A DNA stretch of 64,000 nucleotides from positions 3,008,501-3,072,500 of the forward strand of contig NZ_CP043930.1 of assembly GCF_009720525.1 (NCBI RefSeq), written 5' to 3'. Origin of the DNA: Gimesia benthica. Its GTDB lineage: Bacteria > Planctomycetota > Planctomycetia > Planctomycetales > Planctomycetaceae. A program made the position numbers and the translations under genes. Shown here one piece after another: positions 1 to 64,000 of the stretch. The notes under the pieces are model-generated. The model did not search any database, was not told the DNA's origin, and saw nothing but the letters and a program-made list of their open reading frames with translations. Numbering within the stretch: position 1 is the stretch's first letter; every line of letters starts with the position of its first letter.

Positions 1-2958
1 GGCGCGACTGGTCGCTTCCTTATCACCCAGACGCAGCGCCAACGCGAGATCGGTTTCACCCAGATTCTTCTGGTACTCCGCCAGACCTTTACTGAGGTCT
101 TCGGGCAGGTTCGTAATTTTCTGACCGCGGAAGGCTTCCAGCATCCCCACCATCAGTTTTTCCTTGTGTTGATCGGAGGGAGCCAGCTTAAGCAGTTTGG
201 CACACATCGCATAATTCTCATCGCCGCCTGCCATCGCGTACCGCTGCATGATCCGTTCCAGAATCACATCCTGGACCATCTTAACCTGCCAGAACTCGGG
301 CTTGGAAAACAGCTTCAGGACGGCCTCCCGATCCGTAGTCGCTTTGCTCTCCAGTGACCACCAGAGCAACAGGGGAATATGCAGGTCTTCCTGATCTTCT
401 TCTCGCTGCAGCAGGACTTCGGTAATCGCCAGTCCTGATTCCGCGGGGAAGCGTTTGGCTGACGATGCCAGCTGCGACCGCACCTCGGCATAAGGCTCGG
501 TCTGCGCCAGCTCCACCAGGGATTTCGTCAGCTGTTTTGATGCCTGGTGTCGATCGCCGAGCAGACGAATCGTCCAGCGACGCACGTGTTGATCGCGGTG
601 TCCCAGTAGTTCCAGGGCCAGTTCTTCATCGAACGCGCCGAGTTGATTCAAGGCCCATAATGCTTCCAGAGCCCGGTCGTCGTTGTCGCTTTTCGCAATC
701 TTCAACAAGGCTGGTACCATGGACTGGTCACCCCGTTCGCCGATCACCTGCACGGCTTTCTGACGGAACCACTTATTCGAGTGTCCCATGGTTTCGATCA
801 GTTCGGCATTGGTCTGCTTTGACAGATCGAAAGGTTTCACTGGTTCAAAGTTTTTCGGTTTGAGACGATAGATGCGGCCACTGGTTTTGTGCCAGTTGTC
901 GCGAGGATCCACGTGTGTCAGACGGCTGTCATACCAGTCCGCCAGATAGATGCAGCCATCGGGGCCGACCTTGATATCCACCGGTCGGAACCAGCGATCC
1001 TGTGTGAGCACAATCGGCGGCATGTCTTCGGTTCGATACGTTGATGTATCCGGAATCAGGTTGCTGGCCATCACGCGGTTATGCAGTGAATTGGCTGCAA
1101 AGACCGCCCCATTATATTTGGGCGGGAAGATCCCCCCTTCATAGATCGAAAAAGTCTGGCTGAAACGCTCCTGGTAACCTTTGTGCCGCATATGTTCGTA
1201 ATAGCCGAAGGCGTACGGGTTCGTCAGCGGACCATGCTTGCCCCAGTTCTTCTTGGCATAGCCTCCCTGAGCGTAATGCATGCCGCGGGTTCCCCCGTTA
1301 TTGGTACCCGAGAAGACACGTCCCTTGGAATCGATTTCCAGGCTGAAGGTATTCCCGCCGCCTTCTGCGAAGATTTCGAAGATTTTCGTTTCGGGGTGAT
1401 AGCGCCAGATCATCTGGCCTTTGAAGTGCAGTCGCTTCGTGACTTCCGAACTCACTGTTCCCGTGGAAGTACTTCCGTTGGCACCGTACAACCAGCCATC
1501 AGGTCCCCACTTGATGCTGTTCGCTACCGAGTGGGTATCTTCCAGACCAAAACCCGAGAGATGCACTTCGGGATCGCCGTCCGGAATATCATCGCCATCC
1601 GCATCGGGATAGAAGAGCAGATAAGGAGGATTCAAAACCCAGATGCCCCCTTTGCCTACCGTGACAGCGGAGACAATATTCAGACCGGTAATCACATCTT
1701 TGATTTTATCGAAGGTCCCGTCTCCATCCGTATCCTCCAGCACAGAAATTTTATCAGCCCCTTTCACATGATTCGGCGGAGCCTGGGGGACTTTATCGAA
1801 GACTGCTCGCAGATACTGATCGTACTTGACGACTTTCAAGCCCGCAGGGAATGGATACTGCAGGTATTGCACAACCCACATCCGCCCCCGATGGTCAAAG
1901 CTCATATACAGCGGCTGCATCACTTCGGGTTCCGCGGCAATGGTTTCCATTTCAAAGTCCTGCTGAACCTGAAACAGTTTCACCGCTTCGGCGGGCGGGG
2001 TGGGATCCGATTCATCACCGACTTCCCCACGCCCTTTGAACGATTTCATGACCTTGTCGACCTGCTCGTTTCCGGCCAGATCCTGCTTGAAACGGTCACG
2101 GCTGATCTTGCCTGCCACGTCAACCTGTGGCGGTTCTTTTTTCAAACACCAGTAGATTGCATTGACCAGCGTGTGCGTAAAAGTATTGATTTCAAAATCG
2201 CCGGGGTGTCCCAGAGAGGTATAGAAAATTCGCGACTTCTTGTAGTTGTTCGTCCAGGCGACCGGCATCTGCACCGGCTGTCCCTCGACGTTAGAAAGTC
2301 CCCGCAACAGAGTCTTGGTTGAGCTTTTCAGGTTGATGCTCTTATACATGGAGCCTTCGCTGCGGAAGTATTTATTGCGGACGGTCGCCATAATCGGGTC
2401 CTGCTCGGCCCGCAACTGGGTGGTGACATCAGTCGGTGTTTTATTGCCGAAGTCGCCCGCGTATTCGCCCCCCAGCACTTCCTTGTCAAAATCTTTCCAT
2501 TCCACATATCCCTCGGCTGGCTTTCCTTTACTCAACGCAAACCCATGGCTCGAAGTACGGACGGCGACCAGTGGCTTGCCGGCATTCAGGTAATCCTGAA
2601 TGAGTTTCATCTGCGCGACCGGCAGAGTTTTGCGGCGGACACTCAAAAACAACAGGTCGGCTTCTTTAATTGCTTTCAGGTCGGAAAAGGAGTTTGGATC
2701 GTCCTTGTCCGGAAAGATGAACTGCGTGCGAAATCCGAGTGGCTGCAGGTGTGCTTTAGCGAATGCGGGCAGACTCTCGGCTGTCTTGTAACCCTCTTCC
2801 CCGATCATAAACAGAATCAGCGGATGATCTTCAGGACTGGCAGCCTGCTGTTTATTCGGATCTTTCTCTTCACCTGAGAGGGAGAAAAAGGTCAGTCCAC
2901 AAAACAGCACGAAGGCACTCAAGGTATAGACAGACTTCAGAGAGGCTCGATTCAGCAT
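1..2958 (-). CDS. ThuA domain / PVC-type membrane-bound dehydrogenase / HEAT-repeat protein, 3' end cut by the window
   Basis: An open frame of 986 codons runs from an ATG at 2958 to the left edge without a stop, so the C-terminus is missing. The first ~28 residues form a signal peptide (hydrophobic AFVLFCGLTFFSLS), placing the protein outside the cytoplasmic membrane. Residues ~45-270 form a ThuA-like (class I glutamine amidotransferase-like) domain with LFLSVRRKTLP and FYTSLGHPGDF. Then comes the beta-propeller dehydrogenase domain typical of planctomycete 'PVC-type' proteins (MWVVQYLQYPFPAG, EDTDGDGTFDK, WGPDGWLYGANG, DWYDSRLTH). From ~700 on there are HEAT-like repeats (ALEALWALNQLG, RRWTIRLLGDR). 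Family members usually end in a c-type haem domain, which would lie off-window. The substrate is unknown; a carbohydrate-related oxidation is often assumed for the family. A shorter ThuA relative lies at 25131-27191. Confidence 0.9.
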   Translation of the reverse strand, partial: MLNRASLKSVYTLSAFVLFCGLTFFSLSGEEKDPNKQQAASPEDHPLILFMIGEEGYKTAESLPAFAKAHLQPLGFRTQFIFPDKDDPNSFSDLKAIKEADLLFLSVRRKTLPVAQMKLIQDYLNAGKPLVAVRTSSHGFALSKGKPAEGYVEWKDFDKEVLGGEYAGDFGNKTPTDVTTQLRAEQDPIMATVRNKYFRSEGSMYKSINLKSSTKTLLRGLSNVEGQPVQMPVAWTNNYKKSRIFYTSLGHPGDFEINTFTHTLVNAIYWCLKKEPPQVDVAGKISRDRFKQDLAGNEQVDKVMKSFKGRGEVGDESDPTPPAEAVKLFQVQQDFEMETIAAEPEVMQPLYMSFDHRGRMWVVQYLQYPFPAGLKVVKYDQYLRAVFDKVPQAPPNHVKGADKISVLEDTDGDGTFDKIKDVITGLNIVSAVTVGKGGIWVLNPPYLLFYPDADGDDIPDGDPEVHLSGFGLEDTHSVANSIKWGPDGWLYGANGSTSTGTVSSEVTKRLHFKGQMIWRYHPETKIFEIFAEGGGNTFSLEIDSKGRVFSGTNNGGTRGMHYAQGGYAKKNWGKHGPLTNPYAFGYYEHMRHKGYQERFSQTFSIYEGGIFPPKYNGAVFAANSLHNRVMASNLIPDTSTYRTEDMPPIVLTQDRWFRPVDIKVGPDGCIYLADWYDSRLTHVDPRDNWHKTSGRIYRLKPKNFEPVKPFDLSKQTNAELIETMGHSNKWFRQKAVQVIGERGDQSMVPALLKIAKSDNDDRALEALWALNQLGAFDEELALELLGHRDQHVRRWTIRLLGDRHQASKQLTKSLVELAQTEPYAEVRSQLASSAKRFPAESGLAITEVLLQREEDQEDLHIPLLLWWSLESKATTDREAVLKLFSKPEFWQVKMVQDVILERIMQRYAMAGGDENYAMCAKLLKLAPSDQHKEKLMVGMLEAFRGQKITNLPEDLSKGLAEYQKNLGETDLALALRLGDKEATSRA

Positions 2959-3133
2959 GGGGAATTTCTTTATGCGGGACAAAACTAAAGGAAATTAACT
3001 AATTGAATTTTTTCATCATAACAGCCTCTTTAAGGCTCTGTCACCCGACAATAGTGTTTTTTTGGAAAGAAGCGCTGGCATGCAATCCGTATCAGATACA
3101 AACCACGGCTGACGGGCATAAGTTCTTATCTGA

Positions 3134-4912
3134 TTATTGTTTATCAGTAGATTCCGTAGGTGAATCAGTGGCGGACTGTTCCTGATAGTGATGTACGACC
3201 AGACTTCCGGAACGAAAGGCAATCGGCAGACTGAAGGGAAACTTCGCTTTCAAATGTTCCGGAAAATCTGGTGGGTAAGCGTTGGGTCCCTCCGGCCCGA
3301 TCTCGTTCGCCTGACTGACCAGCAGTCCTCCCGCCATCAGATTCGACAGCACGAATCGTTGAGGACTCTCGCGCAGGGCTTTAAAAATCAGCGGTCGCCG
3401 GGATGGATAAAACTCAATGTAACTTTGCGTATAGACAAACCGTGTCGATGGTTCCAGATCCAGAGACAGATAGAGATGAACCATATCATTGCTGAAGCAG
3501 GTCACCTCGCGATCCTGGGTCTGTTGCGACTTGAGAAACTCAGCCACGTGTTCCATGTCTTCCCAGTCCGGATAAGGAATCCGCGCCAGTTGATTTCGAA
3601 TTTTGCCAGTACTTCCCTGCTCCAGGCAGGCGCTCCACAGGCGCAGATAAGCAGGTTTTGTCACGGGCGAATAAATCAACGCCATGACGAGAAAACTACC
3701 GGTCAGCAGCCAGCGGGTCAAACGGGCACGCCGGGTACAATGGAACGTGTAGACCAGCAGAGACAAACCCAGCAACAGAGGTGGAAAATGAACATAGTCA
3801 AAGGGATGCTGAAGCAGTACCACCTGCAACAACCAGGCCAGATAGAGTGCTGACAGTAAACGCAGACGGAGCGCTGTCTGGGCTGATCGCTGTGGATCCT
3901 GTCTGAGCAGCAGAAGTATCGCTGCAGGGACCGCTGCCAGGTGAATCAGAATATAAGGGAAGAAGCGGGCCACCATGTTGAGAATAATATAACGGAGATT
4001 GCCGAAATTCCCTTCCGCCAGGTACTCCCGGTTCCAGTCCAGTTGCATTTCGAGAAACCAGGGTAAGGTCTGTGTGAAGTACAACCAACTGAGGCCCAGT
4101 GCGCCTGCGATCAATCCCCCGGTCAACAGTCCGCCGAGATCCTTCCAGACTTTCGCTCTTAAATCGGAACTCGCAAGTGAACAGAGCCAGACAGCCAGCG
4201 CGGGAATTACCACGTGTGGCTTGAGCCAGACACCGGCTCCCCAGACCAGCCCTTCCAGAAGTCCGTACAGAAACAGTGTCTTGCCGGCTACCGCTTCCTG
4301 AGTAGTGCGCTGTATCTGGGCCCAGCGCAGATTCAACGCCGCTGCAGTGGGCAGGAGCAGCCAGAGATCACGTTGCACATGACACCATTCGGAAACCGAG
4401 TAGTAAGCCAGGAACAGCAGGAAGGCGAGCTGAAAGCGGACCCCCGCAACGAACCGGGTCAGCAGAAATACCGTCAAACTGAAAATCAGCAGATCAAAGG
4501 CCCGCAACGCTTCGGTGCTCCAGCCGAACAACGATCGAACTGTGATGTGCACCCAGACCACGCCCGGAAAATTCGGTTCGACCATATCACGATAGAGCAT
4601 GCCCCCGCGCATGACAGTGCGGGCCTGCAAATCATAGTAGGAAACATCGTTCGTCACCGGCATACAGATCAATTGCGGTGTCGCAACGATGATCAGCAGA
4701 ATCAAGGCCCACAGGGAGAATGTGGACGTATTCCAGAACGCACCTCGATGGGAATTCTCTGCTGTGGTCATTTCTGTAGCGGCAGTGTTCATCATCTTGA
4801 GAATCGATTTAAAAACAACAAGCTTTGCAAGTGCATGGCTATCGGTGATAATCGTGTGTGCCATCCTAAGCAGGCAGGAAGACCATTCACCAGTTTTTTT
4901 TACGGAACTCAC
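3134..4912 (-). CDS. Multi-pass membrane glycosyltransferase-like protein (GT39/ArnT-like)
   Basis: The product is up to 592 residues with about ten hydrophobic segments. The first long one is near residue 65 (LWALILLIIVATPQ). It is followed by an acidic loop with DVSYYDLQARTVMRGG and YRDMVEPNFPG. This arrangement, an acidic residue in the first extracytoplasmic loop, is typical of polyprenyl-phosphate-sugar-dependent GT-C transferases (PMT/ArnT-like). The soluble C-terminal third carries no motif I recognise. Three in-frame starts are possible: 4912, 4795 and 4792. The two at 4795/4792 give MMNTAATEMTT just before the first membrane helix and look more natural, and would widen the gap to the divergent gene at 4918. 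The acceptor and sugar cannot be read from the sequence. Confidence 0.72.
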   Translation of the reverse strand: MSSVKKTGEWSSCLLRMAHTIITDSHALAKLVVFKSILKMMNTAATEMTTAENSHRGAFWNTSTFSLWALILLIIVATPQLICMPVTNDVSYYDLQARTVMRGGMLYRDMVEPNFPGVVWVHITVRSLFGWSTEALRAFDLLIFSLTVFLLTRFVAGVRFQLAFLLFLAYYSVSEWCHVQRDLWLLLPTAAALNLRWAQIQRTTQEAVAGKTLFLYGLLEGLVWGAGVWLKPHVVIPALAVWLCSLASSDLRAKVWKDLGGLLTGGLIAGALGLSWLYFTQTLPWFLEMQLDWNREYLAEGNFGNLRYIILNMVARFFPYILIHLAAVPAAILLLLRQDPQRSAQTALRLRLLSALYLAWLLQVVLLQHPFDYVHFPPLLLGLSLLVYTFHCTRRARLTRWLLTGSFLVMALIYSPVTKPAYLRLWSACLEQGSTGKIRNQLARIPYPDWEDMEHVAEFLKSQQTQDREVTCFSNDMVHLYLSLDLEPSTRFVYTQSYIEFYPSRRPLIFKALRESPQRFVLSNLMAGGLLVSQANEIGPEGPNAYPPDFPEHLKAKFPFSLPIAFRSGSLVVHHYQEQSATDSPTESTDKQ

Positions 4913-4917
4913 CTGGA

Positions 4918-5487
4918 ATGTCGCGAATTTACCAGCTTCTGTTCAGCATTTGCTGGCTGTTCGGCTGCTGGCTGGCCATGATGGGCCTGCATGAACTGGG
5001 ACACGTGCTGGGAGGCCTGCTGACTGGAGGCCAGGTGTCGCGTGTCGTCTTGCATCCCCTGGCGATTTCCCGAACAGATCTGGCCATGAATCCATATCCA
5101 GCCATTGTCGTCTGGGCCGGCCCCCTGATTGGCGTGATCCTGCCGTTGGGGCTCCTAATCGCAGCCCGACTGACGAACTGGTCGCAAGCGGAATTCGTCC
5201 AGTTCTTTGCCGGCTTCTGTCTGATCGCCAACGGCGCATACATCGCCGGTGGTGCCCTGGATGGCATCGGTGATTGCGGCGTGATGCGGCAGACCGGATC
5301 GCCCCTCTGGCTGATGTGGTGCTTCGGACTCATGACCGTTCCCGCAGGCTTTGTGCTCTGGCATCGTCTCGGTTCAATCCGCGACTGGTGGCAACATCCG
5401 GAACGCACCTCGGAGCACAGTGCCTGGATCATGCTGCTGACCGTCATGACACTCGTAGTGCTGATGGTCTGTTTTTCTGCGCAATAG
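4918..5487 (+). CDS. M50-like integral membrane metalloprotease
   Basis: A 189-residue membrane protein with a HELGH zinc-binding motif at residues 25-29 inside the first hydrophobic stretch. A later LDG at residues 114-116 (GGALDGIGD) corresponds to the third zinc ligand of site-2-protease (M50) enzymes. At least four more hydrophobic segments follow (IVVWAGPLIGVILPLGLLI, LWLMWCFGLMTVPAGFVL, WIMLLTVMTLVVLMV). It is short compared with RseP-type proteases and has no PDZ domain, so it resembles the minimal M50 membrane group. It is divergent from the glycosyltransferase-like gene, whose longest possible start lies only 5 bp away. The substrate is unknown. Confidence 0.7.
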   Translation: MSRIYQLLFSICWLFGCWLAMMGLHELGHVLGGLLTGGQVSRVVLHPLAISRTDLAMNPYPAIVVWAGPLIGVILPLGLLIAARLTNWSQAEFVQFFAGFCLIANGAYIAGGALDGIGDCGVMRQTGSPLWLMWCFGLMTVPAGFVLWHRLGSIRDWWQHPERTSEHSAWIMLLTVMTLVVLMVCFSAQ

Positions 5488-5567
5488 CCGTTTCCGGTTT
5501 GCTCATCGTCTCTGCTTTCTGATATCTTGGAACAATCACCGCCATGATTCCTCAGGGAGCATCCGCT

Positions 5568-6548
5568 ATGTCTACGCTGCTGAATCGTCGTCAAATGTTG
5601 GGAGTCTGTGCTGCTGGCGCCTCAACTTTATGTCTGCCCTCACTCACCCGGGCGAAGCAGGCCAAAACCAAAATGAAAACCTTCACCTTCAAAAAGGTGG
5701 GGAACCTGGAAATCAAAGCCGACGTGCACCGGGCCGATGATAACCAGACGCGGCCCGTCATGGTCTGGTTTCATGGCGGTGCGCTGATTGTCGGGCATCG
5801 GGGGGGCGTCAGTGGCCGCGTCCTGAAAGACATGCTCAACGCCGGCTATACCGTGGTCTCCTTTGACTACCGGCTGGCCCCCGAGACGAAGCTTCCTGAA
5901 ATCATTGCCGACCTCGAAGACGGATTTACATGGCTGCATGAGAAAGGCCCCGACCTCTTCAATGTCGACACCAGCAAAGTCGCGGTCTCCGGCGGTTCCG
6001 CGGGTGGCTGTCTGACGATGATCGCCGGCTATCGTGCCCAGCCCCAGCCGACAGTTCTCGTTCCATTCTGGGGCTATGGAGATCTGATCGGCGACTGGAT
6101 CGGCAAGCCCAGCCCGCATGACAGACATCAGACGGACATTACGAAAGCAGAAGCGCTGCAACAGGTGGGCGACGGAGTAATTGCCGACTCGCGCGAGAGT
6201 CAGAAAAATCGAGGCGAGTTCTATAAGTATTGTCGCCAGCACGGAACCTGGCCGCAGGCAATCTCCGGCTGGGATCATCACCGTAATCCCGAAAAGTTCT
6301 ATCCCTACATGACGCTGAAAAATGTTACAAAAGACTATCCCCCCACGTTGATGGTTCACGGGACCAAAGACACCGATGTACCTTATGAGCAGTCGACTCT
6401 AATGGCCGAGCAGCTCAAACAGCATGGAGTGGAACATCAGCTCGTCACGATTCCGGGAGGCGAACACGGTCTGGTCGGCGGTGATCCCAAACTGATCGAA
6501 GCCGCCTACCAGCAGGCCTTTCAATTCATGCACGAACGGATGAGGTGA
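5568..6548 (+). CDS. Secreted alpha/beta hydrolase (esterase/lipase, HSL-like)
   Basis: Counting from the ATG at 5568 (326 residues), the N-terminus MSTLLNRRQMLGVCAAGAS carries a Tat-like RRQMLG motif and a hydrophobic stretch ending near SLTRA, so export is likely. An upstream in-frame ATG at 5544 adds eight residues and fits the signal less well. The oxyanion-hole HGGA motif is at ~69-72 and the nucleophile elbow GGSAGG at 142-147 (Ser144). Later DTDVP and GEHGLVGG segments supply the likely Asp and His. This is the hormone-sensitive-lipase-type esterase layout. The natural ester is unknown. The gene stands alone, with no clear operon partner. Confidence 0.85.
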   Translation: MSTLLNRRQMLGVCAAGASTLCLPSLTRAKQAKTKMKTFTFKKVGNLEIKADVHRADDNQTRPVMVWFHGGALIVGHRGGVSGRVLKDMLNAGYTVVSFDYRLAPETKLPEIIADLEDGFTWLHEKGPDLFNVDTSKVAVSGGSAGGCLTMIAGYRAQPQPTVLVPFWGYGDLIGDWIGKPSPHDRHQTDITKAEALQQVGDGVIADSRESQKNRGEFYKYCRQHGTWPQAISGWDHHRNPEKFYPYMTLKNVTKDYPPTLMVHGTKDTDVPYEQSTLMAEQLKQHGVEHQLVTIPGGEHGLVGGDPKLIEAAYQQAFQFMHERMR

Positions 6549-6614
6549 ACCTGATGCACGAAAGTATGTCTTACTGAATGTGAGACATACACATCCCTTT
6601 CCAACAGGAACACC

Positions 6615-7286
6615 ATGACAGAAAGCTCTTCTCCACCGCGCGTGCACATTTTAATTGCCCGCGACAGCCCCCAGGCGATTGTGATTAGACGGGGACCGGC
6701 CAGAAAGACCTGCATCCTCGCATGGGACCGGAGCCAGCATACCTTCACCGTCGGACAATGGCTCAAAGGACGACTGTATGAACGCCGCTCTGATATTTCT
6801 CCTGATGGCAAACACTGGATCTATTTCGCCATGAATGGGAAATGGGATTCCGAAACCGGAGGATGCTGGACGGCCATTGCCAGAACCCCCTACCTCAAAG
6901 CACTGGATCTTGCAGGACAAAGCAGTACCTATTACGGAGGGGGGCTGTTTATTAACAACAGGACAATCTGGGATATGGGCAGTGATGATTATTTGCAGAG
7001 ATCGGGACTGTTCCACAAGGGAGACCCAGATTTCATCACTCGCACATATGGCACTGGATGTCCGTCCGTGTATTACCCTCGTCTGGAACGGGATGGTTGG
7101 AACTTGGGATGTACCACCATCAACGAGAAAAAGTGCTCCGGAGTGCTCTTTGAAAAGGAATTACCCGTCGGTTGGAAACTGATCAAAGTCTGTCATACAG
7201 GCAATTCACCTGAAGGCCAGGGCGTTTACTGGGACGAGCATCTACTGATCAGTAACGCTGGTGCGATTCAAAATTTCCCCGACTAG
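6615..7286 (+). CDS. Hypothetical protein, apparently truncated by an in-frame TAG
   Basis: A 223-residue product from an ATG with an AGGA upstream (CAGGAACACC). I do not recognise the family. The sequence is rich in Trp and Gly and has beta-sheet-like segments (GKHWIYFAMNGKWD, GRLYERRSDISPDG), suggesting a repeat or propeller-like fold, but I claim no function. There is no signal peptide or membrane segment. The frame stops at TAG 7284-7286 after NFPD, then stays open in the same frame for 50 more codons to TAA 7437-7439 with normal-looking protein sequence. The gene therefore looks like the 5' part of a 274-codon gene. The GTG-started DUF2332 gene begins 11 bp after the TAA, consistent with co-transcription. 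Confidence 0.68.
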   Translation: MTESSSPPRVHILIARDSPQAIVIRRGPARKTCILAWDRSQHTFTVGQWLKGRLYERRSDISPDGKHWIYFAMNGKWDSETGGCWTAIARTPYLKALDLAGQSSTYYGGGLFINNRTIWDMGSDDYLQRSGLFHKGDPDFITRTYGTGCPSVYYPRLERDGWNLGCTTINEKKCSGVLFEKELPVGWKLIKVCHTGNSPEGQGVYWDEHLLISNAGAIQNFPD

Positions 7287-7439
7287 GAATGGGCGGAATG
7301 GGCCGATGAATCGATATACTATGCCGCCCGGGGACGTCTGTTTCAGATTCAAATCATCGATGAAAACCAATTGAATGAACCGGTCTGCCTGCACGATTTT
7401 CATCCGTACCAGTTTGAAGCAAAGCCAGCACCATATTAA
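7287..7439 (+). pseudogene. In-frame continuation of the 6615 gene beyond its TAG
   Basis: Fifty sense codons follow directly on the TAG and end at TAA. They encode EWAEWADESIYYAARGRLF and then a Phe/Tyr/His-rich tail (HDFHPYQFEAKPAPY). Amino-acid composition and codon use match the upstream part. A single C-to-T change turning CAG (Gln) into TAG would explain the break. There is no good start codon within it, so it is a remnant or readthrough extension rather than a gene of its own. Confidence 0.55.
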
Positions 7440-7450
7440 AGGGAGCGCCT

Positions 7451-8476
7451 GTGAACGCGGATCTGTCTGAACAATTTCGCGCCTTTGCTGTGCCGGAGTG
7501 CCGGGAAACATCTCCCCTGTATTGTTGTCTGACGGAAGCGATTGCCGCGGATGCAGAAGTGCTGGAGATCGCCAGTCAGGCGCGGGACGGACAGCCGGTT
7601 CCTAATCTCCTCTTCGCTGCCGTCCAATATCTGCTGGTCGCCAACCCGGCTCATCCGCTGGCAGAGTACTATGCGACCTGCACTGCAGAACCCAAAGATC
7701 CCTCAGACGCTTTCCCGCTGTTTAAAGATTTCGTACTCGCTCATCTAATTGAAATCATTGAACTGCTGCAGACGCGACTCGTGCAGACCAATGAAGTCCG
7801 CCGCTGTGCCTGTCTGTATCCTGCGTTCATGTACGCACTGCGGCACTTTGCCCCTCAACCGCTGGCCTTGCTGGAAATCGGCTGCAGCGCTGGGCTGAAC
7901 CTGCTCTGGGACCGCTATCGCTACGCCTATAATGAAAGCGGTAAAATCTATGGAGATCGCGAATCACCGACACTGATCACGTCTGTTTTTCTGGGAAAGC
8001 CCTCTGCAGGACTGGAAGATTCCCTGCCTTACGTCACGCATCGCATCGGCGTCGACCTGCATCCGATCGATGTTTCTGTTCCCGCAGAAGTCAACTGGCT
8101 GCGGGCCTTGATCTGGCCTGAGCAGCACGAACGCCGTCAGCTGCTGGAAGCCGCTATCCGGCAACAACAGGGGATCGAACTCGACCTGCGAACCGGAGAC
8201 GGTTTTGCAGACATCTGCTCATTCGCTGCAGAGATTCCCACGGACTCCCTGCTCTGTATCTTCCATACGCATGTCGCCAACCAGATCTCGCTGGAGCAAG
8301 GGAATGCGTTTCTGGAAACGATCCGCGAACTGGCCCGGCAACGCGATCTCCTGCACCTGTATAACAACCTGCCTGACGCCCATTTAAGGTTACAGGTATT
8401 CCACAAAGGAATTCTCACCCGACAGATACTCGCCAATACCGACGGACACGGCCGCTGGCTGGAATGGCTGGTGTAA
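7451..8476 (+). CDS. DUF2332 family protein, SAM-methyltransferase-like
   Basis: A 341-residue product from a GTG at 7451 with GGGAG at 7441-7445 as ribosome binding site. The sequence matches the DUF2332 family as I know it: an N-terminal helical part (SPLYCCLTEAIA, NLLFAAVQYLL) followed by LLEIGCSAGLNLLWDRY at ~140-156. The latter resembles motif I of class I S-adenosylmethionine-dependent methyltransferases. The C-terminal part contains LCIFHTHVANQ and an acidic LRTGDGFADI. The family has no established reaction. The gene starts 11 bp after the preceding frame's final stop and probably shares its transcript. Confidence 0.85.
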   Translation: MNADLSEQFRAFAVPECRETSPLYCCLTEAIAADAEVLEIASQARDGQPVPNLLFAAVQYLLVANPAHPLAEYYATCTAEPKDPSDAFPLFKDFVLAHLIEIIELLQTRLVQTNEVRRCACLYPAFMYALRHFAPQPLALLEIGCSAGLNLLWDRYRYAYNESGKIYGDRESPTLITSVFLGKPSAGLEDSLPYVTHRIGVDLHPIDVSVPAEVNWLRALIWPEQHERRQLLEAAIRQQQGIELDLRTGDGFADICSFAAEIPTDSLLCIFHTHVANQISLEQGNAFLETIRELARQRDLLHLYNNLPDAHLRLQVFHKGILTRQILANTDGHGRWLEWLV

Positions 8477-8529
8477 CACGCCCCTCAGTGATTTAACTGT
8501 ATTCAACAATTACGGAAAGAAACCTCGTC

Positions 8530-9462
8530 ATGGAGACACAAGGCCGCATTGTCATCGCCGGAGGAACCGGGTTCCTCGGACAGAATCTGGCCCGCTATCT
8601 GACCAAACAGAATTATGAGGTCACCATCCTCGGCCGACATCAGCCACAGACAAAGGGCGACTGGCGTTATGTGAGCTGGGATGCCCGCTCTCTCGGATCG
8701 TGGGTCAGCGAACTGGAACAGGCGGCCGCTCTGGTGAACCTTGCCGGCCGAACGGTCGACTGCATCAAGACTCCCGACCACTGTGATGAAATTCTCCGTT
8801 CGCGAGTCGAAGCAACTGACGTACTGGGGCAAGCAGTTCGGCAACTCGCAGTACCGCCGCCGGTCTGGGTGCAGATGTCAACGGCCCACCGTTACGGCGA
8901 TCCCCCGGAATGTACCTGCGATGAAGACTCCGCCTTCGGTTATGGTCTCGCGCCTTTCGTCGCACAGGAATGGGAAGCCGCCTTCCAGCGCGCTGTTCTC
9001 CCCGAAATGCGGCAGGTCATTCTTCGCACCAGCTTTGTCATCGGCCGTGACGGAGGTGCACTCCAGCGGCTTTCAAAACTGGTCCGCTGGGGACTCGGAG
9101 GCACCGTCGGACACGGACGACAGGGGATGAGCTGGATTCACGAGCAGGATATGAATCGCCTCTTTCATAGAGCTATCACCAATCAAACCATGCAGGGGGC
9201 CTACCTGGCCACCGCTCCCGAACCGGTTTCGAATGCAGAATTCATGCGTGCTCTGCGAAAAGCTTTGAAGATGCCCATCGGTCTCCCTGCACTGAGTTGG
9301 ATGGTACGGCTGGGGGCGCCGCTGTTGATGCGTACCGATCCCGAACTGGCTCTTTACGGACGTTATTGTATTTCACGACGCCTGAAAGAAGAGAATTTCG
9401 AATTCCAGTTTCCCGATCTGGATTCTGCGATTCAGAACATCTACGATAAAACTTCCAGCTGA
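8530..9462 (+). CDS. TIGR01777-type NAD(P)-dependent epimerase (YfcH-like SDR)
   Basis: A 310-residue extended short-chain dehydrogenase/reductase. The Rossmann signature [11 protein letters not shown] is at residues 11-21. It is followed by family-typical segments: [34 protein letters not shown] (in place of the usual YG), [28 protein letters not shown] and [13 protein letters not shown]. This order is that of the YfcH/SDR39U1 group. The usual YxxxK pair is not obvious, and catalysis in this subgroup is poorly known. It follows the DUF2332 gene by 53 bp on the same strand and may be co-transcribed. Confidence 0.88.
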
Positions 9463-9899
9463 CGGACCTCAGAGAACTTATTCTCCACCACTCAGGCAAA
9501 CCCGTTTCCCTTGATCTGCTCGCAGTAAAACAGGACAGACTTCAAAAGATCCACGTCTTACACAATTCAGACAAACTGCACTCGCTCCACATTTTCAAGA
9601 GTTCTGAAATAGAGCTGCAGAGTCACAACCATCTATGATTAAATAAGATACAGACAAGAAGACTCACACTACTCTTATAAACTGCAGCTGAATCCCTCCC
9701 TCTGTCACTGTACGCCCTTTCGTTTAGGTATTTTAATAAATAACGGTAATTATGCTGGCTCTTCGATTCTGACTCCGGTTAATATATTAAGAATATAAAA
9801 ACCTCTTTAAGAAACTAACTTACAGATTCGACAGTTTTCCGATCGATTCTGAACTGGCTCGCGTTTTTTTTCTTTCACCGGAACTGGAGTTATCTATTG
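9463..9899 (+). other. 437-bp gene-free stretch upstream of the first DUF1559 gene
   Basis: No credible open frame, tRNA or strong hairpin was seen. It becomes AT-rich towards the DUF1559 gene (runs such as TTAATATATTAAG near 9779 and a T-tract at ~9865), so it probably holds that gene's promoter and a long 5' leader. No clean sigma-70 pair stands out. Confidence 0.5.
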
Positions 9900-10883
9900 A
9901 TGCTGAAGTCATCCAAAACACCACGGGGATTTACCCTCATCGAACTGCTGGTGGTCATCGCTATTATCGCAATTCTGATCGCCCTCCTCTTGCCCGCTGT
10001 CCAGCAGGCACGTGAAGCAGCCCGCCGCTCGACCTGCAAAAACAACCTGAAGCAGATCGGTCTGGCACTGCACAATTACCATGACTCCTATCAGACGTTT
10101 CCGATTGGCTCGCAGGTTTCCTACTACCGCGCTAACTGGCGATCTTCGATTCTGCCTTTCATCGATCAGGCACCTGCCTACAACAAACTCATTCCAGCGG
10201 CCTACTCTCAACACGGCTTTGCGGCCGGCAGTGGGAACTCTGCCTCCGGCTATAACACCGAAAACGCCGTGCTGAATAATCTCTACATCCCCATCTACAA
10301 ATGTCCGTCCAGCACCGCGGATGCCTTCTACACTGGTACCAGTCCTGTTTCCAACAACGGTACGACATCCCCGAACTCGGCTCTCGGAAAAGAAACCGGC
10401 ATGACCATGGACTACGTGGGCATCAGCGGTTCTTACCTGAATGCAGCCCCCTACAGCTCCGGTTGTGGAGCTGCATACGGTGGTTACTGGTGTAACAACG
10501 GGATGATGCAGATCGGCAAAGTCTCCCGCATGCGTGACTGTAAAGACGGAACCTCGAACACCATGATCATTGCCGAAGATTCCGGTCTGGTTAACAACCG
10601 AGATTATCGCAGCAACTACTACGGCGGCTGGGCAGGACACACTGGACTGACCAGTTGGGGAACCGGCGTGAATACCATCCGCTACAGCCCCAACCCTTCC
10701 ACCGCACCTGCGGGGGGAGACCAGACTTACACCCCCAACAACCCGCTGACCTCTGAACACGTAGGCGGCGTGCACGCGCTGCTCGGAGATGGTGCCGTCC
10801 GGTTCCTCTCGAATAACATCGACATCGAAACCCTCCGCAGACTGGGTATGCGTAACGACAACCTGGTACTCGGCGAATTCTAA
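9900..10883 (+). CDS. DUF1559 protein with type IV pilin-like N-terminus
   Basis: From the ATG at 9900 (327 residues; an adjacent TTG at 9897 is less likely). The N-terminus RGFTLIELLVVIAIIAIL is a prepilin-type leader: cleavage after Gly and methylation of Phe by prepilin peptidase are expected, leaving a hydrophobic helix. The large body is the planctomycete DUF1559 domain, with AREAARRSTCKNNLKQIGLA, HNYHDSYQTFP, IEDGTSNT-like DCKDGTSNTMIIAEDSG, and the C-terminal HVGGVHALLGDGAVRF. The protein is probably secreted or membrane-attached as a pseudopilin-like fibre subunit; its role is unknown. A lipoprotein gene follows 114 bp downstream. A second paralogue is at 13521. Confidence 0.93.
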   Translation: MLKSSKTPRGFTLIELLVVIAIIAILIALLLPAVQQAREAARRSTCKNNLKQIGLALHNYHDSYQTFPIGSQVSYYRANWRSSILPFIDQAPAYNKLIPAAYSQHGFAAGSGNSASGYNTENAVLNNLYIPIYKCPSSTADAFYTGTSPVSNNGTTSPNSALGKETGMTMDYVGISGSYLNAAPYSSGCGAAYGGYWCNNGMMQIGKVSRMRDCKDGTSNTMIIAEDSGLVNNRDYRSNYYGGWAGHTGLTSWGTGVNTIRYSPNPSTAPAGGDQTYTPNNPLTSEHVGGVHALLGDGAVRFLSNNIDIETLRRLGMRNDNLVLGEF

Positions 10884-10997
10884 ATTGAATCTCTGACGAT
10901 TTACCATAACCTGAACTTCTAAAGATTCTCAACAGCCGATGCACGTGCCAAACGACATCGGCTGTTGACATAAAGTGACAACCGGAGAAACAACACT

Positions 10998-11414
10998 ATG
11001 CTCAAACTCTCTCGACTGACTCTCTGCCTGATGCTGATCGCGCTGCTGACTGCCTGCGGATCCAGCGTCGAGGAAGTTCCCACCGGTACCGTCAGCGGCA
11101 CCGTGACCCTCGGGGGTAAACCGCTTTCCGGCGCACGCGTCAATTTCATTTCCGGAACCGCAGGAGCAGGCGCCTACGCCGATCTTCAGCAGGATGGCAC
11201 CTACAGCATTTCCGAACCGATCGCCGCCGGTGACTACAAAGTCTATCTTTCTTCCCCCGGACTGGGAGATGCGCCCCCGGATGAAACGGGCAACCAGGAA
11301 TTTAAGGATGCTCTCAAAGAGGTCCCGCAGAAATATCAGAGCGATCAGACCACCGAGCTGCAGACCGTGATCAAGGAAGGCGAGAATACCTTCGATATCG
11401 ATCTCAAGCCCTGA
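10998..11414 (+). CDS. Lipoprotein with carboxypeptidase-regulatory-like (transthyretin-like) domain
   Basis: A 138-residue product with GGAGA ~10 nt upstream of the ATG. The N-terminus ends in LIALLTACGSS, a lipobox with the acylated Cys in AC-GSS. The rest is one beta-sandwich domain of the carboxypeptidase-regulatory-like type: VSGTVTLGGKPLSGARVNF, then DGTYSISEPIAAGDYKVYL, with a C-terminal ENTFDIDLKP. Such short lipoproteins regularly sit next to DUF1559 genes in planctomycetes and may anchor or assist them; this is inferred from neighbourhood only. It resembles the protein at 12997, giving two DUF1559/lipoprotein pairs. Confidence 0.87.
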   Translation: MLKLSRLTLCLMLIALLTACGSSVEEVPTGTVSGTVTLGGKPLSGARVNFISGTAGAGAYADLQQDGTYSISEPIAAGDYKVYLSSPGLGDAPPDETGNQEFKDALKEVPQKYQSDQTTELQTVIKEGENTFDIDLKP

Positions 11415-11465
11415 TTTATAGATTCTCAAATTTCTTAACAACACTGATTTTTCCGGGAGTTTTTT

Positions 11466-11495
11466 TTGATTTCGTGTATTTCACGAGTGTATACT
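11466..11495 (+). promoter_or_regulatory. Candidate sigma-70-like promoter for the gene at 11611
   Basis: TTGATT at 11466-11471 and TATACT at 11490-11495 are separated by 18 bp. A small inverted repeat (CGTGTATTTCACG) lies in the spacer. The position is ~115 bp before the likely start. Predicted by eye only. Confidence 0.35.
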
Positions 11496-11610
11496 GTTAG
11501 TCAGGATCGTGAGCTGGTTGTCTCTTAAAGCAGTGAAAGGAAAGAGCTGCCCTCAGACAACCCTCATTCCTGAAACCAATTGATTCATGTTTCTGGTGGA
11601 GAAAACAGAC

Positions 11611-11967
11611 ATGTCGATCATTACGACGGGCCACATCTTCCTGAAACGGCCCTATGATGTCGCCAACGCGACAGCGCTCAAACAGGTGCTCCAGGAACAG
11701 GGGGGTGAACTGCATGGCTCCTCTGACGAACGTTACTGGGAACTGATCAAGCATCAGTTGATCATCACCATCAAGGTCCAGCCCATCACCGAGCTGCTCG
11801 ACCAGTGCCAGACCGAGCTCAATCTCCTCGGACTCGCCCCCGATGATGTTCCCGAGGTCATTACCGTGGAAGGCCTGATGGAATCCTTCGCTCTCTGTCA
11901 GTCGATCACCGACCAGCTCGCCTCCTCTCTCGCCGGAGTGACCGGCGGTGCGGAACACTGCCACTGA
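11611..11967 (+). CDS. Small conserved-looking hypothetical protein
   Basis: A 118-residue product from the ATG at 11611 (MSIITTGHIFL); an upstream in-frame ATG at 11587 adds eight residues. I do not recognise a family. The protein is soluble, acidic and mostly helical, with QPITELLDQCQTELNLLG and a C-terminal His/Cys tail (GGAEHCH) that could bind metal; that is only a composition remark. There is no signal peptide. It lies alone between the first DUF1559/lipoprotein pair and the ion channel. A candidate promoter is seen at 11466-11495. Confidence 0.62.
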   Translation: MSIITTGHIFLKRPYDVANATALKQVLQEQGGELHGSSDERYWELIKHQLIITIKVQPITELLDQCQTELNLLGLAPDDVPEVITVEGLMESFALCQSITDQLASSLAGVTGGAEHCH

Positions 11968-12049
11968 GCGGATTTGATTTTTAACGCGAGTAGAGTATCC
12001 TCAGATCTGTTGTACAGTTAATCAGCTAACAGGTCAGGTGGAGGGTGCG

Positions 12050-12751
12050 ATGCCAACGTTGAAACAGGTCGTTGAAGATTCAGATACGAAAGCAGGTAAA
12101 ACTTTCGATCTGTTCATCCAGGCTGTAATTGTGATCTCCCTGGTTAGTTTTACGATAGAGACCTTACCCGACCTGTCTCCGACTACCAGAACCTGTCTCA
12201 GGGGCATAGAGATTGTCAGCGTGATTATCTTCACGGTGGAGTATCTCGCCCGGGTCCTGGTTGCCAGCAACAGGCCTGCTTTCATCTTCTCATTCTTTGG
12301 TATTATTGACCTACTGGCGATTCTTCCTTTCTATCTGGGAATGGGGTTGGATTTGAGATCACTCAGAGCCTTCCGACTCCTGCGACTCGTCCGAATTTTT
12401 AAACTGGCCCGCTACAGTGCCGCTGCCAGACGTTTCCACAGAGCCTTTCTCATTGCCAAAGAGGAACTGGCTTTATTCCTCTTCGCCACGCTGATTATCA
12501 TTTACCTGGCCGCAGTCGGAATTTATCACTTTGAGAATCCTGCACAGTCGGAAGCTTTCAGTTCTGTTTTTCATAGCCTGTGGTGGGCAGTGTCAACTTT
12601 GACCACCGTCGGTTACGGCGATATCTATCCGATCACAGCTGGGGGAAAAATCTTTACATTCTTTATCCTCGCTGCAGGGCTGGGTATCGTTTCGATCCCC
12701 GCTGGTCTGGTCGCCTCTGCACTCGCTAAAGCCAGAGAAATGGAAGACTGA
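12050..12751 (+). CDS. Voltage-gated potassium channel-like ion transporter (6-TM)
   Basis: A 233-residue product from the ATG at 12050, chosen because GGTGGAGG at 12036-12043 sits 6 nt upstream; an in-frame GTG at 12038 would bury that site. Hydrophobic segments correspond to S1-S6. The S4-like helix is arginine-rich (LRSLRAFRLLRLVRIFKLARY). The selectivity filter TTVGYGD is at ~184-190, followed by the S6-like IFTFFILAAGLGIVSIPAGLVASAL. This is the classic Kv-type layout, forming a tetrameric K+ channel in the cytoplasmic membrane. There is no C-terminal RCK or nucleotide-binding domain, so ligand gating is not indicated. Confidence 0.92.
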   Translation: MPTLKQVVEDSDTKAGKTFDLFIQAVIVISLVSFTIETLPDLSPTTRTCLRGIEIVSVIIFTVEYLARVLVASNRPAFIFSFFGIIDLLAILPFYLGMGLDLRSLRAFRLLRLVRIFKLARYSAAARRFHRAFLIAKEELALFLFATLIIIYLAAVGIYHFENPAQSEAFSSVFHSLWWAVSTLTTVGYGDIYPITAGGKIFTFFILAAGLGIVSIPAGLVASALAKAREMED

Positions 12752-12996
12752 CTGCAACTTGCCCATTATTTTCAAATCCTCATTCTTTTATTTCTCATTT
12801 TTTCTACACACAACCGATACCCCATCGCTATAATAAGTGTTTGATGAAGTGAAGCTCGCCCCAGATTCCTGCCTGATTCAAGACTGTGACCCATTCCTGA
12901 AACCAGTTGAGTGGTACCTCTACAGCTGTGATCTAGCGATCGCTTTCTTTCTGCACAGCACGTTTTACCTCCCTCTATTTTGAATGCAGGTACACC

Positions 12997-13443
12997 ATGT
13001 TTCAAATTAGCGCTCGCGCTCCGTTTGCGCTGACCTTAATCGGTTGCTCTCTCCTCGTAGGCTGCTTCGGTGGCTCAGCAGAACACATCGAACGCGCCTC
13101 CGTTTCCGGCACCGTCACCTTCGACGGCAAACCGCTGCCCGCAGGCAATATTCTCTTCGTCCCCGATGTCGATGCCTCCGGCAACCCCCTGCGTGGGAAA
13201 GCCGTTCAGGCGACCATCACTGACGGAGCCTACACGATTCCCGCTGAACAGGGTCCCGCCGTCGGGAACAATAAAGTTCAGATCACCGCAACCCGCAAGA
13301 CCGGGAAGTTCCAGGAGTCGGACGGCCAGAAAATCGAGATTGAAAAACAGTATCTCCCGGCCAAGTACAACGCCAGCACGACCCTGAAACAGGACATCGC
13401 GGCCGGCGAAAACACCGCTGACTTCACCCTGGAAGCCAAATAA
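12997..13443 (+). CDS. Lipoprotein with carboxypeptidase-regulatory-like domain
   Basis: A 148-residue product with an AGG 8 nt upstream of the ATG. The lipobox is in LIGCSLLVGCFGGSA, with lipidation expected at the Cys of VGC. A single regulatory-like beta-sandwich follows: VSGTVTFDGKPLPAGNILFVPD, ITDGAYTIPAEQGPAVGNNKVQI, with a C-terminal ENTADFTLEAK. It ends 77 bp before the second DUF1559 gene on the same strand and is probably co-transcribed with it. It mirrors the DUF1559/lipoprotein pair at 9900-11414, but with gene order reversed. Its function is unknown; it is presumably exposed in the periplasm or on the surface. Confidence 0.87.
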   Translation: MFQISARAPFALTLIGCSLLVGCFGGSAEHIERASVSGTVTFDGKPLPAGNILFVPDVDASGNPLRGKAVQATITDGAYTIPAEQGPAVGNNKVQITATRKTGKFQESDGQKIEIEKQYLPAKYNASTTLKQDIAAGENTADFTLEAK

Positions 13444-13520
13444 CATCTTCTTTCGATCGTTCACTGAAACTCTTTCAGATTTTTTTTCAATACCCTTCTA
13501 GTAGATGGATCAATCAAACT

Positions 13521-14453
<933 letters not shown>

Positions 14454-14483
14454 GCCCGAGCGACGACCATCATAAGAAAAGAC

Positions 14484-14521
14484 ACGGCCAGGGAAAGCCC
14501 TTTTTCCCTGGCCGTTTTTTC
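14484..14521 (+). terminator. Rho-independent terminator after the second DUF1559 gene
   Basis: A perfect 13-bp stem (ACGGCCAGGGAAA at 14484-14496, TTTCCCTGGCCGT at 14503-14515) with a 6-nt loop and a run of six or seven T. It ends the plus-strand transcript just before the convergent CocE-like gene. Confidence 0.9.
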
Positions 14522-14547
14522 ATGCCCTGATCTTTAATCTCCCCCCC

Positions 14548-16449
14548 TCAGTCCGCCTTGGGAATTACGGGCAGCAGAATATGCGAAGGATGCGCTGCGT
14601 CGTGGTACACCGTGTTGATCGCAGTCTGCTTCAGCCGATTCTCATTCAACGGCTCCCCCGTATTCGGGTTCACGTCAAACCGTGGAAAGTTACTGCTCGA
14701 AATATCCACGCGAATCCGGTGCCCCTTCTTGAACACGTTCGATGTCGGATAGAGCTTGATCGTCACCGGATAAATCTCCCCCGGCTCCATCATCTTCTCT
14801 TCCTTCAGTGAATCACGGAACCGCGTCCGGATAATCCCGTCGCCGATATTCAGGTCAAACCCGCCCGGGAAGTCACTGCTCGGCGGATACACGTCAACCA
14901 GCTTCGCCGTAAAGTCGGTATCGACAGCAGAGGAGGAAATCCAGAGCTTCACTGCCAGTTCTCCAGTGACTTCCAGATCCTCTTTCAGAGGTTCCGTCTG
15001 AAAGACCAGCACATCATCGCGGGCCGACAGCGGCGTCGGATGCGTGAAATTCCAGATCTTCTCGCTCCCCTTCTGATCCCAGCCCCCCTGCACCAGAATG
15101 TCATTTCCGCTGGAAATGTTTCCCCCGATCGTCGGCACCGGATTCTCCGGATCGAACAGCAGGCTGGTCTTCGCAGCCTGTACTTCAGGAGCATCAGTCG
15201 CGAGCCCGCCTTCAGGTTGCAGGTGAAACTTGGTGTATACGGTCCGTTCCAGCGGCCACTCCTGCTCGTTCCGCCAGTAACCGCCATGATTCAGTTTCCC
15301 GTCCACGGTCTTCGAACCGTCGCCGGTTCCCATCACGAAAATCCGCACCGGCGTTTCAAATGGAGCTGCTTTCCCGACACTGTTCTCCTTCCCCTTCAGC
15401 CAGTGATCGTACCACTCTCGTCGCCAGCCCAGCGGATCCGCGATCGCAGCGGCTTTTCCAAACGTCACCTGACCGTGTGAGTACGCTCCCTGCTGCCCGT
15501 GAATCCAGGGCCCCATGATCATATACACGGGCCCCTTGATCGTTTTCGACAGCACTTTGAAATTTGCCGTGTTATTGCTGCTCCACGAATCGTACCAGCC
15601 ACTCACCAGGTACACCGGAATGTCTTTGTACTTCTCCGGGTAATCGATGATGTTATTCTGAATCCAGAAGTCATCGTTGGCCCCATGCTGCATCCCCGCG
15701 ACCAGCCAGTCTTCGTATTCCGCAGCCAGCTTCAGCGGCGTCATCCCCTTCCGTAACGGCAGCCGATGCAGATACTCCATCCGGTTCTCAGCCATCTCTT
15801 TCAGCACAGCCGCGGTTCCCGCATCAAGTGACTGACGGCTTCCTTTACCCGCATTCAGATAGATCCAGTTCCAGAACCGCAGCTCAAACGCCCCTCCGTT
15901 CCGCATGCTGGCATAGCCCAGGTTCGACATCGCATCCACCGGAATCACGGTCTTCAGCTCGGGAGTCTTCTCCATCGCCAGCGCGTGCTGGGTTCCCCCG
16001 ACATACGAAGTTCCGATCATCCCGATCTCCGCATTCGACCAGGGCTGCTCACCAATCCACGCCGCCGTGTCGACACCATCGCGACCGTCATCGGTCAACA
16101 TGTGCCACACACCCTCCGACGCATAACGGCCTCGCGTATCCTGGGCCACGAACGCATACCCGTGCGAAGCGTAATACATGCCCGATGTCTTACACCCGTT
16201 CTTGTTATAAGGACGCCGCTCCAGAATCGTCGGCAATTTCCCGTCCAGCACATCTCCATCTTCCACAGGCAGATAGACGTCCGTCGCCAGCTTCACTCCG
16301 TCCCGCATCGGCACCATCACGTTCTTCCGCACTTCAACCGCATACGGCCCTCGCTCTGCCGCCAGTGCAGGCAGTGTGGAAATCAGTAACGCAAAAACAA
16401 ATAGAGTCATTCCAGCCAGGGAACGGCGGAGAGGACGAGAGGCAGGCAT
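14548..16449 (-). CDS. Secreted CocE/NonD family hydrolase (X-Pro dipeptidyl-peptidase-like)
   Basis: A 633-residue product with a signal peptide at ~1-30 (MTLFVFALLISTLPALA). The alpha/beta-hydrolase core holds MRDGVKLATDVYLP, FVAQDTRGRYASEG and the nucleophile elbow GTSYVGG (Ser148). Further in are YLVSGWYDSWSSNN and MGPWIHG, the latter giving the catalytic His region. The C-terminal ~200 residues form the jelly-roll domain usual in CocE and PepX C-domain proteins (ELAVKLWISSSAVDTDFTAKLVDVYP, HRIRVDISSSNFPRFDVN). Substrates in the family range from X-Pro peptides to esters and acylated beta-lactams, so a specific one cannot be assigned. The neighbour at 13521 is convergent. Confidence 0.92.
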   Translation of the reverse strand: MPASRPLRRSLAGMTLFVFALLISTLPALAAERGPYAVEVRKNVMVPMRDGVKLATDVYLPVEDGDVLDGKLPTILERRPYNKNGCKTSGMYYASHGYAFVAQDTRGRYASEGVWHMLTDDGRDGVDTAAWIGEQPWSNAEIGMIGTSYVGGTQHALAMEKTPELKTVIPVDAMSNLGYASMRNGGAFELRFWNWIYLNAGKGSRQSLDAGTAAVLKEMAENRMEYLHRLPLRKGMTPLKLAAEYEDWLVAGMQHGANDDFWIQNNIIDYPEKYKDIPVYLVSGWYDSWSSNNTANFKVLSKTIKGPVYMIMGPWIHGQQGAYSHGQVTFGKAAAIADPLGWRREWYDHWLKGKENSVGKAAPFETPVRIFVMGTGDGSKTVDGKLNHGGYWRNEQEWPLERTVYTKFHLQPEGGLATDAPEVQAAKTSLLFDPENPVPTIGGNISSGNDILVQGGWDQKGSEKIWNFTHPTPLSARDDVLVFQTEPLKEDLEVTGELAVKLWISSSAVDTDFTAKLVDVYPPSSDFPGGFDLNIGDGIIRTRFRDSLKEEKMMEPGEIYPVTIKLYPTSNVFKKGHRIRVDISSSNFPRFDVNPNTGEPLNENRLKQTAINTVYHDAAHPSHILLPVIPKAD

Positions 16450-16581
16450 GGTTTTATTCCTTCTTCAGGAGGCAGGCAACATCAACAGCGTAATGCAAAA
16501 CATGATTAAGAAATCCTTACCAGCAGGCTACTTGCCCGCAACAATGTTGTCAATCAATGACAATAAACACCCCCACCAGCA

Positions 16582-16713
16582 ACTGAGCGGCACGGCGCTA
16601 GCCGCCGGTAATTAGTGTTGACTACTGACATCATCAGGTAGCCAGAGCCATCCAACTCCGAAAACAACGGGTAAGCCCAAATGCAATTCGGGCCGAGCGC
16701 AGCGAGCAGGAAA
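16582..16713 (+). repeat. Degenerate copy of the modular palindromic repeat (copy D)
   Basis: It begins CTGAGCGGCACGGCGCTAGCC and continues CGCCGGTAAT, the first arm of the GAGCGG palindrome. A decayed second arm lies at ~16635-16660. At 16671-16713 follow the CCCAAATGCAATTCGGG hairpin and the GAGCGCAGCGAGCAGG tail that also occur in copies A, B and C. Confidence 0.75.
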
Positions 16714-17034
16714 CGGTCAGCACAAAATCACGAACGCTCCTCAGAACCTCTCCTTTTGAAAATAATTCGACTTCCCACACCGCCTGATAAAATCCCCACT
16801 GAACCTCCCGCACTCCCCGCTGAACAGACTCCCCTTGATCCACGCCTCCCGAATCGTAAGCTACTTCCCCTCTGGCTCGCGCGCGAGGCGGGTCGACGCC
16901 CACCGGCACAGTCACCACCAGTGCCCCACATCCACCTGAACCTCCACCGCTTTTCACCCCATTTCCACCGGAACATTCTGAACCAATGCGAAATGTTCTC
17001 CCCCCAATGTTCAGGGCAAACCAGGACACACCTC

Positions 17035-17120
17035 GGCCAGACGAGGACAAAATCCCGGACACACAAGGACAAAATCCGGACACACAAGGACAAAATCCGG
17101 CCACATCGGGACAAAATTCT
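17035..17120 (+). repeat. 21-22-bp tandem repeat, about four units
   Basis: GGACAAAAT recurs at 17045, 17067, 17088 and 17109 (spacings 22, 21, 21). Most of the 21-bp unit between these points is conserved (…CCGGACACACAA…). The outer copies are diverged. The one-base irregularity breaks any 7-residue protein periodicity. Confidence 0.85.
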
Positions 17121-17261
17121 GTCTTGACGCCCTGCTGCCGTTCGACAGAATCAACATCAAGCTGAATACAGAAGTTAGAGACCACGTCAGTCTGTCTGCT
17201 TTCCTCGCGACAGTCCATCTGGTCCCGTTCTCGATGGTTTACCATCTAACACTCCCCCCTG

Positions 17262-17338
17262 TGAGCGGAATGGCGCCAGCCACCGGTAATCAGGATCAAC
17301 GCTGAATATTTTACCGGCAGCTGGCGCCTTGCCGCTCA
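17262..17338 (-). repeat. Intact GAGCGG palindrome in inverted orientation (copy E)
   Basis: TGAGCGG…CCGGTAA and TTACCGG…CCGCTCA form long imperfect arms around a ~25-nt spacer. Read on the minus strand it matches copy B more closely (GAGCGGCAAGGCGCC start), so it is inserted opposite to copies A and B. It lacks the other modules. Confidence 0.8.
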
Positions 17339-17606
17339 TTAAACAGGAATGGCCCGGCGCAAATCGAGCCACGAGCCGTATCTTTGCGTAACGCACCACG
17401 CATCCTACACATCGGCTCCAGCAGAACCAGTCCACATCAACCAGTGAAAATCAGACACCATACCAGCCGCACGAACCTCTCCCCACCGACGCCTACCTGG
17501 CCCGCCTCAAAACCGCCTTCGCCGACAACTGGGAACAATATTGGGAATAACCGGCGCGTATGCACTATAATTCAAACGATCAGAACCAAGGTTTACCTTC
17601 GAGTTT

Positions 17607-18018
17607 CGGGTGGCACTGTTGGCTCGCCCAACAGTGATCAATAGACGCTCCTATCAGAATCTGAGCGGCACGGCGCTAGCCGCCGGTAATTTCTTCAGCG
17701 CGGAACCCACTTACCGGTGGCTAGCGCCATTCCGCTCAAAAAATGGGTGGGCACGGATGCAATCCGTGCCGAGCGCAGCGAGCAGGAGGTCGCAGCTCAC
17801 CAGACCAATTCATAACAGAGCTACGAACACAATTAACCTTAAAATGAAGTATATCTACTGACCACCTTATAATCACCCTGAGACCTCCAGTTGCCTCCGG
17901 CAATATCGGATTACATCCGATACCACCCCCGGTTCGGTGTCCTTCATTTGAGAGCCCCTACTTTCCACCCGAATCTTTTCGTGCCTTTCGTGTTTTTCGT
18001 GGTAGAAAAATCCCATGG
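17607..18018 (+). repeat. Composite palindromic repeat, copy A (~410 bp)
   Basis: Modules in order: hairpin CACTGTTGG-CTCGC-CCAACAGTG (17614-17636); large GAGCGG palindrome (17662-17738); hairpin GGCACGGAT-GCA-ATCCGTGCC (17750-17770) with GAGCGCAGCGAGCAGG tail; TTGCCTCCGGCAA and ATCGGATTACATCCGAT hairpins (17891-17921); and the pyrimidine-rich block TTTTCGTGCCTTTCGTG (from 17976). The same order recurs at 19273-19692. Confidence 0.85.
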
Positions 18019-18054
18019 GTGCCACCTGTCAGTTTACCCGACAGCATCCGCAAA

Positions 18055-19161
18055 TCACCCCAGCGAACTCGCCACCAGATACTTCTGCAACATCCCCTCA
18101 TCGATCTCCACACCCAGCCCCGGTTTCGTCGGCACCGCCATTGTGCCCTCTTTGATTTCAAACCGTTCGGTGATGATATCGTTCTCCAGGCTGTAATAGG
18201 TGCAGTCATTCGCCAGCGGAAAATTGGGAGACGAAGCCGCCATGTGCAACATCGTCGCTGTGCGGAGTCCCAGGTCGTGGGCACAGTGGAAGATACAGGG
18301 CACGCCTGCCGAGTCCGCGACCTCACCTACCAGTTTCACCGCCCAGATCCCGCCACACTGGTACGTGTCCGGCAGCAGATATTCCGCCGCATCCAGTTCC
18401 AGAATCTTGCGGACATTCTCCATCGTTGTCACCGATTCATTCAACGCCAGTGGCGTCGTCGTCTGCTTGCGGATGTCCGCCGATTCCTGCAGCAGGTCTT
18501 TGTGCATCGGCTGTTCGAAATACTGCAGCTCGTACGGTTCCAGATCGCGGGCCAGTTGCAGCGCCACTTCCGGCGTGTACCCCATGTTGGGGTCGATCCG
18601 CAGATTGAGCTTATCCCCCACCGACTCACGAATCCCCCGCACCATCGCCAGATCCTCTTCCGGCGAACGCCCTGCCTTAGTCTTCATGGTGGAAAAACCA
18701 CGATCGACGTAATGCTTCGCAATCGCAGCCGCCTCTTCGGGACCGCGAATCCCCATGCAGCAGGTCACTTCCACGCGATCCCGGTACAGTCCGCCCAACA
18801 GACGATGCAGCGGCAACCCCGCCTGTTTCCCCAGGATATCCCAGCAGGCCATTTCTGCCAGCGACTGACGGTAAGGCTCGTCCCCCATCCCCCAGTCTGC
18901 ATACAGGGCAGCGATATCAGTCGGATCCTTCCCCATTAGAATCGGTCGAAAGTACTCGGCTTCCTTGCCCGTAAAACTGACTGCATTCTGAAACGACAGC
19001 CGTTGTGGTGTCTCGCCCCAGCCGGTAATGCCCGCATCGGTCTCGAGGCGAATCAGCAGTGCGCCCGTCGTCATTGAAGAAATATACCGCGACTGGTAAG
19101 GCGAAACCGGAACTTGCAGCGGGACATCAACCAGAAACGTTTCAACGCCAGTGATCTTCAT
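18055..19161 (-). CDS. Mandelate racemase/muconate lactonizing enzyme family protein (enolase superfamily)
   Basis: A 368-residue product. The N-terminal capping domain (MKITGVETFLVDVPLQ, GITGWGETPQ) is followed by the TIM barrel with the family's catalytic set: KTK at 160-162, metal ligands Asp190 (RIDPN), Glu216 (YFEQP) and Glu242 (ALNES), then PDTYQCGG near 264-271 and the His-containing FHCAHDLGL at 291-299. These support Mg2+-assisted proton abstraction next to a carboxylate, probably a sugar-acid dehydratase or racemase; the exact substrate is not visible. It sits alone between two same-orientation copies of a 400-bp repeat. Confidence 0.92.
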   Translation of the reverse strand: MKITGVETFLVDVPLQVPVSPYQSRYISSMTTGALLIRLETDAGITGWGETPQRLSFQNAVSFTGKEAEYFRPILMGKDPTDIAALYADWGMGDEPYRQSLAEMACWDILGKQAGLPLHRLLGGLYRDRVEVTCCMGIRGPEEAAAIAKHYVDRGFSTMKTKAGRSPEEDLAMVRGIRESVGDKLNLRIDPNMGYTPEVALQLARDLEPYELQYFEQPMHKDLLQESADIRKQTTTPLALNESVTTMENVRKILELDAAEYLLPDTYQCGGIWAVKLVGEVADSAGVPCIFHCAHDLGLRTATMLHMAASSPNFPLANDCTYYSLENDIITERFEIKEGTMAVPTKPGLGVEIDEGMLQKYLVASSLG

Positions 19162-19272
19162 CGGAGGCTCCAGAGGCAGGGGAAATCAGTTGTCGGGCGA
19201 GAAACTCATGCTACCAGTTACCAATCAGGCCCACAAGCAGACCAATACGATATCACTTCAAATCAACCACGC

Positions 19273-19692
19273 CGGGTGGCACTGTTGGCTCGCTCAACAG
19301 AGACCGCGAAACGCTCCCATCAGCAACTGAGCGGCAAGGCGCTAGCCGCCGGTAAAATCTTCAGCGCGGATCCCACTTACCGGTGGCTGGCGTCATTCCG
19401 CTCAAACAAAAGGGTGGGCACGGATGCAATCCGTGCCGAGCATCGCGAGCAGGAGGTCGCAGCTCACTAGCCCAATTCATAACAGAGCTACCAACTTTAT
19501 CCCCACAAAGAGGTACATCCACTGACCAAATCACTATCCCCCTGCAACCTCCTGTTGCCTCCGGCAATATCGGATTACATCCGATACCACCCTGGTTGGG
19601 TATTCTTTTATTTGGAGAGCCCCACTTTCCAACATTCCCACCCCTGTCTTTTCGTGCCTTTCGCGTTTTTCGTGGTAGAAAAAATCCCACGG
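19273..19692 (+). repeat. Composite palindromic repeat, copy B (~420 bp)
   Basis: It has the same module order and orientation as copy A: GGGTGGCACTGTTGGCTCGC, GAGCGG palindrome (19329-19403), GGCACGGATGCAATCCGTGCC hairpin, GAGCAGGAGGTCGCAGCTCAC, TTGCCTCCGGCAATATCGG, and the TTTTCGTGCCTTTCGCG block. By eye it is roughly four-fifths identical to copy A. Base changes in one arm of the first hairpin (CGCTCAACAGAG) weaken its pairing. It occupies nearly all of the 614-bp gap 19162-19775, where no gene was seen. Confidence 0.85.
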
Positions 19693-19775
19693 TTGTGACC
19701 GCGCCCCGCCTCCCGTAAAGTAAAACAGAATGAAGATTCAACTCCGTCCCGTTTCGCCCCCTGCAAGGTACCGCC

Positions 19776-20120
19776 ATGATTCCTGAAATCACTAACCTGC
19801 TCACACCGCAAGCCACACCCCCGACCGAGGAGCTCTTCGAACACCTCTTCCGGGGTCAGTCCTGCCGGGTGGAACGCATCGTTTCGACCGGGCAGTCCAC
19901 ACGGGAAGGACAGTGGTACGATCAGGAACACGCCGAATGGGTGGTTCTGCTCTCGGGGTCAGCCGTACTCCGTTTTGAGGGGGAAACCCAGGGGCGAACA
20001 CTCATTCCCGGCGATGCAGTGAACATTCCCGCGCATTGTCTGCACCGGGTCGAAGCGACTGCCGCCGACCAGGAAAGCGTTTGGCTTGCAATCCACTATG
20101 AGCCTGTCGAGAATGGGTGA
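19776..20120 (+). CDS. Small cupin-domain protein
   Basis: A 114-residue single-domain cupin. Motif 1 is represented by DQEHAEWVVLLSGSAVLRFEG, and motif 2 by PGDAVNIPAHCLHRVEAT with the His of HRVE. The metal-binding His pair is only partly canonical (EHAEW instead of HxH), so metal binding is possible but not certain. There is no signal peptide. It precedes the aldolase gene by 62 bp on the same strand and may be co-transcribed. A role in sugar metabolism or sensing would be a guess. Confidence 0.82.
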   Translation: MIPEITNLLTPQATPPTEELFEHLFRGQSCRVERIVSTGQSTREGQWYDQEHAEWVVLLSGSAVLRFEGETQGRTLIPGDAVNIPAHCLHRVEATAADQESVWLAIHYEPVENG

Positions 20121-20182
20121 ATCAGCATCTGGTATCAGATCACTTCAACTTCAAATAGATTACAGGAAAGACATTCAGACTG

Positions 20183-20980
<798 letters not shown>

Positions 20981-21011
20981 ACCAGTGGCTATAAAAATCA
21001 AATCAGCAATA

Positions 21012-21047
21012 GAGGCCATGCCCCTTTCGGGTGTGGCCTCTTGCTTT
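21012..21047 (+). terminator. Likely terminator after the aldolase gene
   Basis: A 12-bp near-perfect stem GAGGCCATGCCC / GGGTGTGGCCTC (21012-21023 and 21029-21040, one G-U pair) followed by TTGCTTT. The U-tract is weak. It also lies just downstream of the convergent oxidoreductase gene. Confidence 0.6.
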
Positions 21048-21063
21048 GCGCCGGGTACCGCCG

Positions 21064-22065
21064 CTATTCGGCTCCCACCTGGATGATCGTCCGTTCCTGG
21101 TGCGTCCCTTCCAGCAGGCTCTCGACGGTCTGTTGTGCCCGGTCGAGCGTGATGACCTTCGCCCGCGAGTCGAGATCGTCCAGCTTCCAGTCGGTCGCCA
21201 GCTTCTGCCAGAGCGAGGCCCGCTTTTCAATCGGGTACCAGGCCGAATCGATCCCGTCGAGTGTCACTCCCCGCAGAATAAACGGGAACACGGTCAGGTC
21301 CAGCTGTGCGCCCCCCGCGTTGCCACACGCAGCCACACAACCTTGCGGTTGAATCGAGCGGATCACATGGCTCAACAGCGATCCCCCCACAGTATCGATG
21401 GCAGCCGCCCAGTGCCCTTTCAGTAACGGTCGGTCCGAGTTGATATCAATCGCCAGTCGATCGACGACTTCGTCAGCCCCCAGATCGAGCAGTCGCTGAT
21501 GGTACTCCGCTTTCCCGGAAACCGCGGTCACTTCGAACCCGCAACGTTTCAACAGCGACAGGGCAAACGATCCCACACCTCCCGAAGCCCCCGTCACCAG
21601 CACCTTGCCTGACTCGGGCCTGATATGATGGTGCAGCAGACTGTCGACGCACATCGCCGCCGTCAGTCCTGCGGTCCCGAGAATCATCGACTCCTTGAGC
21701 GTCAGCCCCTCAGGCAGCGGCACAATCCATTCCGGTTTGACGCGAATCAGTTCGGACCAGCCTCCCCAGCGTTCGACTCCCAGTTCATAGCTGGTGACAA
21801 CCACTTTGTCTCCCACCTGGAACTGATCGGAGTCGGAAGACTCCACGATGCCTGCCGCATCGATTCCGGGCACATGCGGGAAATGACGGACCACGCCGGG
21901 ATTCCCGGTCGCCGCGAGAGCGTCTTTATAATTCACCGACGAATAGACGACGCGTATCGTCACTTCCCCATCTGGAAGATTATTATACGGCACCGAGACG
22001 ACGCCGGCCGTGATCTCTTTCTGCTCATGTTGTCGGACCTGAAAACAGCGAAAGGAGTTCGTCAT
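21064..22065 (-). CDS. YhdH/YhfP-type quinone oxidoreductase (acrylyl-CoA reductase-like MDR)
   Basis: A 333-residue zinc-free medium-chain dehydrogenase/reductase. The GroES-like domain has YSSVNYKDALAATGNPGVVRHFPHVPGIDAAG, which is diagnostic for the YhdH/AcuI group. The nucleotide-binding motif VTGASGGVGSFALSLLKRCGFEVTA follows, then FPFILRGVTLDGIDSAWYP near the end. It probably reduces an enoyl or quinone substrate with NADPH. It lies 42 bp downstream of the DNA glycosylase gene on the same strand, so it could be the last gene of a pyrF-glycosylase-reductase transcript. Confidence 0.92.
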   Translation of the reverse strand: MTNSFRCFQVRQHEQKEITAGVVSVPYNNLPDGEVTIRVVYSSVNYKDALAATGNPGVVRHFPHVPGIDAAGIVESSDSDQFQVGDKVVVTSYELGVERWGGWSELIRVKPEWIVPLPEGLTLKESMILGTAGLTAAMCVDSLLHHHIRPESGKVLVTGASGGVGSFALSLLKRCGFEVTAVSGKAEYHQRLLDLGADEVVDRLAIDINSDRPLLKGHWAAAIDTVGGSLLSHVIRSIQPQGCVAACGNAGGAQLDLTVFPFILRGVTLDGIDSAWYPIEKRASLWQKLATDWKLDDLDSRAKVITLDRAQQTVESLLEGTHQERTIIQVGAE

Positions 22066-22107
22066 GGTTCATCCGTTTCTGATTGAGTCAGGAATGTGAG
22101 TTCGTGC

Positions 22108-22743
22108 TTACCACGGACCGTCGGGGGTTTCCATTTCCAGCACCCGCCAGCAGTACCAGCTGGCCACCGTCCGATACGGCGCCCAGAGCTCGGCGATTTC
22201 GATACAGGTCTGCTTGTCGGGGCGGCTCTCCAGTTCATAGATCGTCTGGATGCCGTTCTGAATTCCCAGGTCGTCATGCGGGAACACATCGGGGCGACAG
22301 AGGCCGAACATCAGAAACATCTGCGCCGTCCACTGACCAATGCCCTTGACCTGCACCAGTTCCGCAGTCACCTCATCATCGGTCATCTGGTGCAGTTTAT
22401 GCAAGCGTACGTTCTTCTCCAGCACCATCTCAGCCAGGTGATGTACGTAGTTCGCCTTCTGCGCCGAGAGCCCTACCGAACGTAGCTGTTCGTGAGAGAG
22501 CTGCATGATCTTTTCCGCACTCGGCTGCCCTTTTCCGGTTAACGCATGCAGACGTTTGTAAATCGTCCGGGCCGCAGATGTAGAGATCTGTTGCGAGACG
22601 ATCGAACGCAGCAGCAGTGCAAACCGATAACGATACGGCTTCAACGAACAGACGCCAATATTGTCGATCACCGGCTTGAGCCTGGGATCGACTTTTCGCA
22701 GATGCAGTGACGCTTCTGCAAACGACTTCGCCTGGTCGCTCAT
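22108..22743 (-). CDS. DNA-3-methyladenine glycosylase II (AlkA-like, HhH-GPD)
   Basis: A 211-residue HhH-GPD glycosylase. Landmarks are [19 protein letters not shown], the helix-hairpin-helix [17 protein letters not shown] at ~132-148 and the catalytic Asp in [10 protein letters not shown] (157 or 158). The length fits the short bacterial AlkA form without the N-terminal domain. It removes alkylated purines in base excision repair. Its ATG overlaps the stop of pyrF (22740-22743, ATGA), showing translational coupling of a repair enzyme to pyrimidine synthesis. Confidence 0.92.
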
Positions 22744-23681
22744 TGCAGCTTCCCGGCGGGCGTGTGTTCGGCCAGGTCGGCGACCATATCATGCGTGGCC
22801 GCTTCCACCGCCTGTTCCCATTCTTCCGGAGCGAATTTCTCGGAATACGGTTCCTTGCGAATCGCGAAGTTGATCCCCCGCGAACTATTAATGATCGCTC
22901 CCAGCCCTTCCGCATCAAAGGCACCCGCGACATCGCCGGCTCCCGCGCCCTGGCTCCCATAACCGGGTACCAGCAGCGGAGCATGCGGCATCAGTTCCCG
23001 CAGTTGTGTCAGCTCTTCCGGATAGGTCGCCCCCACCACCGCACCAATAGCGCCGTAGTGTCCGTTACCCGTTGTATTTAATGCGAGATCATTCACGACC
23101 GCCGCCACACATTCATACAAAGTATGGCCGTCTGTTTTCCGATCCTGAAAGGTCCCCGCTCCCGGGTTACTCGTTCGTACCAGCACGTAAATCCCCGCCC
23201 CCCGTTCGATGGCTACTTTCACAAACGGTTCCAGCGTATCGCTGCCCAGGTAAGGGTTCACCGTCAGACAGTCCGCCGCCCAGATGGCACTCTCCGGGTC
23301 TTCGCCCGCCAGGTATGCACGGGCATACGCTTCTGCCGTCGAGCCGATGTCTCCCCGCTTCGCATCACAGATCACAACCAGCCCCGCTTCACGCGCCCGT
23401 TTGATCACACGCTGCAGCGCGAGACAACCGGCGGGCCCCCATTCTTCAAAGAACGCGGCCTGCGGCTTGACCGCCGGTACCAGGGGAGCAACCACATCGA
23501 TCATCCGAAAACAGAACTCTTCAAATGCAGCCGCGACGATCTCCGCTTTGCTGGAATGTTTCGCTTCCGCAGCAGAGACGATCTCCTCGGGAAGCCAGTC
23601 AAAGCGGGGGTCCAGGCCGACCAGAGCGGGTGTTTTTTTACTGCGAATGGCGGCATTCAGACGATCAGAAAAGTGGTGCAT
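22740..23681 (-). CDS. pyrF: Orotidine 5'-phosphate decarboxylase (type 2)
   Basis: A 313-residue protein, longer than the ~240-residue type 1 enzyme, as expected for type 2. [12 protein letters not shown] is at the start. The catalytic Lys/Asp network is in [18 protein letters not shown] (Asp106, Lys108, Asp111), and [11 protein letters not shown] and [15 protein letters not shown] are phosphate-binding segments. It catalyses the last step of UMP synthesis in the cytoplasm. No other pyr genes are near. It heads a likely operon with the AlkA-like glycosylase, overlapping it by 4 bp. Confidence 0.95.
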
Positions 23682-23956
23682 CAGTTAACTGCTTTCAGAG
23701 ATACAGGTTAGGACATTTTCAATATCAGAAGGTTCGAGGTTTTCCTTCATGAATCATACTAAATTAAGCCGACAATGGAATAATGAGGGTTTTTGAAATC
23801 CCGATCCACGGCAGAGTTTTTACCAGCCGTAACGGACAGAGGGAACTGTTCTACAGGATTCGGACCGGAAGCTCTCATTGACCGAAAACAGCCACTCCCC
23901 GATCTGCACAACACACCCTATTCCGCTTGTCCCTGATTCATGGAAGAGTCGACAAA

Positions 23957-24871
23957 ATGCTGGAAGTCATCACCCCCTACCAATTTGGCGATCAGAGAGC
24001 AGAATACGACGCAGGCATCGCCCGCATGCGGCATTCCCTCTACATGGACTATCCACGCAACGTTCATCTGGAGACCCAGGCCCGCTGCAACGCCAGCTGC
24101 AACTTCTGTCCTTACCCGGATCTGAACCGCAAGCACACTAAAATGAGCGACGAGCTCATTGACAAAATCCTGAACGAGCTGACCGCCATTCCCCAGGAAA
24201 TGAACCTGCAGATTTCGCCGTTCAAAGTCAGCGAACCGTTTCTGGATGTCCGCCTGTTTGACGTTCTGGAAAAGATCAACACCTTGCTCCCGCAGGCAAA
24301 AATCGCGCTGACCTCCAACTCCACCCCGATCACAGAGGACAAGCTGGAGCAGCTACAGGAAATCAAAAACATCCAATATCTCTGGATCTCCTTCAACGAT
24401 CATCGTGAAGCAGAGTACGAACGGGTGATGAACCTCCCCTATCAGCGTACGCGACAGCGGCTGGAAATGATTCACGATGCCTTCATGGAAGGCGATGTCA
24501 ACTTCCCGGTCGTCCTCTCCCGCGTAGGAGACGGCACCGAAGCCGACCATGAATTTGTGCAATGGGTCAGTATCAACTATCCCCTGTTCAAATCGAGCGT
24601 CTTCCCGCGCATGGAATGGATCGGACAGGTACAGGGACTGGACGTCAACAATGTTCCCAACATGGGCTGTGTACGCTGGTTCGAACTCTCGATCACCGCA
24701 ACCGGTGAAGTCGCCCACTGTTGTGCCGACGGTCAGGCGGAATATACCATCGGCAACGCCAACGATCAGAATGTGCTGGAGATCTACAACTCTCCCGAAT
24801 ACCGCAAGCTCCGGGAGTCCACAGTCTCGCGCTTAAGCGTCGAACCCTGCAACCGTTGTACTTTCATGTGA
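23957..24871 (+). CDS. Radical SAM protein with SPASM-like C-terminus
   Basis: From the ATG at 23957 the protein is 304 residues; an in-frame TTG at 23927 is a weaker alternative. CNASCNFC at 44-51 is the CX3CX2C motif for the [4Fe-4S]-SAM cluster, preceded by NVHLETQARC. The C-terminal part has MGCVRWFELSITATGEVAHCCADG and ends EPCNRCTFM, a Cys pattern typical of SPASM/twitch auxiliary clusters. It presumably performs a radical modification of a peptide, sugar or cofactor; the target is unknown. No precursor peptide or partner gene is visible nearby, and a repeat copy follows directly. Confidence 0.88.
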   Translation: MLEVITPYQFGDQRAEYDAGIARMRHSLYMDYPRNVHLETQARCNASCNFCPYPDLNRKHTKMSDELIDKILNELTAIPQEMNLQISPFKVSEPFLDVRLFDVLEKINTLLPQAKIALTSNSTPITEDKLEQLQEIKNIQYLWISFNDHREAEYERVMNLPYQRTRQRLEMIHDAFMEGDVNFPVVLSRVGDGTEADHEFVQWVSINYPLFKSSVFPRMEWIGQVQGLDVNNVPNMGCVRWFELSITATGEVAHCCADGQAEYTIGNANDQNVLEIYNSPEYRKLRESTVSRLSVEPCNRCTFM

Positions 24872-24879
24872 GCCGAAAA

Positions 24880-25048
24880 CTGAGCGGTATGGCGCTAACC
24901 GCCGGTAAAATCTCCAGCGACGATTTCATTTAATGGTAGCAAACGCCGGGTGCCACTGTCGGCTCGCCCGACAGTGAATTGCAGATCAAGCATTCCCAAT
25001 TCAAAGGGTAGCCCCGAATGCAATTCGGGGTGAGCGCAGCGAACTGGA
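24880..25048 (+). repeat. Rearranged copy of the modular palindromic repeat (copy C)
   Basis: Modules appear in a different order: first arm of the GAGCGG palindrome (24882-24906), then CCACTGTCGG-CTCGC-CCGACAGTG with both arms co-varied relative to copy A, then GCCCCGAATGCAATTCGGGGT with GAGCGCAGCGAACTGG. The compensatory changes keep the hairpins intact. Confidence 0.8.
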
Positions 25049-25130
25049 AACTGACAGGGAAATCTTCCGGATGCTCCCGCAAAACACTCCTGCCATCTGA
25101 AACCAGTTGGTACTAACGCTTCCCACACCC

Positions 25131-27191
25131 TCACGGCTTGAACACAATATCCGTCACCGTACCGAACTTGGCCGGTAAAGGCATGTTCGCAAACGTCCGA
25201 TCATCGCCCGAGCGATATTGCCAGCGTCCCGCCAGGGGAAGTGCACCACTGGCAGAAACCAGTTGAGGCACCGACGCGAAATCTGCTTCCGCATCACGAC
25301 CGGAAACAGCCACGACAATCAGGTTCGCATCGTTCACGGTGACCATCCCGGGGGCGATCACGAAACCGTCGCCCCGTTTCTTGAGAGCCGTTCCGTTCAA
25401 CCAGGCTTGAACCGTATTCCCGGCAGACGTGGGTACCTTTAATTGTAAAGGCTCACCAGCCAGCCACGCTTTCGGCATCCGGGCCACACAACGATACCAG
25501 CGACTCTCTACGGTCCCTGCCGGCTTCTTGAATTCGGGCACAGAAACCACCGTCCAGTGCGGTGCACCACGCAGGCTCACCTTGTCGGAGAGTTTCACTT
25601 TTGCGGGATTCAGACCTGCGGCCCAGTAGATCCCGTTGGCCAGCAACCGCACGAACTCGGGTTGCTGGAAATCACCGGTGTGCCCCAGTGACGTGTAAAA
25701 CGAACGGCCGCCGTCCTTCCGTTGAAACGTCCAGGCCACCGGTTCGACCGGCTTCCCTTTAATTTCCGCCGTCATCAGTACCGTCGTCCCTTTCGCCAGC
25801 GGAGTCACCTCGTACAGAGAATATGCCTGCGGGAACGGTTTGTCGGGAATGCCCGTCAGAATCGGGTTCTGCTTTTGTTTCGGGTTGATCGTCACGATCG
25901 ACTTCAGATCATTCGCGTGATGTCCGTGATAGCTGCCGCCAAAAACGGTCGCATCAAATTCAGGCCAGTCCGCGTATCCCTTCGGCGGCTCTTTCCCACG
26001 CAATGAAAACGCATGGCTCGCGGTGCGGATACCCACCACAGGCTTACCCGCGGCAACATACTTCTTGATCAGCGCCATCTGTTTTGTTGGAAGCACGCGT
26101 CTACGTACGCTGAACAACACAAGATCGGCATCCTCGATCTCTTCGATCCCCGGGATCTTATTCCGCTCCTTGTCATCAGCAAAGACCAGGCTCACACGAA
26201 ACGCTTTGCCCAGGTTCTCCGCCGCGAACTTGGGTAAACTTTTCTCTGTCTCGTACTCCTGCTCCGCCATGATGATCACGAGGTGCGGTCGATCATCTTT
26301 CTTGAATACAAATTCATCGCCCCCCAGAATCTGATCGCTGGTAATCGTGGGACAGATGAATTTTTCGATGTGCGAGATAATCAGATCGTTACCGGTAAAG
26401 TGACTCACGTAAGGCCAGCGCTGCGGGTTATACATCGTATCGGTCAGGTCCCGTACCAGCACCACGTTCTTCCCGTTCTGTGCCATCTGCCGCAATCCGA
26501 ACGGACGACCGAGGACACACATGTTGGTATGCACGCCGGTCAGAATCACGTTCTTAATGCCACGGCTTCCCAGAATCCGCCAGACTTCATCCCCCTTATC
26601 GGAAATGAAATCTTTCTCACCATCGATGGTGATCAGCGGCGACTGCTTCTGCCAGGGGAGTGCCGGATTGCGGCCCAGCGACTTCAGCTTCGCGGCCCAT
26701 GCTTTGTGCTCTTCCGGCTCATCATCCTCGCCCCCATCGGACTGATCAAGGGGATACACGGCCTGCTCTTCACTGGGAATCTTTGAGCACCAGTTTTCGA
26801 TGCCCTCCGGTATCGGTCCATTGAACGTGACCTGCTGCGCCCGCTGACGCGCCGGGTGCCCTTCATAAGCCGGCATACAATCACTCGGGGCGTGAATGAT
26901 GGTCACTCCCTGTGCGCGGGCCGTCTTGAGCAGTTGATCCAGCCGCGGTGCAAACTGTTCCAGTCGACGGACCGCATTCAGACAATGATGGTAGTCCCAG
27001 ACATCGCAGACGATAATCGCGGTCTGCTCAGGATCCCAGCTCTCCTTATGTTCCAGTCGATGATAACGCCCGGAGCCCTTGCTGGTCTCGGACTGGGATC
27101 GCAGGTTCAACTGCAGATCCTCGGCAGACAGCAGACTGGTATAAGTCAACAACAGGCTCAGACAGACGGACAGTTTACAGAACAGCTTCAC
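25131..27191 (-). CDS. Secreted isochorismatase-like hydrolase fused to a ThuA-like domain
   Basis: The start is taken as the GTG at 27191 because AGGAG lies 7 nt upstream and the resulting N-terminus KLFCKLSVCLSLLLTYTSLLSA is a signal peptide; a longer in-frame ATG at 27239 lacks both. The protein is then 686 residues. Residues ~55-290 form a cysteine-hydrolase domain with the Asp in IIVCDVWDYHH (63) and the nucleophile in GVHTNMCVLGRPF (Cys225). Next is a ThuA-like domain (LVIIMAEQEYETEKSLP, LFSVRRRVLP, FYTSLGHTGDF). The C-terminal ~130 residues have a beta-rich segment (ESRWYRCVARMPKAW) resembling a carbohydrate-binding or lectin-like module. The substrate is unknown. Confidence 0.87.
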   Translation of the reverse strand: MKLFCKLSVCLSLLLTYTSLLSAEDLQLNLRSQSETSKGSGRYHRLEHKESWDPEQTAIIVCDVWDYHHCLNAVRRLEQFAPRLDQLLKTARAQGVTIIHAPSDCMPAYEGHPARQRAQQVTFNGPIPEGIENWCSKIPSEEQAVYPLDQSDGGEDDEPEEHKAWAAKLKSLGRNPALPWQKQSPLITIDGEKDFISDKGDEVWRILGSRGIKNVILTGVHTNMCVLGRPFGLRQMAQNGKNVVLVRDLTDTMYNPQRWPYVSHFTGNDLIISHIEKFICPTITSDQILGGDEFVFKKDDRPHLVIIMAEQEYETEKSLPKFAAENLGKAFRVSLVFADDKERNKIPGIEEIEDADLVLFSVRRRVLPTKQMALIKKYVAAGKPVVGIRTASHAFSLRGKEPPKGYADWPEFDATVFGGSYHGHHANDLKSIVTINPKQKQNPILTGIPDKPFPQAYSLYEVTPLAKGTTVLMTAEIKGKPVEPVAWTFQRKDGGRSFYTSLGHTGDFQQPEFVRLLANGIYWAAGLNPAKVKLSDKVSLRGAPHWTVVSVPEFKKPAGTVESRWYRCVARMPKAWLAGEPLQLKVPTSAGNTVQAWLNGTALKKRGDGFVIAPGMVTVNDANLIVVAVSGRDAEADFASVPQLVSASGALPLAGRWQYRSGDDRTFANMPLPAKFGTVTDIVFKP

Positions 27192-27312
27192 GTGATGTCT
27201 CCTGGTGGCAGGCGCATTGAGGGGAACAGGTTGAACCATCCCCGGTGGTATTCCGCAGAATCTCTATTCTAAAAAGCCACCGTAGCAGAACAAAAGTCCG
27301 AAAGCCAGAAAC

Positions 27313-27351
27313 AAAAAAATCCAGCCTGAACCACACAGGGATTCAGACTGG
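27313..27351 (-). terminator. Rho-independent terminator after the thioredoxin/trypsin gene
   Basis: On the minus strand: CCAGTCTGAA, an 11-nt loop, TTCAGGCTGG, then A and a run of seven T. The 10-bp stem includes one G-U type pair. It lies 31 bp beyond the stop codon. Confidence 0.8.
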
Positions 27352-27381
27352 ATCAGATGTTCTCAGTAGACGATTGAGCGT

Positions 27382-29163
27382 TTAGCGACGCGACTCAGCG
27401 GAACGACGGTACCGCTGGACCGGAGCACTGTTCTGCAGGCTGTCCGGCGTTGATTTTTTAGCCGTCTGTGTGAAAGAGGAAGGCGGACGGAACATGGCAT
27501 CTTCCGACTGAGCAGGGCTGGCTACCAGGTGAGTCTTACTGGCCCGGGGCAGGCTCCGGCTGATCCGCTCATCCCGCTGACGACGTACTGTATTACGGGG
27601 AGTTCCCGACAGGTTGGCCGCAGGCTGGAAGCGGGCCGAGGTCGGCTGAGGTTGATTACTGACTTCTCCCGACAGGTAAGAGACAAACTTGGAACTGGCC
27701 TTGTTGATGATCACAACCCGGCTGGCTGACTTGGGCTTGTTGAGCGGACGGATAATGCAGACCACTTCCGCTTCCCCTGCCTGATCCAATGCCGCCTGCA
27801 ACTGTGACAGGTCCGGATTACCGGTTGTTGCCGAGGTCACCTGTTGACGCGGCTGGCTGTTCGTCGGCATCGCCCGGTTCAGGAACTCATCCAGCAGTTG
27901 CTGGTTGGGAGCTGCCTGGGCTGCAGGAGCAGCTTCCGACATGGCGAACTTGGTTTCCGGAGCGGACTCCTGAACGGCAGGCTGTTTGTAAAGGGCCGTC
28001 AGGTTGCTTTCATCGAGCAGTTTATGAACCACGGGCAGACCGGCATACAAACCACGGCGGTCTTCCTTATCAACGGCAAAGCAGACACCCACCAGTTGGC
28101 CGGAGCGGTTAAACAGTCCCCCGCCCGAACGTCCCTGCACGGGCATGCCCGTACATTCGATGTTGTCCGGTCCCAGGAAACGGTTGAGTTCGGTTACTTT
28201 GATTTTCTCCAGGGTCGGCAGTTCTCCACTGCTGCAACCCAGAGATGCTACGACGTCACCCGCTTTAACTTCATCTTCCAGCGGAGCCACTTTCGCAGCA
28301 GCCACGACGCCCGAAGTGGGAATCGAAATCAGTCCCACATCGGCTTCCAGGTTATAACGGACCAGGGTACCCACATAAGTATCGTACTTTTCGCCCTGGA
28401 AGACATCGACTTCAATTATGGAATCAGCCCTGATGTCGCTGAAGATATGACTGCAGGTCATGATCAGGGTTCGACCGACGGCACTGTGAATTACCGTCCC
28501 CGAACCGAGGTCCATTCCCTTTTTGTCTTTGACACGAATGCGAACCGTGCTGGCTCGCCAGTTGATGATTTCTTCCTGGGGAGCGGCTTCCGCGAACTGA
28601 TCGTTGGCAGCATCGCCAAACTGGGCACGAATCACGGGCTCTTCGACAGGAACCGAATCATCTTCAGATTTGTTTTTACCAAAGAAAGGGAGATTGAATC
28701 CGCGCGATTTCTTTTCGGGCTGCTTCTGATCCTGTGCCAGCTGAATCGGGGCTTCTTCAGCCTGATTGCTGCGACGATCATTGGATGCGAAGACGACCGG
28801 GTTACGGGGCTGTGACCGTTCGGGCTGAGCAGGTTCCGCAGCAGGAATCCGGGCCAGCATCCGACGCAGGTTACTTTCCGTTGTGGCACCGACAGAACGA
28901 GCCACCTCTTTACCATCGACGACCAGCACAAAAGCGGGAATGCTGGAAACATTAAAACGTCGGGCCAGCTCAGGTTCCTGATCGACGTCGACTTTCTTGA
29001 TTGGATAGCCTTCACGTTTCAAACGTGAAACCAGCGGACTCATTTTCTGACACGGGCCACACCAGGTCGCAGTGAAATCCAGCAGAACTCCTTTAGGAGC
29101 AGCTGCCAGTGCAGAACCGGTGATCATCAGAAAAGTGAATACGGATGTCGCTAATAATCTCAT
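27382..29163 (-). CDS. Thioredoxin-like domain fused to a trypsin-like serine protease, exported
   Basis: A 593-residue product with a signal peptide at ~1-21. A thioredoxin fold follows with WCGPC at 34-38 and the cis-Pro region SSIPAFVLVV. After a charged, low-complexity linker (~110-200) comes a trypsin-like protease domain with a full triad: His239 (TCSHIF), Asp275 (LEADVGLIS) and Ser346 (GRSGGGL). The C-terminal ~220 residues are low-complexity and Gln/Ser/Arg-rich, with no domain I recognise. It presumably acts outside the cytoplasmic membrane, combining disulfide chemistry with proteolysis or protein quality control. It is a single gene with its own terminator. Confidence 0.9.
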   Translation of the reverse strand: MRLLATSVFTFLMITGSALAAAPKGVLLDFTATWCGPCQKMSPLVSRLKREGYPIKKVDVDQEPELARRFNVSSIPAFVLVVDGKEVARSVGATTESNLRRMLARIPAAEPAQPERSQPRNPVVFASNDRRSNQAEEAPIQLAQDQKQPEKKSRGFNLPFFGKNKSEDDSVPVEEPVIRAQFGDAANDQFAEAAPQEEIINWRASTVRIRVKDKKGMDLGSGTVIHSAVGRTLIMTCSHIFSDIRADSIIEVDVFQGEKYDTYVGTLVRYNLEADVGLISIPTSGVVAAAKVAPLEDEVKAGDVVASLGCSSGELPTLEKIKVTELNRFLGPDNIECTGMPVQGRSGGGLFNRSGQLVGVCFAVDKEDRRGLYAGLPVVHKLLDESNLTALYKQPAVQESAPETKFAMSEAAPAAQAAPNQQLLDEFLNRAMPTNSQPRQQVTSATTGNPDLSQLQAALDQAGEAEVVCIIRPLNKPKSASRVVIINKASSKFVSYLSGEVSNQPQPTSARFQPAANLSGTPRNTVRRQRDERISRSLPRASKTHLVASPAQSEDAMFRPPSSFTQTAKKSTPDSLQNSAPVQRYRRSAESRR

Positions 29164-30215
29164 CTACCAACTCCTCACAATCGTTGGTTTCAACGCGCAA
29201 CGCGTTTTAAAATTTGAGAAAGGGGTATCTGTTCGATGCTCGCCGCAAGATGTGGAACACATGCTGAGGACAGAGCAGACAACCGCTGAGGTCGTCGTGA
29301 GCAGAGAAGCAGTGCGCAGTGATTGCAGAACAATCTCTGTGTGAGCGAAAAACTGCTTGAGCCCCCTCTCGAAAAGAAGAGATTCGACAGTTCGAACTTT
29401 CACGGCCTGGTTGAGAGCGTCAACCGGCAGTCTGTGTGAAATCAGCTTCACGGTGCGGCTTCCATGCCTGGGGTTTTGGTTCCCATGAACAACTGGGAAT
29501 TTGGGTCAGTTTGGGGTGAATCGTGTCCGGTCTTCCATAACCGCTGACATTGATTCGATTGAATTGTCGGTTCCGTACGTTCGTGTACTATTTAATAGAA
29601 ATGGAATTCAGAATCCCATTTGTGACGGGTCACTTTGAATTACGCACCTCGCATACCAGAATCGCAATTTATTTTGCGAAAAATCAGCGAGAACGCGTAA
29701 ATACATTAAAGATTATTCCTTGTAAATAGGATTTCTTCTGGAAGCTTTTACAATCGCCTCTCAGAATCGCCGATTTGGTGACTTTTTTGCAAGGCATTGT
29801 AATTTTTACGCGATTTTTCGAGTTTTTTAAGCTCTGGCCCGAGGGGCCGATTTTAAAGGCCAGGCCCTTCCAATACCGGGGAATTTGCCAGGACTCGAAA
29901 ACTGGTTGTGTACTTTTTGGTCTCACGACAACTATAATAGTCAGTGGTCCCCAGCAGAGTGACTCTGGTATCCGGGGCCGTGTTGTTTTAACATAACCAC
30001 CATTATTGAAACAACTTATGCCCCTTGAGGCGTGAACCACTCCTCAAACACCTGCCTTGTACACAACGACAGTACCTCTGTCAGTCTGCTGACATCGAAC
30101 TCAAAACCACCCGGATTTAGCCCGATCAGTTGATTTGCCAGTCATTTTCGACTCTCAGGCCGTAGAAAACCTGGACCAAGCCGCCATGTATCGACCCGAA
30201 AGACAAACCCTGCTC
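29164..30215. other. 1.05-kb intergenic stretch without a credible gene
   Basis: It separates divergent genes. Frames of 95-118 codons occur on the minus strand but have no start context, domain or normal composition. An inverted repeat TTCCCA-N8-TGGGAA at 29480-29499 and a TATAAT at 29933-29938 could be regulatory. The part 29560-29830 is markedly more AT-rich than its surroundings. Nothing more can be supported. Confidence 0.5.
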
Positions 30216-31313
30216 ATGAAATCGTTCCCGCTCCTGCTCCTGATGCCCCTGCTGCTCCTGCCGATCGGCTGTGGAAAACAGGATGAGATTCACACCTATG
30301 AAGTCCCCAAAGAAGGAGCCGACCTCGGTCCGGCACAGGCCACCTCTGCAGAAGCAAAACCGACCCGCATGCTGGCAGCCATCCTGCCCGGCGATGGACA
30401 GAACTGGTTCTTCAAAATGACCGGGGCTCCCGAACAGGTCGCTGCTCAGTTTGAGACCTTCATCGAATTCCTCAAATCGGTGACCCTCAAAGCAGGTCAG
30501 CCCGAATGGAAGCTCCCCGCAGACTGGACTCAGACACCAGGCAGTTCCATGCGATTTGCCACCCTCAAAGTCAAAGACACAGATCCCCCACTCGAAATGT
30601 CGGTAATCCCCCTGCCGCCGAGTGGCACACTGGAAAACGTCAATCGCTGGCGTGACCAGGTGGGTCTGGCTCCCATTACCGAAAAAGACCTCACAGCAGC
30701 CGAAGGCGTTTCTCCCAGTCTGGACCAGGAACAGTTCACGCTGAAAGCCGGCGATAAAACAATCACGGTCGTCAGCCTGGATGGCAAGATGGCTGACAAC
30801 CCCATGAGCCGGGCTCCCTTCGCTTCCGGCATGATGGGTGGTGGCATGCCCGCACCGGGAGGCCCTGCCGCTTCCACGCCGCCGGCTGCCGCCGCACAGA
30901 TCAAATACGAAACTCCCTCAGGCTGGAAACCCGGTCGCAGCGGAGGCATGCGGAAAGCCGCCTTCAATGTCTCTGCCGACGGAGAGACCGGCGAAGTCAC
31001 CGTGATCGATCTTGCCAAAGACAGTTCTCCCCTGCTCCCGAATATCAACCGCTGGCGTGATCAGGTGAAACTCAAAGCCATTACCGACGCCGATCTGTCG
31101 GGGAACTCGGAGCAACTCAAAGCCGGGGATCTCGAAGCAACCTATGTCAAACTGATCGGCCCCGAAGGCGAAACACCACGACCGGCCATTCTGGGTGCCA
31201 TCATCTACCGGGACAATCTGGCCTGGTTCGTGAAGTTTACCGGCCCCGCCAGGCTGGCAGAAAAAGAGGAAGCGAACTTCAAAGAGTTTGTGAAGTCGAT
31301 CCGTTTTGAATAG
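30216..31313 (+). CDS. Lipoprotein with two tandem copies of an unknown domain
   Basis: The ATG at 30216 gives a lipoprotein signal, MKSFPLLLLMPLLLLPIGCGK, with the acylated Cys in the lipobox PIGC; upstream in-frame starts (TTG 30135, ATG 30186) would bury it. The mature ~345 residues hold two similar halves, each with a Trp-rich start (LPADWTQTPG / TPSGWKPGRSG), a MRFATLKV / MRKAAFNV strand, NRWRDQVGLAPIT / NRWRDQVKLKAIT and a short C-terminal strand. A WFFKMTG / WFVKFTG motif also occurs at both ends. The family is unknown to me. It lies 64 bp upstream of the cytochrome c assembly gene and may be co-transcribed with it. Confidence 0.82.
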   Translation: MKSFPLLLLMPLLLLPIGCGKQDEIHTYEVPKEGADLGPAQATSAEAKPTRMLAAILPGDGQNWFFKMTGAPEQVAAQFETFIEFLKSVTLKAGQPEWKLPADWTQTPGSSMRFATLKVKDTDPPLEMSVIPLPPSGTLENVNRWRDQVGLAPITEKDLTAAEGVSPSLDQEQFTLKAGDKTITVVSLDGKMADNPMSRAPFASGMMGGGMPAPGGPAASTPPAAAAQIKYETPSGWKPGRSGGMRKAAFNVSADGETGEVTVIDLAKDSSPLLPNINRWRDQVKLKAITDADLSGNSEQLKAGDLEATYVKLIGPEGETPRPAILGAIIYRDNLAWFVKFTGPARLAEKEEANFKEFVKSIRFE

Positions 31314-31377
31314 TCCGGCCCCGGCCTGACCACACAATCCATTATTAGTTTTTGAGTCTGACCCTCAGGAAATCCGT

Positions 31378-34300
31378 ATGTCAACGAATACCCTCCCGGA
31401 AACATCTCACGAAACTGCCTCGCCCGAGTCCGGCTCTGGTTCCGCGAATTTCAATAAGCATTTTCTGAACTTCCTGATGCCCCTGGCCTCGCTGAAAATC
31501 ACAGTGGCCCTGTTCGCGATGGCCATCTTTATCATCCTGGCCGGAACCCTGGCCCAGGTCGAAAAAGATATCTGGGTTGTGATCGACGAATACTTCCGTA
31601 CCGCCATCGCCCGCATCGATTTCAAAATCTTCTTCCCCCCTTCCTTCTTCCCCGGCATCAAACCGGACAGCATCCCCGGTTTCTTCTACTTTCCGGGGGG
31701 CTGGCTCATCGGTTTTATGATGGGCGTCAACCTGTTGGCGGCGCACCTGATTCGTTTCAAAGTGCAGGGTAAAGGTAAAGAACGCACAATTGGCTGGAGC
31801 ATTATCGGCATCGGCCTGCTCCTTACCTGGCTGGTCATCGCCGGCGGTTCGAACAAAGACGGGTTCCAGGAATATTCGGTCATGAGCTGGCAGGTCCTCT
31901 GGTGGCTCTTTGAAGCAGGCCTCGCCCTGTCTGCCATCGGCGGTCTGGCTTTGTTCTTCCTGCTCCCCAAACATCGCAAAGTCGAACGTGGTCTCGCCAT
32001 CGGCGGCGCGATCATGCTGGGATTCCTGACCGCCTGGTTTATCTCCAAAGGGGATGCCGCCCGCTTCAGCGATTCCTCCATGCGGATTCTCTGGCAGTTG
32101 ATTAAAGCAACCTTCGTCGGTGTCGTACTGCTCGCCGGTTGTATTCCGCTCTTCAAGAAACGGGCCGGGGTCGTGCTCCTGCACGCCGGTGTCGGCCTGA
32201 TGATGCTCAGCGAACTCATCGTGGGCACCATGGCTGTGGAAACACAGATGACCGTCTCCGAAGGTCAGACAACCAATTTCGTCCAGGATATCCGCGAGAT
32301 CGAACTGGCCGTCATCGATAAAACTGATCCCCAGAAGGATCGCGTCACCGTCATCCCCAAATCGATCCTGCTCAAAAATCGCGAAGGCGTCGTCTCAGAT
32401 CCCGCACTCCCCTTCGATTACGAACTGATCCACTACTACCAGAACTCGTCGCTCCGCAAGATTTCATCGCTGACCGCTGAAGAGAAAAAAGCGGCCGAAA
32501 ACCCCGCTACGACCGGCGTCGGTAAAGAATGGATCGCCCTGCCGGTACGAAATACCGCGGGTACCGATATGGGAGGCGGCGTCGACATCCCGGCAGCTTA
32601 CATTAAAATTATCGACAAAAAGAGCAAAGAGTCTCTGGGAGTCTACCTGGTCAGCCTCGATCTCTCGTTGCGGGACTTCGGCGAACAGGTTGTCGTTGAT
32701 GGCACTCCCTACGAGCTCTTCCTGCGGTTCAAACGCTACTACAAAGACTACACCGTCAAACTGATCGATGTCCGCAAGGATGATTACGCCGGTACCAGCA
32801 CGGTGCAGAACTATTCTTCCGATATCCGCCTCGTTGACAACGAACGCAACGTCGACCGCGATGTGCATATCTGGATGAATAACCCGCTGCGGTACAGTGG
32901 AGAAACGTTCTACCAGAGCGGTTATCACCAGGATCCCCGTACGGGCGAAGAGACGACTACCCTCTCCGTCGTCACTAACATGGGCTGGATGATTCCGTAT
33001 GTCTCCTGCATGATCGTTGTGGTTGGCATGTTCTATCACTTCATGATCACCCTGCTCCGCTATCTCGGCCGCCGCGAAAAACAGCGCACCGAACCTAAAG
33101 CGATTGAAGAGTTCGCCGTGGACAAGTCGGGAGAAATGACTCCCGCACTCCAGCGCAAACTGCGCAGCGAAAAACTCCAGAAATATCTGATTCCGATTAC
33201 CATCTTCATCATCTTTGGCGGCTACCTGATGGGCAAAGCCGTTGTGCGGAAACCCGACGCCAATCAGATGAATCTCTACAAGTTCGGCGAACTGCCCGTC
33301 CTCTACCAGGGACGCGCCAAACCCATCGACACACTGGCCCGTAACAGTCTGCGAATCGTCTCAGGCAAGCAGACCTTCAAAGACTCAGACGGAAAAACAC
33401 AGCCCGCCATCAAATGGTTCCTCGATACCATCGCCAACCCGGAAGCTTCGTTCAAGCACCGGGTCTTCCGTATTGAAAACCCGGAACTGCTCACCGTGCT
33501 GGGTCTCAAACGCCGCGAAGGGTTTCGTTATTCCTTCGAAGACTTCATCGAAAAACTGCCCGAACTCACCCGGCAGGCTGAACTCGCCCGCAAGGCAGGC
33601 AAAGGCCAGGCAAGCCTCTTCCAGTCCCGTGTGCTGGAACTGGAAAAGAAAATCGGCATCGTCGATCTGCTCATGCAGGCCTTCAATCCACCACAGATCC
33701 GCCCGGAAAATGCACGTCAGGATGTGATGGAAGCCTTCCGGCGACAGGAACTGCTGGCACAACGTAATCCGCCGCTGGCGATTCCTCCCAAGCTTCTGGA
33801 AGACAAGGATGACCAGAAACCGGAAACCGCCACCGACGATCAGTGGCAGACCTATTCCGCTTCCTGGCTGCGTGATCTGCTGAGCCTCAGCGTCAATAAC
33901 GAAAAAGAAAACGAAGCCACCCAGGCCTGGACGGGAATTCTCGTCGCTTATTCACGCGATAATGTCGCCGATTTCAACAAACAGGTCCAGGACTACCAGA
34001 GCTGGCTGAATCGGAACCGTGCCGATCTGCCACATACCAGCCTGAATAAGATCGACTTCGAAGCGTTCTACAATCACTTCGAACCCTGCTACTATGCCGC
34101 CGTGCTGTATCTGTTCGCGTTTGTGCTGGTCTGCCTCTCCTTCCTGTTCCTGCAGCGACCACTGGGCAGTGCCGCCTTCTGGCTGATCGTGCTCACATTC
34201 GTGGTACACACGTTCGCGCTGATCGCTCGCATCTATATCTCGGGCCGTCCCCCGGTGACCAACCTCTACTCCTCTGCCGTCTTTATCGGCTGGGGTGCAG

Positions 34301-34992
34301 TGCTGGCGGGGATCGTGATTGAACGCATCAATCACATGGGCATTGGAAACCTGCTGGCCTCAGTCGCCGGTTTCTCAACACTGCTGATCGCACACATGCT
34401 CGCCGGTGATGGTGATACCATGGCCGTCCTGCAGGCGGTGCTGGATACACAGTTCTGGCTCGCCACTCACGTGGTCTGCATCACCCTCGGTTACGCTGCG
34501 ACTTTTGTAGCTGGTCTTCTGGGACTGTTCTATATCCTCTGGGGCACCTTAACGCCCCGCATGACAGCCGATGCAGGCAAAGAAATCATTCGCATGCTGT
34601 ATGGCGTGCTCTGCTTTGCCATCATCCTCAGCTTCTTCGGCACCGTACTCGGCGGTCTCTGGGCTGACGATTCCTGGGGCCGTTTCTGGGGCTGGGATCC
34701 CAAGGAAAACGGCGCACTGATTATTGTGCTCTGGAATGCTCTCGTCCTGCACGCCCGCTGGGGTGGCATGGTTAAAGATCGAGGCATGGCCATCCTCTCG
34801 ATCGGTGGGAACATCGTTACCAGCTGGTCCTGGTTCGGCGTTAATGAACTGGGCGTCGGTCTGCACTCTTACGGATTCACCGAAGGCGTACTTCTGGCAC
34901 TCGGTCTGTTCATGCTCTCGCAACTGGCCGTCATCGGCATCGGCCTGATTCCGCAGCGAAAGTGGTGGAGTTTCAAACAACGTCAGGCGTAA
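31378..34992 (+). CDS. Cytochrome c biogenesis protein, ResB-CcsA fusion
   Basis: A 1204-residue multi-pass protein with AGGAAA before the ATG. The N-terminal part is ResB/Ccs1-like: SLKITVALFAMAIFIILAGTLAQ at ~41-63, further membrane helices, then a large extracytoplasmic domain with YSGETFYQSGYHQDP before the last ResB helix. The C-terminal part is CcsA-like: a cluster of helices with external His residues and the haem-binding WWD-type motif WGWDPKENGAL at ~1103-1113. Together these form the system II haem lyase that exports haem and attaches it to CXXCH cytochromes. An extra ~230-residue charged region (about 640-900) lies between the halves. Such fusions are known in some bacterial lineages. 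Confidence 0.93.
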   Translation: MSTNTLPETSHETASPESGSGSANFNKHFLNFLMPLASLKITVALFAMAIFIILAGTLAQVEKDIWVVIDEYFRTAIARIDFKIFFPPSFFPGIKPDSIPGFFYFPGGWLIGFMMGVNLLAAHLIRFKVQGKGKERTIGWSIIGIGLLLTWLVIAGGSNKDGFQEYSVMSWQVLWWLFEAGLALSAIGGLALFFLLPKHRKVERGLAIGGAIMLGFLTAWFISKGDAARFSDSSMRILWQLIKATFVGVVLLAGCIPLFKKRAGVVLLHAGVGLMMLSELIVGTMAVETQMTVSEGQTTNFVQDIREIELAVIDKTDPQKDRVTVIPKSILLKNREGVVSDPALPFDYELIHYYQNSSLRKISSLTAEEKKAAENPATTGVGKEWIALPVRNTAGTDMGGGVDIPAAYIKIIDKKSKESLGVYLVSLDLSLRDFGEQVVVDGTPYELFLRFKRYYKDYTVKLIDVRKDDYAGTSTVQNYSSDIRLVDNERNVDRDVHIWMNNPLRYSGETFYQSGYHQDPRTGEETTTLSVVTNMGWMIPYVSCMIVVVGMFYHFMITLLRYLGRREKQRTEPKAIEEFAVDKSGEMTPALQRKLRSEKLQKYLIPITIFIIFGGYLMGKAVVRKPDANQMNLYKFGELPVLYQGRAKPIDTLARNSLRIVSGKQTFKDSDGKTQPAIKWFLDTIANPEASFKHRVFRIENPELLTVLGLKRREGFRYSFEDFIEKLPELTRQAELARKAGKGQASLFQSRVLELEKKIGIVDLLMQAFNPPQIRPENARQDVMEAFRRQELLAQRNPPLAIPPKLLEDKDDQKPETATDDQWQTYSASWLRDLLSLSVNNEKENEATQAWTGILVAYSRDNVADFNKQVQDYQSWLNRNRADLPHTSLNKIDFEAFYNHFEPCYYAAVLYLFAFVLVCLSFLFLQRPLGSAAFWLIVLTFVVHTFALIARIYISGRPPVTNLYSSAVFIGWGAVLAGIVIERINHMGIGNLLASVAGFSTLLIAHMLAGDGDTMAVLQAVLDTQFWLATHVVCITLGYAATFVAGLLGLFYILWGTLTPRMTADAGKEIIRMLYGVLCFAIILSFFGTVLGGLWADDSWGRFWGWDPKENGALIIVLWNALVLHARWGGMVKDRGMAILSIGGNIVTSWSWFGVNELGVGLHSYGFTEGVLLALGLFMLSQLAVIGIGLIPQRKWWSFKQRQA

Positions 34993-35344
34993 CTATCAGC
35001 GGGGCGAAGAACCGGTTACAAGGTATCAATCTGGAGACGGGGAGCGCATCTGACCCCGCAACAAGGTCGGACCTGCGCGCTGCTGGGGCTCGGATCCTAC
35101 CAGAACACAACCGACTGGCTCCTGCCTTAATCCAGACACTCCCCGAATACTGCACAGTCTCCCACTGATTTCACAGCCGCCATACTAACGCGCCAACCGT
35201 CATCTTTTACCAGCTTTGACTGAGCCGATCTGTACAACACACAGTGTGCACTTCTGATAGCCTGCAGGGTTTTACCGTTCAGATCGAAAGTAGTGACAGA
35301 CGAATATTCCAGATAACCACTGTACTCTCTCTGGAATGGAATCC
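34993..35344 (+). other. 352-bp intergenic stretch before the autotransporter-like gene
   Basis: No gene, tRNA or clear terminator was seen. It probably contains the promoter and leader of the next gene. An ACACACAGTGTGCAC imperfect palindrome at ~35239-35253 is the only notable sequence. Confidence 0.45.
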
Positions 35345-38158
35345 ATGAAACGACTGTACTTCGCCCTGCTGTTGGTCCTGTGTGGCACCGCCTGCCCCCT
35401 CTCTGCAGATACCTTCGATCCTGAACCGGTAGACCCCGGCTTCGAAGGAGGCCAGGTCAGTGGCGATGTCAGCGAACTGTTCGGCGACTCTGCCTGGTTC
35501 GGCCGCTATCGCCCGCATGTCGGCTACCGCTACCAGGCTGGAGACACCATCGGACGGATCGGCGGGCTTTCCTCCTTTGATGCATTCTTCCCCGTGCTGG
35601 AAGGCGATGACAGTGACTGGCTGATGTTCATCGACGCCCGCCTGCTCCTGGGTGACGACAACCACAACCTCGGCTCCAACGTGGGTCTCGGTGCCCGTCA
35701 GTATCTGCCCGAATATCAGCGGACCATCGGGGGCTATATCTACCATGACACCCGCGATGCCGGCTACGCCAACTTCGATCAGATTTCCGGCGGTATTGAA
35801 ACTTTGGGTGATATCTGGGACGCCCGCCTCAACTGGTACGTCCCCACCGGCACCACCCGCAAGCAATACGCCACCACACACGTCAACAATGGTGGCGGCT
35901 ACCAGTTCATCGGCCACTACCTGTATGGCGGCACATTCACCCGTTACTACCAGGCCGCGATGAAAGGCCTCGACATGGAAGCGGGTGCCAAATTCTACAC
36001 CAATGACTACATGGACCTCCGCGCCTACGCGGGCTGGTACCACTTCCAGGCTTCCGGCAGCCCACAGGCCTGGGGCTGGAAATCACGTGTCGAAAGCCGC
36101 ATCTCGGACATGGTCGCGTTGAATCTCAGCGTGCAGAATGACCGCGTCTTCGATACCACGGTCAACTTTTCCGTCGGCATTCAATGGCCCAGCATCACCG
36201 GACTCCGTAACGGCCCCCGCTCAGATCTCAAAGCCTGGGATCGTCTCGGGGAAAGCCCCGAACGACTTCGCGCCATCGTTGTCGACAACCAGGAAGTCCA
36301 GGATCCTAACGGCGGCCTGATTATCAATCCATCGACAGGGAATCCGTACTACTTCATGCACGTCGCCACCGGTGGTAACAGCGATGGTTCCTACGAAGAT
36401 CCCTACGCCACCCTCGCCGCTGCCTTCGCTGACCCACGCACACAGCAGGGCGACCTGATCGTCTACGATCACCGCGACGGTTCGGAAACCGGTAACTTCG
36501 TCCTGGCTGATAATACACAGGTCCTCTCCGAGGGACCCGCACAGTTCATCAACTCCCAGTTCGGATCGATCCAGCTCCCCGACTCCGGCACCGGCATCAA
36601 CCCGGACATCACCGGCAGCTTCACGATGAGTAATAACAGCGTCCTCTCCGGCTTCGATATTACGACCGCCTCCGGAGATTCAATCATTGCTAACGGCGTC
36701 GGAAATATTCGGATTGCCAACAGCACGATTACAAATACATCGACAGGCAATGGCATTAATCTGGAGCAAGTGACTGGTACCATCACTGTTGAAAATACCC
36801 CGATCATGAAAACCAATGGACGGGCACTGCGAATTCTCGGTGGTGACGCAGATATTACTTTCACCAACAGTACCATTACAGCCAACAATGGTTCGGTCTC
36901 TGTCGATATCCAGCAAAACGCAGGCTCGGTTCAGCTTGGCCAGTTGAATATCACAGATTCCAACTTTGATGTTTTCGTTTCCAGCGGCACAGCGGACGTC
37001 ACAATCGAAGAATTGAACAGTACAAACTCTGTGAACGGAGCTCTGGATATAAGTAACCATAACGGCTCCGTCACATTGAATGGTGGTACGTTTAACGGCG
37101 GCAGCACGGGAGTCGACATCTTCGCCTCACAGAATGTGACGATCCAAAATGTGACCATGAATGCCCCGACCGGTAACGGAATCCGAGCCAATGGAATTAC
37201 GAATTTCAATTTCTCAAACAATACGATCAATAACGCCAGTCAAGATGCGATTTCAGTCAGCGATGCCTCCGGGACAGGCACCATCAGCAACAACAAAATT
37301 CACAGTATTGTCACCGCTTTTGACAATGCGATTGAAGTCACCACAAATGGGGACATCACCCTCAACATCGATGACAACATCATCGACAGTCTGCTCACCA
37401 TCGGCAATAACGGTATCGATGTCACCGCGAATTCAGGAATCGCCAACATCAACATCCGTAATAACCAGATCACCAGTATCGCCAATGGATTCGGAGACGC
37501 GATTTCGTTCACGGGTAACTCTACCAGCGTCATGAATACCTTCATCGCTTACAACAAAATTAACAACACCCTGGGTGGTTTCGGCGATGCCATCGACGTC
37601 CGTATCAATAATGGTTCGGCCAGCACCATCATCACGGAAAACATCATCGACTCCGACGACCTGATCAATATCTTCGGCAGTGGCGTCTATCTCAATCTGG
37701 ACACCACAGGCAGTACAACCTCCTATATCACGAAGAACACGATCTCTGACGATACCAACGCAGCCCTGTTCAACGACGGTATTGCCCTGGAAATTGACCG
37801 CGGTACCAACCACGAAGTCTTTATCAACGAAAACCACATCGCCCAGTCCGGGGGAATCTTCGATGACGGGATTGAAATCCTGATGGCGAACGGAATCGGT
37901 GCCTCCGCCAATGTCCAGATCCACGAGAATACGCTCAACGGCAGTACCGGGATTGGTGGACGTGGTCTCGATGTCGCTGTCTTCTCACCAGATCAGATCT
38001 TCCTGGATGTCATGGATAACACGACCGACACCGCACTCGACTTCTTCGCTGGTGTAGGTGGAACCATCAACATCACCGATCTGCCGAATCTGTCTGCCAA
38101 CAACAACGGCGCTACAGTCAACCTGCTCGGACCGGGAACCATCCAGAACGCCCCTTAA
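35345..38158 (+). CDS. Inverse autotransporter-like outer membrane protein with beta-helix passenger
   Basis: From the ATG at 35345 (937 residues; an ATG three codons upstream is equivalent) there is a signal peptide MKRLYFALLLVLCGTACPLSA. Residues ~40-290 resemble the inverse autotransporter/intimin beta-barrel: RYRPHVGYRYQAGD, MFIDARLLLGDDNHNLGSNVGLGARQY, GGYIYHDTRDAGY, DIWDARLNWYVPTG, MVALNLSVQNDRVFDTTVNFSVGIQW. The remaining ~640 residues are a right-handed parallel beta-helix of short Asn/Thr/Ile-rich rungs (TITVENTPIMKTNGRAL, NFNFSNNTINNASQDAIS). In enterobacteria such proteins secrete their own C-terminal passenger across the outer membrane. An adhesin or surface-enzyme role is plausible. 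It stands as a single gene. Confidence 0.83.
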   Translation: MKRLYFALLLVLCGTACPLSADTFDPEPVDPGFEGGQVSGDVSELFGDSAWFGRYRPHVGYRYQAGDTIGRIGGLSSFDAFFPVLEGDDSDWLMFIDARLLLGDDNHNLGSNVGLGARQYLPEYQRTIGGYIYHDTRDAGYANFDQISGGIETLGDIWDARLNWYVPTGTTRKQYATTHVNNGGGYQFIGHYLYGGTFTRYYQAAMKGLDMEAGAKFYTNDYMDLRAYAGWYHFQASGSPQAWGWKSRVESRISDMVALNLSVQNDRVFDTTVNFSVGIQWPSITGLRNGPRSDLKAWDRLGESPERLRAIVVDNQEVQDPNGGLIINPSTGNPYYFMHVATGGNSDGSYEDPYATLAAAFADPRTQQGDLIVYDHRDGSETGNFVLADNTQVLSEGPAQFINSQFGSIQLPDSGTGINPDITGSFTMSNNSVLSGFDITTASGDSIIANGVGNIRIANSTITNTSTGNGINLEQVTGTITVENTPIMKTNGRALRILGGDADITFTNSTITANNGSVSVDIQQNAGSVQLGQLNITDSNFDVFVSSGTADVTIEELNSTNSVNGALDISNHNGSVTLNGGTFNGGSTGVDIFASQNVTIQNVTMNAPTGNGIRANGITNFNFSNNTINNASQDAISVSDASGTGTISNNKIHSIVTAFDNAIEVTTNGDITLNIDDNIIDSLLTIGNNGIDVTANSGIANINIRNNQITSIANGFGDAISFTGNSTSVMNTFIAYNKINNTLGGFGDAIDVRINNGSASTIITENIIDSDDLINIFGSGVYLNLDTTGSTTSYITKNTISDDTNAALFNDGIALEIDRGTNHEVFINENHIAQSGGIFDDGIEILMANGIGASANVQIHENTLNGSTGIGGRGLDVAVFSPDQIFLDVMDNTTDTALDFFAGVGGTINITDLPNLSANNNGATVNLLGPGTIQNAP

Positions 38159-38204
38159 TAGACAGAATCAAGCCCACACCAGCTGATTGATTTAAATTAT
38201 CCAC

Positions 38205-39560
38205 TCAGGGTTTCGAGTCGACGATCGGGCGATGCCGTTCGATCTGGGATTTGAAATCACCCAGGCTCTGCCAGTACAGCGGATGATTCAGGTCCACTTC
38301 CGTGACCGCAACAGTCCCCCATTCTTTGGCCTGTGCCAGTGGCTTGCCGTCGTGTCCATAGATGGCTGAGATCATCCAGTTGGAAGAAGTATCGGTGTAA
38401 GTACTGCTGATGACATAGACATGATTTTCACAGGCGCGGGCAGCACCGAGAAGAGGATTGCAGCCCCAGACGGGCCAGGCGATGACTTCGGCTCCATTCT
38501 TACTCAACTCGCGGGCCACTTCCGGAAAGAAACCATCGTAGCAGACCATCATACCGACTTTACCAAAGCGGGTTTCAAAAACGGGATACTCGCTTCCCGG
38601 TGTCACTCCCCCTTCAATCTCGCCGCGAGGCAGCGTGACTTTGCGATATTTACCGACGACTTCTCCATCGGGGCCGATCAGAACGGCAACGTTGTAAACC
38701 AGGTGCGCCGCCCGTTCATACAGGCCAACAACAATATACAGATCATGTTTTTTGGCAAGTTCACCAAAGTACTTCGTGGAAGGTCCGGGAATCGGTTCTG
38801 CGGTTTCTGCGTATGACAAACCGGTGCCATACACGGTAATCGACTCCGGCAGTACCACCAGATCGGCTTTCTGTTCCGCAGCCTGCTCTATCAACGCTGC
38901 GAACTGGGCCGGTTTATCACTCGGTTTTTTTCCGGCCTGTGGTCGATGATGAATAGTCGCCAGGCGTACGATGCGGGGCTTTAAATCTTCCGTCTGATTG
39001 AAACCAATCTTGCTCCAGAGAATTCTGGAATAAGGAGCCCCCCAGCGAAAATGTAATTCGACCTGCGCCTGCGACGCTTTTTCCGGTGCTCGGTAAACGC
39101 CCGCGACTTTCGTCCAGCCGGAAATCGTTTCCTGATCGCCCGGGAACTCGGGTTCGGCCCGGGGATGTTCGCCCGGCCGATAGGAGGCAAACGAGGGCTT
39201 ATCACGTGTGATCCGTTTCCCGTTCTGATCCAGCCAGATTAACCGGGCGATTCCAGCCCGCCGAACCAGATTGATGCCTTCGGTTTTGCGAAGTGCTGTG
39301 AATTCGTAAGTCTTCCCTCCTTTGACGGGAAAGGATTTCTGCAGATGCCCCATCAGGCCTTCGCGGCCATCCGCCTGGATCAGAAAGGCTCCTTGCCGAC
39401 CGGGCCCTGCGTCTGCCTTCCAGGAAATCTCAGGTCGCAGTTCTTCCCGCGGCGTCATCGCCTGCCAGCCATCGTGCAATCCCGGTTCTCCAGCATGTCC
39501 TGCTGCCTGACAGATTACCAGAAGAGAAAGGAAACACGATAAGCCAGATACACGTTTCAT
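38205..39560 (-). CDS. Secreted carbon-nitrogen hydrolase (nitrilase superfamily)
   Basis: The start is taken at the ATG 39560: it gives the signal peptide [21 protein letters not shown] and has GGAG upstream, whereas the longer in-frame ATG at 39737 adds 59 residues unlike a leader. Of the 451 residues, ~25-215 form a beta-sandwich-like module ([28 protein letters not shown]). The C-terminal ~235 form the nitrilase domain with the triad Glu (LVVLPESI), Lys ([12 protein letters not shown]) and Cys340 ([11 protein letters not shown]). It hydrolyses a non-peptide C-N bond, probably an amide, outside the cytoplasm; the substrate is unknown. The gene is next to glnA on the same strand, which may be chance. 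Confidence 0.88.
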
Positions 39561-39743
39561 GAGGACTTCTCCGGAAACTGAAATACTTTCTGATGCGATT
39601 GACTGGAAACAGGATAGAGTCCTGCCCCAATTATGGTAACACATCAGCCAGAGTAAGACAGTAAAAAACATCGTATACGCACGATGAACGGTCCCACGGA
39701 ATCGCGAGCGAAAAGAATCTTGTCTTCTGAAACGCAAGTCAGA

Positions 39744-41183
39744 CTAAATGTCGTAATACATCGCGAATTCAAAGGGATGAGGGCGCTCACGCAGAGCGGC
39801 CACTTCGTGGCTGGTCTTATACCAGATCCAGGTATCGATCACGTCTTCAGTGAAGACATCACCCACCAGCAGGAACTTGTGGTCGTCGCGTAAAGCCTGC
39901 AACGACTCTTCCAGCGAAACCGGAACTCCCGGCAGTTCGGCCAGTTCATCGGGTTTCAGATCGTAGATGTCTTTTTCCAGCGGATGCCCTGGATCGATCT
40001 TGTTCTGAATCCCGTCCAGCATCGCCATCAGTACTGCCGACATCGCCAGGTACGGATTCGAAGACGAATCGGGGCAGCGGAATTCAAACCGCTTGTTTTC
40101 CGGATGCGGACTGTGTACCGGAATCCGGATTGCCGCCGATCGATTGCGGTAACTGTAAGTCAGATTAATCGGTGCTTCAAAACCGGAGATCAGACGTTTG
40201 TAACTGTTCGTCGTGGGACAGCAGAACGCAAACAACGCAGGAGCATGTTTGAGAATTCCGCCCATCGCATACATTCCCAGTTCACTGAGCCCCCCGTAAC
40301 GGGACCCCGCAAACAAAGGCTTGCCATCTTTCCAGAGTGACATATGCAGATGCAGACCCGAGCCGTTATCGTTCCACAACGGTTTCGGCATGAATGTGGC
40401 TGATTTGCCATACTTGGCCGCCACGTTCTTCACAATATATTTGTATCGCAGCAGGTTGTCCGCCGTCTTCAGCAGCGGTGCGTATTTCATGTCAATTTCG
40501 CACTGACCGCCGGTCGCCACTTCGTGGTGCTGGGCCTCCACATCGACGCCGCAATCCATCAGCGCCAGCATCATTTCGGTACGGGCTTCCTGCAATGTGT
40601 CAGCCGGGGGTACCGGGAAGTAACCCTCTTTGTGTCGAATTTTGTACCCGGCGTTGGGACCACTGCCCGCCTTACCCCGGTTCCACTGCCCTTCGATACT
40701 GTCCACATGGTAATAGCATTCATGCTCATTCTGGTCAAAACGGACATCGTCGAAGATGAAGAACTCCGCTTCGGGGCCAAAATTGGCTACATCCGCGATT
40801 TTTGTGGACCGCATGTAGCTTTCTGCTTTTCGGGCAACATTGCGCGGATCTTTGGCATAATCCTCGCGGGTGATCGGGTCCTGGATGTTACAGGTCATCA
40901 CCAGCGTATTGGGCATGAAGGGATCGACAAAGGCGGTATCCGGCTGCGGAACGACCAGCATGTCGCTTTCGTTAATCGCTTTCCAGCCCCGCATCGAAGA
41001 GCCATCAAAGCCGAAACCGTCTTCGAAGCTCTTTTCTACTAAGATCTTAGCAGGAATCGTAAAATGTTTTTGTGTCCCGGGAAAATCCATAAACCGCAGG
41101 TCAATGGCCTGAATTTCCCGTTCACGACAGAGGGCGAGCACTTCCCGAGGAGTCATCGTTGTATCCTGATTCAAGTAAGTCAT
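39744..41183 (-). CDS. glnA: Glutamine synthetase, type I
   Basis: A 479-residue product, or 469 if the ATG at 41153 is used; that start has AGGA 9 nt upstream and the typical beginning MTPREVLALCRE. GSI landmarks: FDGSSMRGWKAINESDM (latch and substrate loop), PEAEFFIFDDV and GQCEIDMKYAPL (metal and glutamate binding), NDNGSGLHLHMSLWKDG, SYRNRSAAIRIP, and near the C-terminus DIYDLKPDELAELP. The Tyr in that last segment corresponds to the adenylylation site of GSI-beta enzymes, so GlnE-type control is likely. It joins ammonia to glutamate with ATP. No glnB or ntr gene is adjacent. Confidence 0.96.
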   Translation of the reverse strand: MTYLNQDTTMTPREVLALCREREIQAIDLRFMDFPGTQKHFTIPAKILVEKSFEDGFGFDGSSMRGWKAINESDMLVVPQPDTAFVDPFMPNTLVMTCNIQDPITREDYAKDPRNVARKAESYMRSTKIADVANFGPEAEFFIFDDVRFDQNEHECYYHVDSIEGQWNRGKAGSGPNAGYKIRHKEGYFPVPPADTLQEARTEMMLALMDCGVDVEAQHHEVATGGQCEIDMKYAPLLKTADNLLRYKYIVKNVAAKYGKSATFMPKPLWNDNGSGLHLHMSLWKDGKPLFAGSRYGGLSELGMYAMGGILKHAPALFAFCCPTTNSYKRLISGFEAPINLTYSYRNRSAAIRIPVHSPHPENKRFEFRCPDSSSNPYLAMSAVLMAMLDGIQNKIDPGHPLEKDIYDLKPDELAELPGVPVSLEESLQALRDDHKFLLVGDVFTEDVIDTWIWYKTSHEVAALRERPHPFEFAMYYDI

Positions 41184-41343
41184 TCATCGAAGATTCTATG
41201 TGATTACTGAATAACTTAATAATGCAAAACATATACCATTCCCGAAATTTGCACAATAATCAGGCACATGGGAAATCATGTACACTCACCCGCATCCCTC
41301 GGGGCGAGGTTTAACCCTTACGACCCGCATAGTCCGCTACTGC

Positions 41344-44300
41344 TCACAAGGTCACAGTTTCAGGATCAAACCTGTGAGAAGCAAGCCTGGTTTTATCAGG
41401 AGTGGCAATAGACAATTTTGCAACCCCCAAATAAAAGGAATACAGAACTGGCACGAGGAATAAAACCAGGATGGTGGCAAACATCTCCCCAAATGCGACA
41501 CTGGTGGCCATCGGAATCAGCATTTGCGCCTGAAAGGATTTCTCCAGCAGGATTGGGGTCAGGCCGCCGACTGTGGTTAAAGTTGTCAGCAGGACTGGAC
41601 GAAAGCGGCGTTGGCCGGCCTGCAGCAGGGCCTCGCTGTCACTCATGCCACCTGCCCGCAGATGATTGATAAAATCAACCAGAACAATGGAATCATTAAT
41701 CACGATTCCGGACAGGGCAACCAGTCCAAAAATACTGAAAATGGTCAATGGCAAATCAAGCAATGTATGCCCCGCTATCGCCCCCACCAGGCCGAAAGGG
41801 ATTATGATCAGAATGATAAGCGGTTGGACATATGATTTGAATTCGAATGCCAGTAAAACAAACATGGCCAGCAAGGCGACTCCAAATCCCACAAACATAC
41901 TCTGAAACGACTGGGCTTCCTGCTCCTGCTGCCCTCCCCAGCGAACACGCACTCCCGGATAGTCTGCCAGTACCTGAGGAAGAAAGTTTTCTTTCAAATC
42001 AGCAACAATTTCATGTGCATTCCCGGATGACTCTTCCACATCAGCAGTCAGTGTAATACAACGTTGCTGATCAATCCTGTTAATCTTCGAATAGCCACGC
42101 ACCACCTCGACCTGGGCCAGTTCGTTCAACGGTCTTTCGCTACCATCGCTGGTGCGAATCCGTAAATCACCAAAATCGGCAATCGACTGGCGATCCTCGC
42201 GCGGATAACGAACCATTAACCTTACTTCATGACGCCCCCGTTGTAACCGCATCACTTCCTGGCCGTAGTAAGTTGCACGTACGGTTTCTGCAAGGTCGGC
42301 AGCGCGGACTCCGATAGCCAGCGCACTCTCTTTCACACGAATGCGGAATTCCCACTTCCCTGGGGATGAATCATCAGAGATGTCAAACACCCCCGGATAT
42401 TCCGCCAGTTTCGCTTTGCACCGATCAATGGCTTCTGCCAGATGAGGAATACCGTCCCGATTGGCAGTGAGTTTGAATTCGATCGGTGAACCACCCGGAC
42501 CGGAAAAACTGGCTCCAAAAGTGAGTGATTCGGCTCCCGAAATATCGCCCACTTCTGCACGCCATGCCGCTGAGATTTCATCACTCCGATACGATCGTAA
42601 AGATGGATCGACCAGTTCCACTTCCACACCACCAAGATGACTGCTGTCGGTATTCGAAGCTGTAGATCGCCCCGGGCCTGCGTCCCCTGTCTGGGTTCCC
42701 ACTGTGATATATGCCATCCGCGCGATTTCGCCTTGTTCGGACTTGAGTCGCTCCGCCACACGCCAGAATGCAGCCTCGACTTTTCGTACTGCAGCAACCG
42801 TCACATCTTCAGGTGTGCCATCGGGAAATGTCACAGACGCCTGAATCGAGGTGCTGTCGAGCTTGGGAAAGAAAACAAAAGGCGTACGCCCGGACGAAAC
42901 CAGCCCAATCGAAATGATCCAGGCCGATATACATCCAGCAAGAAAATTCATTCGATTATGCATCACCCACCACAAGGCTGGTCGGTAGATCTTCTCAATT
43001 ACAAAGTTCAGGATGGTAGACGCGAGCTGGTTGAGCCAGTTCAACGGAACCAGAATCCATGAGACAACATAAAACACGTGGTGAAACATACGAAATACGA
43101 TACTGTCACTGTGTGCGAGATGGCACGGGAGAATCGTCATACATTCAATCAGCGACACAATCAGCATTGCAATAATCACTGTTGGTAACACGCAGACGAT
43201 TTTACCCAGGGTCCCGGAAACAAACAGCAATGGCATGAAGGCAATCACGGTCGTCGAAACCGAAGCCATGACGGAGGGAACAACTTCAACCGAGCCGTCT
43301 ATCGCCGCCTGAAGAACGGACTTTCCCATCTGGCGGTGTGCGTAAATATTTTCCCCCACGACAATGGCATCGTCTACCACAATTCCCAGGGCCATCACGA
43401 AAGCAAACATCGAGATCATATTCAAAGTTTGCCCGGTCAGCAGCAGGTATGCTGCTGTTGCCAAAAGTGAAAAAGGTATCCCCATCGCTATCCAGAACGC
43501 CAGCCTCAATTCAAGAAAAGCCGCCAAGACCAGAAACACCACGATCAAACCCTGCCAGCTGTTCCTGGTCAGTAAATCAATGCGACCACGTACTTCGATC
43601 GAACGGTCGCCCCACGTTTTGAGCTGGTAACCGGGAGGCAACTGATGGTTGTTGACATAGTCATACACCGTATCGACCATCGCCAGCAGGTCTTCATTGG
43701 GGTTACGCATGACAGACAGGACCAGCACAGGACATCCATCGATTTCGCTGATCGACGTGGTGTCCGCAAACCCATCTCTGACCGTACAGATATCACCAAC
43801 TTTCAGTACCGCTCCACCGGGCTGTGTAATCAGCGGAAGTGACTCGATTTCACTGCCCGTCAAACGTCGGTTATGTCCCCGTAACAGAACTTCCTGGGAC
43901 TCCGAGTGAATCGTCCCCCCGGGAGTATCGTTGTTTTCGCGCCGGACAGCTTCAGCAATCTGTTGTATCGTCAGTCCATGGGACTGAAGAGTGTCCTCGG
44001 AAACTTCGATATCAATCTGATACTCTTTGTCTCCAGAGAACTCCACTTCTGATATCCCCGGTAACTGCAGTAGATCTTCGCGAGCATATTCAGCCACTTT
44101 CCTCAACATCAGTTGTGCCTGCTCGCTGTTGTCTTTCGGGCCCACCACTCCCACACGGATGACCTGTTCGGTTTGTTCGGTCAGTTTGACTTCCGGGTCT
44201 TCTGACAGTGCCGGAAAAGTGGTAATGTGGTCCACAGCGGAACGAACATTGTTGAGGACCCTGTCCCGATTCGAAACATCGGAACGCAGTTCAAGCGAGA

Positions 44301-44574
44301 CAGTCCCCTGTCCCTCAGCTGCTGTTGAAGTCACCTTGTTAATACCGTCAACCGACCGAACTGCCTCTTCAATTTTCTGGCAGATCCCTTCCTCCACCTC
44401 TTCTGGTGACGCACCGGGATACGAAACAGAAACGGAAATGATATCGAGCTCAAATTCGGGGAAAGTCTCTCGATTCAACGACTGCAGACAGACCGTCCCC
44501 GTAAGAATCACCGCGATCATGATGATATTCATTGCAGGAGAATTCGAGATCGCCCAGCGTATAAAGGACTTCAT
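41344..44574 (-). CDS. RND efflux transporter permease (AcrB-like, HAE family)
   Basis: A 1076-residue product with the RND duplicated layout: a helix at ~10-30, a porter domain, about six helices (~335-570), a second porter domain, then six more helices. Typical segments are SVSYPGASPEEVEEGICQKIE, the transmembrane FVMALGIVVDDAIVVGENIY with the DD proton relay in helix 4, and a second half with LVALSGIVINDSIVLVDFIN. These predict a proton-driven inner-membrane exporter of drugs, lipids or metabolites. It overlaps the adaptor gene by 4 bp. No outer membrane channel gene is nearby. Confidence 0.95.
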   Translation of the reverse strand: MKSFIRWAISNSPAMNIIMIAVILTGTVCLQSLNRETFPEFELDIISVSVSYPGASPEEVEEGICQKIEEAVRSVDGINKVTSTAAEGQGTVSLELRSDVSNRDRVLNNVRSAVDHITTFPALSEDPEVKLTEQTEQVIRVGVVGPKDNSEQAQLMLRKVAEYAREDLLQLPGISEVEFSGDKEYQIDIEVSEDTLQSHGLTIQQIAEAVRRENNDTPGGTIHSESQEVLLRGHNRRLTGSEIESLPLITQPGGAVLKVGDICTVRDGFADTTSISEIDGCPVLVLSVMRNPNEDLLAMVDTVYDYVNNHQLPPGYQLKTWGDRSIEVRGRIDLLTRNSWQGLIVVFLVLAAFLELRLAFWIAMGIPFSLLATAAYLLLTGQTLNMISMFAFVMALGIVVDDAIVVGENIYAHRQMGKSVLQAAIDGSVEVVPSVMASVSTTVIAFMPLLFVSGTLGKIVCVLPTVIIAMLIVSLIECMTILPCHLAHSDSIVFRMFHHVFYVVSWILVPLNWLNQLASTILNFVIEKIYRPALWWVMHNRMNFLAGCISAWIISIGLVSSGRTPFVFFPKLDSTSIQASVTFPDGTPEDVTVAAVRKVEAAFWRVAERLKSEQGEIARMAYITVGTQTGDAGPGRSTASNTDSSHLGGVEVELVDPSLRSYRSDEISAAWRAEVGDISGAESLTFGASFSGPGGSPIEFKLTANRDGIPHLAEAIDRCKAKLAEYPGVFDISDDSSPGKWEFRIRVKESALAIGVRAADLAETVRATYYGQEVMRLQRGRHEVRLMVRYPREDRQSIADFGDLRIRTSDGSERPLNELAQVEVVRGYSKINRIDQQRCITLTADVEESSGNAHEIVADLKENFLPQVLADYPGVRVRWGGQQEQEAQSFQSMFVGFGVALLAMFVLLAFEFKSYVQPLIILIIIPFGLVGAIAGHTLLDLPLTIFSIFGLVALSGIVINDSIVLVDFINHLRAGGMSDSEALLQAGQRRFRPVLLTTLTTVGGLTPILLEKSFQAQMLIPMATSVAFGEMFATILVLFLVPVLYSFYLGVAKLSIATPDKTRLASHRFDPETVTL

Positions 44575-46106
44575 GGGTTTACCCCGTATTGAACAAGGAT
44601 GCCGTTCACAGGAGCGGTGAGTGGAGATACAACCACACGGTCCCCCGCATTTAACGACTCACCCGCATAGACCAGCACAGTCTTCCCCACGGTATGAGCA
44701 ATACGCACAGGAATTCGCTGCAGCGAACCTGTAATCATTTTTGAATCCTTTACCGCACTGGCATCCCGTACAGTTTTGGTGGGAGACACAACCCATACAT
44801 CATCTCCCGGATTGAGTGCAGCCTCAGGTATCTGCAGTAATTCAGTTTGCGGTCTGGAATGAACCAGAAGCTTGACAAACATCCCAGTCATTAACGAAAC
44901 CTGATGGGTTTCCTGTTGATCGGCCGAATTGCTCCTGGACTGACTCGCCTGCCCTTTGGATTGACGAACATAAACGCGGCAGGACACCAGACGTGTCTGG
45001 CGATCGACTTCCGCGCCGTCGAATGAGACCAGTGTACCTGACCAGGAATATTCAGTTCCGTCTACTGTAAACTGAACTGTTACGGGAGTTGGTGGAATAC
45101 GATACATATTCGCTGCCGTGGTCGTGACACCGTCTCTCGCAGCAGTAGAGTGCGATTCTTTACTGTTTAATAGCCATTTCATCTGCCGCATGTTCAAACT
45201 GCAACGGATTTCCATAGTCGAAACATCCTGAACCGTGGCGACTGTCGCACCACGCTGAAGAAAAACTCCTTCCTCAGCTGGCTCTTGCGTGATCACTCCC
45301 GAAATCGGGGAACGCACCGTACAACGCTCTTCATCAAAACGAGCTCGCTCCAACTGCACTGCGGCCAAATCCCGTGAACTCTTAAGCCGTTTTCGGGTTG
45401 CCTTCTCCACTTCTAGCTGATCAAGCTCCAACTGCAGCGAGTTTCGGGATTCCAGTTCTTCCAATCGAGAAGCGTCCACATCTGTATCAGTAACTACATT
45501 CCGCGAATTCAATTGCTTCATTCTGGCCAGATCGCGACTCTTAATTTTCTGTGTTTCCTGTGCAATCGCCACCTTCCGCTCGCGTGACGCGATATTCAGC
45601 TCCAGCTCGTTCAGACTTGCTTCCGCCTGTTCCAGTTGCTCTTCCAGCTGACGAACTTCAAGCTGATACTCGCGTGAAGCAATCTGGACGAGTACGTCTC
45701 CCTTTTCGATGAAATGACCGATGCGGCATTTTTCCGATCGTTCCGCAACCACTCCGGCTACTTCCACCGGAACTTCAATTCGCTTATAGGGAATCACGAC
45801 GCCATCCACGTCAAAGTCGATTCCACTGTGACTTGCCTGGACAGCGACGGTTTCGACAAAGGGTTGTCTGGAATCGGCTTTCTCACGAACGGGCGCAGGT
45901 CGGCTGGTATTTAAAGAAATAAATACCACAATACTCCCACAGATCAGCAGAAGTGAAATCAGGGAGCGAGTGAATACTGAGATCAGTTTCCTGATAGAAA
46001 ATATTGGATTACCATGACCTGGCTGAGAAGTATGTTCTCCCTTGGTATTGCCAGTCTCCTGCTGGCTGTCTTCATCAACCTTGACTGGAAGCGAATTGCT
46101 CTGCAC
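44571..46106 (-). CDS. RND efflux periplasmic adaptor subunit (membrane fusion protein)
   Basis: A 511-residue product from a GTG at 46106 with GGGAG upstream. A membrane anchor (SLISLLLICGSIVVFIS) follows a ~50-residue cytoplasmic head. Then comes the biotinyl-lipoyl-like motif VPVEVAGVVAERSEKCRIGHFIEKGDVL, a long coiled-coil hairpin (~140-240, LEEQLEQAEASLNELEL), a return lipoyl half RSPISGVITQEPAEEGVFLQRG, and beta-barrel and membrane-proximal domains (VSLMTGMFVKLLVHS). It docks the RND pump onto an outer membrane channel. It is coupled to the pump gene by an ATGA overlap and faces the tetR-like gene across the operator region. Confidence 0.93.
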   Translation of the reverse strand: MQSNSLPVKVDEDSQQETGNTKGEHTSQPGHGNPIFSIRKLISVFTRSLISLLLICGSIVVFISLNTSRPAPVREKADSRQPFVETVAVQASHSGIDFDVDGVVIPYKRIEVPVEVAGVVAERSEKCRIGHFIEKGDVLVQIASREYQLEVRQLEEQLEQAEASLNELELNIASRERKVAIAQETQKIKSRDLARMKQLNSRNVVTDTDVDASRLEELESRNSLQLELDQLEVEKATRKRLKSSRDLAAVQLERARFDEERCTVRSPISGVITQEPAEEGVFLQRGATVATVQDVSTMEIRCSLNMRQMKWLLNSKESHSTAARDGVTTTAANMYRIPPTPVTVQFTVDGTEYSWSGTLVSFDGAEVDRQTRLVSCRVYVRQSKGQASQSRSNSADQQETHQVSLMTGMFVKLLVHSRPQTELLQIPEAALNPGDDVWVVSPTKTVRDASAVKDSKMITGSLQRIPVRIAHTVGKTVLVYAGESLNAGDRVVVSPLTAPVNGILVQYGVNP

Positions 46107-46192
46107 GTGGATCTCCCGTATAGTCAGTCAGATGGTCTGAGTGGTTGCCTCACTCCTGGCCAGGGAATGAATTAGTAGTGCATATCACCGTA

Positions 46193-46250
46193 TTTAATAC
46201 ACGTGTATTAAATACTACGCTGGACCCATTTTTAATACAAGTGTATTATT
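46193..46250. promoter_or_regulatory. Two palindromic operators between the RND operon and the TetR gene
   Basis: TTTAATACACGTGTATTAAA at 46193-46212 is a perfect 20-bp palindrome. A second site at 46231-46250 keeps the core AATACA-NN-TGTATT. Their centres are 38 bp apart in the 201-bp divergent region. Perfect dyads here are the expected binding sites of the adjacent TetR-family protein, which would repress both the pump and itself. Confidence 0.8.
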
Positions 46251-46307
46251 ATTAATCTCAGTTAAATCACATGGATCGATTCCCCCTATTGGACTAAGGT
46301 AGCCCCA

Positions 46308-46934
46308 GTGGAGAACCAGGATACCCCACAACGACTTCTCAAAGCGGCAATTGTAGAATTTGCCGCAAAGGGCTTGGATAATGCGAACTTACGCGATATC
46401 TGCGCCCGCGCGGAAGTCAACCTGAATGCCGTCCGCTATCACTTTGGAAGCAAAGAGGGGCTATACATCGCGGCAGTGGAACAGGCCAACCGGACAGTCA
46501 TCGGAGAAATGCAGGAACCAACTGTCGACGACACAGTTCCACCTGAAGATCGCCTGCGCAAGTTCATCGGGGAGATGCTGGAAGTCTCAATGAGCGACCG
46601 TAGTCGGTCGACTCCAGAAGAAATGCTGATGTTTCGCGAGATTCTGGAGCCAACTGAAGCCACCGCCCAGATCGCACGATCTCATGCCAAACCCATGTTC
46701 GATCAACTCAATGCTTTAATCGCAGAATTGTTGCCTGATGGGGCTCCCAAGATTGATCAGCATCTCCTGGCAATCAGTGTGATTGGACAATGCATGCACT
46801 ACCAGTTCGGGAAACAGATGGATCGACTGGTGATTTCTCCCAGCGAATACCGCAAATTCACGATCCCCCGTGTTACGGATCATATTTTACGTGTCACCCT
46901 GGCAGCAATACGTGAGTATTCAACTGAGATATAG
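46308..46934 (+). CDS. TetR/AcrR family regulator (CecR/CerR-type C-terminus)
   Basis: A 208-residue protein from a GTG with AAGG ~8 nt upstream. The N-terminal helix-turn-helix is canonical: RLLKAAIVEFAAKGLDNANLRDICARAEV then NLNAVRYHFGSKEGLY. The remaining ligand-binding part resembles the CecR-like C-terminal domain (MLMFREILEPTEATAQIARS, SVIGQCMHYQFGKQ). It is divergent from the RND genes and next to two palindromes, so it most likely represses them until an inducer binds. Its last 55 bp overlap, antisense, the end of the STM4014-like gene. Confidence 0.93.
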   Translation: MENQDTPQRLLKAAIVEFAAKGLDNANLRDICARAEVNLNAVRYHFGSKEGLYIAAVEQANRTVIGEMQEPTVDDTVPPEDRLRKFIGEMLEVSMSDRSRSTPEEMLMFREILEPTEATAQIARSHAKPMFDQLNALIAELLPDGAPKIDQHLLAISVIGQCMHYQFGKQMDRLVISPSEYRKFTIPRVTDHILRVTLAAIREYSTEI

Positions 46935-48073
46935 TCCGTCACCAGAGAACTGATCTCACTCTGATACGTCTCCTCTCCTTCCCACAGGATCCCGGGCAGC
47001 AGATCCCCGAACGCATTCAGCTCCAGGATCAGGGCCTCGCGAAATCCGGGGGTCAGCAGCAGATCAACGCCCACCTGGAAACTCTCCGGATAAACACCCG
47101 CCGCCTGCTCACAGACTTCCATCAACGCACACCATCGGTCAGCACCGAGAAGCTCCTGCAGCCGCTCACCATCGCCTCTCCGGTTCCCCAGGTGCAGATT
47201 CGTCAGCGGGCTCCGACTCTCCCGCACTACAAAGTGCCGGGCCTGACCAGCGATCACCACCACTCGCAAATCAAACGTCCTGCCATGACTGAGCGCCGCT
47301 TTGGGCATCCACCGCTCCACATGCACTCCTTCCCGGCACAGTTCGTCGATCAACGTGCGGATTTCTCTCAGATCGGTGTACCGTCGGACCTTCAGGGAAT
47401 TATAGAGTCGCGTCTGCCCGTCCTGATTCACCAGCTCCGTAGAGGTGATCGCTTCGATCCGGCGGGAATTTTGATGCAGCGCCACCACACCCGATGCGGA
47501 AGAGGCATGTGCCAGCTTGAGAAAAACACGTCGCTCATTCCGCTGTTGCATGAAAGCAAGCAATTCCTCAAACGTATGAATTTCCGGAAACGACTCGGGA
47601 ACCGCACACCCTGCCTCCCTGCACCGGGCATGACAGGCCCGTTTATCAAACAGCTCCCGAATATCAGCCGGCGGATTCAACAGTCTGATGGATGCGATCC
47701 CCGACAGACACTTACCGATTTGAATCAGCAGGCTGCAATAGCCCATGTACCACTGTCGCGGATGCAGAATCAAACCATGGTCATACTCCAGCCTCTCGAT
47801 CTGACGCGGAGACAGAAAGGGGTTTCCTTCCACTTCGGCCGCAGCCACGCCTCGGGCCAGCAGTCCTTTCTCGACGGTGAAGTTTTCTCCGGGAGACTCG
47901 ATCCGCACAATGTCGCCCGGTCGAATGATATCCCGGAGACAATCCACGTCTTGCAGCAGTCGTTCATACGAAACGACACGGGCCGCGGGTTGCCCCAGTG
48001 ATTCCAGGGCCTGTTGAAACAGGTGGACTCTTCGATTCTCCGGGTTACCAATAATGACGAACTGAGAAGACAT
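46880..48073 (-). CDS. STM4014 family protein (ATP-grasp-like)
   Basis: A 397-residue protein. The N-terminal FVIIGNPENRRVHLFQQALESLG and the later segments FDKRACHARCREAGCAVPESFP, RRVFLKLAHASSASGVVAL, GVHVERWMPKAALSHGRTFDLRVVVIAG and EALILELNAFGDLLPG follow the order of an ATP-grasp ligase: a lysine-bearing loop, a glycine/serine-rich loop, then a Glu/Asn metal-binding strand. I recognise it as the STM4014 family because the neighbours are STM4011, 4012, 4013 and 4015 relatives. It presumably makes an amide or peptide bond on an unknown product. The STM4015-like gene is 19 bp upstream in the same transcript. Confidence 0.85.
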   Translation of the reverse strand: MSSQFVIIGNPENRRVHLFQQALESLGQPAARVVSYERLLQDVDCLRDIIRPGDIVRIESPGENFTVEKGLLARGVAAAEVEGNPFLSPRQIERLEYDHGLILHPRQWYMGYCSLLIQIGKCLSGIASIRLLNPPADIRELFDKRACHARCREAGCAVPESFPEIHTFEELLAFMQQRNERRVFLKLAHASSASGVVALHQNSRRIEAITSTELVNQDGQTRLYNSLKVRRYTDLREIRTLIDELCREGVHVERWMPKAALSHGRTFDLRVVVIAGQARHFVVRESRSPLTNLHLGNRRGDGERLQELLGADRWCALMEVCEQAAGVYPESFQVGVDLLLTPGFREALILELNAFGDLLPGILWEGEETYQSEISSLVTDYISVEYSRIAARVTRKI

Positions 48074-48092
48074 CGAACCGGTTCACAATCCC

Positions 48093-49030
48093 TTATTCAG
48101 AGACCGCACAGTAACGATTCACTTCGCCATTGTACTCATCAGGTTCCTGCTGATCGCTGACATCGACGTCGATCTCCAGGTCGCTCAACTTTTTGCACAT
48201 CTCATCGCTCAGATAATGAAAATGCAGATCCAGCTTTTTCAACTGGTTCAAACGATTGCAGTCCAGCAGGGCCTGGGCTCCCTCATCGCTCAGGGTCCCC
48301 AGTGACACATCGACTACCTCGACCTGGTTTAGAATCGGTGCCGCTGCGATCGCCTTGGCAATCTCATCCGAGAACATGCTGTTCCGCAGTCCCAGATACT
48401 TCAGTTTGGGAAACAGGGCGCCGGTCAACAACGGCTCCACGTCGGCAATGGTGGCGTCTCCACCATACTCGTCCGTCCCCAGCCACAGCTCCAGGTGTTC
48501 CAGTTCCGGGAGAACGGCAGCGGTCACTTCCTGAACGACATCTGCTCCCAGCCCCCCCGCTTCGATAACCAGTGTTTTCAAATGCTCGTGATTCACACGG
48601 CCCAGACTGAGGTCGTTCGCTCCCCGGATGCGCAGCTCCTCCAGCTGAGGAAACGATCTGAGCAGCGGTGACAGATCGGCCTGGCCGATCCAGGAGATTT
48701 CGCTTTCTTCAAATGTGATGTCACCAAAAAACAGGTGCCGCAATCCGGTCAGCAGATCACTGGAATCCAGCAGCTGATCGACGACGGTCTCTGCCCCGGA
48801 TCCTTCATAAGCTCCATCCCAGCAGCCAATCACCAGTGCAGTCACATTGCCGATCTGAGGATGACTCAGATACTTCTCCAGCAGATCGGAAAATTTCATC
48901 CCCTCCTGTTCTCGCTCGTATCCCAGCGTGAGTCGATAGGCCACGCCCGATGCATCCTGAATACCCGTTTCCGGATCGAATTCCCTGACAGGCAGGCCCC
49001 GAATTCATCCACATGAGAATCGATGGTCAT
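48093..49030 (-). CDS. STM4015 family protein, leucine-rich-repeat-like, with an apparent -1 frameshift near its start
   Basis: The body frame (48093-48944 from an internal GTG, ~283 codons) has leucine-rich-repeat-like spacing: FPQLEELRIRGANDLSLG, LPELEHLELWLG, FPKLKYLGLRNSMFSDE, LNQLKKLDLHFHYLSDE. The true start is probably the ATG at 49030 (GGAG 6 nt upstream), which opens MTIDSHVDEF, a beginning expected for the family. Adding one base in the C run 48997-49000 joins it to GLPVREFDPETGIQDASGVAYRL and the body. As written the frame is broken. The protein probably serves as a binding or scaffold partner in the cluster. It is co-transcribed with the STM4014-like gene and divergent from the HAD-STM4013-4012-4011 genes. 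Confidence 0.8.
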
Positions 49031-49211
49031 TGAAAGCTCCTCATAGTACGGCTGGTGACGAATTGACATCTTCTCCCGAACACTTATACAATAGAACAGT
49101 TCAGTAATGCAATCCACTGCAACAGGAAATTCACCGGGTCTTCACCTCGGCATGACGGGGGCTCAGGGATCATCATTCTCAAACACACAAAGGCGGCCTT
49201 CGCGGAATCCC

Positions 49212-49883
49212 ATGCTACCCAATGCAGACATCAAAGCCATTCTGTTTGACCTCGATAATACGCTCCTCGATCGCAGCGCAGCGGTCCGTCGCTATTTCAC
49301 ACAGCTCCTGCAGGATGCGTCCCCACCCCTGCCCGAGGATGAATTCGAACTCACACTACTGACCATCCTGGCCCGCGACCGGCTGGGCTACGAAGATCGC
49401 GCCGCATTCTTTGACTGGGCCGCCACGACCTGTTTTCCTGACTGGGCTCCAGCTGAACTCTGGTCAGATTTCCGAGAGAAACTGCCCCGAATGATTGAAC
49501 CCGATCCTCTCTGCCTGGAACTCCTGCAACGGCTGCAACCGCACTACGCGCTGGCCGTCATCACCAACGGTTCCGCAGAACTCCAGCGCGCGAAAATCGA
49601 AGCCGCCGGCATCGATCAACTGATCGATCACATCTGGATCTCAGAAGAAACGGGCGCAGCCAAACCGGATCAAGCCAGCTTTGCACAGGCGTTATCGGCA
49701 TTGGGAGTCACTCCCCAGCAGGCCCTGTTCGTCGGCGATCATCCATATCAGGACATCTCCGGCGCCCGGCAGATCGGTATGCACACCTGCTGGATGCAAC
49801 TGGACCGCACATTCCCCGGAGAATTCCCCGAGCCGCACTGCCAGATTTCTTCACTCGATTCACTACAATGTCTGGTACCATGA
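49212..49883 (+). CDS. HAD superfamily hydrolase (subfamily IA)
   Basis: From the ATG at 49212 (223 residues; an in-frame ATG at 49107 adds an unrelated-looking 35-residue leader). Motif I is ILFDLDNTLLD with the nucleophile Asp13 and acid/base Asp15, motif II VITNGS, motif III lysine in GAAKPDQASF, motif IV FVGDHPYQDISGARQIG. It removes phosphate from a small molecule; the substrate is unknown. Its stop overlaps the start of the STM4013-like gene (ATGA at 49880), so it appears to be a true member of the cluster here. Confidence 0.9.
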   Translation: MLPNADIKAILFDLDNTLLDRSAAVRRYFTQLLQDASPPLPEDEFELTLLTILARDRLGYEDRAAFFDWAATTCFPDWAPAELWSDFREKLPRMIEPDPLCLELLQRLQPHYALAVITNGSAELQRAKIEAAGIDQLIDHIWISEETGAAKPDQASFAQALSALGVTPQQALFVGDHPYQDISGARQIGMHTCWMQLDRTFPGEFPEPHCQISSLDSLQCLVP

Positions 49884-50695
49884 TTGATGCACGCGCCTGC
49901 CTGGGCACACACGACATCCTCTTGCTGACCCTCGATTCGCTCCGCTTCGATGTCGCAACCCGTGCGCTGCAGCAGGGACTGACCCCCAACCTGGCCCGCC
50001 TGCTCCCCGAGACCGGCTGGGAACGCAGACATTCACCAGGCAACTTCACCTATGCTGCTCACCAGGCCTTTTTCGCCGGGTTCCTCCCGACTCCCGTGAC
50101 ACCGGGCAAACATCCGCGACTGTTCGCCCTCGAATTTCCCGGCAGTGAAACCATCGCCCCAGAGACCTGTGTCTTCTCTTCAGACAACATCGTTACCGGA
50201 CTCGCAGCACAGGGTTACCACACGCTCTGTATCGGCGGCGTCGGCTTCTTCAACAAACAGAGTCCGCTGGGCAATGCCCTGCCCGAACTGTTCCAGGAAA
50301 ACCACTGGTATCCGTCCTTCGGGGTGACCGACCGGCACTCCACCCGGCACCAGGTCGATTTCACTCTCGAACGACTCCAGCAGCTTCCTGATGCGCAACG
50401 GCTCTTTCTGTTTCTCAATGTTTCAGCCACGCATCAGCCCAGTTGTATTTTCAAAGAAGGTGCACTTGCGGATTCCGTTGAAACCCAGATGGCAGCCCTC
50501 GCTTATGCCGACGCACAACTCTGTCCCCTGATCACAGCCCTGCAACAGCGGGCTCCGCTACTCTGTATCATCTGCTCCGACCATGGAACCACCTTCGGTG
50601 AAGACGGCTACCAGGGACACCGACTCGCACATCCGCTGGTCTGGGATGTTCCCTATCTCGAATGCCTGCTCCCCCAGACCGGAGGTCCGGCATGA
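49880..50695 (+). CDS. STM4013/SEN3800 family hydrolase (sulfatase/phosphatase-like)
   Basis: From the ATG at 49880 (271 residues), chosen because it overlaps the HAD stop by ATGA and gives MIDARACLGTHDILLLTLDSLRFDVA; an ATG at 49868 adds four residues. The alkaline phosphatase superfamily signature is present: LLTLDSLRFD (metal Asp), HSPGNFTYAAHQAFFAGFLP (position of the usual nucleophile), and LLCIICSDHGTTFGEDGYQGHRLAHP (metal Asp/His pair). The nucleophile appears to be Thr or another residue rather than the sulfatase Cys, so phosphate or phosphonate chemistry is more likely than sulfate. The stop overlaps the STM4012-like start. Confidence 0.87.
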   Translation: MIDARACLGTHDILLLTLDSLRFDVATRALQQGLTPNLARLLPETGWERRHSPGNFTYAAHQAFFAGFLPTPVTPGKHPRLFALEFPGSETIAPETCVFSSDNIVTGLAAQGYHTLCIGGVGFFNKQSPLGNALPELFQENHWYPSFGVTDRHSTRHQVDFTLERLQQLPDAQRLFLFLNVSATHQPSCIFKEGALADSVETQMAALAYADAQLCPLITALQQRAPLLCIICSDHGTTFGEDGYQGHRLAHPLVWDVPYLECLLPQTGGPA

Positions 50696-52011
50696 GCCAT
50701 CTACAGACACTGCTCGCGGAAACGCCCTACCTCGCCTACAGCTACGCCTATCCGCACAAGTCCGCTTATCGCCCGTTCACGCGACCGCTGCCCCTCCAGC
50801 AGATCTGGGAACCGGAAGACCATACTGATTTATCGCTTTACATCCATCTTCCTTTCTGCGAATACCGCTGCGGTTTCTGCAACCTGTTTACCCTCTCGAA
50901 TCCCCAGGACGATCTCGCTACTCAATATCTGCAGCAACTCCGCATCGAGGCCCGGCAGGTTCGCGATCAACTGCCCGACTTCCATTTTTCTCAGCTCGCG
51001 ATCGGGGGCGGCACCCCCACATATCTCGAGCCGAACGAACTCGCCCAACTGTTTGATATTCTCCAGAAAGAACTGAATACCAGCCCGGCACAAATCCCCT
51101 GCAGCCTCGAAGCTTCCCCCGCAACATTGACGGCGGAAAAAGTAGCCTTGATCCACGACCAGGGAATCGACCGTATCAGTCTTGGCATCCAGTCGTTTGA
51201 CGAACAGGAGGCCCTCAGCATCGGACGTCCTCAGAAACGACGTGAAATTCTTGAGGCGCTGGAACTGGTTCGCAATATCGGCATTCCTACACTGAACCTC
51301 GACCTGATCTACGGTGCCGATGGACAGACGATCGGCAGTTTTCGCGACTCGCTTCAGCAGGCACTCTCCTTCCAGCCGGAAGAACTCTATCTCTATCCCC
51401 TGTATGTCCGCCCGCTCACCGGCCTGGGACGCAAACCGCAGCAGTGGGACGATCATCGCCTGACACTTTACCGCACCGGCAGGGACTTCCTGCTCGAACG
51501 GGGCTACACGCAACACTCGCTCCGCATGTTTCGCCGGACAGATGCGATCCAGCCTCACGACACACAGTACTGCTGTCAGACCGATGGCATGATCGGCCTG
51601 GGCTGCGGCGCCCGCTCCTATACCAGCCGCATTCATTACTCCAGCGAATACGCGGTCGGCCGCACTGGTGTGGCGGCCATCATCGCACATTATCTCGAAC
51701 AGGAACCGGAGTCCTTCGCTTCAGCCCACTATGGAGTGGATCTGGATCGGGAGGAACAGCAGCGGCGGTTTCTGATCATGTCGCTTCTACAGACCACTGG
51801 CCTCTCCCGCGACTTCTACTCCCGGACCTTCGGCGGAGAGGTCCTCAGCCATTTCCCCGATCTGCAGGAACTGGCAGAACACGGGCTCGCACGAATCACC
51901 GCTGACACGATCATCCTCACCCCCGCCGGTCTCGAACGATCGGACACCATCGGCCCCTGGCTCTACTCGGAACAGGTCCTGCAGCGCATGGAGACGTTTC
52001 AATGTCACTGA
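50692..52011 (+). CDS. STM4012 family radical SAM protein (HemN/HemW-like)
   Basis: From the ATG at 50692 (439 residues), chosen for the ATGA overlap with the preceding stop at 50695. The [4Fe-4S]-SAM motif CEYRCGFC is at 56-63 (CX3CX2C), within LYIHLPFCEYRC. Next are AIGGGTPTYLEP (GGTP motif binding SAM) and RISLGIQSFDEQEAL, which are typical of coproporphyrinogen oxidase-like radical SAM proteins. A HemN-like C-terminal domain follows (MIGLGCGARSYTSRIHYSSEY). It is not expected to be a haem enzyme itself; the family is tied to this cluster and its product is unknown. It overlaps the STM4011-like gene by 10 bp. Confidence 0.92.
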   Translation: MSHLQTLLAETPYLAYSYAYPHKSAYRPFTRPLPLQQIWEPEDHTDLSLYIHLPFCEYRCGFCNLFTLSNPQDDLATQYLQQLRIEARQVRDQLPDFHFSQLAIGGGTPTYLEPNELAQLFDILQKELNTSPAQIPCSLEASPATLTAEKVALIHDQGIDRISLGIQSFDEQEALSIGRPQKRREILEALELVRNIGIPTLNLDLIYGADGQTIGSFRDSLQQALSFQPEELYLYPLYVRPLTGLGRKPQQWDDHRLTLYRTGRDFLLERGYTQHSLRMFRRTDAIQPHDTQYCCQTDGMIGLGCGARSYTSRIHYSSEYAVGRTGVAAIIAHYLEQEPESFASAHYGVDLDREEQQRRFLIMSLLQTTGLSRDFYSRTFGGEVLSHFPDLQELAEHGLARITADTIILTPAGLERSDTIGPWLYSEQVLQRMETFQCH

Positions 52012-52877
52012 AACTCAGCATCCTCTATCGCGGTCCACTCTCCAGTTGTAACTACGACTGTCATTACTGCCCTTTCGCCAAGCGCCACGAAACCGCCGCG
52101 GAACTGAAAACCGACCGACACGCTCTCGAACGCCTGGTGGACTGGGTCAAAGGCCGCCGCGAAGATTCGCTCTCCCTGTTCTTCACCCCCTGGGGAGAAG
52201 CACTCACCCGCCGCTGGTATCAGTCAGCCATCTGTGAACTGACCCGCCTCCCTCAGATTGAGAAAGTCGCTGCCCAGACCAATCTCTCATACGATCTGCA
52301 ATGGATTGAAAACGCCAACGTCTCCCGGCTCGCACTCTGGTGTACCTTTCACCCCTCGCAGACAACGCGGTCCCGCTTTCTCTCACAGTCACGCAGACTG
52401 ACTGAGCTCGGTGTCGCACACAGCGTCGGTGCGGTCGGGCTCCCCGATGATCTGCCCGAGATCGAACGGCTGCGTGCAGAACTTCCCGAGAATATCTATC
52501 TCTGGGTCAACGCTGCCAAAAGTTCCGGCGTGGATTATCGCGGCGAGTTACTGGACCGCTTCACGGCCATCGACCCGTTGTTTCAGCTCAACACCCAATA
52601 TCATGCAAGCCTCGGACGCAGCTGCCGGTGCGGCTCCAGTGTGATTTCGGTCGACGGGGCCGGCGACATCTATCGCTGCCACTTCATCAAACAGCCACTG
52701 GGAAACATTTATGAACCCGGCTTTGCAGACACGCTCATCGATCACCCCTGTTCAAACCAGACCTGTGGCTGTCACATCGGCTATGTACATATGGATGAAC
52801 TGCAGCTTTATCCGGTCTTTGGGAGCGGTATACTGGAACGCATCCCCGCGGAATTTCATCTACACCCGGCAAAATAA
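52002..52877 (+). CDS. STM4011 family radical SAM protein
   Basis: A 291-residue product. LSILYRGPLSSCNYDCHYCPFAKRHE holds the CX3CX2C motif (Cys16, Cys20, Cys23). The central part has FFTPWGEALTRRW and WCTFHPSQT. The C-terminus has further cysteines (SCRCGSSVISVDGAGDIYRCHFIKQ, HPCSNQTCGCHIGYVH) that could bind one or two auxiliary clusters, as in SPASM-type enzymes. It is the last of four translationally overlapped genes (HAD, STM4013, STM4012, STM4011). Two different radical SAM enzymes in one operon suggests two radical steps on one product. Confidence 0.9.
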   Translation: MSLKLSILYRGPLSSCNYDCHYCPFAKRHETAAELKTDRHALERLVDWVKGRREDSLSLFFTPWGEALTRRWYQSAICELTRLPQIEKVAAQTNLSYDLQWIENANVSRLALWCTFHPSQTTRSRFLSQSRRLTELGVAHSVGAVGLPDDLPEIERLRAELPENIYLWVNAAKSSGVDYRGELLDRFTAIDPLFQLNTQYHASLGRSCRCGSSVISVDGAGDIYRCHFIKQPLGNIYEPGFADTLIDHPCSNQTCGCHIGYVHMDELQLYPVFGSGILERIPAEFHLHPAK

Positions 52878-53057
52878 CGTCCTGCTCAGTACCTAAGTCG
52901 TTTGCCCAAAGGAAGTACGCCGTGAATCTTCAAAACTTCACACACGCTTCACAGTCCCACGCTTTACAAACCCGGACCGCCTGCCCCTATAATATTGAAC
53001 TACCCGCCCATACTTCTTAGATCAAATTCAACCGTTACAACACGACTTGAGGAAACT

Positions 53058-54733
53058 ATGAAACGCGCTGCTGTATCCAGCCTGTTCGCGCTGACTTTAC
53101 TTGCAATCTGTTTACCCGTCTCTGCCAAAAAACCGGAGGCTGACCATATTCGCAAGCTCCAGACCGAAGCCATTCGTAACAAGAAAAGCCCTGTCGCACA
53201 CTGGGGTTTCGAACCCGAAAAATATATCCAATGGTCTAACCATTCGCTGCGGCTGATTCCTGTCTACACCTTCGGCACTAAAGACGCCGGTCAGGGCATC
53301 GATCTCAAATCTTACACCGGTGTGAACAGCCCCTATCGCGATTCGAAAAAGCTGGAAGCCATTTATGGTTACTCGCCTGCCAACACTGTAAACCCCAAGG
53401 CAGACTACCTGGACCAGACCAACCTCTACAACATCCAGGAAGCAGCTCTGAAAGCAGGTAAGAAGAACATCATTCTCTTTGTCTTTGACGGCATGGACTG
53501 GCAGACGACCAAGGCTGCTGCCCTGTATTACTCCAAGGGTGACAAGTACAAAGGTGGACGCGGTACTGGCCTCCTCTTCCAGGACTACCCTGCTGCAGGC
53601 ACCTCGCAGTTCGGCTACATGGTGACTGCTCCTCATAATGCCGCCACCAACGTGGATGTTGATAAGCAGACCGTACTCAATCCAGGCGGTACAATTCGGG
53701 GTGGCTATAATGCGGAAAAAGGAGGTCCTAACCCTGGACTCCCGGCAACGATATCAAATATCTGATCAGCAGTCCCAGCAACAATTTCGGAGAGCACGCC
53801 TATCCAGACTCGGCAAACACCGCCACTTCGATGACCGCGGGAATCAAGTCCTACAACAATGCCATCAACGTGGATCCCACCGGAGCCCCGGTGATGACCA
53901 TCGCCCACCAGGCACAGTTGGACGGCTATTCTGTCGGGGTCGTCACCAGTGTCCCGATTACGCACGCCACCCCCGCTGCCGCCTACGCACACAACGTCAG
54001 CCGCAACGATTACCAGGACCTGGCCCGCGACCTCGTAGGACAGACCTCGATCTCACATCCTGAAGAATCGCTGCCCGGGCTCGATGTCGTTCTCGGCGGT
54101 GGACACGGTACAAAAGAAAAAGCCAGCGGCGGTAAATCGCACGGCAAAAACTTCGTCCCCGGCTGGAAGTACATCTCTGAAGAAACCATCAAAAAGGCCG
54201 ATGTCAAAAACGGTGGAAAATATACCGTCGCCCTCAGAACAGATGGCGTGGATGGAAAAGCCGGTCTCCAGAAAGCGACTCAGGCCGCCATCAAGAACAA
54301 AACCCGCCTGCTGGGTGTGTACGGCGTCGGAGCTCATGCAGCTCACCTCCCCTTCCAGACTGCGGATGGCGATTACCAGCCCGCGCCCGGCAAGACGAGT
54401 GCCGAAAAATACTCAGTCGCCGACATCAAAGAAAACCCCACCCTGGCCGATATGACCGAGTCAGCCCTCGATGTGCTCAGCCAGAACAAAAAAGGATTCT
54501 GGCTGATGGTCGAAGCCGGCGATGTCGACTGGGCCAACCACGACAATAATCTCGACAACTCTATCGGTGCTGTCAAAAGCGGTGAAGCCGCCTTCAAAGT
54601 TATCACCGACTGGGTCGAAAAGAATAGCAACTGGAAGGACACCGTCGTGATCCTCACCGCCGATCATGGGCACTACCTGCACATCGATCAGCCCGAGGCC
54701 CTGATTCCTCCCAGTGCGAAAAAACAGAAGTAA
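53058..54733 (+). CDS. Alkaline phosphatase, exported, with an apparent -1 frameshift
   Basis: From the ATG at 53058 (GAGGA 6 nt upstream) comes the signal peptide MKRAAVSSLFALTLLAICLPVSA. The first frame ends at 53765 with an unnatural tail. The matching C-terminal frame continues from ~53735. Inserting one base in the CCC run at 53732-53734 gives GGPNPWTPGNDIKYLISSPS and a continuous ~558-residue protein. Its parts are the metal-site FDGMDWQTTKAAALYY, the nucleophile Ser in YPDSANTATSMTAG, THATPAAAYAHN, MVEAGDVDWANHDNN and VVILTADHGHY. It would release phosphate in the periplasm. As written, neither half holds the full active site. It follows the STM4011-like gene by 180 bp. Confidence 0.82.
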
Positions 54734-54745
54734 CGCAGGCTGACT

Positions 54746-56998
54746 TCAGTTCGCCTGCAACTTCGGTTGTGTTGGCTGCAGCAAGCTGGTATCGAGCATC
54801 GCTCGCACCAGCTTCTGCGCCACTGGCCCCGCCACACGACTCCCCGAACCGCCATGCTCGATCACCACGGCAAACGCGTACTTCGGGCGCTGCGCGGGCA
54901 CAAACCCCGCAAACCACGCATGGTCGTTCTTGCCGCCCCCAGTCTCTGCAGTCCCCGTCTTACCGGCAATCGAAATCTCCTTGAGACGCACCGTTTTATA
55001 ACCGGTCCCCCGTGGATGCGCGACCACCTCGATCAGACCTTCCCGCACCCGTTCCAGCGTGCCGGGATGAATACCACTCACGTAACGTCGCGGATACGAT
55101 ATCATCTGCCGCGTTGTCGTGGATGATTCCGCGGAAGGCACCACACTATGCGCTAAATGAGGCACGACCATTTCCCCGTCATTGGCCACCACGGCCATCA
55201 GCCGCGCAATCTGCAGGGGCGTCACCGTCAGTCGTGACTGACCAATGGCCATGCCCAGTGTGTCCCCGGGATACCAGGGCGATTTCTTCTCAGACTTAGG
55301 CGGTGAGGGATCAGGCAGATGACCGCCCCGCTCTCCCGGGATATCGATCCCCGTCGGCTTGCCGAATCCGAGTTGATCGGCCCAGTGATGAATCGTCTCC
55401 GCTCCCATCGTCCGGGCCGCCTGGAAGAAATAAACGTTACACGATTCCCGCAGCGCCCGCGTCAAAGTCAGTTCATTATGTCCCACGCCAAAGTGCCTGT
55501 AGATATAGTCGCGATGCCGATCGGGCCGATCCAGATACCCGCGACAGATATAAGGTTCGTCAGGATCCACCTTGCCACTTTCCATGAGGGCAATTGAAGT
55601 CAACGCCTTGAACGTTGAACCGGGGGGCAGCATCATCTGCGTCGCCCGGGGAAACAGCGGACGTCGCGGATCATTCAGCACAGCCTGCCACTCTTCGGGA
55701 GTCGGATGCAGCAGCAGATTCAAATCGTAGCGCGGCGCGGAAGCAGTCGCCACAATCGCCCCGGTACGAACATCAAGTACGACAATACAACCACCGGCCG
55801 CGGGGTCGGTCTGCTCCGCAGGTTGCTCCTCGGTCCCCACGCGCAGTTCCTGCAGTGATTCATCCAGCAAGTCCTGCACCTGGTCCTGCAGACCCGTGTT
55901 CAAAGTCAGCACCACGTCATCGCCTGACTTCGGCTCGCGGATAATTTCGGTACGGATAATCTCGCCCTGCCGGTTGCGAACCACTTTTTTCAAACCCCGC
56001 AGGCCGCGCAGGTAACGGTCATAGGTCCGTTCGACCCCCATCTTGCCGATCCGGTCCCCTTCCTTATAATCCAGTGGATCTCCCTCCGGAAACCGCTGCT
56101 GCCGAGCCTTCAGTGTCTTCTCATCAATTCGATGCCGAACCCCAATCTCGTGAGGCGCCAGCGTTTTCTGCGGATACTCTCGCAATGTCGCCACCTGGAT
56201 ATGAATGCCCGGAAACCGCTCCGGATGTGCCGAGATGGCCAGGGCAATCTCCCGGGGAATCCCGGAAGCCAGCGTGTGATAATCCAGCTCTTCCCGCACC
56301 ACAATCCTCTCACGCCGTGGACGCCGCGGGGGCCGCGTTAAGGCATCTTTGAACAGCGTCCAGAATTTCTGCAGCTGATCCTGTTCTGTTGCAGCCTGCG
56401 TTTCGACATCAGAATCGTCGGACGAACTCGCCTCTTCCTTTTGAGCAGCGCGCTCATTCACACTTTCGATAATGGTCTCAACGCGTTGTTGTACGTCCCT
56501 GCATGAGGTCTGCAGATCTTCAGGACTGGTCTTCATCACCTGTGCCAGTTCGTCCCATAACTGCTGTCGTCGCGCCAGCACTTTCTCCTGCGCCGCCTCA
56601 ACCTTCTCACGGTTGCGGCGTTCCACCGGTTCGAGCAGCGTCAACGCCTGCTGTTTGAGCCACCTCGGATTCGGCGGCTCTTCCAGCCAGCGGTAATGAG
56701 CCTGCAGGTCGAAACGTTCGACATCGAGTGCCAGCACGCGACCATCAATGGAAACGATCCGCCCGTCACGGCTCGGTATGCTTTCGAAGGATTCCGTCGT
56801 TTTCCCGAACTGCGAATAAAAGTGTTCCGCATTCATCATCTGAATGAACAGCAACCGCCCGCTGACCGCCAGCAGGGGGACCACCAGAATCAACCCCAGC
56901 AGAAACACGCGAACGCCGGGCAGACGATCCACCTGAAACGACTGGCCCGCGGCCTCGTTTTCCAGTGTCATATGATCATTGCCGAGACGGTTTCGCAT
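54746..56998 (-). CDS. mrdA: Penicillin-binding protein 2 (elongation-specific transpeptidase)
   Basis: A 750-residue class B PBP. A membrane anchor at ~28-52 (VRVFLLGLILVVPLLAVSGRLLF) is followed by the dimerisation domain and RTYDRYLRGLRG-like GVERTYDRYLRGLRGLKK. The transpeptidase domain has SxxK (Ser461, Lys464 in GSTFKALTS), SxN (ESCNVYF) and KTG at 680-682 (GKTGTAETGG). An unusual charged stretch (~120-230) before the dimerisation domain makes the protein longer than E. coli PBP2 (~630 residues). It is the last gene of the mreB-mreC-mreD transcript (40 bp after mreD). It cross-links peptidoglycan during lateral wall growth. RodA is not in the window. Confidence 0.93.
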   Translation of the reverse strand: MRNRLGNDHMTLENEAAGQSFQVDRLPGVRVFLLGLILVVPLLAVSGRLLFIQMMNAEHFYSQFGKTTESFESIPSRDGRIVSIDGRVLALDVERFDLQAHYRWLEEPPNPRWLKQQALTLLEPVERRNREKVEAAQEKVLARRQQLWDELAQVMKTSPEDLQTSCRDVQQRVETIIESVNERAAQKEEASSSDDSDVETQAATEQDQLQKFWTLFKDALTRPPRRPRRERIVVREELDYHTLASGIPREIALAISAHPERFPGIHIQVATLREYPQKTLAPHEIGVRHRIDEKTLKARQQRFPEGDPLDYKEGDRIGKMGVERTYDRYLRGLRGLKKVVRNRQGEIIRTEIIREPKSGDDVVLTLNTGLQDQVQDLLDESLQELRVGTEEQPAEQTDPAAGGCIVVLDVRTGAIVATASAPRYDLNLLLHPTPEEWQAVLNDPRRPLFPRATQMMLPPGSTFKALTSIALMESGKVDPDEPYICRGYLDRPDRHRDYIYRHFGVGHNELTLTRALRESCNVYFFQAARTMGAETIHHWADQLGFGKPTGIDIPGERGGHLPDPSPPKSEKKSPWYPGDTLGMAIGQSRLTVTPLQIARLMAVVANDGEMVVPHLAHSVVPSAESSTTTRQMISYPRRYVSGIHPGTLERVREGLIEVVAHPRGTGYKTVRLKEISIAGKTGTAETGGGKNDHAWFAGFVPAQRPKYAFAVVIEHGGSGSRVAGPVAQKLVRAMLDTSLLQPTQPKLQAN

Positions 56999-57038
56999 CA
57001 GAAAGTCAGTTCCTCAAGTCCCCTGTCAGGGACACTCA

Positions 57039-57578
57039 TCAATGAGAATAGCGAGAGGTGTAAGCACGTGTTCCCGAAAGCGAGGAACCACCGGACACAG
57101 GCAGCAGTGCCTTCCCGATCTTGCACAGCAGCAAGACAGACAGTCCCACCGCCGACGAATAGAGCGCATTCCCTGCAGAGACAGGCAGCAGACTCGTCAA
57201 CGTCTCCACAGCAGGTAAGCTCCCCTGGTTCACAATCTGAAACAACACATCAAAGGCCAGCGCCATCGTGGTGAAGACTGACGCACGACTCACCAGCGAA
57301 CGCAGTTCGAACTGCACCTGAATGCGATAGACGAACCAGCAGAGCCCGGTCACCACCAGCACACCCGTTCCCGGATGGGCATCATCAAAGGTTTCACAGA
57401 TGATGCCGACCAGAATCGCCCAGAAAAACACCTGCGCATCCCGTAACCAGAACAGCGCCAGGCAGAGCACGACCAGCGGCAGATTGGGACGGCTGCCCGC
57501 CACAATCATTTCGGACGCCAGCCCGACCTGGGCAATCACTGCCAGATAACAGAGCAGCAGTAAGCTGAAGAATTTCAA
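57039..57578 (-). CDS. mreD: Rod shape-determining protein MreD-like
   Basis: A 179-residue protein with about five hydrophobic segments, beginning MKFFSLLLLCYLAVIAQVGL and including LPLVVLCLALFWLRDAQVFFWAILVGIICETFDDAHPGTGVLVVTG. The GxxxxD-like loop between helices and overall size match MreD. The gene is short on unique motifs, so the assignment rests on membrane pattern and position: 14 bp after mreC and 40 bp before the PBP2 gene. MreD links MreC to the RodA-PBP2 synthase in the inner membrane. Confidence 0.83.
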   Translation of the reverse strand: MKFFSLLLLCYLAVIAQVGLASEMIVAGSRPNLPLVVLCLALFWLRDAQVFFWAILVGIICETFDDAHPGTGVLVVTGLCWFVYRIQVQFELRSLVSRASVFTTMALAFDVLFQIVNQGSLPAVETLTSLLPVSAGNALYSSAVGLSVLLLCKIGKALLPVSGGSSLSGTRAYTSRYSH

Positions 57579-57592
57579 CGTCGATTCCTTTC

Positions 57593-58558
57593 TCAGTTTG
57601 CCAGCAGCCGTCGCGGATTGATAATCTGTCGCAGCACACTCACCTGGTGCACTTCAGACAGCTTTACCGCCGGTTCCACAACGATCTTCCAGTATGGTGC
57701 CCCGCGGGGAAGCTCGGCTTCGATCACCCGCCCGTAATACATCGGCTGCCCCAGCGTCGACTGCATGCTCAGGGGAAGTTCACGATCGACTTCCCCCGTG
57801 TAGACTTCCTGCCCCACCTGGATCGATTCGGTCGGCGGGATCTGTAACAGTTCACATTTTCCTTCACCGCGTCCCACCAGGATCCCATCTGTCCCCAGTT
57901 GCAGCCCCTGTTCGGTTTTGCGGGCAATCCGGGCTGAGCCACGATAGTTGACCGACGTAATCGGAATCAGCGTACTCGTCCACTTGCCGACTTCGCTGAT
58001 CTTGCCAATCACCGCCTGTCCTGCGTAAAGCGAGTAGCCTGCTTTCACACCTTGCGCCGTTCCCTGATCGATCACAGGCAGATCCGACTGCAGCACAAAC
58101 GAAGATTCAAATACGCCCTGCGCACCGCCCTGATTCAACAGCCGTCCTTCTCTCAATAGTGCGATCGAGGCTTCTCCCAGAACGTTGGCTTCAATCAGAT
58201 CGGGAACCAGCAAACGGTCACTCTGATGGGTGTCGTAATCGGGAGCGCCCGTACGCCTGAGTTGAGCCAGTTCCTCAGCCAGCCGCAGCCGTTCCAGTGC
58301 AAGCCGACGGTTCTCTTCTTCCACTGCCGCGAGTTCGCGTTCCAGTTGTTCCACTCGACCGTCAGGTACATTCGTTTTGACTTCCGGGACATCCCGTTTC
58401 TTCAAAGTTTGTACCAGCGATAATCCGGGACGCACCGCATCCCGAACCAGATTCGACAGTCGGCTGGAGTACTCCTGCGGAACAACGTACAGACCGACCC
58501 CGATGGTCACCGCCAGGAGTACCAGCTTGATCTCTGCTGATCGGGATTCGCGTTTCAT
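57593..58558 (-). CDS. mreC: Rod shape-determining protein MreC
   Basis: A 321-residue protein. A short cytoplasmic tail and one membrane helix (~10-27) are followed by a coiled coil at ~60-100 (VEQLERELAAVEEENRRLALERL). Two beta-barrel domains come next, with LPVIDQGTAQGVKAGYSLYAGQAVIGKISEVGKWTS and QVGQEVYTGEVDRELPL, the typical MreC repeats. It scaffolds the elongation complex in the periplasm, binding PBP2. It lies 18 bp after mreB and 14 bp before mreD. Confidence 0.93.
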   Translation of the reverse strand: MKRESRSAEIKLVLLAVTIGVGLYVVPQEYSSRLSNLVRDAVRPGLSLVQTLKKRDVPEVKTNVPDGRVEQLERELAAVEEENRRLALERLRLAEELAQLRRTGAPDYDTHQSDRLLVPDLIEANVLGEASIALLREGRLLNQGGAQGVFESSFVLQSDLPVIDQGTAQGVKAGYSLYAGQAVIGKISEVGKWTSTLIPITSVNYRGSARIARKTEQGLQLGTDGILVGRGEGKCELLQIPPTESIQVGQEVYTGEVDRELPLSMQSTLGQPMYYGRVIEAELPRGAPYWKIVVEPAVKLSEVHQVSVLRQIINPRRLLAN

Positions 58559-58576
58559 CGATCCGGGCCCGTCCTT

Positions 58577-59626
58577 TTAAAAGTCACCTTCGCCATTATC
58601 AAAGGCATGCCGCCACTGGCTCAGATGTTCCAGGCAGATCGCCGTTCCGCGGGCCACGGTCCGCAGGGGATCCTCATCCACCCGCACCGGAATCCCCAGT
58701 TGTTCGCTCATGTAATATTCCAGTCCCCGCAGCAGAGCACCACCGCCCGTGAGGACCATGCCGTTATCCGCGAGATCCGCCACCAGTTCTGGCTTGCACT
58801 GTTCGATGGTCTGTTTACAACAGTTCAGAATCGACTCCAGCGGACCATGCAACGCATCGCGTAATTCTTCGCTGGTCACAATCGCTTTCCGCGGAATACT
58901 GCTGATCGTATCCAGGCCCTTAACCTCACCGGTCAATTCCTGCTCCAGCGGATAAGCACTGCCCAGTTCCAGCTTCAGATCCTCGGCGGTCTGCACGCCA
59001 ATCCGCAACGAGAAATGCTGCTTCATGTATTCCACGATCGCTTCATCGCACTTGTCGCCGCCAATCCGCACCGAATTGCTGACCACCGTATCGCCCAGAC
59101 TCATAATGGCCACTTCACTCGTCCCGCCACCGATGTCACAAACCATGCTCGCCATCGGTTCAGAGATCGGCAGCCCGGCACCAATGCCCGCTGCCTTGGA
59201 TTCTTCAATCAGATAGACCCGGCCGGCGCCTGCTCGTTCGGCACTGTTGAACACGGCGCGCCTTTCGACCGGTGTGATACTGCCCGGCACTGCAATCACA
59301 ACCCGCGGTCGCAAACCACGCGAATGATGACGGGCCTTGAGTATGAAATACCGCAACATCGACTCGCAGAGTTCGAAGTCGGTGATCACACCATCTTTCA
59401 AAGGTCGTACCGCGATGATGCTATCCGGCGTGCGCCCCAGCATCTGCTTGGCCAGCTTTCCGACTGCGGTTCCTTTTCCCAGAATCTTGCGGCTGCCTTT
59501 ATGCAACGCCACTACCGAGGGTTCGTCGAGCGCAATCCCCTCGCCCTGGATCGCAACGAGTGTATTCGCCGTTCCCAGATCGATCGCCAAATCAGGACAG
59601 AGCCATTGACGTAAACGGTGCAGCAT
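58577..59626 (-). CDS. mreB: Rod shape-determining protein MreB (actin homologue)
   Basis: A 349-residue protein. Actin-type motifs: PHOSPHATE 1 LAIDLGTANTLVAIQGEGI, CONNECT 1/VIAVPGSITPVERRAV, the EESKAAGIGAGLPI region, PHOSPHATE 2 MVCDIGGGTSEVAIMSLG and ADENOSINE MVLTGGGALLRGLEYYM. It also has an amphipathic beginning MLHRLRQWL that could bind membrane, as in Gram-negative MreB. It polymerises under the inner membrane and directs wall synthesis. It is first in the transcript with mreC, mreD and PBP2. Planctomycetes lack FtsZ, so wall-synthesis genes are notable here. Confidence 0.95.
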   Translation of the reverse strand: MLHRLRQWLCPDLAIDLGTANTLVAIQGEGIALDEPSVVALHKGSRKILGKGTAVGKLAKQMLGRTPDSIIAVRPLKDGVITDFELCESMLRYFILKARHHSRGLRPRVVIAVPGSITPVERRAVFNSAERAGAGRVYLIEESKAAGIGAGLPISEPMASMVCDIGGGTSEVAIMSLGDTVVSNSVRIGGDKCDEAIVEYMKQHFSLRIGVQTAEDLKLELGSAYPLEQELTGEVKGLDTISSIPRKAIVTSEELRDALHGPLESILNCCKQTIEQCKPELVADLADNGMVLTGGGALLRGLEYYMSEQLGIPVRVDEDPLRTVARGTAICLEHLSQWRHAFDNGEGDF

Positions 59627-59911
59627 CCTTGCACTACCGCTTCATGGAAAAAGAAGAACTGAGTGGATAAGAAACAGTCGACAATCTCATCGATCAACCG
59701 ACGAGACGCCTGTGATTCACATAACATCCTGTTAAGATTGGGAAAATGTATTCGAGATGGTGAGTTTCTGCAAGATGCAGTTTTGAAACTAATACATCGC
59801 CTTTAAAACAGGAAAACCTGGCAATCCTGGATAGCAATTCGGGAGTTGGATTCCCCCCCGGCACTGCTATAATCCCATAATCCTTGAACTTAGAGAGTGA
59901 ACCCCTGCCCG

Positions 59912-60544
59912 ATGTCGAACCCGGACGACGAACAAGAACTGGATGAGAATCCACCCCAGGATCAGCAACTTTTAATTCTGGGCGGCTCCCTGTTCTCCAT
60001 CGGCATCATCCTCGCTGCGTTCGGATTTGGCTGGGCTCTGGATATCAACCCGCTGACGAATCTGAACTGGAGCTGGTCGGCACTCATCATCGGCACGCTG
60101 GCTGCGCTGCCCATGTTCGGATTCTTCCTGCTCACGATGAAACTCCCCTTCCAGGCATTTCACAAGATCAATCAGTTTCTGCTCGACGAAATCGGCCCCC
60201 GTATCGTCAAGGCGTCTGTGCTGGAAGTGTTCATCCTCTGTATTTTCATCGGTCTGGGAGAAGAACTGCTCTTTCGCGGGGTCCTGCAATCCTGGTCCAA
60301 CCAGTTTGGGGTGGTCTATGCCATCATCTTCACTAATCTGCTCTTTGGCATTCTACACTCGGTCACCCGCGTCTATGTCATCGTCGCATCGCTGATGGGC
60401 GTCTACCTCAGCCTGCTGCTGATCCTCTTCACACCACAGAATCTGCTGATCCCGATCACCACACACACCGTCTACGACTTCCTCTGCTTCATGATGCTCA
60501 TCCGCATCTACCGCCAACAGACAGCTGAGACCGCTGCTGACTGA
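59912..60544 (+). CDS. CPBP family intramembrane protease (CAAX-protease-like)
   Basis: A 210-residue protein from the ATG at 59912; an in-frame GTG at 59897 is possible. Hydrophobic segments start after an acidic head (SNPDDEQELDENPPQDQQ). The ABI/CPBP motifs are present: EEllFRG as GLGEELLFRGVLQSW (catalytic Glu-Glu and Arg), then a second His motif in ILHSVTRVYVIVASLMG, and a third near ITTHTVYDF. This predicts a glutamate protease in the membrane; targets are unknown. It is divergent from mreB across a 285-bp gap without a gene. Confidence 0.88.
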   Translation: MSNPDDEQELDENPPQDQQLLILGGSLFSIGIILAAFGFGWALDINPLTNLNWSWSALIIGTLAALPMFGFFLLTMKLPFQAFHKINQFLLDEIGPRIVKASVLEVFILCIFIGLGEELLFRGVLQSWSNQFGVVYAIIFTNLLFGILHSVTRVYVIVASLMGVYLSLLLILFTPQNLLIPITTHTVYDFLCFMMLIRIYRQQTAETAAD

Positions 60545-60560
60545 ATCACACGCAGGCCGT

Positions 60561-60600
60561 AAAAAAAGCAGGACGGGCTCTCCTTAACCCGTCCTGCTTT
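60561..60600 (-). terminator. Terminator between convergent genes (stronger on the minus strand)
   Basis: A 13-bp perfect stem AAAGCAGGACGGG / CCCGTCCTGCTTT (60565-60577 and 60588-60600) with a 10-nt loop. Read on the minus strand it is followed by seven T, so it terminates the Gfo/Idh/MocA gene. It may also stop plus-strand transcription from the CPBP gene. Confidence 0.87.
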
Positions 60601-60620
60601 AATTGGCATCCGTTCCAGAT

Positions 60621-61697
60621 TTACTTGTTCTTCGGAATCCGGGGATCCCGTTTCAGAGGCAGTGAAACCTGTTTGCCGGTCCAGGAAGACTGATAGATCG
60701 CCAGAATGATTTCGACACTCTTACGACCATCGTTACCGTCTACCAGTGGCTTTTTGCCGGTCTTGATCGACTTGATGAAGTCTTTCAACTGTTCCATATG
60801 CCCGGCGTAAGAGATCGCCGAAGGATCGCTGGCACCGCCGGTGTTACCGGTCGACTTACCCAGCTCCTCACGGATCTTCGCATCACGGGCCTGTTCTTTG
60901 GAGAACTCCCAGTGCAGTACGTCGTCCTGCTCAATGATTACGGTTCCCTCGGTACCCGAGATTTCCGTCTTCTTGAGCAGACCGGGATAAACACTGGTGG
61001 TCGCTTCGATCACACCCAGGGCACCATTCTTGAAGCGAATGGTAGCCACGCCGGTATCTTCGACTTCGATCCGCTCGTGAGCCAGGGTGCCGGTCATGCC
61101 GTTCACATCGGCCACTTCACCCATGAACCAGAACAACAGGTCGACGTTATGAATCGCCTGATTCATGTAAGCGCCGCCGCCATCCAGTTTCCAGGTACCG
61201 CGCCATCCGCCGCTGTCATAATATTCCTGTGTCCGCCACCATTTGACATAGGTATCGCCCAGGGTCAGCTTGCCGAAGCGGCCTTTTTCGATGGCCTTCT
61301 TCAGTTCCATGTTGGCGGCACCGAAGCGGGACGGCATGATTGTCGCCAGCTGAACTTTGTTTTTCTTACAGGCGTCGATGATCGCATCACACCGCTTCAG
61401 GGTAATTTCCAGCGGCTTTTCCACAACGACGTGCTTGCCGGCATTTGCGGCAGCGACCGCCGGATCCATGTGGGCTCCACTGGGAGTGCAGATGGTGACG
61501 ACGTCCACTTCCGGATCGGCCAGCATCTCATCCAGCTCATGATAGGCTGTGCAACCATTCGCTTCTGCAAACTTGTCAGCTGATGCTGGAAACTGATCAT
61601 AACAGGCGACCAGCTTGGCACCACGAATCTCTTCGAGCGCCTTTGCATGAAAATTCGAAATCATGCCACAGCCGACAATTCCAAATCCTGTTGCCAT
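60621..61697 (-). CDS. Gfo/Idh/MocA family oxidoreductase
   Basis: A 358-residue NAD(P)-dependent dehydrogenase. The Rossmann motif GFGIVGCGMISNFHAKAL opens the protein; VVTICTPSGAHMDPAVAAANAGKHVVVEKPLEI gives the conserved EKP with the catalytic Lys. The C-terminal alpha/beta domain has GGWRGTWKLDGGGAYMNQAIHNVDLLFWFMG with the conserved His and Asp near the active site. It is cytoplasmic in type; no Tat leader is present, unlike many planctomycete relatives. It probably oxidises a sugar or inositol derivative. It is a single gene with its own terminator at 60561-60600. Confidence 0.94.
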   Translation of the reverse strand: MATGFGIVGCGMISNFHAKALEEIRGAKLVACYDQFPASADKFAEANGCTAYHELDEMLADPEVDVVTICTPSGAHMDPAVAAANAGKHVVVEKPLEITLKRCDAIIDACKKNKVQLATIMPSRFGAANMELKKAIEKGRFGKLTLGDTYVKWWRTQEYYDSGGWRGTWKLDGGGAYMNQAIHNVDLLFWFMGEVADVNGMTGTLAHERIEVEDTGVATIRFKNGALGVIEATTSVYPGLLKKTEISGTEGTVIIEQDDVLHWEFSKEQARDAKIREELGKSTGNTGGASDPSAISYAGHMEQLKDFIKSIKTGKKPLVDGNDGRKSVEIILAIYQSSWTGKQVSLPLKRDPRIPKNK

Positions 61698-61879
61698 AAC
61701 TGTTGCTTTCTGTGTTTCTTTTGAAATATGTAATACTTCACCCGCTACGGTGAAGCACGATTCTACTGCGCGATCGTTAATACCACGTTTTACGAAGTAT
61801 TTCTCATGAATGCAATCCGCGCGGAATCATTTCCCCTGATTGCAAATAGAAACGCACAGAGAATCAAAAGTGCCTTGAC

Positions 61880-63102
61880 TTAATCGACCAGATCCACCTG
61901 GCAGAATCGTTTCTTGCCCACCCATAACAGCAGACCCGACTCCACGGGAATCGCCTGATCATGTGATTCAATCCGGTCCTTATCGGCCCCCATTTTGGCA
62001 CCTCCCTGCTGGATCGAACGTCGAGCATCGCTGGTTGAACCACACAGGCCGGTCACCTTCAGCAGGTTCGCTGCCGCCAGAGTTCCGTCCTCGTTCAGAT
62101 CGGACTTCGAAATCTGTACTATCGGAATATCGGAAGGCATTCCGCCAGAGCCAATCTCCCGCTGCCAGCGTTCGGCGGCATCATCTGCTGCAGCCGCATC
62201 GTGGTATTCGGTGATAATGGTTTTAGCCAGCTTGACCTTGGCTTCCTTGGGATGTCCCCCAGGATCGTCTTCACTTCATCCAGCGGGAAATCTGTCAGCA
62301 GCTCGAAGAACATCTGCATGCTGTCGTCTGAGAGCTGCATGAATTTTTTCATCATCTCATACGGGGCTTCGCTGATCCCGATGTAGTTCCCCAGGCTTTT
62401 CCCCATTCGACGCACGCCATCGGTGCCCACCAGAATCGGCGACATCACGCTGACCTGCTGTCGGAGTCCCTGGTCTTTCTGCAGGTCCCGCGCCAGCATG
62501 AACGAATACAGCTGCTCCGTCCCTCCCAACTCGACATCTGCTTTGATCTCGACTGAATCCCAGGCCTGCATAATCGGATACAGGCACTCGTGCAGATAAA
62601 TCGCCGCCTCTTCCTTATAACGCTTTGAAAAGTCGTCGCGCGTCAGCAACTGGGCCACGGTCACTTTGCTGCACAGTTCCAGGATGTCCGCGAAGTTCAT
62701 CTTGCTGAACCAGTCCCCGTTCCGGACGACTTCAGCATTGTTCAGGTCGATCACTTTCCCCACCTGGTTCAGGTAATCGGTGGCATTCGCTTCGACCTGC
62801 TCTGCTGTCAGACGGGCCCGGGTTTCGTCACGCCCGGAGGGATCGCCCACCAGCGCCGTGTAATTCCCGATAATGATCACCGCCTGGTGTCCCAACTCCT
62901 GAAACTGACGCATTTTCCGCATCGGCACCGTGTGCCCTAAATGGAGGTCAATCCCTGTAGGATCGATACCATACTTAATCCGCAAAGGCGTGCCGGTCTC
63001 GCGGCTCCATTTCAGTTTTTCTGCCAGTTCCTGTTCGGGAACGATCTTCTCCACACCACGGCCGATAATAGCCAGTTGCTCTTCCACAGGCAAAAATTGC
63101 AT
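61880..63102 (-). CDS. tyrS: Tyrosyl-tRNA synthetase with an apparent -1 frameshift
   Basis: Two frames make up one ~407-residue class I synthetase. The first (62119-63102) has HLGH at 54-57 (the HIGH signature) and RRMGKSLGN (KMSKS-like), then changes to nonsense after KTILGD. The second (61880 to ~62255) has the linker and S4-like domain: VQISKSDLNEDGTLAAANLLKVTGLCGSTSDARRSIQQGGAK. Adding one base to the CCCCC run at 62256-62260 restores GGHPKEAKVKLAKTIITEYHD and full continuity. It charges tRNA-Tyr and is essential unless a second copy exists, so an assembly error is likelier than true loss. Confidence 0.88.
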
Positions 63103-63418
63103 TGTATCTCAGACTTTTCTCACAAATCAGGGAATCAGTTACACGGTCCTGCTCATTGTGTCGACTCGCCCCGCGAGCGTCAATCAAAGCAGGACGCTGT
63201 ATGTCTGTTATTTTGGCTGATCTGCCCGGAAGACCGACTCCGCCCCCGGGAGCTTGTCTTTTTTACAAACCAGCCCCGTTTTTCGCTGAAGCAAAAAAGT
63301 GGCATTGATCGAAGCCGCGATCATCGGTTAAAAATAAGTTCCACGGCAGATGTCCTCCCCGTCTGCACCTGACTCTTTCCTGAATCCTGCCCGTTCCTCC
63401 TGACAAAGTTCGTCTCTG
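63103..63418. other. 316-bp intergenic stretch upstream of two divergent genes
   Basis: It holds the promoters of tyrS (minus) and the SirB1-like gene (plus). Only a weak hairpin (TTTTTCGCTGAAGCAAAAAA at ~63280) was noted. No gene, tRNA or T-box-like leader was recognised. Confidence 0.45.
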
Positions 63419-64000
63419 ATGGACCTTAAGCAAATATTTCAGTTCAAACAGGATCCCGAATTTTCCCGGCTCCTGCACCATGACAAGCAGATTGATCTCA
63501 CTAAAGCCGCACTCGAGCTGGCCCGCGATGATCAACCAGACCTCGTCTTTGAACACGTTCTGATCTGGGTCCGCCAGCGGGCCTGCGAACTTTCGGGCCG
63601 CGTCGCCCTCGCGGAAGATGACCGCGCGCTGGTGCAATGCCTTGTCCAGTGCCTGGCCGGTCAGCACGGACTGGGGGGAGATACCATCTGCTATCACCAG
63701 GCGGAAGGCAGCTACCTGAATCATGTCATCGAAAGCCGCCAGGGACTGCCGATTTCGCTCTCACTGATTTACATGGCAGTCGGCAAAGAACTGGGCATCG
63801 ACATTCACGGCGTCGCCGCCCCCCTGCAGTTCCTGGTTCGCTACGATGCACAGGATGGCCCCCTGTTTATCGATCCCTACTCGAAAGGAACGATCTACAG
63901 CGAGGAAGAATGTCTGAACAGACTGGGCGAACTCGGAGAATTTCCCCGGAGTGTATTAAAACGCCTGTTACAGCCGGCCACCCATCGGGAAATCATCATT
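63419..64000 (+). CDS. SirB1/transglutaminase-like protein, 3' end cut by the window
   Basis: From the ATG at 63419 the frame is open to the window edge (194 codons). After a helical N-terminus (MDLKQIFQFKQDPEFSRLL) come DTICYHQAEGSYLNHVIESRQGLPISLSLIYMAVGKELGIDIHGVAAPLQFLVRY and PLFIDPYSKGTIYSEEE. This is the transglutaminase-like fold seen in SirB1-type proteins, which often carry TPR repeats further on. The Cys of the classical triad is not evident here, so enzymatic activity is doubtful. The function of SirB1-type proteins is poorly known. Confidence 0.82.
   Translation, partial: MDLKQIFQFKQDPEFSRLLHHDKQIDLTKAALELARDDQPDLVFEHVLIWVRQRACELSGRVALAEDDRALVQCLVQCLAGQHGLGGDTICYHQAEGSYLNHVIESRQGLPISLSLIYMAVGKELGIDIHGVAAPLQFLVRYDAQDGPLFIDPYSKGTIYSEEECLNRLGELGEFPRSVLKRLLQPATHREIII

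Follow-up and report, generated by a model that had tools for sequence, protein, structure and literature searches.

A conserved C-terminal tail of the LRR protein STM4015 as the probable modification site of the STM4011–STM4015 enzymes

We find that the LRR protein STM4015 ends in a conserved heptapeptide with a terminal Glu, and we consider it probable that this tail is the site modified by the enzymes encoded beside it, whatever the fate of the product. If STM4015 is modified at its tail, the LRR protein would therefore be the missing substrate of the pathway. The cluster was analyzed in a 64,000-nucleotide stretch of the Gimesia benthica genome, which we call the window and from whose first letter all positions are counted. 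A preliminary description of this DNA had noted no obvious precursor peptide in the cluster. We depart from it on this point, since the "binding-repeat protein" that it listed, STM4015, bears the conserved tail and is our leading candidate for the substrate.

Gene layout and distribution of the cluster

The ORF list bears out the places and strands that had been given for six genes at 46880–52877, and the five family names also hold, as five of five proteins score above the cut-offs of their NCBIfam models (Table 1). The overlaps of 4, 4, and 10 bp reported for the plus-strand genes are obtained with a start at 49880 for STM4013 and at 50692 for STM4012; counting from the first in-frame ATG, by our reading, the first two become 16 and 34 bp. 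The start of the HAD gene at 49212 was chosen by reading of its DLDNT motif.

Table 1. Features of the STM4011–STM4015 locus in the window
Feature	Position	Strand	Evidence
STM4014; ATP-grasp, RimK/LysX-like by profile	46880..48073	-	NF038074, 398.9 bits (cut-off 175)
STM4015 LRR protein, ORF as in the assembly	48093..48944	-	NF038076, 352.4 bits (cut-off 275)
Codons of the STM4015 C-terminal tail RYCAVSE plus stop; proposed modification site	48093..48116	-	tail pattern
C run, 4 long; frameshift near STM4015 start	48997..49000	.	same-genus comparison
Promoter-like site preceding HAD, 11/12 matches	49063..49092	+	whole region at chance: 4 found, 3.4 expected
HAD-IA hydrolase, likely start 49212, open from 49107	49212..49883	+	PF13419 and PF00702 above cut-off
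STM4013, open from 49868	49880..50695	+	NF038075, 394.7 bits (cut-off 250)
STM4012, open from 50662	50692..52011	+	NF006067, 578.0 bits (cut-off 380)
STM4011	52002..52877	+	NF038073, 387.0 bits (cut-off 200)

The N-terminal codons of STM4015, which begin with the ATG at 49030, lie in a different frame from the remainder of the gene. On the plus strand, the C run is four long here versus five in three genomes of the same genus, in which STM4015 is open from the corresponding ATG. As a result of this N-terminal frameshift, the STM4015 ORF in the assembly starts only at the GTG at 48944; the frameshift may be a real mutation or a sequencing slip. Between 49031 and 49211, where a short conserved ORF had been proposed as a thing to look for, the five ORFs of at least 20 aa are the HAD gene, the out-of-frame start of STM4015, and three others 25–34 aa long, and no separate precursor ORF stands out. 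Within 44000–56000, no structured RNA matched an Rfam model at its gathering score. A role as a defense system was considered and rejected, the PADLOC matches being weak only (for STM4012, PDC-M51A at 1.9e-6 and pVip at 2.4e-5 were the best; for STM4015, CARF_PDDEXK at 8.4e-5).

To follow the genes across genomes, loci were gathered via STM4013, and those with at least 6 kb on each side were taken as well covered. STM4011, STM4012, STM4014, and STM4015 all lie beside STM4013 in 35 of 50 such loci; at least one of the four is missing in the other 15, in 4 of which STM4013 stands alone. In a survey of the phylum that sampled 199 genomes and covered STM4013, STM4014, and STM4015, all three were found in the same five genomes (STM4013 and STM4014 above cut-offs, STM4015 at E ≤ 1e-20). 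The genes thus co-occur as had been proposed, and the joint occurrence of these three in the phylum is more than chance. Wherever a locus has both STM4014 and STM4015, the STM4015 gene nearest to STM4014 lies on the same strand (62/62 loci), and it lies upstream in 60.

The cluster is widespread and found in many bacterial groups. Among the best 80 of at least 382 relatives, records named Planctomycetota, Myxococcota, Cyanobacteria, and Chloroflexota carry the genes, and annotated plasmid records with them come from Pseudomonadota, Deinococcota, Bacillota, Actinomycetota, and Bacteroidota. An identical gene order can be read from the annotation of Salmonella, Deinococcus, Paenibacillus, Streptomyces, and Methylobacterium plasmid records. 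Viral carriage was rejected: 46 viral-contig stretches matched a search pattern, and none encodes an STM4013 relative. In agreement with the preliminary description, which knew of no product or reaction, the open-licence papers searched yielded no function for the cluster. PMC3844500 lists a sigma-54 site at STM4013.S under intra-ORF sites, in the opposite orientation, and PMC2784778 includes STM4015 in a selection-test table; the excerpts consulted of PMC4275035, PMC8939145, and PMC4431377 do not mention the cluster.

The conserved C-terminal tail of STM4015

The tail has the consensus R-Y-x-A/S-V-x-E-COOH. An ending of the form R-[YF]-x(3-5)-E is present in 101 of 111 complete STM4015 copies versus 15 of 10,693 other ORFs from those loci, counted over loci L032–L119 with L001–L031 left out (L039 is the locus of the window itself). 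In six of these 15 cases the ORF is the end of an STM4015 copy that is broken or cut, and the 302 ORFs assigned to the other cluster families never show the pattern. A further 14 complete STM4015-like ORFs scoring at most 100 bits were counted apart; 4 have the tail, all of them short pieces. At the level of DNA, tail-like sequences were found at 101 sites within 506 kb of cluster DNA versus 2 in 638 kb outside. Within the window's own genome, the tail pattern is overall neither rarer than chance nor different from it (3 matches, one being STM4015, versus 7 for the reversed control).

Without exception, the 35 rows of a diverse STM4015 alignment have a terminal Glu, which also ends 104 of the 111 complete ORFs; the R[YF] pattern is absent from 10 copies, 7 of which also have no terminal Glu. 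In loci of a divergent subtype, which have a divergent STM4014, the tail is G-D-x-E, with the Glu retained. In a separate set of five STM4014 loci, L148, L152, and L154 duplicate the already counted L085, L074, and L113. When copies sharing a locus are compared, their last seven residues are 57% alike versus 40% for the body, a moderate difference.

STM4015 has a solved homolog, 2ra8 (Bacteroides fragilis Q64V53; E 1.4e-71), whose entry is titled "Uncharacterized protein." The protein is acidic, with a median pI of 4.67 versus 5.72–6.67 in the four enzymes; these values were computed on ORFs taken from the first start codon, so that some N-termini are too long.

The enzymes encoded beside STM4015

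STM4014 had been described as ATP-grasp-like, which its invariant residues (K144, K186, D337, E351, and N353 in 37 sequences) and profile matches support. An hhalign comparison gave 95.9–96.3% against the RimK family and 8.2–67.8% for the Ddl, AccC, and PurK controls taken from relatives, the PurK control containing one row of just 160 aa. Among these four families, STM4014 is by profile nearest to RimK-type ligases, whose members act at a C-terminal Glu. In a PDB search, STM4014 profile A2 ranked LysX first (E 0.0011); with profile A5 this ranking was not repeated, and 2pn1 was the sole match at E ≤ 0.01.

The two radical SAM enzymes are of different types, as had been proposed, judging from PDB profile matches. 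STM4012 is HemN-like (HemN 1olt, E 4.1e-56; NocN 9p2u, E 1.8e-36). STM4011 has eight invariant Cys in 30 sequences, five of them beyond the radical SAM set, and its only PDB match at E ≤ 0.1 is SkfB, a peptide-modifying radical SAM enzyme (6efn, E 0.0027); this likeness is weak and confined to the C-terminal Cys region.

STM4013, which had been labeled "phosphatase/sulfatase-like," is a hydrolase of the alkaline-phosphatase superfamily, and the sulfatase half of that label is not supported. The Cys or Ser for formylglycine conversion that marks type I sulfatases is replaced by Thr61, which occupies the nucleophile place (≥95% of 86 sequences); the Asp/His sites are conserved. Because Thr61 also aligns, weakly, with the Thr of a nucleotide pyrophosphatase, STM4013 appears phosphodiesterase/phosphotransferase-like rather than a sulfatase. 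The HAD protein passes the general HAD-IA subfamily models TIGR01549 and TIGR01509, and no equivalog. It had been counted as part of the cluster; it is present in the window but is not a constant member, its type occurring in 17 of 80 loci. Other HADs adjoin the cluster in Salmonella, and, by our reading, a HAD is fused to STM4011 in Bacteroides.

Proposed chemistry and alternative readings

Our proposed sequence of events would begin with STM4015 presenting its conserved C-terminal heptapeptide after an acidic linker whose length varies. STM4014 would then use ATP to activate a carboxylate of this terminal Glu and join an amine to it. Remodeling of the group on the tail would fall to the HemN-type STM4012 and to the SkfB-like STM4011, with its extra Cys, and removal of a phosphate to STM4013 and, in loci that have one, a HAD. 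We lean slightly toward the modified LRR protein itself as the end product, since several diverged LRR proteins often share a single set of enzymes and no peptidase for release was recognized.

A variant of this proposal, possible though on balance unlikely, is that STM4015 is a recyclable LysW-like carrier, on whose terminal Glu a metabolite is built until a peptidase encoded elsewhere frees the small molecule. The combination of an acidic protein, an essential-looking C-terminal Glu, and a RimK/LysX-like ligase does recall the LysW/LysX-ArgX amino-group carrier systems, as described in PMC9303977 and PMC10433800. In contrast, LysW is a small zinc-Cys protein, whereas STM4015 is an LRR scaffold of about 280–450 aa, with no Cys column above 40% in its 35-row alignment. 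The LysW motif EDWGE is not found in the STM4015 tail (RYxxVxE, GDxE, or other), nor is the LysX motif GSWGR in STM4014 (0 of 42 sequences), and no LysZ/Y/J/K genes were seen in the cluster neighborhood. No peptidase appeared in the 12 of 19 recurrent neighbor groups whose representatives were scanned with Pfam. Furthermore, there are several diverged STM4015 copies per locus, mostly around one STM4014, which is hard to square with a mere carrier.

The tail could instead serve as a docking signal through which the enzymes recruit the LRR protein, the substrate of STM4014 being a small molecule in free form or a different protein. Partner binding is common among LRR proteins, and the tail varies with the STM4014 subtype, as a docking motif might. 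However, the terminal Glu is retained while the remaining tail changes; therefore, a reacting residue fits better than a binding motif, and we regard the docking reading as rather unlikely.

Cross-linking of the tail within itself, either as a graspetide-type lactone or lactam or by a PQQ-type radical SAM coupling of Glu to Tyr, would make use of the ATP-grasp and radical SAM enzymes present and of the Tyr and Glu common in the tail. The Tyr, however, is missing in Salmonella, Methylobacterium, and the GDxE subtype, and none of the Ser, Thr, or Lys ring partners of graspetide cores is constant in the tail, which makes this reading very improbable. That the tail does no more than cap the LRR fold structurally is hardly credible: the conservation of its Arg equals that of the LRR scaffold leucines, but the variable acidic linker separates it from the repeats, it is absent from two LRR relatives located away from STM4014, and the 2ra8 match ends just ahead of it (profile position 303 of 310).

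Modification of the STM4015 tail by the cluster enzymes remains our preferred reading, and two further systems help to place it. PMC8939145 and PMC4431377 cite, by title, the addition of Glu by RimK to the C-terminus of ribosomal protein S6. STM4014 would be an ATP-grasp ligase of the same type as RimK; unlike RimK and S6, the cluster has a dedicated neighboring LRR partner and two radical SAM enzymes. Pearlins are similar in that a gene-encoded carrier is worked on at its C-terminus, and one such pathway includes a radical SAM enzyme (PMC9303977), but they need a lantibiotic-dehydratase-like PEARL, for which there is no match in the six window proteins.

What is new here is the tail of STM4015 and, as we infer, the substrate role of this protein. 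The families STM4011–STM4015 bear Salmonella locus names, and these NCBIfam names assign no function. We tentatively suggest a new class of protein-tethered chemistry, in which LRR families (some with WGR domains) bear an encoded C-terminal acceptor tail, a dedicated RimK-type ligase charges the tail, two radical SAM enzymes convert what it carries, and one set of enzymes serves several LRR proteins. An LRR substrate with a terminal Glu site would narrow the functional question for these families to one C-terminal peptide and, if this is true, a repeat protein some 300 residues long would be a new scaffold for tail-tethered chemistry.

A conserved C-terminal tail in the STM4015 proteins

The preliminary description had reported no obvious precursor peptide in the cluster, a statement that we now revise: the leucine-rich-repeat (LRR) proteins of the STM4015 family share a tail, R-Y-x-[AS]-V-x-E, that is flush with the stop codon (RYCAVSE in the window). 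In the loci compared for this count (L032 to L119; L numbers denote loci and G numbers genomes), the pattern R[YF]x(3-5)E closes 101 of the 111 complete STM4015 ORFs scoring above 100 bits, and Glu is the last residue of 104. Other ORFs of these loci, 10,693 in all, give 15 and 378, respectively (six of the 15 are where a broken or cut STM4015 copy ends), and the 302 ORFs belonging to other families of the cluster give 0 and 5. At the DNA level, tail-like places number 101 in 506 kb of cluster versus 2 in 638 kb outside, the latter two being relatives of one another; 88 of the 101 lie at recognised STM4015 ends, and 11 of the other 13 resemble the ends of broken or cut copies.

Among copies of at least 200 bits, 97 of 102 end in Glu, and these 97 have Arg at -7 in 96 cases and Tyr at -6 in 92. 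In an alignment of 35 diverse proteins, a linker of variable length precedes the tail, and the last Glu is the sole tail residue kept in every row. The tail was also found in all five STM4014 loci of a 251-genome sample around genome G199, three of which duplicate loci already counted, so that two are additional. The R[YF] pattern is missing from 10 of the 111 ORFs; seven of these lack the Glu end, including two that end in YYSSYG.

Divergent STM4014 proteins, still over the cut-off, occur in L049, L063 and L188, and their partners end in GDIE, GDPE and GDYE; a second STM4015-like ORF of L063 ends in GDWE. A WGR domain was assigned by Pfam in both GDxE-type proteins scanned (from L063 and L188), and Myxococcus STM4015 copies (L050) also carry one. 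The GDxE tails and those of Salmonella (MNAMYTE), Methylobacterium (RSIAVSE) and Bacteroides (YYPMITE) have only the Glu in common. No such tail was present in two LRR relatives encoded in L133 and L135, stretches without a recognised STM4014. As a separate observation, cyanobacterial ORFs of 38-43 aa directly upstream of STM4014 end in the same tail and have no LRRs (Table); they may be broken-copy remnants or minimal tail peptides.

Gene content and order across loci

All six ORFs were borne out at 46880-52877 of the window, in a host genome of 8.03 Mb on a single contig, and five of the six proteins (STM4014, STM4015, STM4013, STM4012 and STM4011) reach NCBIfam cut-offs. STM4015 and STM4014 lie 19 bp apart on the minus strand, and HAD, STM4013, STM4012 and STM4011 overlap slightly on the plus strand. 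An 11/12-match promoter-like site lies upstream of HAD; such sites occur in the region at chance level (4 versus 3.4 in shuffled sequence). The end of STM4014 is overlapped by 55 bp, on the opposite strand, by a CecR-like TetR regulator that adjoins an RND-type efflux gene set (named by reading translations), and a downstream alkaline phosphatase gene apparently lies in two frames.

Among 199 genomes of the phylum, STM4013 and STM4014 exceed their cut-offs in the same five. STM4015 reaches E <= 1e-20 in six, namely these five and G044, in which an STM4014 match is absent; the STM4015 cut-off itself is exceeded in only three of them. The STM4013 model, at E <= 0.001, matches 130 of the 199 genomes, which we take as general superfamily similarity.

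We then surveyed 80 named loci chosen by STM4013 similarity alone (the best 80 of 382 relatives), of which 50 are well covered, with at least 6 kb on either side of STM4013. These 50 hold STM4015 in 39 cases, STM4014 in 40, STM4012 in 45, STM4011 in 39 and the window's HAD type in 9, with STM4011, STM4012, STM4014 and STM4015 all present in 35. Among the 15 loci that lack at least one of these, STM4013 stands alone in four (L043, L066, L095, L114), and in L119 STM4015 is cut by the locus end. In all 62 loci holding both, STM4014 shares its strand with the nearest STM4015, which lies upstream in 60; the median distance is 22 bp. This count leaves aside L049 and L063, whose STM4015 partner scored too low, and L042 and L099, where STM4014 was not found. 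Per well-covered locus, there are up to six STM4015 copies, and STM4014 is single in 39 and double in one. At least two STM4015 copies are present in 23 loci; for 66 within-locus STM4015 pairs, median identity is 40% in the body and 57% in the last seven residues, a modest difference. Many cyanobacterial copies have an extra N-terminal region, as read by eye. STM4015 is acidic (median pI 4.67, range up to 9.84), and the four enzymes have median pI values of 5.72-6.67.

The same gene set occurs on annotated plasmid records of Salmonella, Deinococcus, Paenibacillus, Streptomyces and Methylobacterium; Bacteroides finegoldii has a broken STM4013 and, within the stretch, no annotated STM4012. Several Chloroflexota MAG loci (L095, L098, L081, L082, L114) have STM4013 without other cluster genes in the stretch. 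The setting of this hydrolase differs on two Streptomyces albidoflavus plasmids, where the other four genes are absent; the neighbours of STM4013 there are a radical SAM protein and thymidylate kinase (L258), as well as a NUDIX hydrolase and a lasso peptide B2 protein. Beside the cluster, a DUF6745 protein recurs in 11 survey loci and a ~100-aa protein with the motif GEVTGHxH in 5, with further examples on three plasmid records. In Myxococcus loci and one Pirellulales locus, STM4015 has a near neighbour that carries the vWA domain known from FtsH ternary systems. In L105, recorded under the name Comamonas sp. KCTC 72670, the gene arrangement resembles that of Myxococcus (HAD-4013-4012-4011 with divergent 4014 and 4015), and the genome is perhaps misnamed.

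Coordinates of features in the window and in compared loci
Feature	Coordinates	Remark
RND-type efflux gene set	window 41344-46106	
TetR regulator, CecR-like	window 46308-46934	PF09209
Stretch missing from G181	window 48418-49457	L032, near 8865-8871
Alkaline phosphatase gene	window 52995-54733	
Alkaline phosphatase, first piece	window 52995-53765	no family match over cut-off
Alkaline phosphatase, second piece	window 53831-54733	PF00245
GDxE-type protein with WGR domain	L063:12339-13778	
Short tail-ending ORF	L070:6680-6796	
Short tail-ending ORF	L097:6567-6683	
Short tail-ending ORF	L080:6311-6427	
Short tail-ending ORF	L100:6723-6854	
DUF6745 / GEVTGHxH neighbour	L113:4407-5833	
DUF6745 / GEVTGHxH neighbour	L137:10021-11318	
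DUF6745 / GEVTGHxH neighbour	L140:3486-4811	
DUF6745 / GEVTGHxH neighbour	L139:2168-3632	
vWA-domain protein	L048:10275-11774	PF19997; also L050, L051, L053
S. albidoflavus plasmid, STM4013 setting	L258:848-4889	
S. albidoflavus plasmid, STM4013 setting	L142:6968-8889	

State of the cluster in the genus

In 13 genomes of the genus, STM4014 is full-length in five, a remnant in one (a 151-aa open frame) and without a match at E <= 1e-10 in seven. STM4015 is open from its conserved start in three of the five; at one nucleotide run, the window has four nucleotides versus five in these three. G181 is missing ~1.04 kb: the divergent genes for HAD and STM4015 have both lost their N-terminal parts, and the intervening DNA is gone; the C-terminal part of STM4015, with its tail, is still present. 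Between the window and G181, dN/dS is 0.10-0.19 over the shared parts of the five STM genes, which may mostly reflect the time preceding the lesions. The window cluster is patchy and possibly decaying, and an intact relative is therefore better suited to experiments.

Enzymes and a proposed tethered pathway

STM4014 aligns with RimK-family proteins of relatives at hhalign values of 95.9-96.3%, versus 53.8-67.8 for Ddl, 11.3-22.9 for AccC and 8.2-9.1 for PurK as controls. In comparison with the PDB, LysX (E 0.0011) heads the list for STM4014 profile A2, with 3vpd next; this ranking is not robust, because profile A5, built without plasmid sequences, finds 2pn1 alone at E <= 0.01. STM4012 matches HemN (1olt, E 4.1e-56), followed by NocN. 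STM4011 has eight Cys invariant in 30 sequences, and SkfB is its only PDB match at E <= 0.1. STM4013 has Thr at the nucleophile place, weakly aligned with the Thr of a nucleotide pyrophosphatase, and the superfamily Asp and His sites are conserved. HAD-IA occurs in the window as well as in 17 of the 80 loci, a Cof-type HAD adjoins the Salmonella cluster, and B. finegoldii STM4011 has a HAD-like C-terminal part (FDVDGT motif, by reading). These varied HADs suggest a possible phosphorylated intermediate.

A full-text search of the open-licence PMC literature found no function for STM4011-4015, which is no proof of absence, and no mention of SEN3800, DUF6745 or "STM4015 family"; two papers do name genes of the STM4011-4015 set, but in other contexts than function. 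In the same texts, LRR together with precursor, radical SAM and RiPP, and LRR with LysW, gave only unrelated matches, and the combination of leucine-rich repeat, radical SAM, ATP-grasp, carrier protein and C-terminal gave none.

LysX, as described in excerpts of PMC10433800, attaches the substrate amino group to LysW at the gamma-carboxyl of its C-terminal Glu, and a tethered-biosynthesis logic common to amino-group carriers and pearlins is set out in excerpts of PMC9303977. By analogy with LysX/LysW, the last Glu of STM4015 would be the target of STM4014, whose product would in turn be a substrate for both radical SAM enzymes. Since there are several diverged STM4015 copies, and no peptidase was found in the 12 neighbour groups scanned (of 19 that recur), we slightly favour that the group would be retained on the LRR protein rather than released.
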